Origin: Selaginella tamariscina | Taxonomy: Eukaryota > Streptophyta > Lycopodiopsida > Selaginellales > Selaginellaceae | Length of the DNA stretch: 64,000 nucleotides | Assembly: GCA_003024785.1 (NCBI GenBank) | Contig: PUQB01000788.1 | Coordinates: forward strand, 1-64,000 | Direction: 5' to 3' | Shown here: positions 1 to 64,000 of the stretch, piece by piece | Layout: every line of letters starts with the position of its first letter | How positions within the stretch are numbered: position 1 is the first letter of the stretch | Translations under genes and position numbers: made by a program | Notes under the pieces: generated by a model | The model's database searches: none | Told to the model about the DNA's origin: nothing | The model's input: only the letters and a program-made list of their open reading frames with translations

Positions 1-638
1 CGTCCCTTGGTTATAAGAAATACTAAGTTTTGTTTTTAAATATCAAAAATATGTAGTAGTTGCTAATGTAGATGAACACATAAAATAATAAAAAAAATTT
101 ATACCTTAATAAAAAATTAATAATATATTCATTAGTTCTGAAAACATTAAAGTTCAATTTTTATAAATTAATTAATTTGATTATTTATCTGGAATAAACA
201 AATAAATAAATAATATAGCAAAAACTTAATTTTTATTTCTTCTTTAATGTCGAATCATATGCTTATGACGTCCAACTATAGATAAAAAACATAGAATTTT
301 TAACAAGCTTGTTTAATAATATAATTTAATTTATTAACACCATTTAATTAAAAATGAAAGCATGTGCAAGTGCTACACACATTCTTAAAACATTTGTATA
401 TAAGATTCATTACCTAATAACAAATTATTATATACAATACATTTCTCATTGCACCTCAATTCTATACTTATCTTATATTCATTTTTAAATAATCCTACAC
501 AAATTTAAACTTCATTATTTGATAAATCATAAATATGTATGTTTTCTTAAACTTAATAAATATAAGTGACATTAAACATTGAAATGCTGGTGCCCAGATA
601 TCAAATTTCATGTCATTCTCTCTCTCTCTCTCTCTCTC

Positions 639-676
<38 letters not shown>

Positions 677-847
677 TACTACAAAAAGATGTAAATATAT
701 ACACCTATAATGTGAGAAGTGCAGTATATTCTAGAATATTTGCCATCAACAACAGAATTGAATTGAACATTGATAGATTTTCCTGGAGAATATATACATA
801 AAATTCTCAACAAGAGCAGAATGTACAAACACTAACAATACCCATCC
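1..847. other. AT-rich intergenic DNA with a (TC)n/(CA)n run
   Basis: No convincing gene is visible. The stretch is AT-rich. A compound microsatellite, (TC)n followed by (CA)n, lies at about 612-672. Short open frames across it are translations of the simple repeat. Confidence 0.7.
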
Positions 848-1039
848 TTATTTGTTGCAAATTAGCATCACTATACACCTCCTGAATATATAAAACCTCG
901 CTCTCTGCTCCTTAATCAATCCAACCACCTTAGAACAAGAGCGAAATCTCGAAGACTTGCATCCCAACAAAGCAGATTCTTTCGCATAACACTGACCCAT
1001 CTTTATATAAATCTTATATGTATCTCCCAAATGTTTCAA
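848..1039 (-). CDS. DVL/RTFL (DEVIL/ROTUNDIFOLIA-like) small peptide
   Basis: This intronless frame encodes about 63 residues, or 50 if the second Met near 1000 is used. The C-terminal half carries the DVL/RTFL signature: a Ser/Arg/Cys-rich lead-in, then KEQRARFYIFRRCIVMLIC and a stop two residues later. Family members are plant-specific peptides of 40-140 residues. They associate with the plasma membrane, and overexpression alters organ shape and cell proliferation. The KEQ(R/K)xRxYIxRRCxxML core is conserved and matches closely here. The N-terminal part is variable, as is usual. The final tryptophan-containing tail typical of many members is replaced by a short NK ending. Identity rests on the motif alone. 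Confidence 0.85.
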   Translation of the reverse strand: MKHLGDTYKIYIKMGQCYAKESALLGCKSSRFRSCSKVVGLIKEQRARFYIFRRCIVMLICNK

Positions 1040-2538
1040 GAAGATAATTAATCAAGAAATGATTAGAATTTAGTGAGATTAATAGCTATAAATCGCCTAA
1101 TCTTTGATTAAAGCACCAACTAGAGAGGCTGTGGATTTGAAACTGGTGAACACATAAATAGTTCAAACGGGACACGTGTCTGAAAGGGATTCGTAATGAT
1201 CAGGATTAGGATAATAACTCTTATTAGCGACAAAGCATATTCCATCATTTCCATGGTTCGTCGTGCTTTGATAATATTAAATCTTATTTTTTGATATCAT
1301 GACTACTATATTTTATATTTGAATGAAAAAGGATTATGGTTTTAATATTATTCTTAATTAATAATAAAAAATCAACCGCCACGATACAATGCCGGGCAGG
1401 AACACAACAAAATACACAGGGGCGTGATGTAGGTTCCTTACAAAGTGCGGCAAGTGTATTCAAGTACGAGGTACCTGTGTGTAGCTACTACATTGGGTTA
1501 ATTATACTCTAATATTTAATATAATATAATATAATAGATTTAATATAAATAATTATTAAAACCATATGCTAAGGTAAGTATCTGATGTAGTAGACAAATA
1601 ACAAAGTAAACAAACGTGGGCGGCTAAGTTTTTTATACACACTAGAATGTATATATCTGATACTATGTATATAAAATCTGGGCGTAATCACATTTTTTTA
1701 ATTATATAATACTAAATATTAAAAATATAATATTCTATAGTATTATATATATATATTTAATTCGTTTCACATGTTGTTGAGATTACCTTTGATTCTGTTC
1801 GTTGCATTGTTCTGCTCCAGATCCCATAAAGATATGGGTAATACACGTATTTATACATGTACATGATTGAAATCTAAAAAGCGTATACACATGCATGTGT
1901 GTGTGTGTGTGTGTATATATATAACAGGTACAAAGTAGATACACACGTACGCACATATGTCATGCATGTGTATAGTATATATATACACATACACACGTGG
2001 ATACAGTTACATGCATGCGCATATATATATACACACGTATATATACAGCATGTATTTGAAAATATAGAGAGCATCATAATGTACACATACAGTGTAAAGG
2101 TGCATGATCGTCATTTGTATAATCCTGTCTGTGTTTAAGGTTTTAATGTTTTAAATTAGTTTAATTTACAAATTCCTAGGAGCAAATGTCAAATGCAAAT
2201 ACAGTTCACAGAATGTGGTCGTTAACAGGTGTGCACACGCACCCACACACATAGGATTCCAATTAATTTAAACCATACACAATGATGACCTGAATCTCAT
2301 TGATGTTAACCTTGTTTGAATTAAAATAACAATTAAATACTTTATTAATAAGTTTCATAATTACCATATACCGTACCCTTGGCAGTCTTATTCATGAAGT
2401 CAAGTTTTCCTCGCTAAACGTGAGGTTCGATCTGCTGAAATCTCATATTAACACACACACACACACACGCACACCATTGTACCTATGTATATAATATGTT
2501 AGTATAACTAACATATCTCACCGAGTGATTGTCTTCAT
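1040..2538. other. Intergenic region with simple repeats
   Basis: This spacer separates the DVL/RTFL start from the 3' end of phosphoglucomutase. It is AT-rich, with (TG)n/(TA)n/(CA)n runs at about 1894-2060 and a (CA)n run near 2452-2470. I see no further gene. Confidence 0.6.
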
Positions 2539-6914
<4,376 letters not shown>

Positions 6915-7695
6915 AGCCAGCTCTTCGTGCGCGATTCACTTGCCCTAGAAATCTAGTGTACATCCCTGTGCCTGGCTTGTTCCATTCTGATTGAAAACTG
7001 AAGAACATCGTCAACCTTGGCCGTTGGGACATTTGAGATCGTACGGCAGAGATTTTCTGAGATACGTGTGCCGGGTGTCGCGGTACGATCGACGGCGTGG
7101 ATCATACGAGGATTGTGAGGTGGAGGCCACCCGGCAGCGGCTCACGGGCTGGCAAAATTGCCACGTGGTATATATTCCCGCCAGGTGACAGAAGATACCG
7201 TAACTAACATGTCGCAATCGGAAAATAGTTTGGTTTGTCTGTGTATGATTAGGAAGTACTATATATATACACATAATATACACACACTACGCGCGTGCAC
7301 GTACACACAAGATTATTAATTGTCTATCTCTGCTATTTCTCAGTCTCTCTCTCTCACACACACACACGCACGCACACGTATAATACACAAGATTATTATA
7401 TGTGGTTTACTTACATTAAAGCCTTTGATTTTGTAGAGTGAAGCAGTTGATTTAAGCCTTCTGGAGCCAATAGTGACACCTCTTCGTAGTATAAACCTTG
7501 CTTTAGCCATATACAGCTCTGAGCCAGACATCTCCATCTTCCCCGTAGTGTAAACATATGTTGAATGTAGGTATATAGGTACACACACTCGCGCGCGCGT
7601 GCGTGTGTTTCACCTTAAACGTGCTTAAGCCACGTCAGGATATTCAAAACCTGTATTTATGTTCACCCCAACATATTCTACACCTTAAAGAAATC

Positions 7696-7729
<34 letters not shown>

Positions 7730-7816
7730 CGAACACACATGTATAAAATAAATTGATTCAAGAAAAGGGGAATTTCAAGCTTACTGTTCAAGCCAACTGA
7801 AAAAAACGGGAATATA
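6915..7816. other. Spacer between the PGM start and the uL1 stop
   Basis: The first 280 bases are less AT-rich than the surroundings and probably hold the promoter and 5' leader of the minus-strand phosphoglucomutase. The rest has (TG)n, (CA)n and GCGC-rich runs and the 3' end of the uL1 gene. A minus-strand frame at 7400-7550 is followed by a good donor site but matches nothing I recognise. Confidence 0.5.
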
Positions 7817-8849
7817 CTAAGCACCTTGAGCGGCAGCCTCCACGTTCTTTATGTAACTATCAGAAGCCGCTGCTACAGATTGTATTGTTACAGGAACACC
7901 TATTCCCATCTGCAATATACGTGGTTAATAGATTAAAATAACATTGTTATCCGAATATACTAATTAAATTTTTATTCTTTTAAATTACAGAAATGTGTGT
8001 GCGGGAGAGAGAGAGAGAGAGAGAGAGAGCGCAACGTACCGTGCATGAAAGATAAAATTTGTTGAAGAAACCACCATATCTGGAGCCTGAAATTGAATAC
8101 ACACACACACCCATAAGTGTTTGTCTGGAAGAATATCTGTGTGTGTGTGTGTGTTACGAGACATGACTTACTTTTCTTGAATCCTACTGGTTTAGCAGCA
8201 AGCACGGCTGCAGAGAATGCCGCAATATTTTCATACAATGCCTCGTCCGTGAAATTCACCTGCGATTTATATATATATATATTATATAACAATATAAGCA
8301 ATCTATACAATATACATGCAAAGTTTTCTGGCTCCTATCCAGACAGACACTTTCATACATAAATTATATATTTGCACAAACAAACGCGCGCGCGCGCGCG
8401 CGCATTAAACGTACCTTGCCAAGGCCTGCATGAATAATAGCGGTCTTATCAGCTCGGAAATCCACTCGCCCTTGCTTTGCAGCCCTTACAGCATCTCCAA
8501 CCTTTAGCGTAACTGTCCCCATCTAATTTAAATATTAAATAAATAAATAAAACCAACTCATTTACAATAATAGAATACATATGGCAACACTTAAGAAACT
8601 ATTAAAAAAGATAAACGTGTAGATTAAGCTTAAAAGACAATTTGTATAAATCTTACTTTTGGATTTGGCATCATTCCCCGAGGTCCTAGTATACGGGCAA
8701 CCTAAAAGAATGTAAACCATTAGTCTATATATATATATAGACACACACACACACACACTACCTTTCCTAGCTTGGGCATGACGGAGGGAGTAGCAATACA
8801 CTTCTCAAAATCTAGCTTTCCAACCTGGAAAAATATAAATACTCTGAAT

Positions 8850-8902
<53 letters not shown>

Positions 8903-10206
8903 CTAGCAAATACTTTCTCAACGAGGTCATCTGTTCCAACGACGTCAGCTCCAGCAGCTAAAGCCTCTTCTGCAGCAGGTCCGTCCGCGAAGACAGCAAC
9001 TTTTACCACCTAAGCTAACATGTAAAAGATAAACATTACACACAAACCACACACACACACACACACAACACACACAAACTACTATATCGTGTCTGTATAT
9101 ATTTTGTGTATATCTGTGCCTGTTAGCCTACCTTTCCACTCCCGTGTGGCAATGTAACAGCACCTCGAACAATCTGTAAGCGCCAATAAAATTCTTTCTT
9201 CATGTCAATGTATGCTGCATGTATTGGTGTGCATGTGTACTCGTAGTGCCTTACAGAAATACTAGTCTACTCACACTCCACTCTCTCTCTCCACACACAC
9301 ATACCTGATCAGACCGTTTTGGATCCACCCCGAGCTGAATGTGAGCTTCTATCGTCTCAACAAATTTACAATGGGCCGATTTCTGTATAAGAACCACTTT
9401 CATTAGTAATATGCGCGTGTGTGCTAGTATATATATTATATAGCTCCGCAATACCTTTACTAATTGAATGGCCTCGGATAAGCTAACAGGCTCCTTCTTC
9501 TTCTTTGACTCCTGTTTGATGATTCTAGGCAGTGGCAAATTGAAGTCATACTCAGGAGCAGTAAACACTCTTTTGAACACTTTTCTTGTTGCTGTAGCCC
9601 CGTCCTCAGTAGGAGTCTCTGCAATGTATGTATCATGTGTAAAACATAATGTAAAGCAAGCATAAATAAACAACCTGGTTCTTCAGGCTCTTCAGTAGCA
9701 GGCCTGTCTTCGGGAAGCGGCATAACGCGACGCTTAGGAGCATACCCAACGTCCTCAAGACCCTCAGGCTCGGGCTTTGCATAAGAAACATTCAGCAGAG
9801 ACTCTGCAGACGGCGCACTGCTCTCATCAGTCTTTAGAGCAGCATTTGTGGCTATTAATGGATCCACTGCTGCAACTTTCGGCCTTTTTTTTGCGCTCTC
9901 CTGTGCATTTTCTCCTGTGGGTACCCCAGACTTCGCATTCTCTTCCTTTGGCTTCACAGACTTTGAGTCGGATTTCACATTCTCGTTCGATTTCGCTGCT
10001 GCCTGTGTTCCCTTGGTCTTCTGTGGCTTCCGGGAGTAGCCCACTTCGGAGGCTTTCTCATTCTCTGGCGGATTGGGAGGTGTGGAGTCTGGACTGTGCG
10101 AGGATTGGGATGAAGCGTACCTTGCGAAGGATGCAATGCGGCTGCATTCGATAGGAGATGAGAGACGGAGCGCCTTCACCAGACGCGCAATGCGGGCCGT
10201 CGCCAT
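7817..10206 (-). CDS. Organellar ribosomal protein uL1, probably mitochondrial
   Basis: Large-subunit protein of the L1 stalk, which binds 23S-type rRNA and helps release deacylated tRNA. About 11 exons run from the ATG at 10204-10206 to the stop at 7817-7819, roughly 450 residues. The first exon encodes an Arg-rich presequence ([15 protein letters not shown]) and then about 140 residues of Lys/Glu/Pro-rich low-complexity sequence. The L1 fold follows: [19 protein letters not shown] (9131-9175), [12 protein letters not shown], then the signature [14 protein letters not shown] (8659-8702), [19 protein letters not shown] (8415-8480), [10 protein letters not shown] and [13 protein letters not shown] at the end. 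Bacterial and plastid L1 lack the long N-terminal extension. Together with the basic presequence this favours mitochondria, although the plastid is not excluded. All exons read in frame. Confidence 0.88.
8385..8403. repeat. (CG)n alternating run in a uL1 intron
   Basis: Nineteen bases of alternating C and G sit in an intron of this AT-rich gene. Alternating CG of this length can adopt Z-DNA, and unmethylated or slowly mutating CpG is implied. Confidence 0.85.
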
Positions 10207-10866
10207 TGCCTCATGAAGAACCCTAAACCCTAGGGATTAGGGTTTAGCTCTGTGTTTTCAAAATAATTAAAAATCAAAGATTTACATCATTTGCATTTTA
10301 TTATGGATATATTGGTTTTTATTTAAAAATTTATACACTTTCCCTGCTATGCATATACGTATTACATATACACGTGTTAATAAACACATCAAAGAAATTA
10401 ATTAATATTTATTAAATAGTTAATTATGACAATTATAAATACTAATAAATTCTTCTCATTTAAATTATATAAGTATTTTATATATATAATTTATAGTACT
10501 TAAATAGGATATTATAAACTATTTAACTAATCTAAATTATAATATAAATCCTATAAACAAGATTTTTAATTATTATTTTAATAATGCATTATGGGACCAT
10601 TTTATATGTACATCGTATTATTAATTATAATTATTAAAATATTGATATTAAAAAAACTATAAATATTAAATATTACTATTTAAAATTTTTTGATGCTTTT
10701 TTGAACATAGCGATGGGTTATTTTAATATTTAGATTATCAAAATATCACAATGATTATATTAGATTATTTAATATATGAAGTTCACAAGATATTTATAAT
10801 CATAAACCCCAAAACAGGTGTAGAGATGAGCGGTGGGATCGATTTGCCATTCTGCAATTAGGGCTC
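10207..10866. promoter_or_regulatory. Divergent promoter region of uL1 and HP30, with telo-boxes
   Basis: The uL1 gene (-) and the HP30 gene (+) start 660 bases apart and head away from each other. Next to the uL1 start (10219-10247) two ACCCTAAACCC-type telo-boxes face each other. Such boxes are common in promoters of plant translation genes. The rest is very AT-rich. Confidence 0.6.
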
Positions 10867-12208
10867 ATGGAGGGAGTGCAGGAGCGGCTGCGGAAGCTAG
10901 ACACTGGATTCAAGCAATGGTTGAGCCGCCAATCCGCGCCCGTCGAGGTAGGCGTTGTTACCGCCGGCGGCGCTCTGCAGGGAGGCGTAATTGGAGCGCT
11001 CATGGGCCGCCTGTCTGCGGATGCAGTCGCAGGGTCTCCTCCTGTTGCCAATCAGAGTCCACAGATGATGGTAACTCATTGTTTTCTTGTAGAGATTTTT
11101 AGTGAATTAGTGAAAAAATACGTATTTGCATACTTATTAGTTTAAAATTGCGTGATTATATTCAGTTAAAATGCATTCGAATGCAGATGCATGTATAATT
11201 GACTGGTAACCATCCAAAAACACATATTCACACCAGACCCATATCGTTGCATACATACATGAATATCTTATTTATTTGTTTTATAGGCATTTACTGGTGG
11301 ACCTTGGGCTCAAGCTCGGAATTTCGCAATAATGTCTGGTGTGAACTCCGGACTGTCTTGCGCCATGAAACGCTTGCGTGGTGGCATCGAGGACGCCCAA
11401 TCCAGGTACTTATACCTGTGTGTCCATGTTATATACAAACGCATACAACGCAGTGATCTATCATACTGCTGGATATCTTTTGGTTTTTTACTCAAAAAGA
11501 GTACTGATGATATGATTCTGCAGTATGGTGGCAGGATTTGGTTCAGGTGCATGTTCTCTAGTAAGTGGAATGGGTACTGAAAATCCTGTAGCATCAGCCG
11601 TCACAACTGGTATCTCGTTTGGGCTTATCCAAGCAGCAATGTTCAAGGTAATATGTGTATGTATGTATATATATGGTGTGTAATGTTGTGTATCTCTATA
11701 TATTTGAGATACTACAGACATACCATATGTATACGTGCGTAACTATTTAATTGTATTATCAGTGTACACAAACGTTCTTTCAACCACCAACGGAAGATAC
11801 ACATTATCTGCGTTCGAAGAGCATGTTGCGATCTATTGGCCTTGAGAAGTACGAGAAAAATTTCAAGAAAGGCCTTCTCACTGATGAAACACTTCCACTG
11901 CTCACAGACAGGTATTAAAATCTCATAACAGTCATCGAATGGTATGGAATGTAGATGTATTAAACCAGGTTAAACATTGAAATACGTACCAGCTATGTAT
12001 ACATGGTTATATTATACTATCATTGTAATGTATGTCTTAGTTTATCTTAAATCATTGAAATGTATACCATGGGTATATTTATGTCCACTTGGTATATCTG
12101 AATGTGTTTGCTCATTCATTATCTCGTTTCTGCTATTTCAGTGCACTTAAAGACGTCAAGATCCCTCCTGGACCAAGGCTTTTAATTCTTCAGCACGTAG
12201 AGAGGTAA
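10867..12208 (+). CDS. HP30-type PRAT (Tim17/22/23-like) plastid inner-envelope protein
   Basis: Five exons (10867-11070, 11287-11405, 11524-11647, 11763-11911, 12142-12208) join in frame to a 220-residue protein. The first two thirds is the four-helix PRAT/Tim17 region: a Gly-rich GVVTAGGALQGGVIGALMG, then FAIMSGVNSGLSCAMKRLRG and GFGSGACSLVSG. The C-terminal part (LRSIGLEKYEKNFKKGLL, TDETLPLLTDSALKD, IPPGPRLLIL) is a SAM domain. That pairing is characteristic of the HP30/HP30-2 proteins of Arabidopsis. Those proteins act in the chloroplast inner envelope in import of proteins lacking cleavable transit peptides. The protein is somewhat shorter than Arabidopsis HP30 (about 260), mainly at the N terminus, so an upstream start cannot be excluded. 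Confidence 0.88.
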
Positions 12209-13095
12209 AGTTTATCATAGTGTACATGCATATATTTTTGTTATTTATAAAAGTGTGTGTGTGTTCTGAATGTGGTACTTCCGTCTAGAAATCTAGACAT
12301 TGCAAGGAGAGAATGAGCCTCGCGAGGGGACTTCAGCTTGGTACGATACACTATACTGGTGAAACTTTAAGCCCAGGAAATTTTTTTGTGAGCACAGAGA
12401 GATTCAATGGAAACAGGTATTCTTTATGCTATTATAATATATCTCTATAGTGTGTGTGTTCGTGCGTATACGTGTGTATGTCACATGAGATCAGTGTCAA
12501 GATTTCACAACACGGATATATGTGTCTACCTATACTTGTGTGTATATATATATATATATATATTTATGGGGCTATATGGATCTCTTTATATTTCATTTTC
12601 TATTAATAAACTACATTTTCTGTATATACTGAAGTTTGTTAAGAGTTTTTAGCACATTCATCAAAATTTAGTGATAATTTTTGTTGATCTAACTTAACTA
12701 AAACTAGACGTTATTTATTTATCTATTATTTTTATCTAAAAAACTGAAGCATGATTACTCATATAGGTTATAATTTAAGCTGTTATGATAATGTCATTAT
12801 ATTTTTTAGAGTGTATATTGGTAATACGATTCTGTATAATATTTATCTAGGTTCAAAGTCACCAGATTGTTACACATTAATAATTCTATATTATTTAATT
12901 AAAATATGATAATATATCCAAAAGATATACAGTTGATAATTACTTAAGTAACTCATTATTTTCATGTTGTTTAATAATTATAATATCTTTGTTATGGATT
13001 GTGAAGCTTCAGATCCATGCATTTAATATAAATGTATATAGATTAAATCAACTACATATTATCTGGAATAATTGTTAATAATTTATATACCTTGG
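12209..13095. other. 3' flank and AT-rich intergenic DNA
   Basis: The first 200 bases are probably the HP30 3' UTR. The remainder is AT-rich with TG and TA runs, and I see no gene. Confidence 0.55.
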
Positions 13096-13189
13096 TAAAA
13101 AGCCACCAAGCATATAGACACTGAATGATGAGGATATACCTATTCTTATATCCTCATCATTCAGTGTCTATATGCTTGGTGGCTTTTTA
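13096..13189. repeat. Perfect 43-bp inverted repeat with an 8-base loop
   Basis: Arms 13096-13138 and 13147-13189 are exact reverse complements, separated by 8 bases. The arm reads TAAAAAGCCACCAAGCATAT at its outer end. No coding frame is involved. A perfect arm of this length is rare by chance. It could be a minimal fold-back element or a small-RNA hairpin, or a recent snap-back duplication. Nothing in the flanks distinguishes these. Confidence 0.9.
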
Positions 13190-13604
13190 ATTGGGGTTCA
13201 GACCCTCATTTATATAAAACAACGGATGGATCAAATTTAGTCTCAATTGGATGGTTCACATGCTTTACTATTATAATTAGTGTATTACTTATGTATATAT
13301 ATATATATATTTACAAATCTCACATGATCTTTTCCTTTGGGAGAAGAAAAAGCTTGATATCATAAATTTGGTGGAACATGTGAAACTTGTGGAACTTTAA
13401 TTGGGTTATTAAATACCATTATAAAAATTTGAAATTCTCAAAAAATCATAAAGTGACATAACATAGTTGTTCATAACTATGATATAATAAGTACTTAAAG
13501 CTATAGTAAAACTCCCAAAAAATTATGGAACATTGATGAATTAGTTACAATTTAGAACTTTCAAACAATTATGAAACATTGATGAACTCCATTGTAGTAA
13601 ACAA
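13190..13604. other. AT-rich intergenic DNA
   Basis: No gene is seen. Short imperfect repeats around AATTATGGAACATTGATGAA occur at about 13515-13590. Confidence 0.5.
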
Positions 13605-15170
13605 TGTCAAAGTTTTAACCTAAAGGGCCAACACATGGCAACACATGGTTGTCATCTGGTATCATCACCTTATGTAAGTAATGTTAAAAGTCTTCCAATA
13701 TGACCTTAAAAGTCTAAGTCAAATGCCTAATTAAAAAAAGACTTAGAGTCCTACCCTAAGTCCCCTAGAATGACCATCCTTGAACCCTAGAGGATGTCAT
13801 GAGTAGACTTTAAGATCCTATTCTAGTATATTTAAACTCTAACTAAAGGAGATATGTCTCATACATACTCATGTGATAAAGCTAAGGCATCGTCACTTAC
13901 CTTACTCTCATCCGAATGTACAACCCCTTTTAAGGCGACAAAAGGTACCATTAACCTCATACCTTAGACTTAGGGCTAGTACTTAATAAGAACATGAGTG
14001 TTCTACTAAGCAAACTCCCTAAGGCTAGATTTGGATAACCCTAAGTACATGACTTAACAAGTGCCTCACGAAAGGGCTCATGTTAACAAGCTTAGGTTGG
14101 ATTCCAAGGAGAACACTTCCCTAACTAAGTGTGCTAAAGTACACCTAGTTACGAGACTTAATCTCTCTTGAGTAGATGCCCAAGACTTAACACCCTAGTG
14201 CGAGCACAAGCATGCCTATTTGCTAAAGTATTTAACCCCTTGGCAACGAACCCATGACACAACCTCAAAGGGCGTGCCTCGAGAGTTGTATCATGTGATG
14301 TATAGCCCTGGGTCACAACTCCATGTGACACTGCTTTCCACGATGTGGGTTATCATGCCATAACCCCTTAAATTCAAGAGTTGCACCAAGTGCTACAAAC
14401 GTGGCCCTTAAATGCCAACTTTAGAACCCCTTAGTGAACCCTCATGAATTGGTAACATGAATCTGTCAAATAAGATCTCACACCCATAATTGGACAAGGA
14501 CACTTGCTTAACTGTGAGTGTCACATGGAGGAGAAGGCTGGAGACATGCCTCAACCTTCATCCCTTAGAATGTGCATTCTGACAAGACCTTCTAGTTATG
14601 GATTTGTCAATGTCAATATGAGTTACCCCAAAAGTGGGACGTACCCTTATTATCTGAAAGTTATAGCGACACAACAAAGGGTTCTACCTTAATAACATAA
14701 GCTAAAACTTGCACCAGCAAAAGAGCAACAAACTTAGTTATGAACCTAGGAGCTCTCCTACTACATACCTTACCTTATTTATGTGACGGAGCCCCCCCCC
14801 TCCTATATGTATAAGTGGGCTGGCACAAAATGCATGTCACTTAGCTAAATGAGATGAGTTATCAATGAAACTTAATTCTTACCCCTAAACCCTACCTGAG
14901 GGGGTGGGGGTTTTAGGGTGTGGGTTAGGTAGGGGTGTTCGTAACCCTAGTTAACATGCCGAACTCACATGTATTAACCAATCAATCTAGGAAGTTAAAA
15001 TCGGGAGTGGATTTTCTAGAAGATAAGTCCTATTTTCACTTAGAGTTTCTCATGATATCTAAGGACAACTAGTTGTTTCTTAGTACATCTAGTGTCTATC
15101 AACATAATATAATAGGTAACAACAATCAATCTTCAAAGTAAAAAGTCAAGTCATAGTAAAAACTATGACA
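13605..15170. mobile_element. LTR-like dispersed repeat, copy 1 (probable solo LTR)
   Basis: A 1.57-kb non-coding block begins TGTCAAAGTTTT and ends AAAACTATGACA, the TG...CA ends expected of a long terminal repeat. A related 1.69-kb copy lies at 40765-42454 and an older fragment at 34850-35114. No polyprotein domain is adjacent, so a solo LTR of an old element is the simplest reading. A non-autonomous DNA element with short inverted ends is the alternative. Clear divergence between copies implies an old family. Confidence 0.6.
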
Positions 15171-16480
15171 CACTCCTCGCCTTTAAAAATATCAACATCC
15201 TCGTTGACGTCTAACGCCAATTGTAGAAATGTTTATTAAGAGCTAGTTTAATATATTTTTTTTAATATAGATAGATTTATTAAATACATGCTTGTCTATA
15301 TATATGTTTGACATTGAATGTTGTCTTGATGAACAACTGCTTCCGTCAACAAGTCACAGAGTTGGTTGAATGTGTTCTCCTTCATATCAAATAGCTTCTT
15401 TTATCTCTCATCGTCATAAACTTGCTCCACAAATTGGTTGAACCAAGTTGTAGATCATGGCTTCACCCACCACAAACAAGGTTGACCAATCAGCACCCTA
15501 TTGCAACTACACCAGACCTCAAGCCATGCATCTATAGATTCTCCTCTTCATGAATTGTCTCCAAAAACCTCCTACGCTTCACTACTTCATCTATGGCACA
15601 CTCTCTTCTTCTCTGGTATAGAGTGGTGTGCCAATGATGAAGCAAAAGGATTATTATCAACACTAAAAGCTTATTCAACATGAAGACGAAAGTTAAAGTG
15701 GAATATACAATACACAAGCAATTTACTAGTGCTTTTATTTAGTTCTTTTTATTTTGTTGGTGCCACAATGACTCACGACTCACCTACACACACAAAAAGG
15801 TCAAAAAAAGAATAGAAAGTGCATGCAAGCAGAGCAATGCAATCTATGTACCAACATTGTGCCTTTCCAACACCTTGACCAAGCTGGTGAGGATGTTGTT
15901 TATATTGTTGTTTGATTCCTTTCCATCTATGAAATGCTGCTTCTCGATCTGAAGGAACTCATACTGTCAAGCTCTTTCAAGCTCTATAATCTCCGAATGC
16001 CTTGCATACCTTTACTTCTTAGCTTATGCTCTTTTTAACCACTCCTTAGCACCTTTACAATTATGCCACTTGCTTCTCCCTTCTTCTTTTTTTTCTTTGA
16101 GCTTCCTTATCGACTTTGGCTCCTTATCTCCAAGAACTTTATACGGAGGACTAAGCACCTCATGTTCAAGCTAAAGCTTGTTGTCTTCATGTGTTGTCGA
16201 GTTAGTTATTGGTGTTGTAAAGACTGTTATTTGTACCTTGTGACTGCCTTGGCATTAATATTTAACTTAAAAGTCACACTCTCCATTTCTTCAAACATAT
16301 CCTAGCCATCATCCCAAGTCCTACTGCACCCCTTTCCTTGCTAGTCATGCTAAAGTACTCCCCACAACCTATGCTCTTGTCATAATCCTTTAATTTTTTT
16401 GGTAAGTTGTGACCAAGTTGTCCCACTTGGTCTTGCAATTCTTCTAATTGACACCTAATGAGTGACTTTGTAAACTAATT
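15171..16480 (-). pseudogene. PIF/Harbinger-like DNA transposon relic
   Basis: Read on the minus strand, 15710-15180 holds fragments that resemble the start of a plant Harbinger transposase: a W-F-x-Q-F pattern, VYDDER, and FDMKENTFNQLCDLL followed by a stretch ending HQDNI. Further upstream on the same strand, near 16100-15830, a charged helix (RHSEIIELERA, then FLQIEKQHFIDG, then NNILTSLVKVLERHN) recalls the tail of the Myb/SANT-like second protein of these elements. Both are interrupted by stops. I recognise the pattern but could not verify it by search. The left side abuts the LTR-like repeat. Confidence 0.4.
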
Positions 16481-17400
16481 ATCCCATGCTAATTTAGTGA
16501 TGAGTGGAAATTACCTTTTAGTTTAAGGTTATTAACCCACTAACTTAGTTTAAGGTTATTAACCCACTAAGTTAGTATTGTGATATTTATATCATTTGAA
16601 AAAGTGAATGTCATTATTTTAACTCATGAATTCATTATTTTTCTTTCTTTTCAAGTTAAAGTGAAACACAAAATGTTACATATAATAAATTGTATATATT
16701 ACACAATTGTTCTTATTAACATGTGTATTCATATGTATATGCTTGGTTTTATCATGAAAAAATTTGACTAACAATCTCAATATATAACAAGTCACTTTTT
16801 ATAGTGTTATATTTTGTTTTTTTTTTAATTAACAAATTGATATTTACTAAAGGATCCATAAACACTTTATTTTATTTAATATGTCACATCAATTTTTACT
16901 TAATAAACGTAATAAGTACTTGTTTATTAATATAAATTTTCATTTCATACTAAGGTAAATCTTCTTTTCATACATAACTCTACTTTATTGGAGATTGCCC
17001 AATGTTATAAATGTGTTTGATATTATAAGTGTTTGCCCAATTTATAAATGTATGCATTACAATGTCACCAAATATATTATAATGTGCAGATATAGTGTTT
17101 TTATAATTCATTCACGCACCACTGTATAACGACGTTCACCGTCTTTACTGTCGCTCTTTTACTCGGTTATAGTTTGATATAAATTTCTCTGTATAGAATT
17201 TGGCAAGAGCTGGAATAAATGAGAACGGGCACGGTCCGCAATGTCACAAGCATTAACTGCCCGAGGCCACATAATTACCCACATGAAGTTGTCAACCTTT
17301 AAAAGGGCTTCAATGATATCACATCACTAGGTAAAACGCTAGTTACATTTACCACCCCCCACGCGGCCAGTAAATAATCACCAGGATTTCCGCAACGGAA
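16481..17400. other. AT-rich intergenic DNA
   Basis: A 29-base tandem duplication (TTAGTTTAAGGTTATTAACC...) lies at about 16517-16572. The rest is AT-rich without a gene. From about 17100 the base composition rises toward the next promoter. Confidence 0.6.
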
Positions 17401-18048
17401 CGCGGTATTCCCGGGCGGGAATGTGGTCTAGGGGTTTAGGGTTTATCAGATCTGCTCTTCGTCGTTTGTTGCGCCCTGTCGCCATTTCCAGCTGATTTCC
17501 TGGCATTCCAATCTGCTGCTGCGCGGTCGGCGCCAGAAGGGAATTTCATCAGAAGAGCGCAGCAGACAGATTCGTTCTTTCTCGGATTAGGGCTCTCGGA
17601 GCGCTCTGTTTCATTCGTCTCCATCTCTTTCTTCAAATCAGGTACCCTGAGCTATTTCAGATCGGTCCGTGAGGTGATTTCACGTTTTTTGAGGTAATCC
17701 GATCCTAGATTCATTGATTTGATAGAATGCGATCTTCTCTGCTGCATAAGAACAGGGATTCTAGGGTATATACAATGCTCTGTGCATTGATTTGGTATTG
17801 AACTAAACTCAGACATAATGGACCCTAAAACCCCTGTTTCATCTCTTCTGTTGCTGTTCTTATTGATTGAATTCTTGTCTTCGGTAAATTGAGGAACAGA
17901 GAGCTACCAGAGAGAAACTTTCGTGCATCACTAGAAGGACAATGGGTTTTATGAGATTGTGTATTAGTAGAATGGAGGAGTGTTCATGGTCACATGACAG
18001 GTTCAGTATGATCAGTTCATGGATCTGTATATATAGACTGAGTCGAGC
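17401..18048 (+). promoter_or_regulatory. Promoter and 5' leader of the C-type lectin receptor kinase
   Basis: A GC-richer patch with the telo-box pair GGGTTTAGGGTTT (17434-17446) precedes a likely untranslated first exon, ending near 17640 at CAG/GTACCC. The coding start is 400 bases further on, so a 5' UTR intron is likely. Confidence 0.5.
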
Positions 18049-20688
18049 ATGGTAAAATATGGGAAATATGAAGATGATGGCAAAGGAACCGGGATCATGG
18101 GATGTAGTAAAGGTAATGTATCTCTATGGAAGAAGTTTATAGCTGTGATTTGCATTTTAGTCTGCATTGCTGCACAAGGAGGTGCACAGGTACATCACAG
18201 GCTCTTCTTTGAGGCAATACAAAACAGTGAGTATCTTATATTGTCATACACACACGTCATAGCTGTATTCATGCAGGTATAAGTGACTACATATATGTAT
18301 ATGGTGGTTAATGTGTATGTGCGTGTTCAATTGAATGATATATCCGAACATAGTTACCTATTTCTCTCTGCAGCAACTTGCCCAGATGGATATCAAAAAT
18401 ACCAGCAAGGACCAGGGATATCGAAATGCTTTATCTTTGTAAACATGAGCAGCTCGTGGGAGGAATCTAAGAAAGTGTGCAGGGGCAAGAAGGGTCACTT
18501 AGCATCACCAGAGACACTTACAGAGCTTTTTTTCATACACACCATGTGTAAGAGTTCATCATCAGACTCGTGCTGGCTTGGAGCCAAAGTATTGAACTCA
18601 AGTAAAGGCATTTCTTGGAAGTGGAGTGATTGCCATGTCCATTGGAACATTACCAATGTCACAAGCGTTTCCTGGAGCTGCACAGGTTTGGACTGTGATG
18701 AGCAATGTGTGGTTATGCCACTCAACTCTACTGGATTGCAATCTGAGAGTTGTACAGTTAATCATCCTTTTATTTGCGTTCTGGACAAAGGTACGTAGCT
18801 AATAGTGTGTGTGTTTCTTTGTTTTGTATTAATACTTAAATATATAAATGTCTACTATGGGTAATTCCTATAAGCAAAACTTAAGTGTATAAATAATTGT
18901 CGTGTGTATGTATATTTTACCTATAATGTGATCTTCTTTCAGACGGTGAGTGCATGCAGGTGCGAAACCGGAAAGAATACTTGATAATATTAATAGCTGT
19001 AAGCTGTTTGATTCTCGCAATGACTATGTCGATTGTCATCTGGCTACTGCTACATAGAAGGATCAAGAAGAAGCGTAGAAGACTTGCTCGTTCCTTGTCT
19101 ATGACACCTCTCACCCCCTCACTCAGAGTTTTCACATCCGAGGAGCTCAACATTTCTACCAACAACTTCAGCATGGACAACAGGTTGTGTGTGTGGGCGT
19201 GTGTGTTTGCGTGCGCACATTTACATGTGTATAGGATGTATGCCTGTAATTTTTTTGTAAACAATTATCATTGTTTATGCGAATGGCTTTTATGTGTAGG
19301 TATGCATTTTTGTATTGCGAATTTTTCTTCTTCATAACAAATGTTTGTACATGTATCCAGAAATATGTGCATGTAACCACACAGTATGCTTCTGTCTATG
19401 TGCGTGTGTACTTAACTATCTATGCATGTATGTATGTATGTATAGACATGAGGAAGTTTACATACATGTATCTCTTTCATGAAAGTTTTGTGTTCTATAT
19501 GTAAATGCATGACTTACATTTTTCAATATATGTATATATAGTGTATGCCTTCATGGATATTCCTTCACTCGATGATAGATTTACACATACATTACATACA
19601 CATTAAATTATTATGCATATAAGGTACATCATTCTTATAGTATGAACTGTATATTAAAGCAGTTCTGACAATCACAAAATAAGTCCGTGTACATCACCTG
19701 GCTTAAATGGTTCAAATTCACCAGTGTACACATATGCAAGTACACACGCATACGAATTAATACGTTTCGTATACAGACTTCGGGGCAATACATTTAAGGG
19801 AGTACTTACAGACGGAACATTGGTAGTCGTAAAGAAGCTTGAGAAACCAAATTTTCAAGGCAAAAAGGAGTTCATGTCTGAAATGAGGAGAATATCCCGC
19901 CTCCGTCATCCGAATCTAGTCAAACTCATCGGCTGCTGTTATGACCATGGTCAACGCTTCCTGGCTTACGAGTTTATATACAATGGGCCGCTCGATCTCT
20001 GGCTGCATGATCCAGTGAGGAAAACTACACTTGATTGGAGAAAGAGAATGCGTATTGCTCTCACTGCTGCTCAAGCCATTGGGTAAGTTATCTTAAACAC
20101 TCTTGAATAGCGTTAGTATATCTCATCTTTATATGCATCTTGTGTGTGTGTGTGTGTGTGTGTCTGTGTCTGTAAAGTTTGAGACAGTATATATGCATAC
20201 ATACATACAAGGCATACTTATATATATGGTTACTGTGCAGGTATTTGCACGATCAAGTGAAACCACAGGTCATTCATAGAGACATAAAAGCAAGCAGCAT
20301 ACTGTTAGACGAGAACTTTGAAGCACATTTAATGGGGGTAGGCTTAGCGAACATAGTACCATGGGAAGCAGCTTACGAGCGAACAGCATTAGCAGGAACA
20401 CACGGATACCTTGCCCCAGAGTTTGTATACAGAAATGAACTCACTACAAAGAGTGATGTATATAGCTTTGGAGTTTTGATGCTCGAGCTTATTAGTGGGC
20501 GGAAGCCTGCAATGCCAGTTAAAGTTGTCGAATGGCAAACCATCTTCGAGTGGGCAACTCCTCTTGTACAGGTACCGTGCGTGCGTGCGTGCGGGGGGGG
20601 TTATCTATATGTTATTTTAACAGTAACATCTGATACCACTTATAACATAAAACATATATTAGAATCTAGGGAAAACACTAAAGTCACT

Positions 20689-20736
<48 letters not shown>

Positions 20737-20776
20737 TGTGCAGACGTGTGTGTGGGTATGTATGTATGTATGTATG

Positions 20777-20807
<31 letters not shown>

Positions 20808-21112
20808 ATGTATATTATACTTTGTTGCTTGTTTATCAGGCACAGAGGTTCCTGGAGATAATCGACCCATCGATGAGTAGCATACCCGTTGTAAGCGAGG
20901 TGAAAAAGATAATCGATTTGATATACAGCTGCACACAGCACGTACCTCTAATGAGGCCACGGATGTCGTACGTCGTACACCAGCTTCAGACCGTAGATGT
21001 AGATGCCGTACAGGAGGCTGCATGCAGCAGTAATAGCAAAGAGGTTGTGTATCCTTCTAATGAACCGGCATTGATCAGTGTCCAGTCGGAGATTATCGAG
21101 TCACTCTTCTAA
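18049..21112 (+). CDS. C-type lectin receptor-like pseudokinase (At1g52310 family)
   Basis: Six exons (18049-18226, 18374-18790, 18943-19183, 19777-20082, 20241-20571, 20840-21112) give 581 residues, all in frame. A signal peptide (FIAVICILVCIAAQGGA) follows the start; Met at 18097 is a possible alternative. The second exon is a C-type lectin domain with CPDGYQKY, SWEESKKVC, CWLGAKV, W-K-W and HPFICV. A transmembrane helix (YLIILIAVSCLILAMTMSIV) and a basic stop-transfer stretch follow. The kinase domain keeps the beta-3 Lys (VVVKK), HRDIKASSILLD and GYLAPEFVYRNELTTKSDVY. Its glycine loop is degenerate (RGNTFKG), and DFG is replaced by GVG. Those changes are characteristic of the single-copy land-plant family, so weak or absent catalysis is ancestral rather than damage. 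Confidence 0.93.
20691..20816. repeat. Compound (TA)n(GA)n(TG)n microsatellite in an intron
   Basis: The last intron of the lectin receptor kinase carries TA, GA, TATG and TG runs back to back. Confidence 0.85.
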
Positions 21113-21614
21113 CAAGGTTAGTGCAAGGAAATTTAAATTTTTTTTATATAAATCTTATTTTTCTTTTAACTTTTGTTTATATAGTTTCAAATTTTGTATT
21201 GAATTACTAAACATTAAGCTGTTTTGAATCACATAGTAGTAACTTTTATGCACTCGTGTGTGTTATGTCAAATTATTTTACGTTTATCCACTTATCCATC
21301 ACACACATACACACACATTCAGCAAGCAGAAATTTATTCACTTATAATTTATTATAGCATTGGCCACATGCCATCCCGTGCTGGAAACTATTCTCATAAC
21401 TCAGAACTTAAGAAATCTAGAGCCACGCTCCAGTGATGAACTCCCCAATCTCAACATCTGCCACACGTTGTTAATTAGTGTGTATTTGTGTGTGTATATA
21501 GATAGATATACATATACTACATACACAAGAGCAACGTACATGTTTCACCCGAGACACCCCTACAACGCTGGAGCATCTCAGCACCAAGAGCCTGTGGGCG
21601 ACAGTGGTGAGTCT
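21113..21614. other. Tail-to-tail spacer
   Basis: The lectin kinase and the Cys-rich gene end toward each other here. The fifth repeat of the Cys-rich protein continues in another frame to about 21540. Otherwise only 3' flank is seen. Confidence 0.5.
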
Positions 21615-22463
21615 CTACATACTCCCAGCATCACTGCAGCACTGGCGGGAAGGAGAGTCGTGGTCACACCGGTTGAGCCTGCACCTCAGATCCGAACACT
21701 GGTCACGTGGGTTGTACGAGTCCTTGTGCTGCTCCCTACATTGCCGGAGCACCTTGGCACCAGGTGAGCGTGGCTTGCACCTCTGGTTCTCCACATACTC
21801 CTGTGCATCAGTGCAGCACTGTTGGGAGGGAGCATCTCGGTCGCACTGCCTCAGCCTCGACCTGAGTGCAGAGCACTGGTCCTGTAGATTGTAATAGCTG
21901 CTCTCTTCCTCCTGGTCTCTGCAATGGCGGAGGAGTTCGGCACCAAGTGACTGTGGGTGGCAGCTGCGTCTCTCCACGTACTCCTCGGCGTCCCTGCAGC
22001 ACTGCTGGGAAGGAGACTGACGGTCGCACTGCTGGAGACGGGATCTCAACTCAGAACATTGGTCACAGTCGTCCTGCTCCCTACAACGCCGGAGGAGCTC
22101 AGCACCAAGTGACTCGGGACGGCAACCACGCCTCTCGACGTACTCCTGGGCATCCCTGCAACAGTGACTAGACGGAGACTCCCGATTGCAGTGCTGCAGA
22201 CGGGACCTGAGATCGGAACACTGTTCGGTGTAGAGGAAGTCCTCCCTCGGGCAGTTCTGAAGAAGCTCAACACCCAGGGACCGAGGCTGGCACCTCTGGC
22301 GCTCGACGTACTCCTTGGCATCACGGCAGCACTCTCTGGAAGGAGAGTCTCGGTCGCACTGGTGCAACCGAGACCTGAGATCAGTGCAATCATTATAGAA
22401 ATCTCTCGAGGCGGAGGCAGCCACGAGCATGAGGAACACAAAGAAGCACACCAACTTAGCCAT
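21615..22463 (-). CDS. Secreted protein of five tandem six-cysteine repeats
   Basis: The ATG at 22461-22463 begins a clear signal peptide (MAKLVCFFVFLMLVAASA). A more distal in-frame Met at 22523 would bury that signal and is less likely. The mature protein is five repeats of about 50 residues. Each has the pattern C-x2-LRxRLxxC-D/N-R-x-SPSxxCC-x-DAxEYVExxxC-x-P-x-SxGAxxLxxC, giving six cysteines and many Arg, Gln and Glu. The adjacent CC pair recalls the prolamin/lipid-transfer superfamily, but the spacing is not that of the eight-cysteine motif. I do not recognise the family. Storage or antimicrobial roles are guesses. The fifth repeat is cut short at AGSM, while EYVE and the rest of the repeat continue in the next frame. 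Confidence 0.75.
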   Translation of the reverse strand: MAKLVCFFVFLMLVAASASRDFYNDCTDLRSRLHQCDRDSPSRECCRDAKEYVERQRCQPRSLGVELLQNCPREDFLYTEQCSDLRSRLQHCNRESPSSHCCRDAQEYVERRGCRPESLGAELLRRCREQDDCDQCSELRSRLQQCDRQSPSQQCCRDAEEYVERRSCHPQSLGAELLRHCRDQEEESSYYNLQDQCSALRSRLRQCDRDAPSQQCCTDAQEYVENQRCKPRSPGAKVLRQCREQHKDSYNPRDQCSDLRCRLNRCDHDSPSRQCCSDAGSM

Positions 22464-22782
22464 GTTAGTGAGGCGTGTACCAAGCCAAGTGAAGATGGAT
22501 GAAGAGTGGTAAATCTGGTTCAATATATACCGCTGGGAAACTCCTGCATGCCTACATGCATGGCCTTTTTACCGCCACAACTCCTACTTTTATAATCCAC
22601 GTGGATTTAACATTATAATAATGTGCATCCTTAATAAGTATGTCATTGGTGTTGAACCCGGGACCTAGTGGTTGTGGGTCAACCGTTGATGAAGGTTTGT
22701 AATCTAAGCCGTCGGTTATAGGGCAAGAAAGAGTTTTTAGGGTTCTTAGCCGCCAAGGGTTTTTCAGTAGGGAGGCGCAGCA
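22464..22782. promoter_or_regulatory. Divergent promoter of the Cys-rich gene and uL4
   Basis: This is a 319-base head-to-head spacer. A TATATA motif near 22522 suits the Cys-rich gene. The motif TTTTTAGGGTTCTTAG (22733-22748), a telo-box variant typical of plant ribosomal protein genes, lies 35-50 bases before the uL4 start. Confidence 0.55.
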
Positions 22783-24336
22783 ATGGTGACAGCGGCTGCT
22801 CGCCCGATCGTTACAGTTCAGTCGGTTGAAGGGGACAAATCCGGCGTTCCAGGTGTGGCATTGCCTGATGTCTTCAAGTCGCCGATCCGTCCCGATGTCA
22901 TCAATCAGGTGTGTATATGTTCTGTGTTGATTCTTGTGCAAAATCTTGTTTTTCTCCTTGGTTTGCATTAAAAGTTTAGGCATTTTCGTTTGTCTGAATG
23001 TAATCCTTACAAATCTGCGATTGTACAGGTCCACACTGGCCTAGCGAAGAACAAGCGGCAGCCGTATGCGGTGAGTAGTAAGGCTGGGCATCAAACCTCG
23101 GCGGAATCATGGGGAACAGGTCGTGCGGTGTCAAGAATTCCTCGTGTTCCTGGCGGTGGTACTCATCGCGCCGGACAGGGAGCATTCGGAAACATGTGTC
23201 GTGGAGGACGCATGTTTGCTCCGACGAAGATCTGGCGCCGCTGGCATCGCAAGATCAACATCAACTTGAAGAGGTACGCCGTCTCCTCTGCTCTTGCTGC
23301 GACTGCTATCCCTGCATTGCTCATGGCACGCGGTCATCGGATTGAGAAAGTGCCCGAGGTTCCTCTGGTCGTGAGTGATGCTTTTGAAACGATTGAGAAG
23401 ACCTCCGTTGCTGTGAAGGCACTGAAGAAGATTGGTGCTTATGAGGATGTTGAGAAGGTGAAGAAGAGCCGCAACATCCGCTGTGGTAAGGGTAAAATGC
23501 GTAACCGTCGCTACGTTTCTCGTCGTGGTCCTCTCATTGTTTATGGTACTGAGGGTGCTAAACTGGTCAAGGTATATATTGCTTTAGTATACTATATAAT
23601 GTAACTTCAGCTATACAAATGTGCATATTTATAAATTGTAACTGATGTGATGCTTGTTGTTTCTGTGCAGGCCTTCCGGAACATTCCTGGTGTTGAAGTC
23701 TGCAATGTGACGCGTCTGAATCTTCTTCAGCTTGCCCCTGGTGGTCATCTCGGACGGTAATTATATTTGGATATACAATATATGACTGTTTGCTAAAATT
23801 CTTCGTTTTAAACTTGACAGGTTTATCATCTGGACCAAGTGTGCTTTTGAGAAGCTGGACGAGATCTTTGGTACCTTTGATACTCCGTCTAAGCTCAAGA
23901 AGAACTACCTGCTACCTCGTCCAATCATGACTAACTCGGACCTGTCCCGCATTATCAACTCGGACGAAATCCAGAGCATTGTGAAGCCCAAGGTGACCGA
24001 GGTGAAGAGGGCAACACTGAAGAGGAACCCTCTTAAGAACTTCGAGACCATGGTCAAGCTCAACCCTTACGCCAAGACCGCACGTAGGATGCAGTGCCTG
24101 CTCGAGGAACAGAGGAAGAAAGCCAAGGCTGAGAAGCTTGCACAAAAGCGTAAAGAGGTAAGTGAAAGCCTATATATACGCAAACATATAGTTGACGTAC
24201 TCCTGTGTTGTCTGTTATACAGCCAAATGCGGAGGAAATCAAGAAGGCAGGAAAGGTATGGTACCAGACAATGCTCTCGGACTCAGACTATTTGGAGTTC
24301 GAGAACTTCTCCAAGTGGCTGGGAGTGACGCAGTAA
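22783..24336 (+). CDS. RPL4: Cytosolic 60S ribosomal protein uL4 (RPL4)
   Basis: Structural protein of the large cytosolic ribosomal subunit whose loop lines the exit tunnel. Five exons (22783-22908, 23029-23571, 23671-23756, 23821-24157, 24223-24336) join in frame to 401 residues, the usual plant length (about 405). Recognisable blocks are [40 protein letters not shown], the tunnel loop [19 protein letters not shown], then [35 protein letters not shown] and [10 protein letters not shown], and a Lys-rich tail ending FSKWLGVTQ. No damage is seen. Strong purifying selection makes this a good control for sequence quality in this interval. Confidence 0.97.
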
Positions 24337-25209
24337 TCAAAGGTGAGTGGTTTTGGAGCTGTAATCAAGTTCTGATTATTGATCAGTTTTGGATATGTGG
24401 ACTTCTTCTCTTACTATTTGTTCCGTTCCGTTTTATATTATTCTCTTTGTGTGGTCCTTTTTTATAATTTTCAACTTTATTATTCGAGATTTAAAATGTG
24501 TTACTATAATATAAGGCACGCCAGTTGTGTATGAGGTCAATGCATGTGTACGTATTCGTATATATACAGTTATACACACTTATGTAGACCTACCTACACA
24601 TGTACGTACGATAAATATATTGTTAAGAGTGTGTATAATACGTATATATGTATGTGGTACCGTATATATACTGTATATGGTACAAGTTAGACCGGGTCAA
24701 GCACGCACGCGTATTCGAACATATTTATAGGTGAAGACATCGAATGTGTAATCGAATGTTCAAGTATACGATAGGTGTACGGTTATCATGTACGTGGACC
24801 TGCTTAATTCAGGCTTTCTGCATGAAGCAGCTTGTTTATGTACGGAAGAGATTCCCGTTACAAGGATCCGTACGAAAAGATATTCTCAACATCGTAAAAG
24901 CATCTTTTAACCATGGTATAACTATGTGCATTGGTTTTTAAAGTATATGATCAGTTTGCCTTTTTACCATTTAGTAGTAGCATTTCTTGAGTAGGCGAGG
25001 AAACTGAGAGCAGCAGAAAGAAAAGGGGAAAAAGGGCAGGGGATTTAAATAAGGCTGGTTTGTTTTTCTGTTGAGATTTGCAGGATCAAACTCCAGTCTT
25101 TAAGAAGTTTCCCCTTTCGCCCTTTTTCACAGAGGGTTGAATTGCTGTTTTTTCGCCTTTTCTCAGAGCGTCTTCAGTTCCTATGCTTCTTGCACACTCA
25201 CAGGTTGAG
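24337..25209. other. uL4 3' flank and pectate lyase promoter
   Basis: After the uL4 3' UTR come TA- and TG-rich sequence and then a purine-rich 5' flank. A TATA-like ATTTAAATAAGG (25045-25056) lies about 160 bases before the pectate lyase start. Confidence 0.5.
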
Positions 25210-25610
25210 ATGAAGAACTTGTTCTTGGGATGTCTGTTCGTGTTCATCTTTGCCATCTCGACTTGTGCGTTTAGTTTCGCGGATTTTACACAGGAAGAAC
25301 ACCAATCTGCCTTGAATTTCACGAATTCTACGCTGCAAGAACAGAAATCTGGGTTGAATTTCACGGATTCCACACAGGAAGAACAGCAATCTGCATTTAG
25401 TTCCACTGATTCTATAGAGGAAGAACAATCTGCATTCAATATCACACAGTATCGACTCGGAGTACATCCTTCTCGGTGAGTTTAATAAATGGGCTCTCCC
25501 CATAGCAATTCAGATAGCTGAATTCCCGAATTCTCCACATATCCCGATCAGTCATGAATCCCATTTTAATATTGAAATCCATAGCTCGGTCACATAGTTG
25601 ACACAAATCG

Positions 25611-25648
<38 letters not shown>

Positions 25649-27420
25649 TTGCCACCTCCCTAATTTACTTCTTGCACCGTTGCCCAATTAAGAAAAGATG
25701 CTATGACTTCACATGACGATCTAGTTATTCACTTTCTTTGATTAAGCTGTCTTCTTGTCCGTTGACTCATCTTTGACCAGTGTCTTTTTGTCCGTTGACT
25801 AAATCTTGTCCGTTGACTGAACTATTTGTCCGTTGAGATCACGCTGACCCGCGATCCTCTATTCACATTTCCAAATACGAATTAAGATTACTGTTCTTGT
25901 GATAATCGAGTCCGGCTTTGAACCAGTAGACCCATATTCCTGAATTTAAACTGTGAACTGAAGTTTGTAGCTGTTAGTCATCCAACTCTAAGAGTTTCAG
26001 AAGTGACCCAATACACCCACTTGCGTCTTCTAGAAAACCCATGTTCCTGATCATCCCCGAATTTGAATGAACTGTTCCCAAAATTTGAATCTACATTGTT
26101 AAAATTTCAAATTTGAACTAAAAAACTTTGCAGGAACACAACCCGGCATAAGAGACGGCTATGGTACTGGCGCAGTGCCGGATGCACGCTGACAGGCAAC
26201 CCAATAGACGACTGCTGGAGGTGCGACCCACATTGGCATTCACGCAGAAAGAGACTAGCCGACTGTGTAACCGGCTTCGGGAAGAACACAATCGGAGGCC
26301 GGGATGGAGCTTTCTACACAGTCTATGATTCCTCGGACGATCCTGTGAACCCGAGACCGGGTACACTACGATACGGAGTAATTCAGAAGGAGCCATTATG
26401 GATAGTGTTTGCGAGAGATATGACGATCGTTCTCAAGCAAGAGCTCATAGTCAACAGCCACAAGACGATAGATGGACGAGGACATATAATACGGATCGCA
26501 TATGGTGGTTGTATCACTATACAGTATGTGAGGAATGTGATTATTCATGGGATTGGGATACATAGTTGTAGGAGAACTGGGCCAGCTATGGTGAGAAGCT
26601 CGACTGATCATGTCGGGTGGAGGACGGTTTCGGATGGGGATGGGATTTCCATATTTGGCTCCAGGGATATCTGGATTGATCACTGCTTTCTTGCCAATTG
26701 TGCTGATGGGCTCATTGATGCTATCATGGGTTCCACTGGTATCACCATCTCCAACAATTACTTCAGGGATCACAACAAGGTGTGTAAGTGCGTGCGTGTG
26801 TGTGCAGAACACGACTTTTATATTAAATTGTGTAGGTGATGCTGCTTGGGCACAGTGACGCCTATACACAGGACAAGACAATGCAGGTCACAATTGCATA
26901 TAATCATTTTGGAGAAGGGCTTGTTGTGCAGCGATGCCCAGGTTTGGCACTTTCTTATATATATATTAGCTTTTATGATATAATTGCATCACAGGTGCAG
27001 GTATGGTTACTTTCACATTGTGAATAATCACTACAGCCACTGGAAAATGTATGCAATTGGGGGCAGTGCAAATCCCACCATTAACAGTCAAGGCAACCGA
27101 TTTGTAGCCCCGGCAGATCTCAACTCCAAGCAGGTAACGTGTGCGATAAAACCCTAAACCTTAAACCCTAACCCTAGACATATAAACTGCAGGTGACAAA
27201 GAGGGAGTTTTCAAACGAGGGAAACTGGCTGAGGTGGAATTGGAGAACGCAAGGGGACAGTTTCATCAACGGTGCATATTTCAGGCCGTCGGGTGCAGGA
27301 TCTGGTGCTATATATAACAAAGTGGATAGCCTGGCTGCCAAGCCTGCTTCGTCTGTTCCAGCGCTCACCGCATTTGCAGGGCCGCTCGAGTGCAGCAGAC
27401 GCAGAGGCATCAGGTGCTGA
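25210..27420 (+). CDS. Pectate lyase, polysaccharide lyase family 1 (frame slip in exon 3)
   Basis: Cleaves de-esterified pectin in the cell wall by beta-elimination. Exons are 25210-25475, 26134-26779, 26836-26941, 26995-27133 and 27193-27420, about 461 residues. Start [17 protein letters not shown] is a signal peptide; a Met at 25183 is an alternative. The mature N terminus has four imperfect 15-17-residue repeats with NFT/NIT glycosylation sites. The family core follows: [79 protein letters not shown] and [12 protein letters not shown]. Downstream of exon 3 the sequence [15 protein letters not shown] is in a different frame. Summed exon length is one base short of a multiple of three, with the slip inside the catalytic RxPxxR region (near 26935). 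Either a base error or a recent null. Confidence 0.9.
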
Positions 27421-27720
27421 ATTCGACTCATTCTTTCTCGCATTCTTTCGATTATTTGTACAGCATCATACAGAATAAAAAAACGCTTTATAGAGCGTTT
27501 GATTTTCATCTGGCGAGTCCCAGTTTCGATTCTCTTTAGTTTCACGCTCCGTAGTTAGGGTTCTTCAAGGGTTTTGTTCATATCTGGATGGGCTCGGGTT
27601 CTTCGAGGGTTTTGATGGGCTCGGCGATTCCCAGGCTTCACCCCGATACCGAGCTATGGCGGCGCCTTATTGGACATCGAGGTAGGATTTTGCCATATAT
27701 ATATATATATATATAGTGTA
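27421..27720 (+). other. Orphan first-exon-like segment and TA run
   Basis: A plus-strand frame at 27588-27681 (MGSGSSRVLMGSAIPRLHPD...) has good codon character and stops at a CGAG/GTAGGA donor. No downstream exon follows, because a (TA)n run and the antisense PPR gene come next. It could be a gene fragment stranded by insertion of the PPR segment, or a short non-coding transcript. I do not recognise it. Confidence 0.3.
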
Positions 27721-29885
27721 CTATTGCATTATGACCATTTGTTTGTCATGTAACGACTTAACTATGCCGAGGCCCCAGTTATCTCCATTCCTACACGTCC
27801 CAAGCAACGTTGTCCACACAACATCATTAACTCGAAAAGGCATTGTATCCACAATGGACAGTGCTTCTTCTAGTCTGTTGGCTCTCCCCAACATGTCAAT
27901 AACACACGCATAGTGTTCTATACCTGGTCGTATACCGTATACAGACATGCTTTCAAAGCACTTAGTACCTTCTTTTACCATCCCAGCATGACTACAAGCT
28001 GTAAGCACTGAAACAAAGGTGATACTATTCATTTGTAATCCACTTTCCTGCATATCTCTTATCAGATTAAACACCTGACAGATGTCACCCCTTGAGCTAT
28101 ATCCCGCTATCAAGGCATTCCAAGACACTATATCTCTATGGTGGATTGCATCAAACACATATTGAGCAGCAAGTATGTTACCACATTTCCCATAGAATCA
28201 CCAAACAGTTTGCCAGTCGCAAGCTGTCTTCGAAACCGAGACTGTCACCTGAGCATGAATCGCTCTTCCCCTTCCTAGTCCCCCGAGGCTCTCACAAGCC
28301 TTAAGTACAGCAACAAACGTAACATCGTCCGGTTCACAGTCGATACTTGAGAACAAGTTCATAGCTGAGAAACTCTCCCCATTCTCCACGTATCCCATAA
28401 TCAGAATGTTATATAGAACCACGTCCGGTTGGTGTATGTTATCAAAAACGCCACGCGCGTGGCTCATTGCCCCGCATTTACTGTACATTTCTACCAAGCT
28501 ACTTGCCACAATTACGTCAGTATCAAATCCTTGTTCCTTGGCTTTTCTATGGATAACAATCCCATTCTGTAAACAAGAGAGTCTCTCTACTTGTTTCTCA
28601 CTAACACATCCCTTGAGTACTGCAGAGAAAGTGAGAGCATTCGGTTTACACTCGTTTCTCATAAATAAATCCACGGCTACCGAGCGTTGATCGTTCTCCA
28701 CGTATCCAAGAATGAGACTGTTCCATGAGACAACATCCAGTGTCTCATATTATCAAAAGCCGCTCTCGCATCTCGAATGCTTCCGCATTTGCTATACATG
28801 TCTATCAACGTGTTTGCAACGAAGATCTCTTTATGAAGTCCGAGTTCTCTAGCTTGTCTGTGAATACCCATCCCTTTATCTAACATTTTTACATGCTTTT
28901 CACTACCCAGACCCGCACAGGCCTTCAAGGCAGCCACGAAACTCACCGAGTCCGGCTCACAGTCCATGCTTTCGAATAACTCGAGCGCTTCCAAGCTCTC
29001 TTTATTCTCCACGTATCCAAGAATGATACTGTTCCATGAAATAACATCCCGATGAACCATCTTATCAAAGACTGCACGAGCACGCTGCATACTGGAGCAC
29101 TTTCTGTACATGTCCACCAGTGTGTTTGCCACAAAAATGCCACCATCGAGACCCCGTTCTCTTGCCTGTCTATGAATGTCCATCCCTCTCTCCATGAATG
29201 TCAAGCATCCACACGCCTTGAGTGCAGCAACAAATGTAAACGAATCCGGTTCACAGTCCATACTTGCAAACAGCTCCACAGCCAGAAAGCTCTCCCCATT
29301 CTCCACATATCCCATTATAAGAGTCGTCCACGAGATAACATCCCGGTGGATCATCGTGTCGAAAACAGTCCGAGCGTCTAACATACTCCCGCACTTGCTA
29401 TACATCTCCAACAACGCAGTTGCCAAAACAAAATCGTTATCAAACCCAAACTCCCTGGCTTGTCTATGAATTCCCATGCCTTTCTCTAAACAAAACTGCC
29501 TATCTAAGTGCTTCACAATAGCTAAACTCGTACAAGCTTTGAGAGCGGCAACAAATGTGACACAGTCTGGTTCACAGTCCATGCTCTGGAACGAGTCCAA
29601 ACATAGAAAGCTTTCTCCATTCTCCACGTATCCTAGAAGAAGGCTGTTCCACAGGAAAGCATCAGAACGGGTGATGTTATCGAAAACATACTGTGCGTGG
29701 CGTGTGCATCTGCATTTACAATACATATTGATAAGAGCAGTAGCTAAGTACTTGTTGGTATCCCGGCCAGCCTCAAGCACCTCCCAGTGAAGAGTTTTTC
29801 CTCCCTTTAAGTCCTTTCTGTTAGCACATTCCTTTATAGCCACAAGTAATTTCGAAACAGTTCTGCACTTGTAGCTTGAGCTCAT
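27721..29885 (-). pseudogene. PLS-type pentatricopeptide repeat protein, frame broken
   Basis: PPR proteins bind organellar RNA one base per repeat. Reading from the ATG at 29883-29885, about 15-18 repeats follow in the P-L-S rhythm: LINMYCKC, WNSLLLGYVENGESF, CEPDCVTFVAALKAC, IHRQAREFGFD, LLEMYSKCGS, and so on. It ends in an E-type region (VVWTTLLGTCRN) that stops early, with no DYW domain. Neighbouring repeat blocks of about 300 bases are unusually alike, suggesting recent internal duplication. The frame changes near 28730, and at least twice at 28140-28240, so no single frame covers the protein. It is intronless, as many PPR genes are. It may be a pseudogene, or functional with base errors in the assembly. 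Confidence 0.85.
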
Positions 29886-30416
29886 TCCTATACATTTACA
29901 TAAGTTGTACCTAAACCCTAAACCCTAAACCCTACTGCACATTTATATAAGTTGTACCTAAACCCTAAACCCTAAAACACAATAGGGTTTAGGGTTATAT
30001 GTATTTAAATAAATATGATTTCATGTAGGTGGTCGAACTAGTGATATTAAACAATGATATAATATATGAAGTATATAATGACATAATATATTATATTATA
30101 TTCCATAATTGAATATTTAACATTATATTATAAAACAAAAAATAAATATCTTTAGATACTAAAAATGTTGGTGTTCTAGATCCTAACCAAGGAAACACCA
30201 AAGGTCTATAAACACTTTTAATTAAGGTTCATTTTTTCATATATGTTGTACAATTTCTTTAATGTTATGAACTTTTAAGAACACGATCAAGAGAACCAGT
30301 TGAAAGATCCCATGCTCAAAGGAAACTCTATAAGTCTTTAAACACTAAGTAAATCAATTAATTTAGATAAATCAATTAAGTAAATAAGTAAATTGATTAA
30401 GTAATTAATACATGGA
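29886..30416. other. Interstitial telomere-type repeats and AT-rich DNA
   Basis: Two short tracts of CCCTAAA (about 29911-29934 and 29956-29974) sit in a tandem duplication of about 45 bases, with an inverted TAGGGTTTAGGGTT at 29982-29996. They lie just upstream of the PPR start and may act as telo-boxes. The remainder to 30416 is AT-rich. Confidence 0.65.
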
Positions 30417-31640
30417 GCTCCGTTCAGAATCCTTCATTGTATGCTGTTAAGTGCACAACACGCCAGTGCCATGTGCAACACTATCTAAACTTGCTCCTTG
30501 TCAAACTCCTTCAGCCTCTTATCTACTGTCTCCATTAGAGTCCCTTGCTCCTGCATTTTCCATATCCAGTCAAGTCTCTGAGTCTTACCAGGTCTTGTGG
30601 TGGTACTCACCAAGTGTGGTTAGTTCTGCTAGAAACTGATGCTCATCTCTTCCTTCACATCCCTGAGAACCTTCACTGCAAGTGTCTCACTCGACATTGT
30701 AGCTTTGTAGACTCCTTCCAAATCCACCTCTTGGCTGAAGCCCTTTGTAGCAGCGTACATGACTGAATAACTAGGGATGGTTAATGCACCCTTGCGAATA
30801 CAATAACCGAGTTAGCATAAACAAAAATAAGACAGCAAAACTGATTAAGAGATATGTCGATGCAACTTGCAGGTACCTCGGCATCGAAACTGTCGAAGAA
30901 CACAGTGAGATGAAAAGTTCCAACTCAGGACCCTGTGAATATCATTTGCCTTCCGGTGGAGACAGAGAATCCGATATAACTCTTTGCTAGAAGAACAGCA
31001 GCAGGATCCTTATCCAACGTTTTGTTTAGCAGGATCTTAACACGGGCTTGTTCGAAAGATGTATTAGAAAGTCCCACTTGTACAGTGTTGCTGGTACCAC
31101 TATAATCTATCCGTGCATAGAGAGTGAAATTGGAGTAGAAGTGAGGGCAGTGAAGAATTTGCAACAGAACTAATACCATTCACGTCGATGCCGATGTGTC
31201 TGACCAAAGTCTTGCTCGTCTTCATTCGCAGAGCTGTCAAAACTCCACAGCAAAGAGATGGTTATCTGGCCGTCCCAGCCGCAAGTACATTGCAGTAGCA
31301 TTTGTTGAGGGCATAAGGGGAATGCTATTCCATCTCCTTGCTCGGTGTTGTTGGATATCTAGAATGAGAAGAAAGTGGTAAAAGACGCCTCCATTGTAGT
31401 GGATCCTTGGAAAACAGACGATCGAATTGAAAGTTACCTCCTGCAGTGAGGAGTACACCGGTACCGTCCGGAGTGAAACTCGTCTTACCGGTGAATATGA
31501 CATCGTCCTTGTTAAACGCAGGTGCGAAAGAGAAGGTGAACTCGCACATTACTCCCTGCTTGTCAACAAGGAGAAGCAACATCTGCAACAACATAAGTTT
31601 CTTCATAACTCAGATAAAAGTATGTGATTACTGTTCTTTT
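30417..31640 (-). pseudogene. L-type lectin receptor kinase pseudogene, kinase core deleted
   Basis: Read on the minus strand it starts with a signal peptide (MKKLMLLQMLLLLVD) and a legume-lectin domain (FTGKTSFTPDGTGVLLTAGG, HLFAVEFD, then YSNFTLYARIDYSGTS). It then passes to the juxtamembrane and N-lobe region. About 480 bases of the kinase core present in the related copy at 44.2-46.2 kb are missing: the sequence jumps from the N-lobe straight to the C-lobe end near 30600. Several frame changes also occur in the lectin part. L-type lectin receptor kinases are plasma-membrane sensors for defence and development. This copy cannot make one. Confidence 0.85.
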
Positions 31641-32085
31641 CTCTCCAACAACAATATGCTACATAGAAACCAGAACTACATATGTACGCTCTTTGATATA
31701 GTTGCTGAAATAAAAAGCATCTTGACATTTCTCTGGCTCTCGTCGTAATGCCCCTGTAATTCAACGTTTTGTTCAATTGTACTCACGGACACATCGTATT
31801 CTTAATCTGTAGCTCGTTAGAAAGACAATTATTAAGTTATATATGTTTTAATATTTTTATCAAATTAACTTATATAGTGCCATGTGGTTAAAACAGTAAT
31901 TTAATTAAGTATTATGGAGCATCATTCATAAAACAGACAAACATATACAGTATATATTTATCTCTTTGCTCAAAAAATGTATTGAAAATTTTACGCAACT
32001 ATTTAATAAAATATAAAGTATTAAATAAAATTTAAAATTGAAATCAAATGTGAGCCATTTAATTAAAACATATTTTTAATATAAT
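30417..32085. repeat. Left arm of a large inverted duplication
   Basis: The segment from the kinase tail through the lectin part and into the AT-rich upstream flank matches 43590-45990 in reverse orientation. The non-coding match includes a GTTTTAATTAAATGG motif and a TAATACTTTATATTTTATTA motif in both flanks. The whole upstream flank was therefore copied, not just a transcript. Confidence 0.8.
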
Positions 32086-32684
32086 ATTTTATTATTAGTT
32101 TATTTTAAACAGAAATATTATTAATATTATAAGGATGCAGGCTGTTTTACTTTAGTAATGATTTATGGCGCTCACTAAGTTTTTCATGTTATTTTAGTAG
32201 ATAAATATATATAACATTATTTTTAAAATGAATTTAAAGATTATTTATATGCTCTTTGTTAGTACACAGCACTTGTGAAAGTGACCTTTGAAATTAGATT
32301 TATTTTTATTAAATATAGTAAAAATATTTATAAAAATAAAAATAACCATATATTTTATGTATATAAGCCATATAATATTATAGTATAAAAAGTATTTTTA
32401 AAAATATATAAAGAATATTCTTAAGTATCTCCATTTTCATTTTCACGTGCAAAACCCTAAAACCCACTGTATGTACATGTTAAGAACATATTTCCTCACG
32501 TATGAAGTATGAATTAAATGATTTGATATACGGTTCTCTCTTTATAAGGCCTTCCTCTCCTGACATTATTATATTATTGCCCAAAGAGGTAGGAAATCAC
32601 ATGCATACGTTTCTTTAAGGTTTGGAATTATTCTCATTACATGCACACACACACATACATATATTAGAACATGTATGTGTGTGT

Positions 32685-32755
<71 letters not shown>

Positions 32756-32766
32756 AAAGGATAGCT
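31641..32766. other. AT-rich flank of the inverted duplication and a (TA)n tract
   Basis: No gene is seen. A nearly pure (TA)n tract with internal symmetry occupies about 32684-32756 and could form a hairpin or cruciform. Confidence 0.65.
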
Positions 32767-34200
32767 TTGGACAGGGTAAGTATCCATATCCGCATTAAAT
32801 GGAACACAGTGTTTCTGGGTGTTTTTTGCACTGCTACTCCTTGTATATTTGGCTACAGGAGCTCCTCAAAACCGCCGCACTGGACACCAACCTGCTTTTT
32901 CCTATATCAAAAAAACGAGTTGGCGAATATCAAACGAGTTGGCGAACGTGTTCAAGATCAAACAACTTTTGATGGTGAACTTTGGCAAGACAGTGTAATG
33001 AGTGTCCTACGTATTCCATCATCACTACGCACATCACTAGCATTATGCAACAAAAACGAGGCATCTATTGTTTCACAGAGCACTTACATGTTTTTACAAA
33101 AGGCAACATGTCTTTCCAGGCTACAAGTCGGCTTATTATGAGGGTCGATACAATATTGGCGACACAGTAGTGACGCTTACATCAGTGGTAAGCTGAAGAC
33201 ATTCTTCGATCACCATTTCAAGGCCCGCATGGCACGTCCAGAGACGGAAAACACGTGAACAAACACCATTGACACCGCCAGAGGAACTTGCAGTGAAATC
33301 TAAAAAAGTTCCTCCAGTAACATCGACGAATCGCAACATGAAGAACCTCTGGAACAAAACAGGTGTTTCCAAGGTATGTATGCATCCATCTTGTGTTTAT
33401 TTTATGATTGTGTTTCACAAAACTTTATAGGTAATGAATCCTGGTCTGAATACGTTCGACAAGAAAATTATTGATGTTTTCATGGGCAGAAAGTCAGATA
33501 CAGGGAGAAGGTTGGAAAGGTTAGTTATGTAGATTGAAATCTCTGGAGTTTCTATTCTATTCAGATTACGCTTTGCAAAGGAAGAAAAGCATCGAAGCAA
33601 ACAACCAGAAGATTGGGAGTTAAACCTGGTGCAAAGAAGCAAATCTTTATGTAAGTACACTAGGAAAAGTTCAACGTAGCCAAAGAAAGCTCCTACTAAA
33701 AGCACCAGGAAGACAAGAAGCTAGTCTAAAGAAAAGCTCGATGAGGACGAACTGCCAATGGTATGTGCACTATGTTTGCCATGCATTTTAAATCTGAGAC
33801 TTGTATTTGCAGAACTTAAAGAAAAGGAGACATTGTGTATCTCATGAGTCATGAGTGAACTTGGTGACAAGGTAGCTCTAGGAGAAGTTCACTCAGTAGA
33901 CCCAAGCAAACTTGTCACAACGCTGTTTTGGGGGACTCCATCAACATTCCAGTCACATCAGTGATGGATGAGAATTTTTAACTTTCACATTGCGAAGATC
34001 TAGACACGAATACACTAGGAGCTATAAGAAGAATGGATTCAAGGACATTGTTCACTGGCCTTAGCATCGTATTTTCTTCTTAATACAGAGGTGGAACATG
34101 TAAGTGTTTGACGTAGTTAGAAGTAATTCAGCTGACTAACTTATTCTTTGTAGTTTGAGGGAACTGCACCGAGTAGTGACTCAAGCCAATCTTGAAACAA
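32767..34200 (+). pseudogene. En/Spm (CACTA)-like transposon relic 1
   Basis: Several short exon-like segments occur on the plus strand. One, at about 33280-33375, encodes TNRNMKNLWNKTGVSK and ends at a donor site. Near 33850-34080 a frame with interruptions reads GDKVALGEVHSVDP, LGDSINIPVTSV and GFKDIVHWP. That order (VALGxV-x-S-x-DP ... LG ... V-x-V ... WP) is the C-terminal domain of plant Ptta/En-Spm proteins. It closes with FEGTAPSSDSSQS and a stop. It is eroded, and the call is by pattern only. Confidence 0.45.
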
Positions 34201-34849
34201 CATTAGCTTTTATATAATTGGTTTTGTTTTAATTCTTTAATTAAATACTGAAATTAACAAAACAAAATCTTGTTTTATAAAAATGATCAACTATTTTCAC
34301 AAAAGTGAATATTAAAACACATGTTTTACACTAAATAGACTAAATTTGAGTAAAAACACACTTTTTTATTTTATGGGAAAGCACTTTCCAAGTATAATAA
34401 ATGTGTACTAGTTTCTTTCCAAAAAAAAACATTATTTTACTCTTAAAGACTCGTGTGTTTTCCAACTGATTTCGAAAACAAACATTAATGGTGTACATGT
34501 ATTCGTATACAATTACAAAAGGTAATTTGTTTTACATAAATGTTTAACAATTTTTTAATGACAAACATAACCCAAACAAAAGTCATATATTTCAAACATA
34601 GGTAAAAGTCTTTAAAAAACATGTCTGCAACCTACCAAACCAACATTAGTTTTCATCAGCCGTGACAAAAGTTTTCCCCTCCAGAAAAGAGTCGAAAACA
34701 AAGGTTGAATTTGCACACCTTAGTTTATAGAGCGATGAAAATTGATATCAAAAATTTATACTATCCAACATTGGTTTTAAAGGCTAGTTTATTAATAAAC
34801 TAGCCTCTAAAACAAACATTTTCAAGTCAGGTCCTAAAGCCTATCTTGA
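34201..34849. other. AT-rich DNA, no gene seen
   Basis: I found no coding frame, RNA gene or clear repeat here. Confidence 0.5.
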
Positions 34850-35114
34850 GGGGTTTAAGGCATGGGGTTAAATCAATTTTAGGGTGTTTTTAATTATATT
34901 TAACACACCAAATTTATCAAAATCAATTTGGGACAAAAAAATGAGAAATAATAGATGGAAGATGCTAACTTCACCTATAGTTTTCTCGAATACCCAACGA
35001 CATTCGGCCAAACCATCACTAGATCAAGCATGTTTCCTTTACATCTAAGACTCGTCAATATAATTTAATAATTAACCTTCAAAGTAAATAGCAAACATAA
35101 TAAAAGCTATGACA
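34850..35114. mobile_element. LTR-like dispersed repeat, end fragment (copy 3)
   Basis: About 260 bases match the last part of the 1.6-kb repeat: a TTTAGGG-containing stretch, a TTTCTCG...GGCCRAAC block, a GTCAATATAAT block, and the end AAAAGCTATGACA. It is more diverged than the other two copies and so the oldest of the three. Confidence 0.55.
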
Positions 35115-37044
35115 TCTTTGATCTATACACCCTTTTTTCAATAAGACACGCATGTTGAATGTTCTTAGAGTCTGTAAAACTGTACAAAAGAGAATGTAAG
35201 TCATGGGTTATATTACCGAAAAATTAATAAAATATATAATACACCATGCTTTTAATTCACACTTGTTTTATATATTGTGCATCTTCATTATGTTTTCTAA
35301 TTAACTGAGTTACTTCATGAGCTTTCAACTCTTCATCTTTCTCTCATATCATGTCCAATAAGCTTGATTGATTACTTGCTCATTTGCATCATATACAAAT
35401 AGACATATATTACCATTTTTTTTAACACGCCTAACTAAGGAGTGAAGATGCCACCTCCCCCAAATTGAAACCCTTTCTTGGCACTGTGTTTGGAGGTGTT
35501 TATATTGACTTTCATAATTTGCTGCCCCCTTTCATGATGATGTTCTTTTTGTATAGAAATGTAGCTATTGCAATCATCCCGGCTAACTCATATTAAGTCC
35601 CCCATGGAACATCTATGTTGTACTCAATTGGTGTTTTTATGAATGGACTTCTACATATTAGAAGATTTTGATAAATTAAGGAAAGCTTTAGTTAAAACGA
35701 CATATTACCTTATATTTTCATTTTTTAAAGGCTTCTGTGGTAATTGATGTTACTTAGTCCTTAAATCCTCTTAAGCAACAAAGTCATCTTTATCAGTTGA
35801 CCTTAGTTTTTTAAATGGTGAAGCATGAATGTAGGGTCCTTTATCCTTAATATGTGTAACACCATCATTTTTTTCTTCTATTATATCTTTGTCATCATTA
35901 AAGTTGTTACACATCACATTCTCTTTCATAGTATGATGATGAGATCATACACACTTTTGGTTGCTAACATCAATTTCTACTAGTGGTACTTATACCCCTG
36001 GTTAAACCTTTAAGGACCTTGGTACATTGCCTTCATTCATGATGGTTAACTAACCATGAGTGCTTCCAAACCCACCAACTATGTATCTTCTTTGTAGTAA
36101 GTTATTTAAGATAATAAGTTGCATACATGTCCTACCTCCTAAGCCAATAACTTGCATTCCAAGTTGGAGATTAGACCATAAAGAGAAGAGGGTTGAGGAA
36201 GTAGAGTATTCAATGATTGTTGTTAGACATATCCATATATAAGTTTTATTAATAAATTAAATCAAAAGTTAATGGTTATTGAAACAAAGTGGCTTATGAT
36301 TTTATTGGATTAAACCTCCAATATCCATTATACTTTATTGCGGGAGAACATAAGCAATTACCATAGGTATTGTAGCACCTCCTAGTCCATTACTTGGTGG
36401 TGCATTATCCCTAATTGCCTCTTGCATGTGGTGCTTGTCACAATGTTCTTGTTCCATTTCTGAAAGTGTAGATTCAATAAATGTGGGAATTGGTTATAAA
36501 TCATCATAACACATATAAATATTATAATTGGCAACAGTATTGTAAAGTGCTTTAATTTGTTGCAAGATGCTCTAATACTTAATTTGTTGCAAGATGCCAA
36601 ATTTATTGCTTTAATTTGGCAACAGTATTGTAAGTGCTTTAATCAAATTTTATGTCCAAAATGCACACATATACATATATATTGTTGGTATTTGTGAGTG
36701 TAGAACCCAACCCAATCGTCATGCTTATAACTTGGCACATAGAGGCATGCCTTTGGTTGTCAAGAGCATTAGAGGGCTACATAAGTGTGTGTGTGCATAT
36801 GGTGACCATGATAATAACAATTCTAATGATGATAAATTTATAAAAAATACAAGTTTATATACAAAGCTTTTTATGTAAATAATCTTTATGAATGAATGCA
36901 AGAGGAATCTTAAGGAATAAATGAGGTGAACATGTATATACATCAAGAATCTCTTTCAAAAACTAAGAGCAAAGTTTCACATGTAGTAGAAAATTGACTA
37001 CATTTTAAGGTATAAAATCATGTTTTTCATCAAGTTTTGACTTT
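35115..37044. other. AT-rich intergenic DNA
   Basis: No gene is recognised. A duplicated phrase (TGCTTTAATTTG / GGCAACAGTATTGTAA) occurs at about 36525-36640. Confidence 0.5.
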
Positions 37045-38240
37045 TTGCATTCAACATCAAGAAAAGAAGGAGGGTCTCTTGGACATTCTCTTAAACGAAG
37101 TGTCCTCAAAATAAGAAAGCAAGTTTGTGCAATTATAGGAGTAACAAATTATTTAGTTTTGTTTTTGCATTTATGTCTTTTTGCTAAGGCCATTTTCATG
37201 TGTGAAATGAAGAAATGGAAGATGATGATGTTGCAAAAGCCATTGTTTTCAACTCTAAAGCAAAAGATTCATTTTGTTTTTTTATTTTATTTATGTGATA
37301 AACTTGTATGAAGAGTTCCCAAAATAGGAAAGTAGTCAAAAGAGTAACAAGGTATTTAGTTTTGTTTTTGCTTTCATTTCTTCTTGCTAAGGCTATTTCC
37401 AGGTGTGAGATGAAGAACTGAAAGATGATGATGTTGCAAAGCGGTTATCTTCAACTCTAAAGTGAAAGATATTCAATTTATTTCTTTTATTTTATTTGTG
37501 TAATAAACTTGTTTACAAAATTTGCATTATGAAGAAGATGTTAGAAGTCCTCCCAAGAGCACACATTCAATCTCTTTGAGGAGAGCACTTGATGAAGATG
37601 AGGTATTAGTCATTTGTTTATTTTATAATTGTTCAATAGTGATAATCTAAGAAGAGGACAAAAAACAAATCTCTTTAAGACATATTTAATTTATTATGGA
37701 AAATTGCTTCATCATGTATACTTTAATGAATGTGTTTGACTTTATTGTTTCACTTTGATATTCTAAAAATTGTTTAGCCTTTCAAAGTTCAAAAAGGAAA
37801 TGAATTTATCAAATTTAAGAATATGGTGTCCTATGTACTTATTTTCTAAACTTAATATTGTAGGCTCACAATGCCAAAGTTGAAGAGTATAAATGTGAAG
37901 AACAAATCTTCATTATGTCTACTAGAGGACAATCGATGGGAGTTGCAAAGGTTGATGAAATACATACAAACACAAAAGTGCACTTTGCAACACTTGGGGT
38001 AGACTATGTGAAGATCAAGCTATATAAGGACATATGTATGCATATGCTAAAAGAGCTTATTCCATTCCAAAGCCTGATGTGGATACATTCACAAATCTCT
38101 TGGGCTAGGAGGGTTAAGTTCCTAAATAACCAGCTATTCAAGAGTTTGAAATGTATAGGCCATAATTTAAGTTTGACAAGAACATTTATAAACCACTTGA
38201 GCAAGTTAATGTTAGATGGTTTTATGTCTAAACTATAACT
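37045..38240 (+). pseudogene. En/Spm (CACTA)-like transposon relic 2
   Basis: The frame at about 37875-38085 reads EEQIFIMSTRGQSMGVAKVD, then EIHTNTKVHFATLGVDYVKI. This is the G-V-A-x-V-D-x-x-x-x-N-T-x-V-H-x-x-x-LG-x-x-Y-V-K pattern of the plant Ptta/En-Spm C-terminal domain, and the expected PDVDTFTNLLG follows in another frame. Upstream, two copies of a roughly 170-base segment lie in tandem (37138-37307 and 37338-37512). It is not intact. Confidence 0.45.
37138..37512. repeat. Tandem duplication of about 200 bases
   Basis: Both units carry GAGTAACAA, TTTAGTTTTGTTTTTGC, a TTGCTAAGGC block, GATGATGATGTTGCAAA and TCAACTCTAAAG in the same order, with modest divergence. Confidence 0.8.
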
Positions 38241-40764
38241 TTTAACATTTTCAATTGCTTGCAGAAGTAACCAAGTGAAAACAAACAAATTGATGGTCTA
38301 TAATCTATGCCTCCATTGAAGAAGGTGAGATATTGGTTAAGAAAGTCTCTTTTATCTACTAGATAGTTGTAGGCCTTTGAGCTTCCGAGTGGATGGAGAG
38401 AGAATGTTAAAGCTAGATTTATGTTTCAACATAAAGTAATTATAACCAAAGTTTTAGAACAGGATGGTCTTCGCATTTTAAAGATAAACTCACTTATGCA
38501 GTGGACGATAACTAAACTTTAAACATGAAGAACTACAATAGCCTAAAGATCTTTAGAAGTTTGATGTAGTGTGTTTAAAGTATGGCACATAGAGATAGAG
38601 GAGACGGGTTGGAAGATGGCGAAATGGCAAGTGAATCATTGTGACTAGAGGATGTAATAAGCTGTTTATAACCTTTAAAGCTTTGAAACACTTAAAAAGC
38701 ATCAACTTTTAACAGTGTAAGTAATAAAGGACCAAACTCAAAACAAAACATTAGTGAAAATTATAAGATAAACCCCTAAACAAACATGCTATTTAATTCC
38801 ACAATAAATACAATGAAGAAACCAACTCAGGAAGACTCATAAGAACACTAAACTTAACCTTACATAAGACACATACAAATCCAACATTTTACTTTAACTC
38901 CTATGTGTTCACATTATGAGTTTTCATATTGAATACATATAAAAACATGAACAAATTTTTTTAGTGGTTACAAAAAAGTTTATGAATTAAGTGCAATTAG
39001 CTTTCATTGCATGAGATTAGTGTCACTTCATGAGATTAGCATCCACTTTGTAAGATTAGTGTTTATTGAGTGAAATTATTAATAATTCACTGCGTAAGAT
39101 TAGTGATCACTTCATAAAATTATTGTTCATTTTATGAAATTAACATCCACTATGTGAGATTAGTATTTACTTCATGAAATTAGAATTCACTTCATGAGAT
39201 TAACATCCACTATATGAAATTAACTTACACTTCATGAGATTAGCATTCACTAAAATTAATGTTCATTTCATAAAATTAACAGTAAAATACAATTCTTTTC
39301 GTAAAATTAAAATTCATTTCATGAAATCAACAAGATTATGCGATTCATTATTGAGATTCATTTCGTAACAAAAGCAATGTAAAAATTCAAAATTAGTCCA
39401 CATTTATATTATGCAAGTTCAAATATATATGGTTTAAAGTTATATGTAACATTTCACAAACACTTATTCATCTTCTTGCATTACATATGCATGTATTTCT
39501 TTAGTGATATTCCTATACTTTGGGTCAAGTGGATGATCTCACATCTCTTATCAAGCTCATGGACATGCATAACATATATCTCATACATCATATCTTAAAC
39601 AACTTACAATATTAAATCATAAATAAAACCTACTGTATTTATTTTAATTTACCATGTAGTAAATTAAAATCGTTTAGAGGTTGTATATGTGCAATCTTTG
39701 TTTTAATACTTAAGGAGGTATGATCATACAACAAAATGTTAAATAGGAAAATAAAGAAGGTTGGAAAAGAAAAGGCAATTACTCAAATTCCCTCTGTAAT
39801 AAATAAAAATCTTTCATGGGCTGTATGGAACACCAATATTTAGAACACTTGATATTTATTTGTACATTGAGTAATTTCTAGTAATCAGCCCAATTCTCTA
39901 TTCTAGAAAACAATTTTAGGATGAAAACAAAATGGAGACAATGCATGTGGATTTTGTTCTTAGGATTGAGGATTTTAAATTCCTCTAGCTTGTAAAGAAG
40001 ATCCTTATAAAACTATGCAACATAATCATAAAGGTCCCTGTGTTTTATATGCTTCATTGCAATTAATGATATATACAATTGAATTTTATATTGCAAATTG
40101 ACATACTTGGTTATGTACATTGTCACCAAAAATGAAAAACGCACTCTTCAAGCCACGCAAAATTTCTTTGTAAAATCAAATCACATTATTTTTTATTGTT
40201 CAAATTTTTCCAATTGAACATAACAACTTTATTATTTCGTGTGGCCACCCTTGCTACTACAATGTAACTTGTGCCACCATCTATAATCATATATGTGTAT
40301 ATGTCTTTTACTCCACCTTCCAATGATCTAAAAATAAATGAAAGAAACATTATTGACTATCATTAAAGCATAACATGTTATGTAGTGGAGCATTTACTAT
40401 GTGACCAGTTCATGTAATAAATGCTCCATAACGAATAACACACATAACATTTACCATTAATGTGCACTACCACCATTGTTGCTTATTAAAAATATTCCTT
40501 TTCTCAATCCCTTTCCTTATCTGGCTTGCGGATTTAAAAATTTTAAAACCTTATACACAATAGCACAACTCACCTTAAGTCCTACTTTATGCAACATGCT
40601 TATGGTTATAACAAAACCCAATCTGGTGCAGAACTACTCCATGGCAATAAAACGAAAGCAACTCTACAACATTTATACATTCTTAGATCTAAAGACGTTA
40701 GTCTAGCTACCATGACCTTTCCCTAAGCCAATAAGGCAAAGGGCTAATTTGTCACAACTTTTTC
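38241..40764. other. AT-rich intergenic DNA
   Basis: Apart from the minisatellite at 38990-39350 I see no gene or recognisable element. Short frames have no family resemblance. Confidence 0.5.
38990..39350. repeat. Minisatellite, unit about 21-27 bases
   Basis: The phrase TTCACTTCATGAGATTAGCA recurs about 12-14 times with variation (TAAGATTAGTG, TGAAATTAACA). Confidence 0.8.
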
Positions 40765-42454
40765 TGTCAGAGTTTTAACTCAAGGGCCAACACGTGGCTG
40801 CCAAGTGGCTATTCGGTGTCATCACCATGTGTGAACAACGTAAGTCTTCCAAGATAACCCTAAGAGTCTGACTCAGGGGCCCAATTAGGCAAAAGACTTA
40901 GAGTCCTACCTTAAGTCCCCTAAATGACAATCCCCTGAACCTTAGAGGATAACCCGAGTAGACTTTAGGATCCTGTCCTAGTAGACCTAGACAGGCTCAT
41001 GCCCTAACCTCACAAAGGAGATGTGTCTCACACATACCCCATGACAGAGCTAAGGCATCGTCACTTACCCCTCGAGGAATCACCCTCATCCGGAAGTACA
41101 ACCCTTTAGGGCGACAATGGTACCCTGAATCATGACTAACCCTTAAGGGTTTGAATGACCAAGTCATACCCTAGACCTAGGGCTAGTACTTAGTGAGGAC
41201 ACGAGTGTGCGCCGTAGGTGGACATGAGTGTTCTGTTAAGCAAAATCCCTAAGGCTAGGTTGAATAACCCTAAGTACATGACCTTGTGAGTGTCTCATGA
41301 TAGGGCTTTTGCTAATGAGCTTAGGTTGTTCAACCCTTAATCCTAAGGAGAACACCCCCTAGCCAGGTGTGCCAAAGCACACCTAGTTACGAGACCTAAC
41401 CTCCCTTGAGCGAATGCTCAAGGTTTAGCACCCTAGTGCAAACACAAGCATGTATGTTTACTAGAGTATCCAACCCCTTGGAAAACCCATGACACAACCC
41501 CAAAGGGCGTGCCTCGGGTTGTATCGTGTGACGTCTAGCCCAGTGTCACATCTCCATGTGACACTGCCTTCCACGATGTGGGCTATCATAGCCCTTTAGA
41601 TTCGAGAGTTGCACCAAGTGCCACAAATGTGGCCCCTAAATGCCAACTCTAGAACCCCTTAGTGAACCCTCAGGAACTAGTAAGTGAACCTGTCAAACAA
41701 GATCCCACACCCACAGCCAGTCAAGGACACGGATGTGCCTTGCTTGGCCATGAGTGCTACACCTAGCTTGACGTGGAGGAAGAGGCTGGAGACAAGCCAC
41801 AACCTCTGCCTCTTGGAACGTGCATCCCGACAAGACCTCTCAGGCATGGATTCGCCAACGTTAAGGGTAAGCTACCCCGAAGGTGGGACGTACCCCTATT
41901 ATCTGGAAGTTAGGGCGGCACAACAAAGGGTTGTACCTTAACAGCTAAAGCTTGCACCGACAGAAGACAACGAACTTAGTCATGAACCCATGCTCTCCTA
42001 CGTATACTCTACCTTATTTATGTGACGGAGCCCCCCCCTCTTTTCCTGTATGTGTAAGTGGGTGGCACGGAATGCCAGCCCCTTAGTTAATGAGATGAGT
42101 TTGCACACTAACCCCTACCCCTAAACCCTACCCAAAGGGTGGGGGTTTTAGGGCTTGTGGTTAGGGCAACCCTAGGGTTAGGTCAACCCTAGGATGTTCC
42201 TAACCCTATTTAACATGCCAAACTCATATTAACTAGGACGTCAAAATTGGGGGTGGGTTTTCTAAAAGGTAAGTGCTACCTTTGCTTAGAGTTTCTCGCG
42301 ATATCTAAAGATAGCCGGCCGAACTACTCCTAAACACCTAAGTGCACTAAGCAGGGCTGTTTCTCATTACATCTAGGGTCCGTCAATATAATACAGTAGG
42401 TAACAACAGTCAACGTTCAAAGTAAAGGGTCAAGTCATAGTAAAAATTATGATA
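40765..42454. mobile_element. LTR-like dispersed repeat, copy 2 (probable solo LTR)
   Basis: This 1.69-kb block is collinear with 13605-15170. It starts TGTCAGAGTTTTAAC and ends at a TAAAAATTATGATA motif equivalent to the other copy's end. A phrase of about 30 bases (CCAATWAGGCAAAGGGCYAA) lies just outside both ends, at about 40721-40749 and 42468-42496. No polyprotein is next to it. It looks like an old solo copy. Confidence 0.6.
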
Positions 42455-44189
42455 TTTTTCCTCTCCCCTTAAACCAATTAGGCAAAGGGCCAATTAGTGT
42501 TTATGAAAGGGCCCTTAGTCATGATGACCCAGTTATGCTTGAGTCTTTTTGTCCACATATTCCACATGTCCCACAATCTTTACTTAGGTAATAACTCACC
42601 AAGTTAGAAATATAACACAATTGGTGTTTATGAGAGGGTGCTTGTCACTTTAATTTAAGTTCGCTTGGGTTTTTTTTTCACATATCCCATGATCTTTTAC
42701 TTAGGTGGTCAACCCACCAAGTTAGAACTATAACATTAGTTGTAAGCCTGTAGAGTACGATATAGAGTTGCATAGCTAATTCTTAAATGCTTTATAATGG
42801 TGTCAAATTGCAAACTGCAATAACCCACATAGTTGAAAAGATCCTTTGTAAACAAAAAACTAAACTGATTTTGTGTAATCATGACTATCAAAACCATCTT
42901 GTTAATGAAAATAAAAAGATACAAAAGGTCTTTTTATTTCACAAATCCTATATATCGTAAATAATTAGTTTATAAACAACAAAATGTAATGTCCTACCAC
43001 ATAACATCTTTCAATCTCAAACCTCTTTTAACCTATGAACCAATGCATTGATGCATATAACAAACATAACAAGTGCCTAATCATACTTTTTAAACACAAT
43101 TTATTTTATCACCAGCACTTTTAAGAATCGGATTAAGTGCATAACATTGTATAAGAACATAAAAAGAGCCGTAACAATGTACAATAACAACGAAAACATA
43201 AATCTAATACAGAAAACATCTTTTTAATAATCCAAACAATTTTTGATTGTTTATCAATGCTCCCTTCATGAACTAGTTAGGTGAGCATTGGAGAACATGT
43301 GGTATATATGATGAATGGTGTATGCATATATGCATGAGTATTCTACATTAATGACCATGCATTCATAGATAGTGCTGTGCATAAGTACCATGCATGCTTA
43401 AGAACACGGATGCTGCATTTAAATTATGATTTAACACTTCTTCAAAAAGTCCACTGTATATGAAATTTCAAGTGAAACGTTTTGTATTCCATATAAAGAA
43501 GTCTATTCTAATAATAAAATGTATTAGATTGTTTAAATTTATTTAAATTTTTTAATATAATAATACTTTGTGTTTTAAAATAAAAGACTTGGACACCAAA
43601 GAGATGTTTTAATTAAATGGATTAGATTCATTTCAGTTTTAAATTTTATTTAATACTTTATATTTTATTAAATAACCAAACTTCTGAGCTTCTTGACAAC
43701 TTCCACAGAATTTTCAATACATTTTGTTTATGTCTGTGTTATGATCTCCATAATAATTAATTATATTACTGTTTTAACCACATGGCACTATATAAGCTAA
43801 TTTCATAAAAATATTAATAGATATATTACTTAAGCGACTTCTTGACAACTTCAATACATTGCAAAGAGGTAAATTATACTGTATACTCCTGACTTATTGG
43901 ACATGTTTGTTTATGATACTCCATAATACTTAATTAATTACTATATAAGAAAAGTATTAATAGATATATTTTCTTCTAACGTTTCAACGAGCTACAGGTT
44001 AAGAGTACGATGTGCATGTAGTACAAATGAATAAGACGTTCAATTACAGGGGCAATACGACGAGAGCCAAAGAAATGTCGAGATGCTTTTTATTTGAGCA
44101 ACTATATCAAAGAGGTACGTAGTCATATATCCATGTAGTTCTGATTCCTATGCAGCATTTTGTGTTAGAATAGTAAATCATTGCCCATA
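42455..44189. other. AT-rich DNA with a tandem duplication and inverted-repeat flank
   Basis: A unit of about 125 bases (GGTGTTTATGARAGGG ... CACCAAGTTAGAA) is duplicated at 42492-42735. From 43590 the sequence is the upstream flank shared, in reverse, with 31640-32085. No gene is seen. Confidence 0.6.
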
Positions 44190-45990
44190 CATTTATCTGA
44201 GTTACGAAGAATCTCCTCAAAATTATCTTGTTGAGGATGCTGCTTCTCTCTTTTGGAAGCAAGGAGTAATGTGCGAGCTGAGCTTCTCTTTCGCACATGC
44301 GTTTAACAAGGATGATTTCATATCCACCGGTAAGACGAGTTTCACTCCGGACGGTACCGGTGTACTTCTCACTACAGGAGGTAACTTTCAATTCGGTCGT
44401 CTGTTTTACAAAGATCCACTGCAGTTCTCAAATTCCACAGTGGAGGCGTCTTTCACCACTTTCTTCTCATTCCAGATGATATCCAACAATACGAGCAAGG
44501 AGATGGAATAGCATTCTTCCTTATGCCCTCAACAAACTCTTCTGCAGGCCCTGGTATGTACTTGGGCCTGGTAGATCGAATCACAGATGGACGGCCAGAT
44601 AACCATCTCTTTGCTGTGGAGTTTGACAGCTATGCGAACGAAACGAGCAAGACTTAGGCCAACACATCGGCATCGACGTGAACGGTATCCGATCTGTTGC
44701 AAATTCTTCCCTGCCCTCGGATCTCAACTTCTACTCCAATTTCACTCTCTATGCATGGATAGACTATAATGGTACCAGCAGCACTCTACAAGTGGGACTG
44801 TCTAATACATCTTTCGAACAAGCCCGTGTTAGGATCCTGTTACACAAAACGCTGGATAAGGATCTTGCTGATGTCCTGCTAGCAAAGAGTTACATCGGAT
44901 TCTCTGCCTCCACCGGAATGACAAATGATATTCACAGAGTCCTGAGTTGGAACTTTTCATCTCATAATGTTCTTCACACTTTCATGCACCACGATGCCGA
45001 GGTATCTGCAAGTTACATTTACATATCACTTTACCAGTTGTTGGTGTCCTATTCTTTGTTTATGCTATGGTGCTACTCGGTTATTGTATTCGCAAGGGCA
45101 GGAGGATTCTTTCCCGCATTAACTCTCCATATTCACTTGTTCAGTACAGTTATTCATTCCTTTATACTGCCACAAAGGGTTTCAGTGACAGGCAGCTCTT
45201 GGGTAGAGGTGGATTTGGAAGAGTCTACAAAGCTACAACGTTGAATGAGGCTCTTGCTGTGAAAGTTGTTGGGGATGTGACAGAAGAGACCAGCATCAGT
45301 TTGTAGCGGAACTAACCACACTTGGTGGTACCACCACAAGAACCTGGTAAGACTCAGAGGTTGGTGTCATGCGAAGAGGAAGTTGATGCTTGTTTATGAC
45401 TACATGTCGAACGGCAGCGTGGCCATCATATCTTTCAAGAGGGGTCCTCTCGACTATTAACATCGTGGAGTCTGAGGTATGGAATACTTCAAGGTGTGGC
45501 TGAGGGGGTGCTCTTTCTTCACGAAGGAAGAGAGGAGTGTCTTTTGCATAGAGATATCAAGGCTGCCAATGTTCTCTTGGACAGTGACTTCATTCCCAAG
45601 CTTGGTGACTTTGGACTGGCTCGCCTCCTGGACAGAACAGAGTGTTTACACACGATGACAAGAGCAGGAACGTGTGGATATGTAGCTCCAGAAGTTGTCT
45701 ACAGCGGGAGAGCGACTACTAAGTCGGATGTATACGGCTTTGGGATTCTCTCCCTCGAGGTCGTGTCAGGGAGGAGAACACTTGACGCTCGGTATGAGCC
45801 GGACAGTGTATTACTTGACTGGATATGGCAAATGCAGGAGCAAGGGCTCTAATGGAGACAATAGATAAGAGGCTGAAGAAGTTTGACAAGGGAGCAAGTT
45901 CAGAAGGTGTTACACATGGCACTGGCGTGTTGTGCATTTGACAGCGACTGTAGGCCTACAATGAAGGAATGCTGGGAGATTCTGAATGGA
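43590..45990. repeat. Right arm of a large inverted duplication
   Basis: This arm is the reverse-complement partner of 30417-32085. It is longer because it keeps the kinase core deleted from the other arm. The centre-to-centre distance is about 13.5 kb. Confidence 0.8.
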
Positions 45991-46182
45991 ACTTGTCAAC
46001 CTCGGGTTCCCCCTGGGAAGAGGCCCCACATCTTCACATTTCAGAGATCCCGCTTAGCCTACAAATCATCATCATCTTCTTCGTTTGAAACACCTAGGAA
46101 CTCGAGCCATCACACGATAGTCAAGGTTGTAGAGACGGCAGGGACAACGTACGTGACTAGTTCGTCCAACGCCCTAATCTAA
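44190..46182 (+). pseudogene. L-type lectin receptor kinase, damaged copy
   Basis: It has the lectin domain (ISTGKTSFTPDGTGVLLTTGG from 44326, LFAVEFDSYANETSKT, FYSNFTLYAWIDYNGTS), a transmembrane segment near 45010-45100 and a kinase domain. Kinase marks are LGRGGFGRVYKA, ALAVKVVGD, HRDIKAANVLLD, DFGLARLLD, the activation-loop end AGTCGYVAPEVVY, and TKSDVYGFG. A Ser-rich tail ends at 46182. The catalytic motifs are intact, unlike the partner copy, but the signal peptide has lost its start. There is also a stop after ETSKT, and the frame shifts several times (near 45000, 45300, 45460 and 45850). It is intronless as usual for the family. As read, it is a pseudogene. Confidence 0.85.
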
Positions 46183-47222
46183 TGTAGCAAGTTTTACGTG
46201 TTTTTACATATGTATTTGTATGTACAAATACATATGTACGTTGTATGTTCTGCTTCGAGCATAAAACATTAATTAAATTATTGTTTGACCACAGCGCTCA
46301 AACCTTTTAATTAGATTTGAACAATTATTATCCTAACATCGTAATAGTAACATTAAAAGGTTTAAAATGAGCTACATACGTATATAATATATATAGAAAG
46401 AAAGCTTACACACATGTTATTCAAGAGACCTTCCAGCTTAATCAGTTTTTGACAAGGGTGGACAAGGGTTATTTTATATTGCATTGTTACATGTTGTATG
46501 GAATTATTTTAAAACGTAGACTTCTCTATCACAAAATAATTAGTTAATTTTAAAATGGTTTTTAGTGAAGTATACCTTTAATTCTTAAGGTATCTTTTGG
46601 TTACATAAGATGCCTGCTCCACGGGTAACCTGTGTAAATATATATAAATTAATTTGGACCATAAGATTAAACGTGTAGCAAACATCTGGGTTACAATGTG
46701 ACATGCATGTGATGTAAAATGGTTTCCTCACAAGTGGTCATGTGATGTAAAATGATTTACTCACGAGAGTAAATATGGTCACAGAATGTAGTAAATTAAA
46801 TTTTAATTAATTTTACTTCAGTTATACTTAAATAAGTGGAGCCAGAAAGGTTATATTTTTGAGTAAATTAAACTTATTTACATATTTAGTTACCACCGGT
46901 GGTAACTAAACCACTGGTGGAGATGCTCTTAGTCATCCAATGTATTGCTCTATATTAGAAATTCTTATTTGTAAACATGTTTAAAAAAGATAAGTTAAAT
47001 TACAATTGAGTTAAAGGTTAAATTAAAAGTTAAGGGTCTAATTTAAGATAAAGATAAATTCATCATTGTTAAGGATAAGGATTATTAAATAATTAGACCA
47101 TGAATAAAATTTTCAAGTTAAAGATAATAATTAAGCTAAGGGTTTAACTTAAAAATAAATTCATTAAATTAAAAATAATAACTCAGTTAAGAGTTAACAG
47201 CACTAACAACTACTATGCAAGT
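46183..47222. other. AT-rich flank with a palindrome and a minisatellite
   Basis: A 26-bp palindrome lies at 46885-46910. From about 46990 to 47210 a degenerate unit of about 53 bases (TTAAGGATAATAATT, GAGTTAAAGGTT, AACTTAAAAATAAATTCATTA) repeats. The same unit lies beyond the far end of the 47.2-62.1 kb element. No gene is seen. Confidence 0.6.
46885..46910. repeat. 26-bp perfect palindrome
   Basis: The half-site TTTAGTTACCACC is followed directly by its reverse complement. Its outer parts (TTTAGTTAC and GTAACTAAA) equal the outer bases of the terminal repeats of the neighbouring element. Confidence 0.85.
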
Positions 47223-47241
47223 TGTAACTAAAATGGGCATG
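47223..47241 (+). repeat. Left terminal inverted repeat
   Basis: TGTAACTAAAATGGGCATG, matching the inverse of 62123-62141 at 18 of 19 positions and the start of a second copy at 63055. Confidence 0.75.
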
Positions 47242-47719
47242 GCTATAGTCCCATTTCCTAATAATTAGCAATTTTAGCTATTTAATTAGCATTTTCTAAT
47301 ATTAAAGGAATATTCTTTAGAATATATGTTTGAAAAGAGAATATTCTTTAGAATATTCTATTTTGTATTCTACCCTTTAATAAATTATAGCATTCATTGA
47401 ACAAAAATTAATAACATTAAAAAGTAGAATGTATTAAATTATATAATATATTGCCTAATATAACAATTAAGGAAGAGCATAAGAGGTACATTATATAAAT
47501 ATTGATGTTGTTATTAAAATATTAATATTTAAATATAACATTATTAATTAAAAATTTGTAGTAGTAATAATATATATATAAATCCTATAATAATATAGTC
47601 AATCTTCCATATCATTTTTTAAATTTATATAGTTAAGTATACAATTTGGTACTATTATTAAAGAGTTTATAATAATTATGAATATTAAATATATGATATT
47701 TTATAATTTTGTAATTGCT

Positions 47720-50700
47720 TTAAGCTTCAGAAAACATACATTCCCTTGCAGTTTTGTTAATCGTGACTTTATCAACGCTTCTTGACATCCACCCATATCG
47801 AATGGATTTAACATTTATAAAACATGCTGGGTCTTTTTGATTGGGAGACCATGTTTTCTCTAGGCATCCATTATATCTTTCGCTCTCCTTCTCGTGTCGC
47901 CTTTTTTGTGGTTTGAACCATGCAACCTTAACAATACTATTTTTTGTGATTACTTCAGGTGTGTCGATAATTTGACCCATCCAAATAGGCTGATTATATG
48001 ACGCATCTGGAGTAATGAGAACCATCATTAGTTTTTGAAGATCCTTGCAGCAATCAAAGTATGCTTTAGGTTTTTGGTTCCTTTGTCCAACAAAGTGTGG
48101 GGTTTGCACTTCCACATCACTACTGGCTTCTATGTCGTCTGTGCTCAGTGATGTCATTTCAATCTCCTCTCGCCACCTTGTTTTAGGCCAGAAAGGGTGT
48201 TGCAATTCTGTACTTGTGACAGTAGGCCCTTCCAACTCTCGAACAACAGTCTCCCAATAGTTGACCACATGCTTATATAGTTCTGAGTAACCAGTTGCCT
48301 TATCAGAATTCTTTGGCATCGATTTTTGAACCCATGCCACATATTTTTTGATGCCATCAATAATAACCTCTTGTTCCTTGAGCTGGGCACTCAATGGAAT
48401 AGGGTCTGGTTGTCCTTCTGGGAGAAGTGGCTTTCCATCCTCTCCACTTTTGAAGAGCATTAAGCCCTCTTTCGGTAACCACTCCTGCTCTGATGGCCGT
48501 AACTTGTACTGCATAATAGGTATACCATCTCGTATGGAGAAAAAGAATTGTAGCGGCACAAGGTGACCAACTAAAGAATCACTCCCTTCTTTTATATACT
48601 CCTTGAGAAATTTTTTGAAGTCTGGCACCTCAGTCACAAGCAAAGCACAACTTTTTTTGGAGATGCAATTTTCAAAAAGATTCATCATATGCGGTAAGGT
48701 AAGTGCACTTGTCCTTTTTGTAGAGTTGGAGACCTTGCTGAAGAACGCATCAATATCTTCATGAGTGTGACCAACCATAAGGAAACTGAGCGTGATTGTT
48801 TCAAACACACCTTTGGCAACAAGCATTGACAAGTATGCTAGCACATATCTAGAAAATAAAAGTAAGTATGAGCTTGAGAAACCCTTAAGTAAAATGATTT
48901 ACCTATTTTTGTTCTCGCCTGCACAATTATCCATCTGTAAAAGCAAATGACGAGGAAGCTTATTTGATGTTGAGGACACATGTACACTATTTGAGCTAGA
49001 TCCCTCCACTGAACCTGAACTCTCAACAGGGCCATCTGTTTTTTGTGCAGGTTGCTGACAATGCCTCTCATATTCCCAAGTAGCCTCAAGTGCAGACGTG
49101 TTCATGAGAGCATTATGTAAAGGTTGAAGGTGTTGTTTCTTCACTTTGAGATCACTGATAGGACTTGTCTGTGAGTGGGCTTCAAGGTTTCTGAAACACA
49201 TGGCTAACGACCCAATAGTGAAATTGGAGTCGCTAGACCAATGTGGAAGTGAAAAGTGTCCATATGACTCACAACCGTGTCCATGTGTTAGCACACCTGT
49301 CAATGAAATCGGAAGTTTCATGACATTTCCAAGGCACTTTGGTGTTGCAAAGAGCTTTGGAATGCTGGTCTTTGAATGATCCATCTTGTCATGGATCAAG
49401 CACAGGTACTCTGATGGGCGTGACACAGAAAGCATGCGGTGTGCATAGTACTGAGACCGGCAAGTTTGTTGTGCAATCATGTGGGCCTCCATCTTCCTTT
49501 GAATGGTAGTGATCTCCACCAAGGTTTTTGCACAAGCCTCTGCAGCCTTCAATGATGTACAAGTGTCACACTTAGAAAAGCTAGAGTGTTTTGCAATCTC
49601 CACATCCTTAAAATGAGTATTCCATATGTTGTTGAAGGTACCAGTGCAGATTGCTTGGAGCCCCATCAAACTGAGGCACTTGTTCACATGTTCACACAGT
49701 TTCAATTGAGTGTAGATTGAAGGTAAAACCTTGAGATTTTCCCTGACCCCTGCATTTGTGGTTCGGCATTTGTGAGGCATCCTGTCTGCATTTGCTTCCA
49801 CAAAAGCCTTGAGTATCTCTATGGCTGCCATGATGTGAGAGCGGGTTTTGACCAAGCAGTGTTCCCATGAACTGAGGTTCGCGCTCCATCTAGCCACTCA
49901 TCCCTCCGACGGTAGAACGTGGTCTTTGGGATCCCGTATATACTGTACCAAGCTTTGAAGCAGATGGCCACCTTATTAAATACCATGGATGTACTCTGAT
50001 AACCTGTGTCCGAGGCCATTCCATCAATACACCCAGTTAGTGCAGCATATACAAACTCATGCCTTTGCTTTTGGGTGAGCATACGAAAGACATGTCTACA
50101 TTGGGTAATTTCATTCCGGTCTGCCATCTGACAACACTTCTTCTTGCAACAGTCAATCGTGGAAATGCTCGTAACACTTTCGGAAGATGTAGGATCCATC
50201 TTTACCCTCTTGCTGAAACTTGCAGGGGAAGATCTACAACCCATGAATCGCCTTTTTCTTACAATAGGACCAATGCAAGGAACCTCTTCAAATATGAGTT
50301 GTTCTTCCGGGTTGTTATTATTGAAATCCAACCCAGAATATGTTGAACCATCTTGCCGTCTTAATTCAGATGTTCGCCACCTCACGAGGGATCCAGGATA
50401 CAATGTGCCATTAGGTGAAACCTCTGTCACAACTACACCCACGAAGTCGGACCCTAGTTTCTCTTCTGACACTGCTTCCATTGGATTTATAGCTGTGATG
50501 ATGCCTCTTCCGACTTCAATCTCACGAAGAAAGAGAATCACCTCATCCATCACAGCAGGCAAGCCATCATCTGGTAAACTCGTGCTACTATTTGTTTGTG
50601 ACTCTGCATATTTTGTGTCAGCCTTGACTTCATCCAAATTCCACAATACAGGAGAACCCTCCTCAAATTCCATTCCCAGAACCTCAACATGCTTGTAAAT

Positions 50701-50838
50701 GGTGTTCACCCATACGTACACACAAGATCCTTGGGAAATATTGTGACATGATGCATTATTATCTCGAACTTCCACAGTTCCAGTGCCAACTATCTCGTTG
50801 TTCCGAAGAAGACATACTTTATCTCCAGTATTAAACAT
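47720..50838 (-). CDS. DUF7869-family transposase-like protein
   Basis: About 1,030 residues starting MFNTGDKVCLLRNNE (50838). An exon ends at 48903, a 54-base intron (48849-48902) follows, and the second exon runs to the stop at 47720. The N terminus has two small barrel-like segments (VGTGTVEVR and GVVVTEVSPNGTLYPG). A basic region IPKTTFYRRRDEW and NADRMPHKCRTT precede a CDTC pair. Then come LIHDKMDHSKT, LLLQMDNCAGENKNRYVLAY and SFLMVGHTHEDIDAFFSKVS, the hallmark DUF7869 blocks. The three acidic positions and spacing suggest an RNase H-like DDE/D site (inference). The C terminus has a WMGQI...VAWF...W-S-P module. The frame changes once near 49850. It is transcribed away from the first palindrome array, which ends 150 bases upstream. 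Confidence 0.85.
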
Positions 50839-50989
50839 ATTGTCCTGCACATAAATAATTGTATTTATGATATCTGTTTATGCAATATTTTTAAGAAATC
50901 TGAATTACGGTTACTTAATAATATGCATATGCAATAATACATAATTATGTTTAGAGATAATATCTCATGTTTGATTAATACAACTGATG

Positions 50990-51970
50990 GGCGGGATTAA
51001 TCCCGCCCACGAATCCCTCCGACGAGGAACGGTCGGCGGGATTAATCCCGCCGCCGACTCAACCCCTTCGGAGAGAGTCGGCGGGATTAATCCCGCCTTG
51101 GACTCCCTCCGACAAGGAAGAGCCGGCGGGATTAATCCCGCCGCCTCTTCCTCTCGGGGGAGTCCGGCGGGATTAATCCCGCCGACTCTCTCCGACGAGG
51201 AAGGGAGTCCGGCGGGATTAATCCCGCCGCCGACTCCCTTCGGAGAGAGTCGGCGGGATTAATCCCGCCGGACTCCCTCCGACAAGGAAGAGCCGGCGGG
51301 ATTAATCCCGCCGCCTCTTCCTCCTCGGGAGAGTCGGCGGGATTAATCCCGCCGACTCTCCGACAAGGAAGAGCCGGCGGGATTAATCCCGCCGACTTCT
51401 CCTCGGGGAGTCCGGCGGGATTAATCCCGCCGACTCTCTCGACGAGGAAGGGAGTCCGGCGGGATTAATCCCGCCGACTCATCCTCGCCGGAGAGAGTCG
51501 GCGGGATTAATCCCGCCGGACTCCCTTCCTCGTCGGAGGAAGAGGCGGCGGGATTAATCCCGCCGGCTCTTCCTTGTCGGAGGGAGTCCAAGGCGGGATT
51601 AATCCCGCCCACAATTCTTACGACGGGGAATGGGTGGCGGGATTAAACCCGCACATAACTCTCTCCAAAACTATGATTTCAAAGAGATCTCGGGATAAAT
51701 CCTGTCCCCAAATCTTTAAAACAGGAAGTGGTGGCGAGATTAATCCCGCCACCCCTTCCCTGCCTCCTAAAATGGTTGGCGGGATTAATCCCGCCGACAA
51801 CTCTTTCTAATAAATTCTGGTAACTCTTCATCAGTTGAGAAGGTTATCGACGGGATTAATCCCGCCACTCTTTTTCAGTGGCGGAGAAGCATTGCCCGGG
51901 AGATGGTGGCGGGATTAATCCCGCCACTTCTTCAAAGAGGCGAAAAAGAAATGGCCGGATTAATCCCGCC
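50990..51970. repeat. Palindrome array 1 (about 22 copies of an 18-bp palindrome)
   Basis: GGCGGGATTAATCCCGCC recurs every 40-50 bases, perfect in roughly 15 copies and degenerate toward 51970. Spacers of 22-30 bases derive from one GC-rich phrase (CTCCCTCCGACGAGGAAG) and appear in both orientations. The array is GC-rich inside AT-rich DNA. Because each unit is its own reverse complement, both strands read GGINPA in one frame; this is a by-product and not a protein. Position: directly upstream of the DUF7869 gene. Confidence 0.97.
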
Positions 51971-53570
51971 GCCCGGTTAACCTAGAATATTAAGTTAAAA
52001 GGATATTTAAACGGATAAATCCCTAACGGAATATATTATAATCCTAATGCATTTCTAAACCCCTAAATTGTAATTTTAAGAGAGAATGTAAGAGAGTGAA
52101 TCTTAATAAGTATTTTTAAATTTGTTTATAATACTTACTTGTAAACAGCACTGAAGGCGCCGTGCTTTCCTATAAAGAATAGCACCCAATTTAATCTCGC
52201 TCCTGAGATGATCACTATGAAGAAAAAAGAAGATCTAAAGAGTGAAAAATACAGAAATGAAGAAACCCTTGCCGGAGAAAGAACCAGATCTGAATTTGAG
52301 TGGGAAATTAAATGCATTTTCAAATTTACATGTCAGACCGACAATACATATGTCAGAAATTCAAATTTTTTAAAAAGAACAGAAAATAAAATTTAAGATG
52401 AGTTGACACAAATATCCGACACTCTGACATATATACTCTCCAGTTCCAATGAGTATTTTAAAATTGCATTTAATGTTATTCAAGTGATTCAAGCTGTTTA
52501 ATATTACGAAATTTTAGACTATATTCTACATTCTTAGTATTCAAGTATATTTATATATATATATATATATATATAAATATATACTTATACAATAAATAAA
52601 TTGATATATTATTATGTATCATTTAAAATATATTCATAGTCTGTTTATTATTATTATTTTCTTAATTACTCGAGTATTTAGTTTTCATTTCCTAGTATCA
52701 ATGGGATATTCTTTAATATTTTATTAATATTTGAAGAATATTCTAATATTAAACCTGATTATCATAATTAAATTAGTCTTGTTCTTAATTATTGCAGTAA
52801 TTATTCTACATTTGTATATATTAATGGGATTTTCTCAATTAATTTGTTATTATTTCAAGAATATTCATGTGTTAAACCTTATTATCAATATTAAATTAAT
52901 ACACACTATGAACATATTTTAAATTATACATAATAATACATCATTTTATCTAATATATAGTCATATATAGTTTAATAATATATATATTAATATCATTTCC
53001 TTAATTACTTGAGTAATTAATCTTCTTTATATTAATGGGATATTCTTTATTATTTTCTTATTATTCCAAGAATATTCCAATATTAAACATGATTATGATA
53101 ATTAATTTAGTTAATTATTTGAGTACTTAATTTACATTTGTATATATTAATGGGATTTTCTCAATTAATTTCTTATTATTTCAAGAATATTTCAATGTTA
53201 AACCTTTTTATCAATATTAAATTAATATATATTATTAAAACTATATATGGCTATATATTAGATAAAATCATATATTATTATGTATAATTTAAAATATGTT
53301 CCTAGTGTGTTTATTAATTTTATTTTCTTAATTATTCGATGTTTGTTTTGCACACATATATAAACACAATCATAAATTTACACACGCATTACAAGAACTT
53401 ACAAAAACACATATGCACACACATGCACAACCCTAAACCAAACTGAAGAAATAGTTGCTTCTTTATTGAAAACATCATGTTCAACGCATGTATGATATAT
53501 GTACTCAATCTGGTGATGTATGTAACACATTGAATTTACATGTGTAATATTTATATTAAGCTTGTTGGGA
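51971..53570. repeat. AT-rich segment with four tandem units of about 125 bases
   Basis: Between 52690 and 53230 the phrase ATGGGATWTTCT ... AAGAATATT ... GTTAAACCTTATTATCA recurs four times, alternating two subtypes. A (TA)n tract lies near 52550-52580. A minus-strand frame around 52135-52323 and a plus-strand frame at 52208-52396 have no recognisable content. Confidence 0.65.
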
Positions 53571-54285
53571 GCAAACCCTAAACCCTAAACCCTAAACCCT
53601 AATATGTAACACAATGAATTTACTCATGTAATATGTATGTATGTCTGTGTGTATACACGTGTGCATGTATATATGTGTACTCTGTATGTATATATGTGTA
53701 CTCTGTATGTATATATGTGTACTTTCTGTCTTCTCTCATACATACACACCATGCATGATCCATGTTAATATGTACTGTCTCTCTTCTCTCAAACATACAC
53801 ACCATGCATGATCTATAATATGTACTCGGTCTCTCTAATATTATGTACTAATATGTATGTATGTCTGTGTGTATAATACACACCATGCATGATCCATTAA
53901 TATGTACTGTCTCTCTTCTCTCATATACTATGTATGTATATCTGTGTATAATATGTGTAAGTATATATGTGTACTAATATATGCAATGTGTACAAAAATA
54001 ATTTTTCAACACTCTCTCTTCTCTCATACATACACACCATGCATGATCCATCCTAAATCCAAAACCCTAAACCCTAAACCCTAAACCCATGTAATATGTG
54101 TGTATGTCTGTGTGTATACACGTGTGTATGTATATATTATGTGTATTAATATATGCAATGTGTATGTATGTATTGTACACATGAAACTTTAACACTCTCA
54201 TGGACACACACATGTTAAATCCCTGCATGATTTATATTTTTGAGGTGTATGTGATACACCCACGCACACGCACGCGCTAATAATA
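53571..54285. repeat. Telomere-type tracts and CACCATGCATGATC repeats
   Basis: Four CCCTAAA units at about 53574-53600 and three or four at 54061-54087 bracket a region where ACACACCATGCATGATCCAT and a CTCTCTTCTCTCATACATAC phrase recur four or five times among TG/TA runs. Confidence 0.75.
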
Positions 54286-54289
54286 TAAT

Positions 54290-54476
54290 GAAAGAATATT
54301 CGTTTAGGGCGAATCTATATTTTATTCTTTTTAGGGTTTAAGTATATTCTCAGAAGGAATATTCTATTAGGGTTGATATATATATTTAATTCCTTTAGGG
54401 TTTAGGTATATTCTTAGGGTTTCAAGAGGCGGCGGCTGTGAAATCGGCGGCGGCGGCTGTCCACACAGGTGAGATC

Positions 54477-54480
<4 letters not shown>
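54290..54480 (+). promoter_or_regulatory. Telo-box-rich putative promoter and first exon
   Basis: TTTAGGG/TTAGGGTT motifs occur four or five times (54304-54422) in three similar units that each also contain an ATATTC motif. A GC-rich stretch (GGCGGCGGCTGTGAAATC) follows and ends at ACACAG/GTGAGATC, a good donor site. It could be the untranslated first exon of the plus-strand gene at 57.4 kb, with array 2 in its first intron. Confidence 0.4.
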
Positions 54481-54507
<27 letters not shown>

Positions 54508-54751
54508 ATATGTATAGGAGTGTGCGTATAATTTTATTTATTAGTTTTATCTCTCGCACACACACGCACACTCCTGTGTATGTATATGTGTTGTGGGTGT
54601 GTGTTTGTTTATCTGTATGATTTTATTTGTTTCGCTCACACACGCATACACACGATATACATATACACATATATATATATATACCTATATACATATATAC
54701 ATACATATATTATGTGTACCAGTATCTGTAAATTTTTTTTATTGATCTTGC

Positions 54752-54817
<66 letters not shown>

Positions 54818-55497
54818 GTGTACCAGTATCTGTAAATTTTTTTTTATTGATCTATATATCTATATACACACATATATATATGTGTGTGTTTTCTGTATAA
54901 TTTTATTTATTTATTAGTTTTATCTCTCACACACACACGCACACTCCTGTGTATGTATATGTGTGTGTGTGTGTGTGTTTGTTTATCTGTATGATTTTAT
55001 TTGTTTCGCTCACACACGCATACACACAATATACATATACACATATATATATACCTATATACATATATACATACATACAACACTAGTTTATATATATGCT
55101 TATATATTCACAGACTCTCTCTATTTCTCTATAGATTATATATCTATATACACACATATATATGTGTGTGTTTATCTGTATAATTTTATTTATTTATTAG
55201 TTTTATCTTTCGCACACACACGCACACTCCTGTGTATATATATATGTGTGTGTGTGTGTTTGTTTATCTGTATGATTTTATTTGTTTCGCTCACACGCAT
55301 ACACACGATATACATATACACACATATATATACCTATGTACACACATATATTAGGTGTACCAGTACTGTATAATTTTATTTATTTATCTATCTCTTGCAC
55401 ACACACGTACACTCCTATACATACATACATACATACATATATATACACACACACATATATATATGTGTGTGTTTTTATCTTGCTAAGCCCCTCGAGC
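54481..55497. repeat. Tandem (TG/CA/TA)-rich repeat, unit about 280-375 bases
   Basis: The block TTTGTTTATCTGTATGATTT ... TTTCGCTCACAC ... ATATACATATACACA ... TATACCTAT recurs from about 54605, 54980 and 55260, with shorter partial units between. Frames across it are repeat translations. Confidence 0.75.
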
Positions 55498-56986
55498 GGC
55501 GGGATTAATCCCGCCGCTATATAGTTGGGGCCATGGCGGCGGGATTAATCCCGCCGCCGAGGCCCTTCAGGCATGGGTGAGCGGCGGGATTAATCCCGCC
55601 GCCGAGGCCCTTCACGCAGGCTATGGGCGGCGGGATTAATCCCGCCGCTCTACGACAAACCGAAGAGCGGCGGGATTAATCCCGCCGCCCATGGCCTGCG
55701 TGAGGGGCCTCGGCGGCGGGATTAATCCCGCCGCTCATCCATGCCCTGCGCGGAATGCGGCGGGATTTATCTCGCCGGCAATGGCCTGTGTGAAGGTTCT
55801 AATGGGCGGGATTAATCCCGCCGGATTCCGCGGGCATTTAGAAGGAATGGGCGGCGGGATTAATCCCGCCGCTCTTCGGTTTGTCGTAGAGCGGCGGGAT
55901 TAATCCCGCCGCCCAGGGAATTCACGCAGGACATAAACGCCGGGATTAATCCGGCCCCACGCTCATGCCCTTCGCGGAGGGCGGCGGGATTAATCCCGCC
56001 GTTCATGTCATGCGTGAATTCCCTGGGCGGCGGGATTAATCCCCCCACCCATCCCTGTTCAAAAATGCTGCAGCCAATATATATGTGTGAGCGTATGATT
56101 TACGAGAGGGCAGCGGGATTAGCCGCCGAACCTTCATTACCCGGTGGCGAGATTAATCTCCGAACCTTCATTATCCCATTGGTATGTTGAATCAATCCCG
56201 CCTAACTCTGTCTGAGACGGAGAAGGTTTACAAAATACCAATGGAGGGAACCGAGAAGGGTGGTGGGATTAATTTCACCATCCCTTACATGGTGGGCGGA
56301 ATTAATCCCGCCGTGTACGCATGCCCTGCGCGGAATCGGGCGGGATTTATCCCGCCGCCATTGGCCTGCCTGAAGGGCCTAGGCGGCGGGATTAATCCCG
56401 CAAGATTTCGCACAGGGCCTGGGAGGCGGGATTCATCCCGCCGAACGCCAATGCCCTGTGCGAAATCGGCGGGATTTATCCGCCGCCATTGGCCTGCCTG
56501 AAGTGCCTAGGCGGCGGAATTAATCCCGCCCGATTCCGCGCAGGGAATTGGCGTCCGGAGGGATTAATCCCGCCGCATAGGGATCGAGTGAAGGCCCTGG
56601 GCGGCGGGATTAATCCCGCCGAGTCTTCAATGCCTGTTGGAGAAATGAATCTCGCCACCCTTCCCTTTTTCCTCCATTGGTGAGTTGGACCAATCCCAAA
56701 CGTTTCTGTCTAAGACGTAGAAGGTTTACAACATACCAATGGAGGGGACTGGAAGGGTGGCGAGATTCATTTAACCATTCATTACATGGTGGGCGAGATT
56801 AATCCCGCCTCCTTTCTGGAGTCACTGAAGGGGTGTGAGAAATAAATCCTGCCCAGTTCTCTCTGAGACCGAGAAGGGTGGCAAGATTAATTCCGCACTC
56901 CCGTTCAAGGCCTCCAGAAAGGTGGCGAGATTAATCCCGCCCACTCTTTCAGGAGGCATTGAAGGGGTGGCGAGATTAATCCCGCC
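55498..56986. repeat. Palindrome array 2 (about 30 copies, more degenerate)
   Basis: This is the same 18-bp palindrome as array 1, with a different spacer family (ATGGCCTGCGTGAAGGGCCT and CTACGACAAACCGAAGA). The latter spacer appears inverted at 55871-55889, and GGGAATTCACGCAGGAC (55917-55933) is inverted near 56010-56025. Units beyond 56100 decay to GGCGAGATTAATCCCGCC and similar. The array ends about 440 bases before the start codon of the plus-strand gene. Confidence 0.95.
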
Positions 56987-57427
56987 GCACCTTCCATGTG
57001 AATATATATGTGTATTAGTATATATAAGTTGCATATCTCATTTTATTTACTTTTATCATCTTATCATAATATTTCGAGTAAAGCTAGGAAACTATGTAAA
57101 ACTGTCCAGAGCTCACATTTGTGGTGGTTCTAAAACGAAATGTTATCTTTCCTTTGAACTAGCACAAAGGTGAGCTCTGATCCGAGTATAACAGATTTTA
57201 TTTTAATTCTTACCCAGAATTTGACGACGACTCCATACTAATGACTCGATCTCCTTGTTTGATCAAATCGTCCTTCTGCAAAATAATACACTATAAATAT
57301 AAATTATATAAAACGCACACACACTTGTATAAATCCGAATATACAAAAATAATACACAGAGAGAAGTAGACGTAATTAACTGTCCGAAGCTCACATATGG
57401 AAGGTGCGCCGCTACACATGTCTCACC

Positions 57428-60427
57428 ATGAGCTCTGACATTAAAGACAAGAGCAGGAGAAGAGATGGGCAGGGGGATTTGGAATCAACTTGGCCATATT
57501 TTAAGATAAATGGAAAGCGCATTGGAGCAACCATGGTTGCTGTCAAATTAACCTCTGTCACATCTCATGGACAAGCAAAACAATGGAAAGTTGATTCGCT
57601 AGTCAAGCACCCGAAAGCAGGCTGCGACCCAGATTGGACGATGCTCGACAGATATGCCTTGTTCCATCCAATGTCACGTTCTCGGATCCAGAGGTCGTCA
57701 GTTACAACATTAATCTCGGGTGGTTTTGTCGACTTGTGGATAATGATGTTCACGTGTTCACTAATGATGTTTGACCTTGGAGTTCTTCTTCAACTCAACG
57801 AAAGCTCATCTATGGAGGGATCCATCTGGATGTCTACTTCGAAGATCTTCAGACTCATCGAGTAGGTGTATTGTCAGGAGATATTGTTTCACAATACAGA
57901 AAATCAGCAAGTGGAGCAATCTTCCCTCTTGACATTGAAGAAGAACACAGCGACATCATAAGGGAGATTGAGAAGGTGGCTCGGTCTCAGGTTCTCTACA
58001 GATCACGTTCAATTTGCTTAGGAAGTTTCGGGAGCTGGAGGAGTGTGCCGAGAACACTAGAACAGCTGCAGTCGGGGATCACACATGTTGATTCAGATCG
58101 CAAAAGAAAATCATCAATCGTTTTGTCAGCTGCACCTGTGGCATCTCATGCTGCAATAAGTCACAAGGAAATGATGTTGGATGATAAGATTTATCCTTGT
58201 AGGTTAAATATTGCAGCGTCAACCCAAACTTCAATTACAGGCCACTCAACCAGGAACGTGTAGCTGAGCTCATGGAGAAGATGAAGGACGACAATTCTTA
58301 TACCGTTCCACATAATGCTGTTTTGTGTCCATACTATGAAAGAAGGAAGGGTGCTGACAAAGTCTGGATCACAACACCAGAACAACTCATGAAGATTCAG
58401 ACGGAGAATAAAAGATCTATCAAGTACTACATCATTAGTGGCCAGCACACAATAACGGCAGCCCAACGACTTCTCGATGAACACAACAAAGAAACGATGG
58501 CAACAAAACTTTCCGAGCATACCCGTGAGAAGCTGACAAAAAAGATCGGCGTTTTTAGCTAAGCCGAATCTCACAATCGAGCAGTACCATAAGTTATCGG
58601 CGGAATGGGACGCTGCCGACACCAACCACTACAACAGCAAAATATGGGAGAAGTTTAAACACACGCGAGCCGTGTGGGAATCTCTTCAGCGACCACAAAG
58701 AGCTACCGCAGGGAATACACAATCTGCGGAATACCGGGTAAGCAAATTGTTTGGCGGGATTTATCTCGCCGGTATATTAATCTGTCTTTTTCCTCAGAGA
58801 GTTGAAGAAATTGCAGCAGTTGATTTTGCCCAGGTGGGCGGGAAGGAAACATCATTTCTGATGATGTTGATTTCTTGCCCCGAAGATAGGATCTTTGCCA
58901 AATGGTTGGGGATTATGGAATCCTTTTCAAAAGGAACACTGAAGAAGAAGCAGACAAGTGAAGGGGAGCCCTCAGAAAAGTCTGCAAAGAAACCCAGTAA
59001 GACACCGAAGGCTAAGTCTGTTCAATCTACAAAGGATGTAGACAACGATTTCAAGCTCACATGGTTGAAGCCTTTAAATGGAACAACGATGGAGGAGATG
59101 GAAGTCTGGCTGATTTGGTGATCGATGGCAAACTACAAATTAATAACAGCAGCCCAACCTCTCCTTTTCATCTCAAGGCAATGGAGTGAAGACAGTCAGG
59201 CATTTCAAGGAGTGGTTGGGAATACACTGCCACAAACTGGGTTGGACCTCGACTTCAACATATGAAGAGGTTAGCAAATATTTGCATGTGACGAACGATG
59301 ATATGCTTGTCGAATGGGTGAACCAATCGGAAGATCTAGGCAAGAATCTATTGCACGCCAACGCCAAAAGGAGAACATTGGGATGACGCCTTCTCTTATG
59401 GCAGTCCTTCAGCAGCGGAGAACCGAATTGAACCTTATAAAGGAGGATGCTACGAATCACGACAAGCCCTACAGATGTTTGTTGTTAGATTCGGAGACTT
59501 TATGGGGTAACATCACTGCTTGTAGGAAACCGTTTCAATTGTTCGTGATGGATCGGCGGGTGTCAAAAATCTTTCGACAGATAGGGCACTAAAGGATCTG
59601 GTGGAGAAACTTAGCCGTGCAAGCATATACATAGAAGGTATTTATTATTGAATTCATGCTTGCGCTCTTCACTGATACCTACTTTTTCAGGTATTTATTT
59701 CTTGATTCTTGCTCATGTCACCGATACTTTTGCCTTCGCCTTCGCAGAAGAATAGACATCGTTGGACAGGATTTATATGAACGATGCTAATCCCAAGTGC
59801 ATTGATACTGTTGTTCACTTGGTTGTTAGGAATGCGCCAAACAATTTCAAGCTTCCAAATGACTGGCCAGGCATCTGTTTGCACTCCAACGGCCCTGAAC
59901 CTCCATCCGATACACCGATAGGTATGAGTGACGTATTCGGCAATGTACGTTATCCAAACATTACAAGTCAAGCGGCACGGAGCATCGTCAACTTGATCAG
60001 GGGTCCTCACAGTGATGCGTGGGTTTTTGACTACTGCACTAGGGGGGTCTTGAAGGAGTGTTACCTTCGGCATACATGTGTGTTTGCCGTTGAGAAGGAT
60101 AAGACCATGGTTGAGGACCTGAACAAGTGGATAGATTGGGTCTCAACTGAGTACCCAACGATCATAAAGGCGTATTTGAGAAAGTTCCTCCAGATAAGTG
60201 CGATAGCTCTGAAGGTTGAATCTGGTTCAATCTCGGAGTCTGAGAACGAACTTCAATCAGATATTAGACCGGAAGTTATCTCGAGGAGTACAGAACATTC
60301 GCACACTCCAGGACCCATGGAAACATCAATAGAAGATGCAGAAGATCTTGAACCATCTCACAAGCGGCTTAGACCTTCTTCGCCTCACTCAGAAGGTAAT
60401 AGCGAAGAAGAATTGATAATGAATTGA
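57428..60427 (+). CDS. ParB-like and derived methyltransferase-like protein (unnamed, frame interrupted)
   Basis: Start ATG at 57428 (MSSDIKDKSRRRDGQGDLES). The gene runs about 3 kb with at least two introns, 58738-58797 and one near 59638-59690, and several frame changes, so it is probably eroded. Near 58425-58480 YYIISGQHTITAAQRLL resembles the G-x-H-R/T core of ParB/Srx-like domains. A Lys-rich linker (SEKSAKKPSKTPKAKS) follows. From 59470, CRKPFQLFVMD and later HLVVRNAP, then AWVFDYCTRGVLKECYLRHT and CVFAVEKDK (60015-60105), follow the order of beta-class amino-methyltransferases. In those the AdoMet motif is C-terminal, but here its FxGxG is replaced by YCTRG, so activity is doubtful. 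The tail is acidic, with a nuclear-type KRLRPSS. Family placement is inference. Confidence 0.45.
58753..58770. repeat. Degenerate array palindrome inside an intron
   Basis: GGCGGGATTTATCTCGCC, two differences from the array consensus, lies within the 60-base intron 58738-58797, isolated from both arrays by more than 1.7 kb. Confidence 0.85.
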
Positions 60428-60682
60428 TAGAGTGATGAATAGTTGTAAATGAGTGTAACATAAGGCATTTTTGTATTTTTTTTATATTTGTACAGAAAAT
60501 AAATTCTCAAGGATTAATGAAGCTTTTAGTTCAAACATGGGTCACACATTAACAAGGTAAATAATATACCTTGATAATTTTAAGGTCAGCTAATTATCAT
60601 TTTGCAGATGTAATGAAATAATTGAGAACATGGATTTTCAGCATTGCCATGAGGTAAGAGAGGGGTTTGGCGACAATTTCTT

Positions 60683-61862
60683 GTGCCACATGTCAGAATG
60701 ACAGAGTTCATGCAGGAAATGGATAATAATGCAGCTCAAAACATCGTTACCATGGGGGCCACTTCATCATCATTTTTATTGGCTTCAGTTCCGAAATCAA
60801 TTTCTTCAGCGCATGCAATATCTGAATCTTGTAAGGATGATGTACAATTAAATGATGAAGGGATAGGCAACGAATAGTGGCAACGGATAAATGTGAAAGG
60901 GAGCAAACAAGTGATTTGCAAAGTATTCAAGAGGCAACGCTATCTCATGTTACTCATGGCCATATTGTGTTGTTGGATGTCAATGGTGTTCTGCTTCATC
61001 GACAAAGGCCCGAGGATAGAAAAAAGAAATCAAACAAGGAGATTTCATTCCTTGTCATGGTAAATTTCGATATGATATTATTTTTCGTCCAGGGTTGGAT
61101 CGTCTCTTTCAAAAGCTTAAGGAGATGGGTGCGCTTGTGGGGATTTGGTCATGCATGCAGATTCATAACTTAACACCGCTGTTGAGTTTACTTAAGAAAC
61201 ATTGTAGTGTTGCAGAAGAGGTGATTCGTAAAGATTGGATTTTTGACCAGCGAATGTGTCATAAACCTCTCGAATTTCACAATATAAGAAAGGAAAGCAA
61301 GCCATACTTCTTCAAGAATGAAAGAATAATTTGGGACTCATGGGAGATCAGTCGCTTAAGGATAACGAAGAATGCACATATCTTAGTAGTAGACGACTCT
61401 CCTCAGAAGGCTATGCTCAACCAAAACATTGCTTGTATTCATCCAATCACTTTCGATCCATATTCTGATACCGATATCATGGATGAGCTAGTGAACTACT
61501 TGGATACGTGCCTCAGAAAGAAGAATCTCGAAAATTTTTGTGAGCAGTATCCACCGTATCATACATTTCCTGAAGCTTTTCTTTCTCGTGATATTGAATT
61601 TTATAAAATGAAGGATAGCAACCGGGCGCTTTATAATATTATTCTTAAGGAACGTCAGTTTTTAGATGAGCCTTTATGCAGACCTTCTCTTATCACATCT
61701 TATGTATTAACAAGGATGGCAACTCCCAATTGCATTCGTGAGAGTGTTAAGTGGTGGCAACAACATCAAGATATTGACCAAAATGATTTGATTAATCCGG
61801 AGAGTGATGATTTAGACAAAATGAAAAGATTTCTTTGTATGATAGAAAGAAAGTATTTATAA
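60683..61862 (+). CDS. FCP1/NLI-interacting-factor-like HAD phosphatase
   Basis: HAD-superfamily proteins of this branch remove phosphate from Ser/Thr, classically in the RNA polymerase II tail. Visible blocks are HIVLLDVNGVLLHR (motif I, near 60960; D-x-N-G-V, with Asn at the second acidic position as in plant DLNGVL members) and then IIFRPGLDRLFQKLKEMGAL, VGIWSCMQIHN and HILVVDDSPQKA (motif IV). A long tail contains DQNDLINPESDDLDKMKRF and ends at 61862. The lead-in at 60683-60877 (MTEFMQEMDNN...) is in another frame, and the frame changes again in an A-run near 61020. The gene is thus probably damaged or needs small introns. It ends 280 bases from the right terminal repeat, and is duplicated with it at 63.3-64 kb. 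Confidence 0.75.
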
Positions 61863-62122
61863 AAAATTAACATGTTGATAAGAAAATGATTTCATTTGTA
61901 ATTATGTTTGATAGTATTTCTTCATTATTGTAAACTATTTTTAGAATAATATGAATATTCTAAGATATTTTAGGAATATTCCTTACTAAGTAAGGTTATT
62001 GAAGGATTAATTAATTAATTAATTAATATTTAAGGCTTAATTACATATTAATTAAATGATTAATTAATAATTAAAACTTAAGTATTAATTAGTAATTTAT
62101 TTTATATTCCCATTTCACGTAT

Positions 62123-62141
62123 CATGCCCACTTTAGTTACA
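62123..62141 (-). repeat. Right terminal inverted repeat
   Basis: CATGCCCACTTTAGTTACA, the inverse of the left end with one mismatch. Confidence 0.75.
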
Positions 62142-63054
62142 CGATACTTTAAAAGTCATTAATAATTAAGTTCATACATGGGTAACCTAAGAGTTTAAGA
62201 ATAAACTAAACAATATAACAATTAAGATTAAGCACACTTATGATCATCATAAATTATAAACCCACATGGTACTATTGGAACCATTAAATCAGACATGAGT
62301 CACATGGGTGCTCAAGGATAAATTCATTAAGTTAAGAACTGGATTAAGGGTCTAGCCTAGAAATACACATACCAAGTTAAGTAATAACATGGTTAATTAA
62401 GGGTCATTAAATACTTAAGCCTAAACATGTATGAGCAGTGATATATGCTGTAGTAAAAAAATGTTATGGATTAGTAATTAAATAGATTAATAATTAGTAA
62501 CTAATAATTAAATTAGTAATTAAACATTTCCATAACATTTTTCGACTACGGATTTAATCACTGCTTATGAGACAACTTGGTTAAAAGTCATTAAATAGTT
62601 AAGGCCATACATAATAACTTAAGGATAAACTCACCGATGGGTTAAGCATCTAGCTTAAAAATAAATTCATCAGATTAAAAATAATAATTGAGTTAAAGGT
62701 TCAACTTAAGAATAAACTCACTAGGTTAAGGATAATAATTAGCTTAAGGAATAAATAGTTAAGCATAAACATGGATACACATAAGAGCTTAAGGAAATTT
62801 ATCATGTTAAGGATAACAATTGAGTTAAAGATTTAACTTAAAGATAACTTTGTTAGGTTAACAATAACAACTGAGTTAAGAATCTAGATTATAAATAAAT
62901 TCACCATGTTAAGAATAATAAATGAATTAAGAATTTATTAATTAATAAATTATTTATTCAATAATTAAGGCCATCAACCGTGTACATGTGTACTAATGTG
63001 TGTGTGTGTGTATTAGGATAGAGTATAAGTGCGGGATAAGGGCAATATGCACGT
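62142..63054. repeat. AT-rich minisatellite between two inverted element ends
   Basis: The degenerate unit of about 53 bases (GTTAAGGATAATAATT, GAGTTAAAGGTTTAACTTA, AAAATAAATTCATCA) repeats at least six times from about 62310 to 62940. It is also present at 46990-47210. A short (TG)n lies at 62998-63011. No gene is seen. Confidence 0.75.
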
Positions 63055-64000
63055 TGTAACTAAAGTGGGCATGATACGTGAAAATGGGAATATAAAATAA
63101 ATTACTAATTAATACTTAAGTTTTAATTATTAATTAATCATTTAATTAATATGTAATTAAGCCTTAAATATTAATTAATTAATTAATTAATCATTCAATA
63201 ACCTTACTTAGTAAGGAATATTCCTAAAATATCTTAGAATATTCATATTATTCTAAAAATAGTTTACAATAATGATCAAATATAATTACAAATGAAATTA
63301 TTTCCTTATCAACATGTTAATTTATTTATAAATACTTTCTTCCTAACCATACAGAGAAATCTCCTCATTTTGTCTAAATCATCACTCTCCGGATTAATCA
63401 AATCATTTTGGTCAATATATTGATGTTGTTGCCACCACTTAACACTCTCACAAATGCAATTGGAGTTCCCATCCTTGTTAATACATAAGATGTATAAGAC
63501 CAGGTCTGCATAAAGGCTCATCTAAAAAATGACGTTCCTTAAGAATAATATTATAAAGCGCTCGGTTGTTATCCTTCATTTTATAAAATTCAAAATCATG
63601 AGAAAGAAAAGCTTCAGGAAATGTATGATACGGTGGATACTGCTCACAAAAATTTTTGAGATTCTTCTTTCTGAGGCACGTATTCAAGTAGTTCACTAGC
63701 TCATCCATGATATCGGTATCAGAATATGGATCGAAAGTGATTGGATGAATACAAGCAATGTTTTGGTTGAGCATAGCCTTCTGAGGAGAGTCGTTTACTA
63801 CTAAGATATGTGCATTCTTCATTATCCTTAAGCGACTAATCTCCCCATGAGTCCCAATTATTCTTTCATTCTTAAAGAAGTATGGCTTGCTTTCCTTTTT
63901 ATATTGTGAAATTTGAGAGGTTTATAACACATTTGCTGGTCAAAAATCCAATCTTTACGAATCACCTCTTCTGCAACACTACAATGTTTCTTAAGTAAAT
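63055..64000 (-). mobile_element. Second, inverted copy of the element (runs off the window)
   Basis: Starting with TGTAACTAAAGTGGGCATG at 63055, the sequence is the reverse complement of 62141 downward to about 61190, including the AT-rich end and the phosphatase tail. Identity looks around 95 percent by eye. The two copies thus face each other tail to tail across 913 bases. Confidence 0.85.
63309..64000 (-). pseudogene. HAD phosphatase, second copy (partial)
   Basis: Matches the C-terminal two thirds of the first copy: HILVVNDSPQKAMLNQNIAC, CRKKNLKNFCEQYPP, DQNDLINPESDDLDKMRRF. The motif IV aspartate pair reads ND instead of DD, changing a metal-binding position. The frame breaks near 63490. 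The gene continues beyond the window. Confidence 0.75.

Follow-up and report, generated by a model that had tools for sequence, protein, structure and literature searches.

Palindrome arrays beside two divergent genes of a probable DDE transposon in Selaginella tamariscina: candidate binding sites of an element-encoded protein

Why should a perfect 18-bp palindrome, GGCGGGATTAATCCCGCC, be kept in many copies beside two divergently oriented genes? The window studied here, a stretch of 64,000 nucleotides of contig PUQB01000788.1 from the lycopod Selaginella tamariscina, contains 45 matches to the palindrome at no more than 3 mismatches, 28 of them exact, where 0.01 would be expected; none of 100 shuffles yielded more than 1 match. 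All but one of the 45 are located in two arrays, 21 at 50990-51970 (array 1) and 23 at 55498-56986 (array 2). When up to 5 mismatches are allowed, the window contains 53 copies, 51 of them in the arrays (22 + 29), and the other two are a copy at 58753 and an isolated one at 23155. The array limits are exactly those given in an earlier note on this DNA, which also described the genes correctly as divergent. Its estimate of about 50 perfect copies applies only if degenerate copies are included, because the perfect copies number 28.

Each array consists of a regular core followed by a degenerate tail. The core of array 1 (50990-51609) is homogeneous, with 15 of 15 copies exact, and its tail, up to 51970, has 7 copies, 2 of them exact. 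The core of array 2 (55498-56046) has 13 copies, 10 of them exact, and its tail, up to 56986, has 16, with a single exact copy. Start-to-start spacing is 38-47 bases (mean 43.0) in the first core and 40-48 bases (mean 44.3) in the second; in the tails it is irregular. Helical phasing is not claimed, as the spacings span 3.6 to 4.6 turns of 10.5 bases. Nor is a case made for a coding role of the arrays; minus-strand frames through array 1 remain open for at most 110 amino acids.

The arrays lie inside an element (47223-62141; about 14.9 kb in length) that possesses 19-bp terminal inverted repeats, as DDE DNA transposons do: TGTAACTAAAATGGGCATG at 47223-47241 on the plus strand and TGTAACTAAAGTGGGCATG at 62123-62141 on the minus strand. 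At no more than 3 mismatches the terminal 19-mer occurs at three places in the window (0.03 expected), namely at both ends of the element and at one end of a second copy; in a looser control, in which every inverted 19-mer match between equally sized stretches was accepted, 18 of 19 bases matched in 7 of 187 pairs. The right end of the second element (63055-63999, minus strand) is an inverse copy of 61187-62141 with 95.2% identity. The similarity ends at the terminal repeat, and this right end faces the first element at 63055. The second element continues past the limit of the window, and the arrays are known from one pair. No target-site duplication was recognised by eye at the inferred ends. 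Distances of 3.8-4.7 kb and 5.2-6.6 kb separate the arrays from the ends, and neither a palindrome nor a half-site (at most 1 mismatch) occurs between the genes and the ends; the arrays are therefore not of the end-binding type.

Gene A (47720-50838, minus strand) encodes a DUF7869 protein in two coding exons, 1,021 amino acids as read through, with a single frame break near 49,830-49,890. Its probable start codon is at 50838, within a few residues of which 3 of 7 homologs begin, and array 1 starts about 150 bases 5' of this codon. A Pfam search of three gene A frames revealed DUF7869 on two of them and no MULE family at E values up to 1; a match to TNP1 (PF03017) was weak (E 0.15, 12.4 bits, cut-off 21). 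An RNase H-like core with three acidic residues is present in the homolog alignment and the homolog model. Gene A probably encodes a DDE transposase flanked by Tudor- and BAH-like parts, and these modelled parts are a hint of some involvement of the element with chromatin. The DUF7869 family was found in liverwort, mollusc and echinoderm proteins and is named in no paper of the literature searched; 24 superfamilies are named in Repbase, according to the available part of PMC12730594. In IMG/VR, 22 stretches fit a DUF7869 pattern, none of them a relative, and a viral model library yielded one match below 1e-3, to a phage protein at an rmsd of 23.7, which was not used.

Gene B (57428-60427, plus strand) is broken, and its 937 amino acids were obtained by reading across one stop and several frames. 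Its first methionine, at 57428 in the present reading, lies about 440 bases downstream of the end of array 2. An open frame for an NLI-interacting-factor-like (NIF) phosphatase (61020-61862, plus strand; Pfam PF03031, E 8e-9) separates gene B from the right end. No relatives of gene B were detected in two protein searches, nor domains at a usable level, and no significant match was obtained in Pfam, NCBIfam, PHROGs, PDB sequences or by phage tblastn; the one IMG/VR stretch that fits a pattern of a gene B piece is not a relative. By eye, gene B appeared to contain what we took to be ParB and methyltransferase motifs, with the piece at 58203-58559 presumably resembling a ParB/Srx motif, and a weak match to DUF6551 (E 0.12, 12.3 bits, cut-off 26.8), a family we assume to be linked to ParB, points in the same direction. 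The palindromes could then be parS-like partition or tethering sites to which a ParB-like portion of gene B would bind. The negative family, PDB-sequence, phage and homolog searches and the poor single-sequence model (mean pLDDT 46.8) speak against such sites, which we regard as highly improbable, and for the same reasons the assignment of gene B as ParB plus methyltransferase was discarded.

What distinguishes the palindrome from the rest of the repeat unit is its conservation, which had not been described previously. With substitutions in spacers scored against each spacer's nearest relative and related copies treated as independent, the palindrome of the array 1 core carries 0 changes in 270 sites versus 16 in 341 spacer sites (p 1e-4), and that of the array 2 core 5 in 234 versus 45 in 307 (p 1e-7). 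The palindrome is the same in both cores despite spacers that are only weakly alike, with 6 of 14 array 1 spacers above the shuffled 95% level when compared with array 2. Across the 51 array copies A7, T8 and A11 are invariant and T12 varies once; the central positions T9 and A10 vary 3 and 4 times, respectively. These counts support the earlier proposal of selection for a dimeric protein-binding site, and the symmetry of the palindrome fits a dimer. Conversion that favours the palindrome could also keep the unit uniform without any binding.

C-to-T changes in the palindrome amount to 5/204 at CG, 11/102 at CHG and 8/306 elsewhere, and are thus not in excess at CG positions, a point in favour of the explanation preferred below. 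The ratio of observed to expected CpG is 1.16 and 1.03 in the arrays, because the palindrome itself supplies CpG; the core spacers alone have ratios of 0.69 and 0.63. As only gene A is low (0.41) and gene B (0.73) and NIF (0.70) resemble the rest of the window (0.65), CpG is no clear guide to the methylation state.

Spacers occur in both orientations within the arrays, and the pairs 51098/51565 and 55647/55871 are 100% identical as reverse complements. Array 1 is consequently a large imperfect inverted repeat, centred near 51344, whose self-complementary part (51036-51652) is 85% identical to its own reverse complement over 646 columns. Both the two-way recurrence of spacers and the inverted repeat are new observations. 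The copy at 58753-58770 (plus strand), inside gene B, is a two-mismatch variant identical to that at 55759 (0.00 expected); the identity covers 20 bases, the palindrome and the next two, and then ends. This copy lies within a 60-nt stretch with intron-like ends (58738-58797), a candidate intron judged from these ends, across which the frame is also open.

The two-way spacers, including the perfect reverse-complement pairs, the inverted repeat of array 1 and the 20-base match between 58753 and 55759 would all be in accord with a neutral, satellite-like expansion in which the palindrome duplicates itself by hairpin formation, template switching or two-way recombination, and conversion maintains uniformity with no protein involved. 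However, duplication of whole units predicts equal change in palindrome and spacer, which is not what was found, and why an array lies on the 5' side of each gene is left unexplained. A weak test for a generic satellite revealed no array at the 49 prokaryote stretches and the one IMG/VR contig that hold the palindrome. Neutral expansion seems unlikely to us. The earlier suggestion that the unit itself is copied gains some support from the identical variants and the two-way spacers.

Splice-like signals suggest that both genes may have leader exons, each with an arbitrary upstream limit: for gene A at 52139-52300 (minus strand; donor CAA/GTAAGT at 52138, acceptor GTGCAG at about 50845) and for gene B at 54400-54468 (plus strand; donor CAG/GTGAGA at 54469). 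Array 1 would then fall in the first intron of gene A and array 2 in the first intron of gene B. The earlier statement that the arrays sit just upstream of the genes is correct in that they lie on the 5' sides, at about 150 and 440 bases, but they may occupy leader introns rather than promoters.

Arrays transcribed as leader introns could act as RNA, forming long double-stranded hairpins that affect splicing or feed the small-RNA machinery of the host. In agreement with such a role, the region 50980-51620 folds as minus-strand RNA at -601.4 kcal/mol compared with a mean of -304 kcal/mol for 20 shuffles (z -43), and the array 1 spacers are partly self-complementary, with a mean identity to their own reverse complement of 0.61 versus 0.50 after shuffling. 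This partial self-complementarity is not required by protein binding. A covariation test of 10 flank positions per core, 20 in all, against shuffles gave a divided result: offsets 1, 7 and 10 of array 1 were complementary above shuffles at 0.020, 0.022 and 0.035, whereas none of the 10 positions of array 2 displayed an excess below 0.16, and 11 of the 20 did not exceed the shuffled mean. Outside the 18 bases, symmetry is therefore not generally preserved by compensating changes, and covarying flanks were dismissed as evidence for hairpins. No Rfam family reached its gathering score over 47000-64000, and hairpins need not share one 18-base sequence across both arrays. A function at the RNA level is, in our estimation, improbable.

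The location of the arrays on the 5' side of both genes would equally suit a dimeric transcription factor of the host that drives or times their transcription. By inspection the palindrome contains GGCGGGA, GGATT and TTAATCC, which we take to resemble the cores recognised by E2F, type-B ARR and WOX factors, respectively. The plant E2F consensus is WTTSSCSS. The perfect palindrome is one base off this consensus, and a scan retrieved 21 sites in the window, of which 6 are in the element. Three of these 6 (51624, 51891, 55775) are within the array bounds, one overlapping a palindrome copy; a site at 58750 overlaps the isolated copy in gene B. It is also hard to see why a site for a host factor should require all 18 bases to be exact in 28 copies. 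We consider a host factor doubtful, to about the same degree as neutral expansion.

In the explanation we favour, with a probability of roughly 45%, the arrays are dimer sites for a putative DNA-binding protein encoded by the element and serve as internal cis-regulatory targets of a DDE transposon. It builds on what was observed: the arrays, the conservation of the palindrome beyond that of the spacers, the two-way spacers, the element ends and the DDE-like gene A. The element, or intact relatives of it, would encode a protein that binds the palindrome as a dimer, for which gene B is the first candidate, followed by the front part of gene A. Dense clusters of sites 5' of, or in the first intron of, both divergent genes would guide the protein to its own element, where it would switch both genes jointly, in their expression or their chromatin state. 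The effect would most likely be anti-silencing, by analogy with VANC of the VANDAL elements, or autoregulation of transposition. Anti-silencing of the VANC type involves a loss of DNA methylation over the element in the presence of the protein. Recombination between identical palindromes would bring about the growth and turnover of the arrays; since these palindromes are symmetrical, spacers could be inverted and could duplicate in either direction, with selection retaining the palindrome.

To our knowledge, recognition of a transposon's own copies and escape from silencing are known in few cases. More tentatively, we propose that an undescribed DUF7869 lineage of DDE transposons evolved self-recognition, with palindrome clusters at both genes, a putative element-encoded dimeric reader and transposase domains resembling chromatin readers, for anti-silencing or self-addressing independent of VANC, and with the symmetry of the site also driving two-way array growth. 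If so, the system would be independent, its simple and symmetrical site would lend itself to easy testing in vitro, it would add a second case of an element with motif arrays at several of its genes, and it would assign a function to DUF7869.

How does the element compare with known systems? Foldback-type elements are defined by long, repeat-rich inverted ends, which are lacking here given the distance of the arrays from the ends. The DDE transposases and integrases Mos1, PFV integrase and TnsB are among the closest known systems. In CACTA/EnSpm elements such as soybean Tgmt*, TNPA, a DNA-binding protein encoded by the element, acts on subterminal repeats with GC-rich and AT-rich parts, according to the accessible portion of PMC2613891, and the present palindrome has GC-rich and AT-rich parts as well. 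CACTA repeats, however, adjoin the element ends and the palindromes do not, so that the contrast drawn in the earlier note holds. The present ends, TGTAACTAAA, are not CACTA but TGTAACTAAARTGGGCATG, and the transposase family differs, with the weak TNP1 match as the only trace of a CACTA transposase domain. CACTA elements make a 3-bp target duplication; by eye, no clear duplication was visible at the inferred ends.

The closest parallel in layout is VANDAL21, a MULE of Arabidopsis. As described in the part of PMC5735166 available, motif repeats lie upstream of the transposase gene VANA and also occupy introns of VANB and VANC; they evolve as tandem repeats and are bound by the element-encoded VANC21. 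The assertion that no described plant element has this layout was thus too strong, although an array of a long perfect palindrome in such an element was not found in the literature searched. Both VANDAL21 and the present element are DNA transposons whose non-coding parts contain dense arrays of a short motif (PMC5735166, in its available part). They differ in the transposase, which is of the MULE type in VANDAL21 and DUF7869 here, and no VANC-like protein was identified in the present element. They also differ in the site itself: the VANC21 target YAGTATTAY, as given in that portion of the source, is a 9-base, non-palindromic motif in one orientation, whereas the present site is an 18-base perfect palindrome with spacers running in both directions.

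The 18-bp perfect palindrome GGCGGGATTAATCCCGCC has 45 matches in the window at three or fewer mismatches (0.01 expected from shuffles), and 44 of them lie in the two arrays that the earlier note had placed at 50990-51970 (array 1, 21 matches) and 55498-56986 (array 2, 23 matches); the remaining match is at 58753. At up to five mismatches there are 53 copies, comprising 51 in the arrays (22 and 29), the one at 58753 and a single one at 23155. The proposed number of about 50 thus holds only when degenerate copies are included; the perfect copies number 28. Each array consists of a regular core, with copies spaced 38-48 bases apart, and a degenerate tail. Exact copies make up 15/15 of the core and 2/7 of the tail in array 1, and 10/13 and 1/16, respectively, in array 2.

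Within the cores the palindrome varies less than the spacers between its copies. In core 1, 0/270 palindrome positions and 16/341 spacer positions are substituted (plus 27 gap columns), and in core 2, 5/234 and 45/307 (plus 18 gap columns), with Fisher p values of 1e-4 and 1e-7 for substitutions alone, which are only a guide because the copies of an array are related. Palindromes were scored against the consensus and spacers against their nearest relative, which biases the counts against the difference found. The palindrome is identical in both arrays, and the core spacers of the two arrays are weakly alike (6/14 array 1 spacers exceed the 95% level of shuffles); a common unit is more evident in the tails (4/7 above that level, best 51751 versus 56942). 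Among the 51 array copies, A7, T8 and A11 are invariant, T12 is changed once and G5, the most variable position, seven times. The variant GGCGGGATTTATCTCGCC occurs in the window only at 55759 and 58753 (0.00 expected); the two bases that follow are common to both sites, beyond which there is no likeness. The copy at 58753 lies within gene B, in a 60-base stretch with intron-like ends that may be an intron, although this is not certain because the reading frame is open across it.

Array spacers are present in both directions. They include pairs in which one member is the exact reverse complement of the other (51098/51565, 27 bases; 55647/55871, 22 bases). When aligned, 51036-51652 matches its own reverse complement at 85%, and mean spacer identity to the own reverse complement is 0.61 in array 1 (shuffled 0.50) and 0.52 in array 2 (shuffled 0.48). 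As both strands of the palindrome read alike, recombining copies could invert or duplicate the spacers, which would be the simplest account of their two-way arrangement. Minus-strand RNA of 50980-51620 has a folding energy of -601.4 kcal/mol versus -304 for 20 shuffles. Flank complementarity exceeds that of shuffles at 3 of 20 positions, all in array 1, and is at or under the shuffled mean at 11; selection for longer hairpins is therefore not indicated.

From splice-like signals, each array could be placed in a leader intron: array 1 in that of gene A, with a donor at 52138 and an acceptor near 50845, and array 2 in that of gene B, with a donor at 54469. Telomere-like CCCTAAA units occur between the divergent genes in runs of three (53576-53596 and 54065-54085), and runs of two are found at 29916 and 29963. 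For the two arrays the CpG observed/expected ratios are 1.16 and 1.03, and for the core spacers alone 0.69 and 0.63; gene A has 0.41, gene B 0.73, the phosphatase-like NIF frame 0.70 and the stretch 1-44000 has 0.65. The high value of the arrays is a property of the palindrome itself. C-to-T changes in palindromes affect 5/204 CG, 11/102 CHG and 8/306 other positions. The absence of faster decay at CG positions is compatible with low CG methylation as well as with selection, but is proof of neither.

The arrays belong to a candidate DDE transposon (47223-62141), the inferred length of which would be 14,919 bases. Its segment 61187-62141 is repeated inverted at 63999-63055 with 95.2% identity. 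The right-side similarity of the two copies ends at TGTAACTAAAGTGGGCATG; on the left, TGTAACTAAAATGGGCATG is found at 47223. The terminal 19-mer has three matches in the window at three or fewer mismatches (0.03 expected), namely the left end, the right end and the end of the second copy; under a looser control, accepting any inverted 19-mer match between equal-size stretches elsewhere, 18/19 was reached in 7/187 pairs. No target duplication was seen at the inferred ends. Outside them the element is flanked by AT-rich repeats, each some 51 bases long and related between the two sides (46999-47195 and 62643-62935), perhaps as a preferred target. The window also contains a direct (13605-15168/40765-42452, 72% identical) and an inverted repeat pair (30576-31986/45359-43850, 77%).

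Judged by the PPR, protein-kinase and pectate-lyase frames in it, the window resembles plant nuclear DNA. Two of the three frames of gene A (47720-50838, minus strand) hit DUF7869 (PF25273), with E values of 1e-26 and 3e-13. The gene contains one frame break and has at least 32 homologs below 1e-3 among 7,992 candidates; of the five with an organism name, two are from a sea urchin and one each from a mussel, a sea cucumber and the liverwort Riccia sorocarpa. In an alignment of seven homologs, three begin within a few residues of the gene A start at 50838. No publication on DUF7869 was found in the literature searched. The model of one homolog (P0003) has predicted N-terminal Tudor/KOW-like parts and a C-terminal part resembling EBS/SHL chromatin readers, and chromatin targeting is possibly built into the DUF7869 transposase. 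Gene B, which begins near 57428 on the plus strand, is interrupted across several frames; it has no relatives at 1e-3 among 7,642 candidates, and its residues 135-400 have none at E 1 among 1,870. Some breaks may be assembly errors, because the PPR gene at 27721-29924 also reads as split over frames; the latter may be a pseudogene or itself such an error. The NIF frame (61020-61862) at the right end recurs in the facing second copy (63055-63999), where it is split over frames; it may be cargo, or else belong to the element family as a regular component.

Elsewhere the exact palindrome was found in one IMG/VR contig and in 49 stretches among 84,980 prokaryote species genomes, collections that may omit records of the window's own genome. 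None of these 50 loci has an array; two hold more than one copy at two or fewer mismatches, one with three in a stretch of 8 kb and the other with a pair 201 bases apart. One Prevotellaceae genome supplies nine of the 49 stretches, on separate contigs and mostly near the end of the stored stretch, and there the palindrome looks like a dispersed repeat. The 18-base palindrome is absent from the literature searched, in which a single paper has no more than its inner 12 bases.

The earlier note knew of no plant element with such a layout, but the arrays of VANDAL21 near genes are comparable (PMC5735166). VANC21, encoded by VANDAL21, binds YAGTATTAY, a motif that is densely repeated in non-coding sequence; its arrays evolve by tandem repetition, upstream of VANA as well as within introns of VANB and VANC (PMC5735166, PMC10398659). 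CACTA elements carry subterminal repeats bound by TNPA (PMC2613891), whereas the present arrays lie far from the element ends, as the earlier note's distinction from CACTA repeats had implied. On the strength of this difference and of the likeness to VANDAL21, we favour, at somewhat less than even odds (about 45%), a putative dimeric regulator, encoded by the element, that would recognise the palindrome arrays and regulate the element in the manner of VANC. Of the published systems compared, VANDAL21 is the closest; a similar mode of working is proposed, yet the present element is not a VANDAL member, because transposase family and binding site differ.
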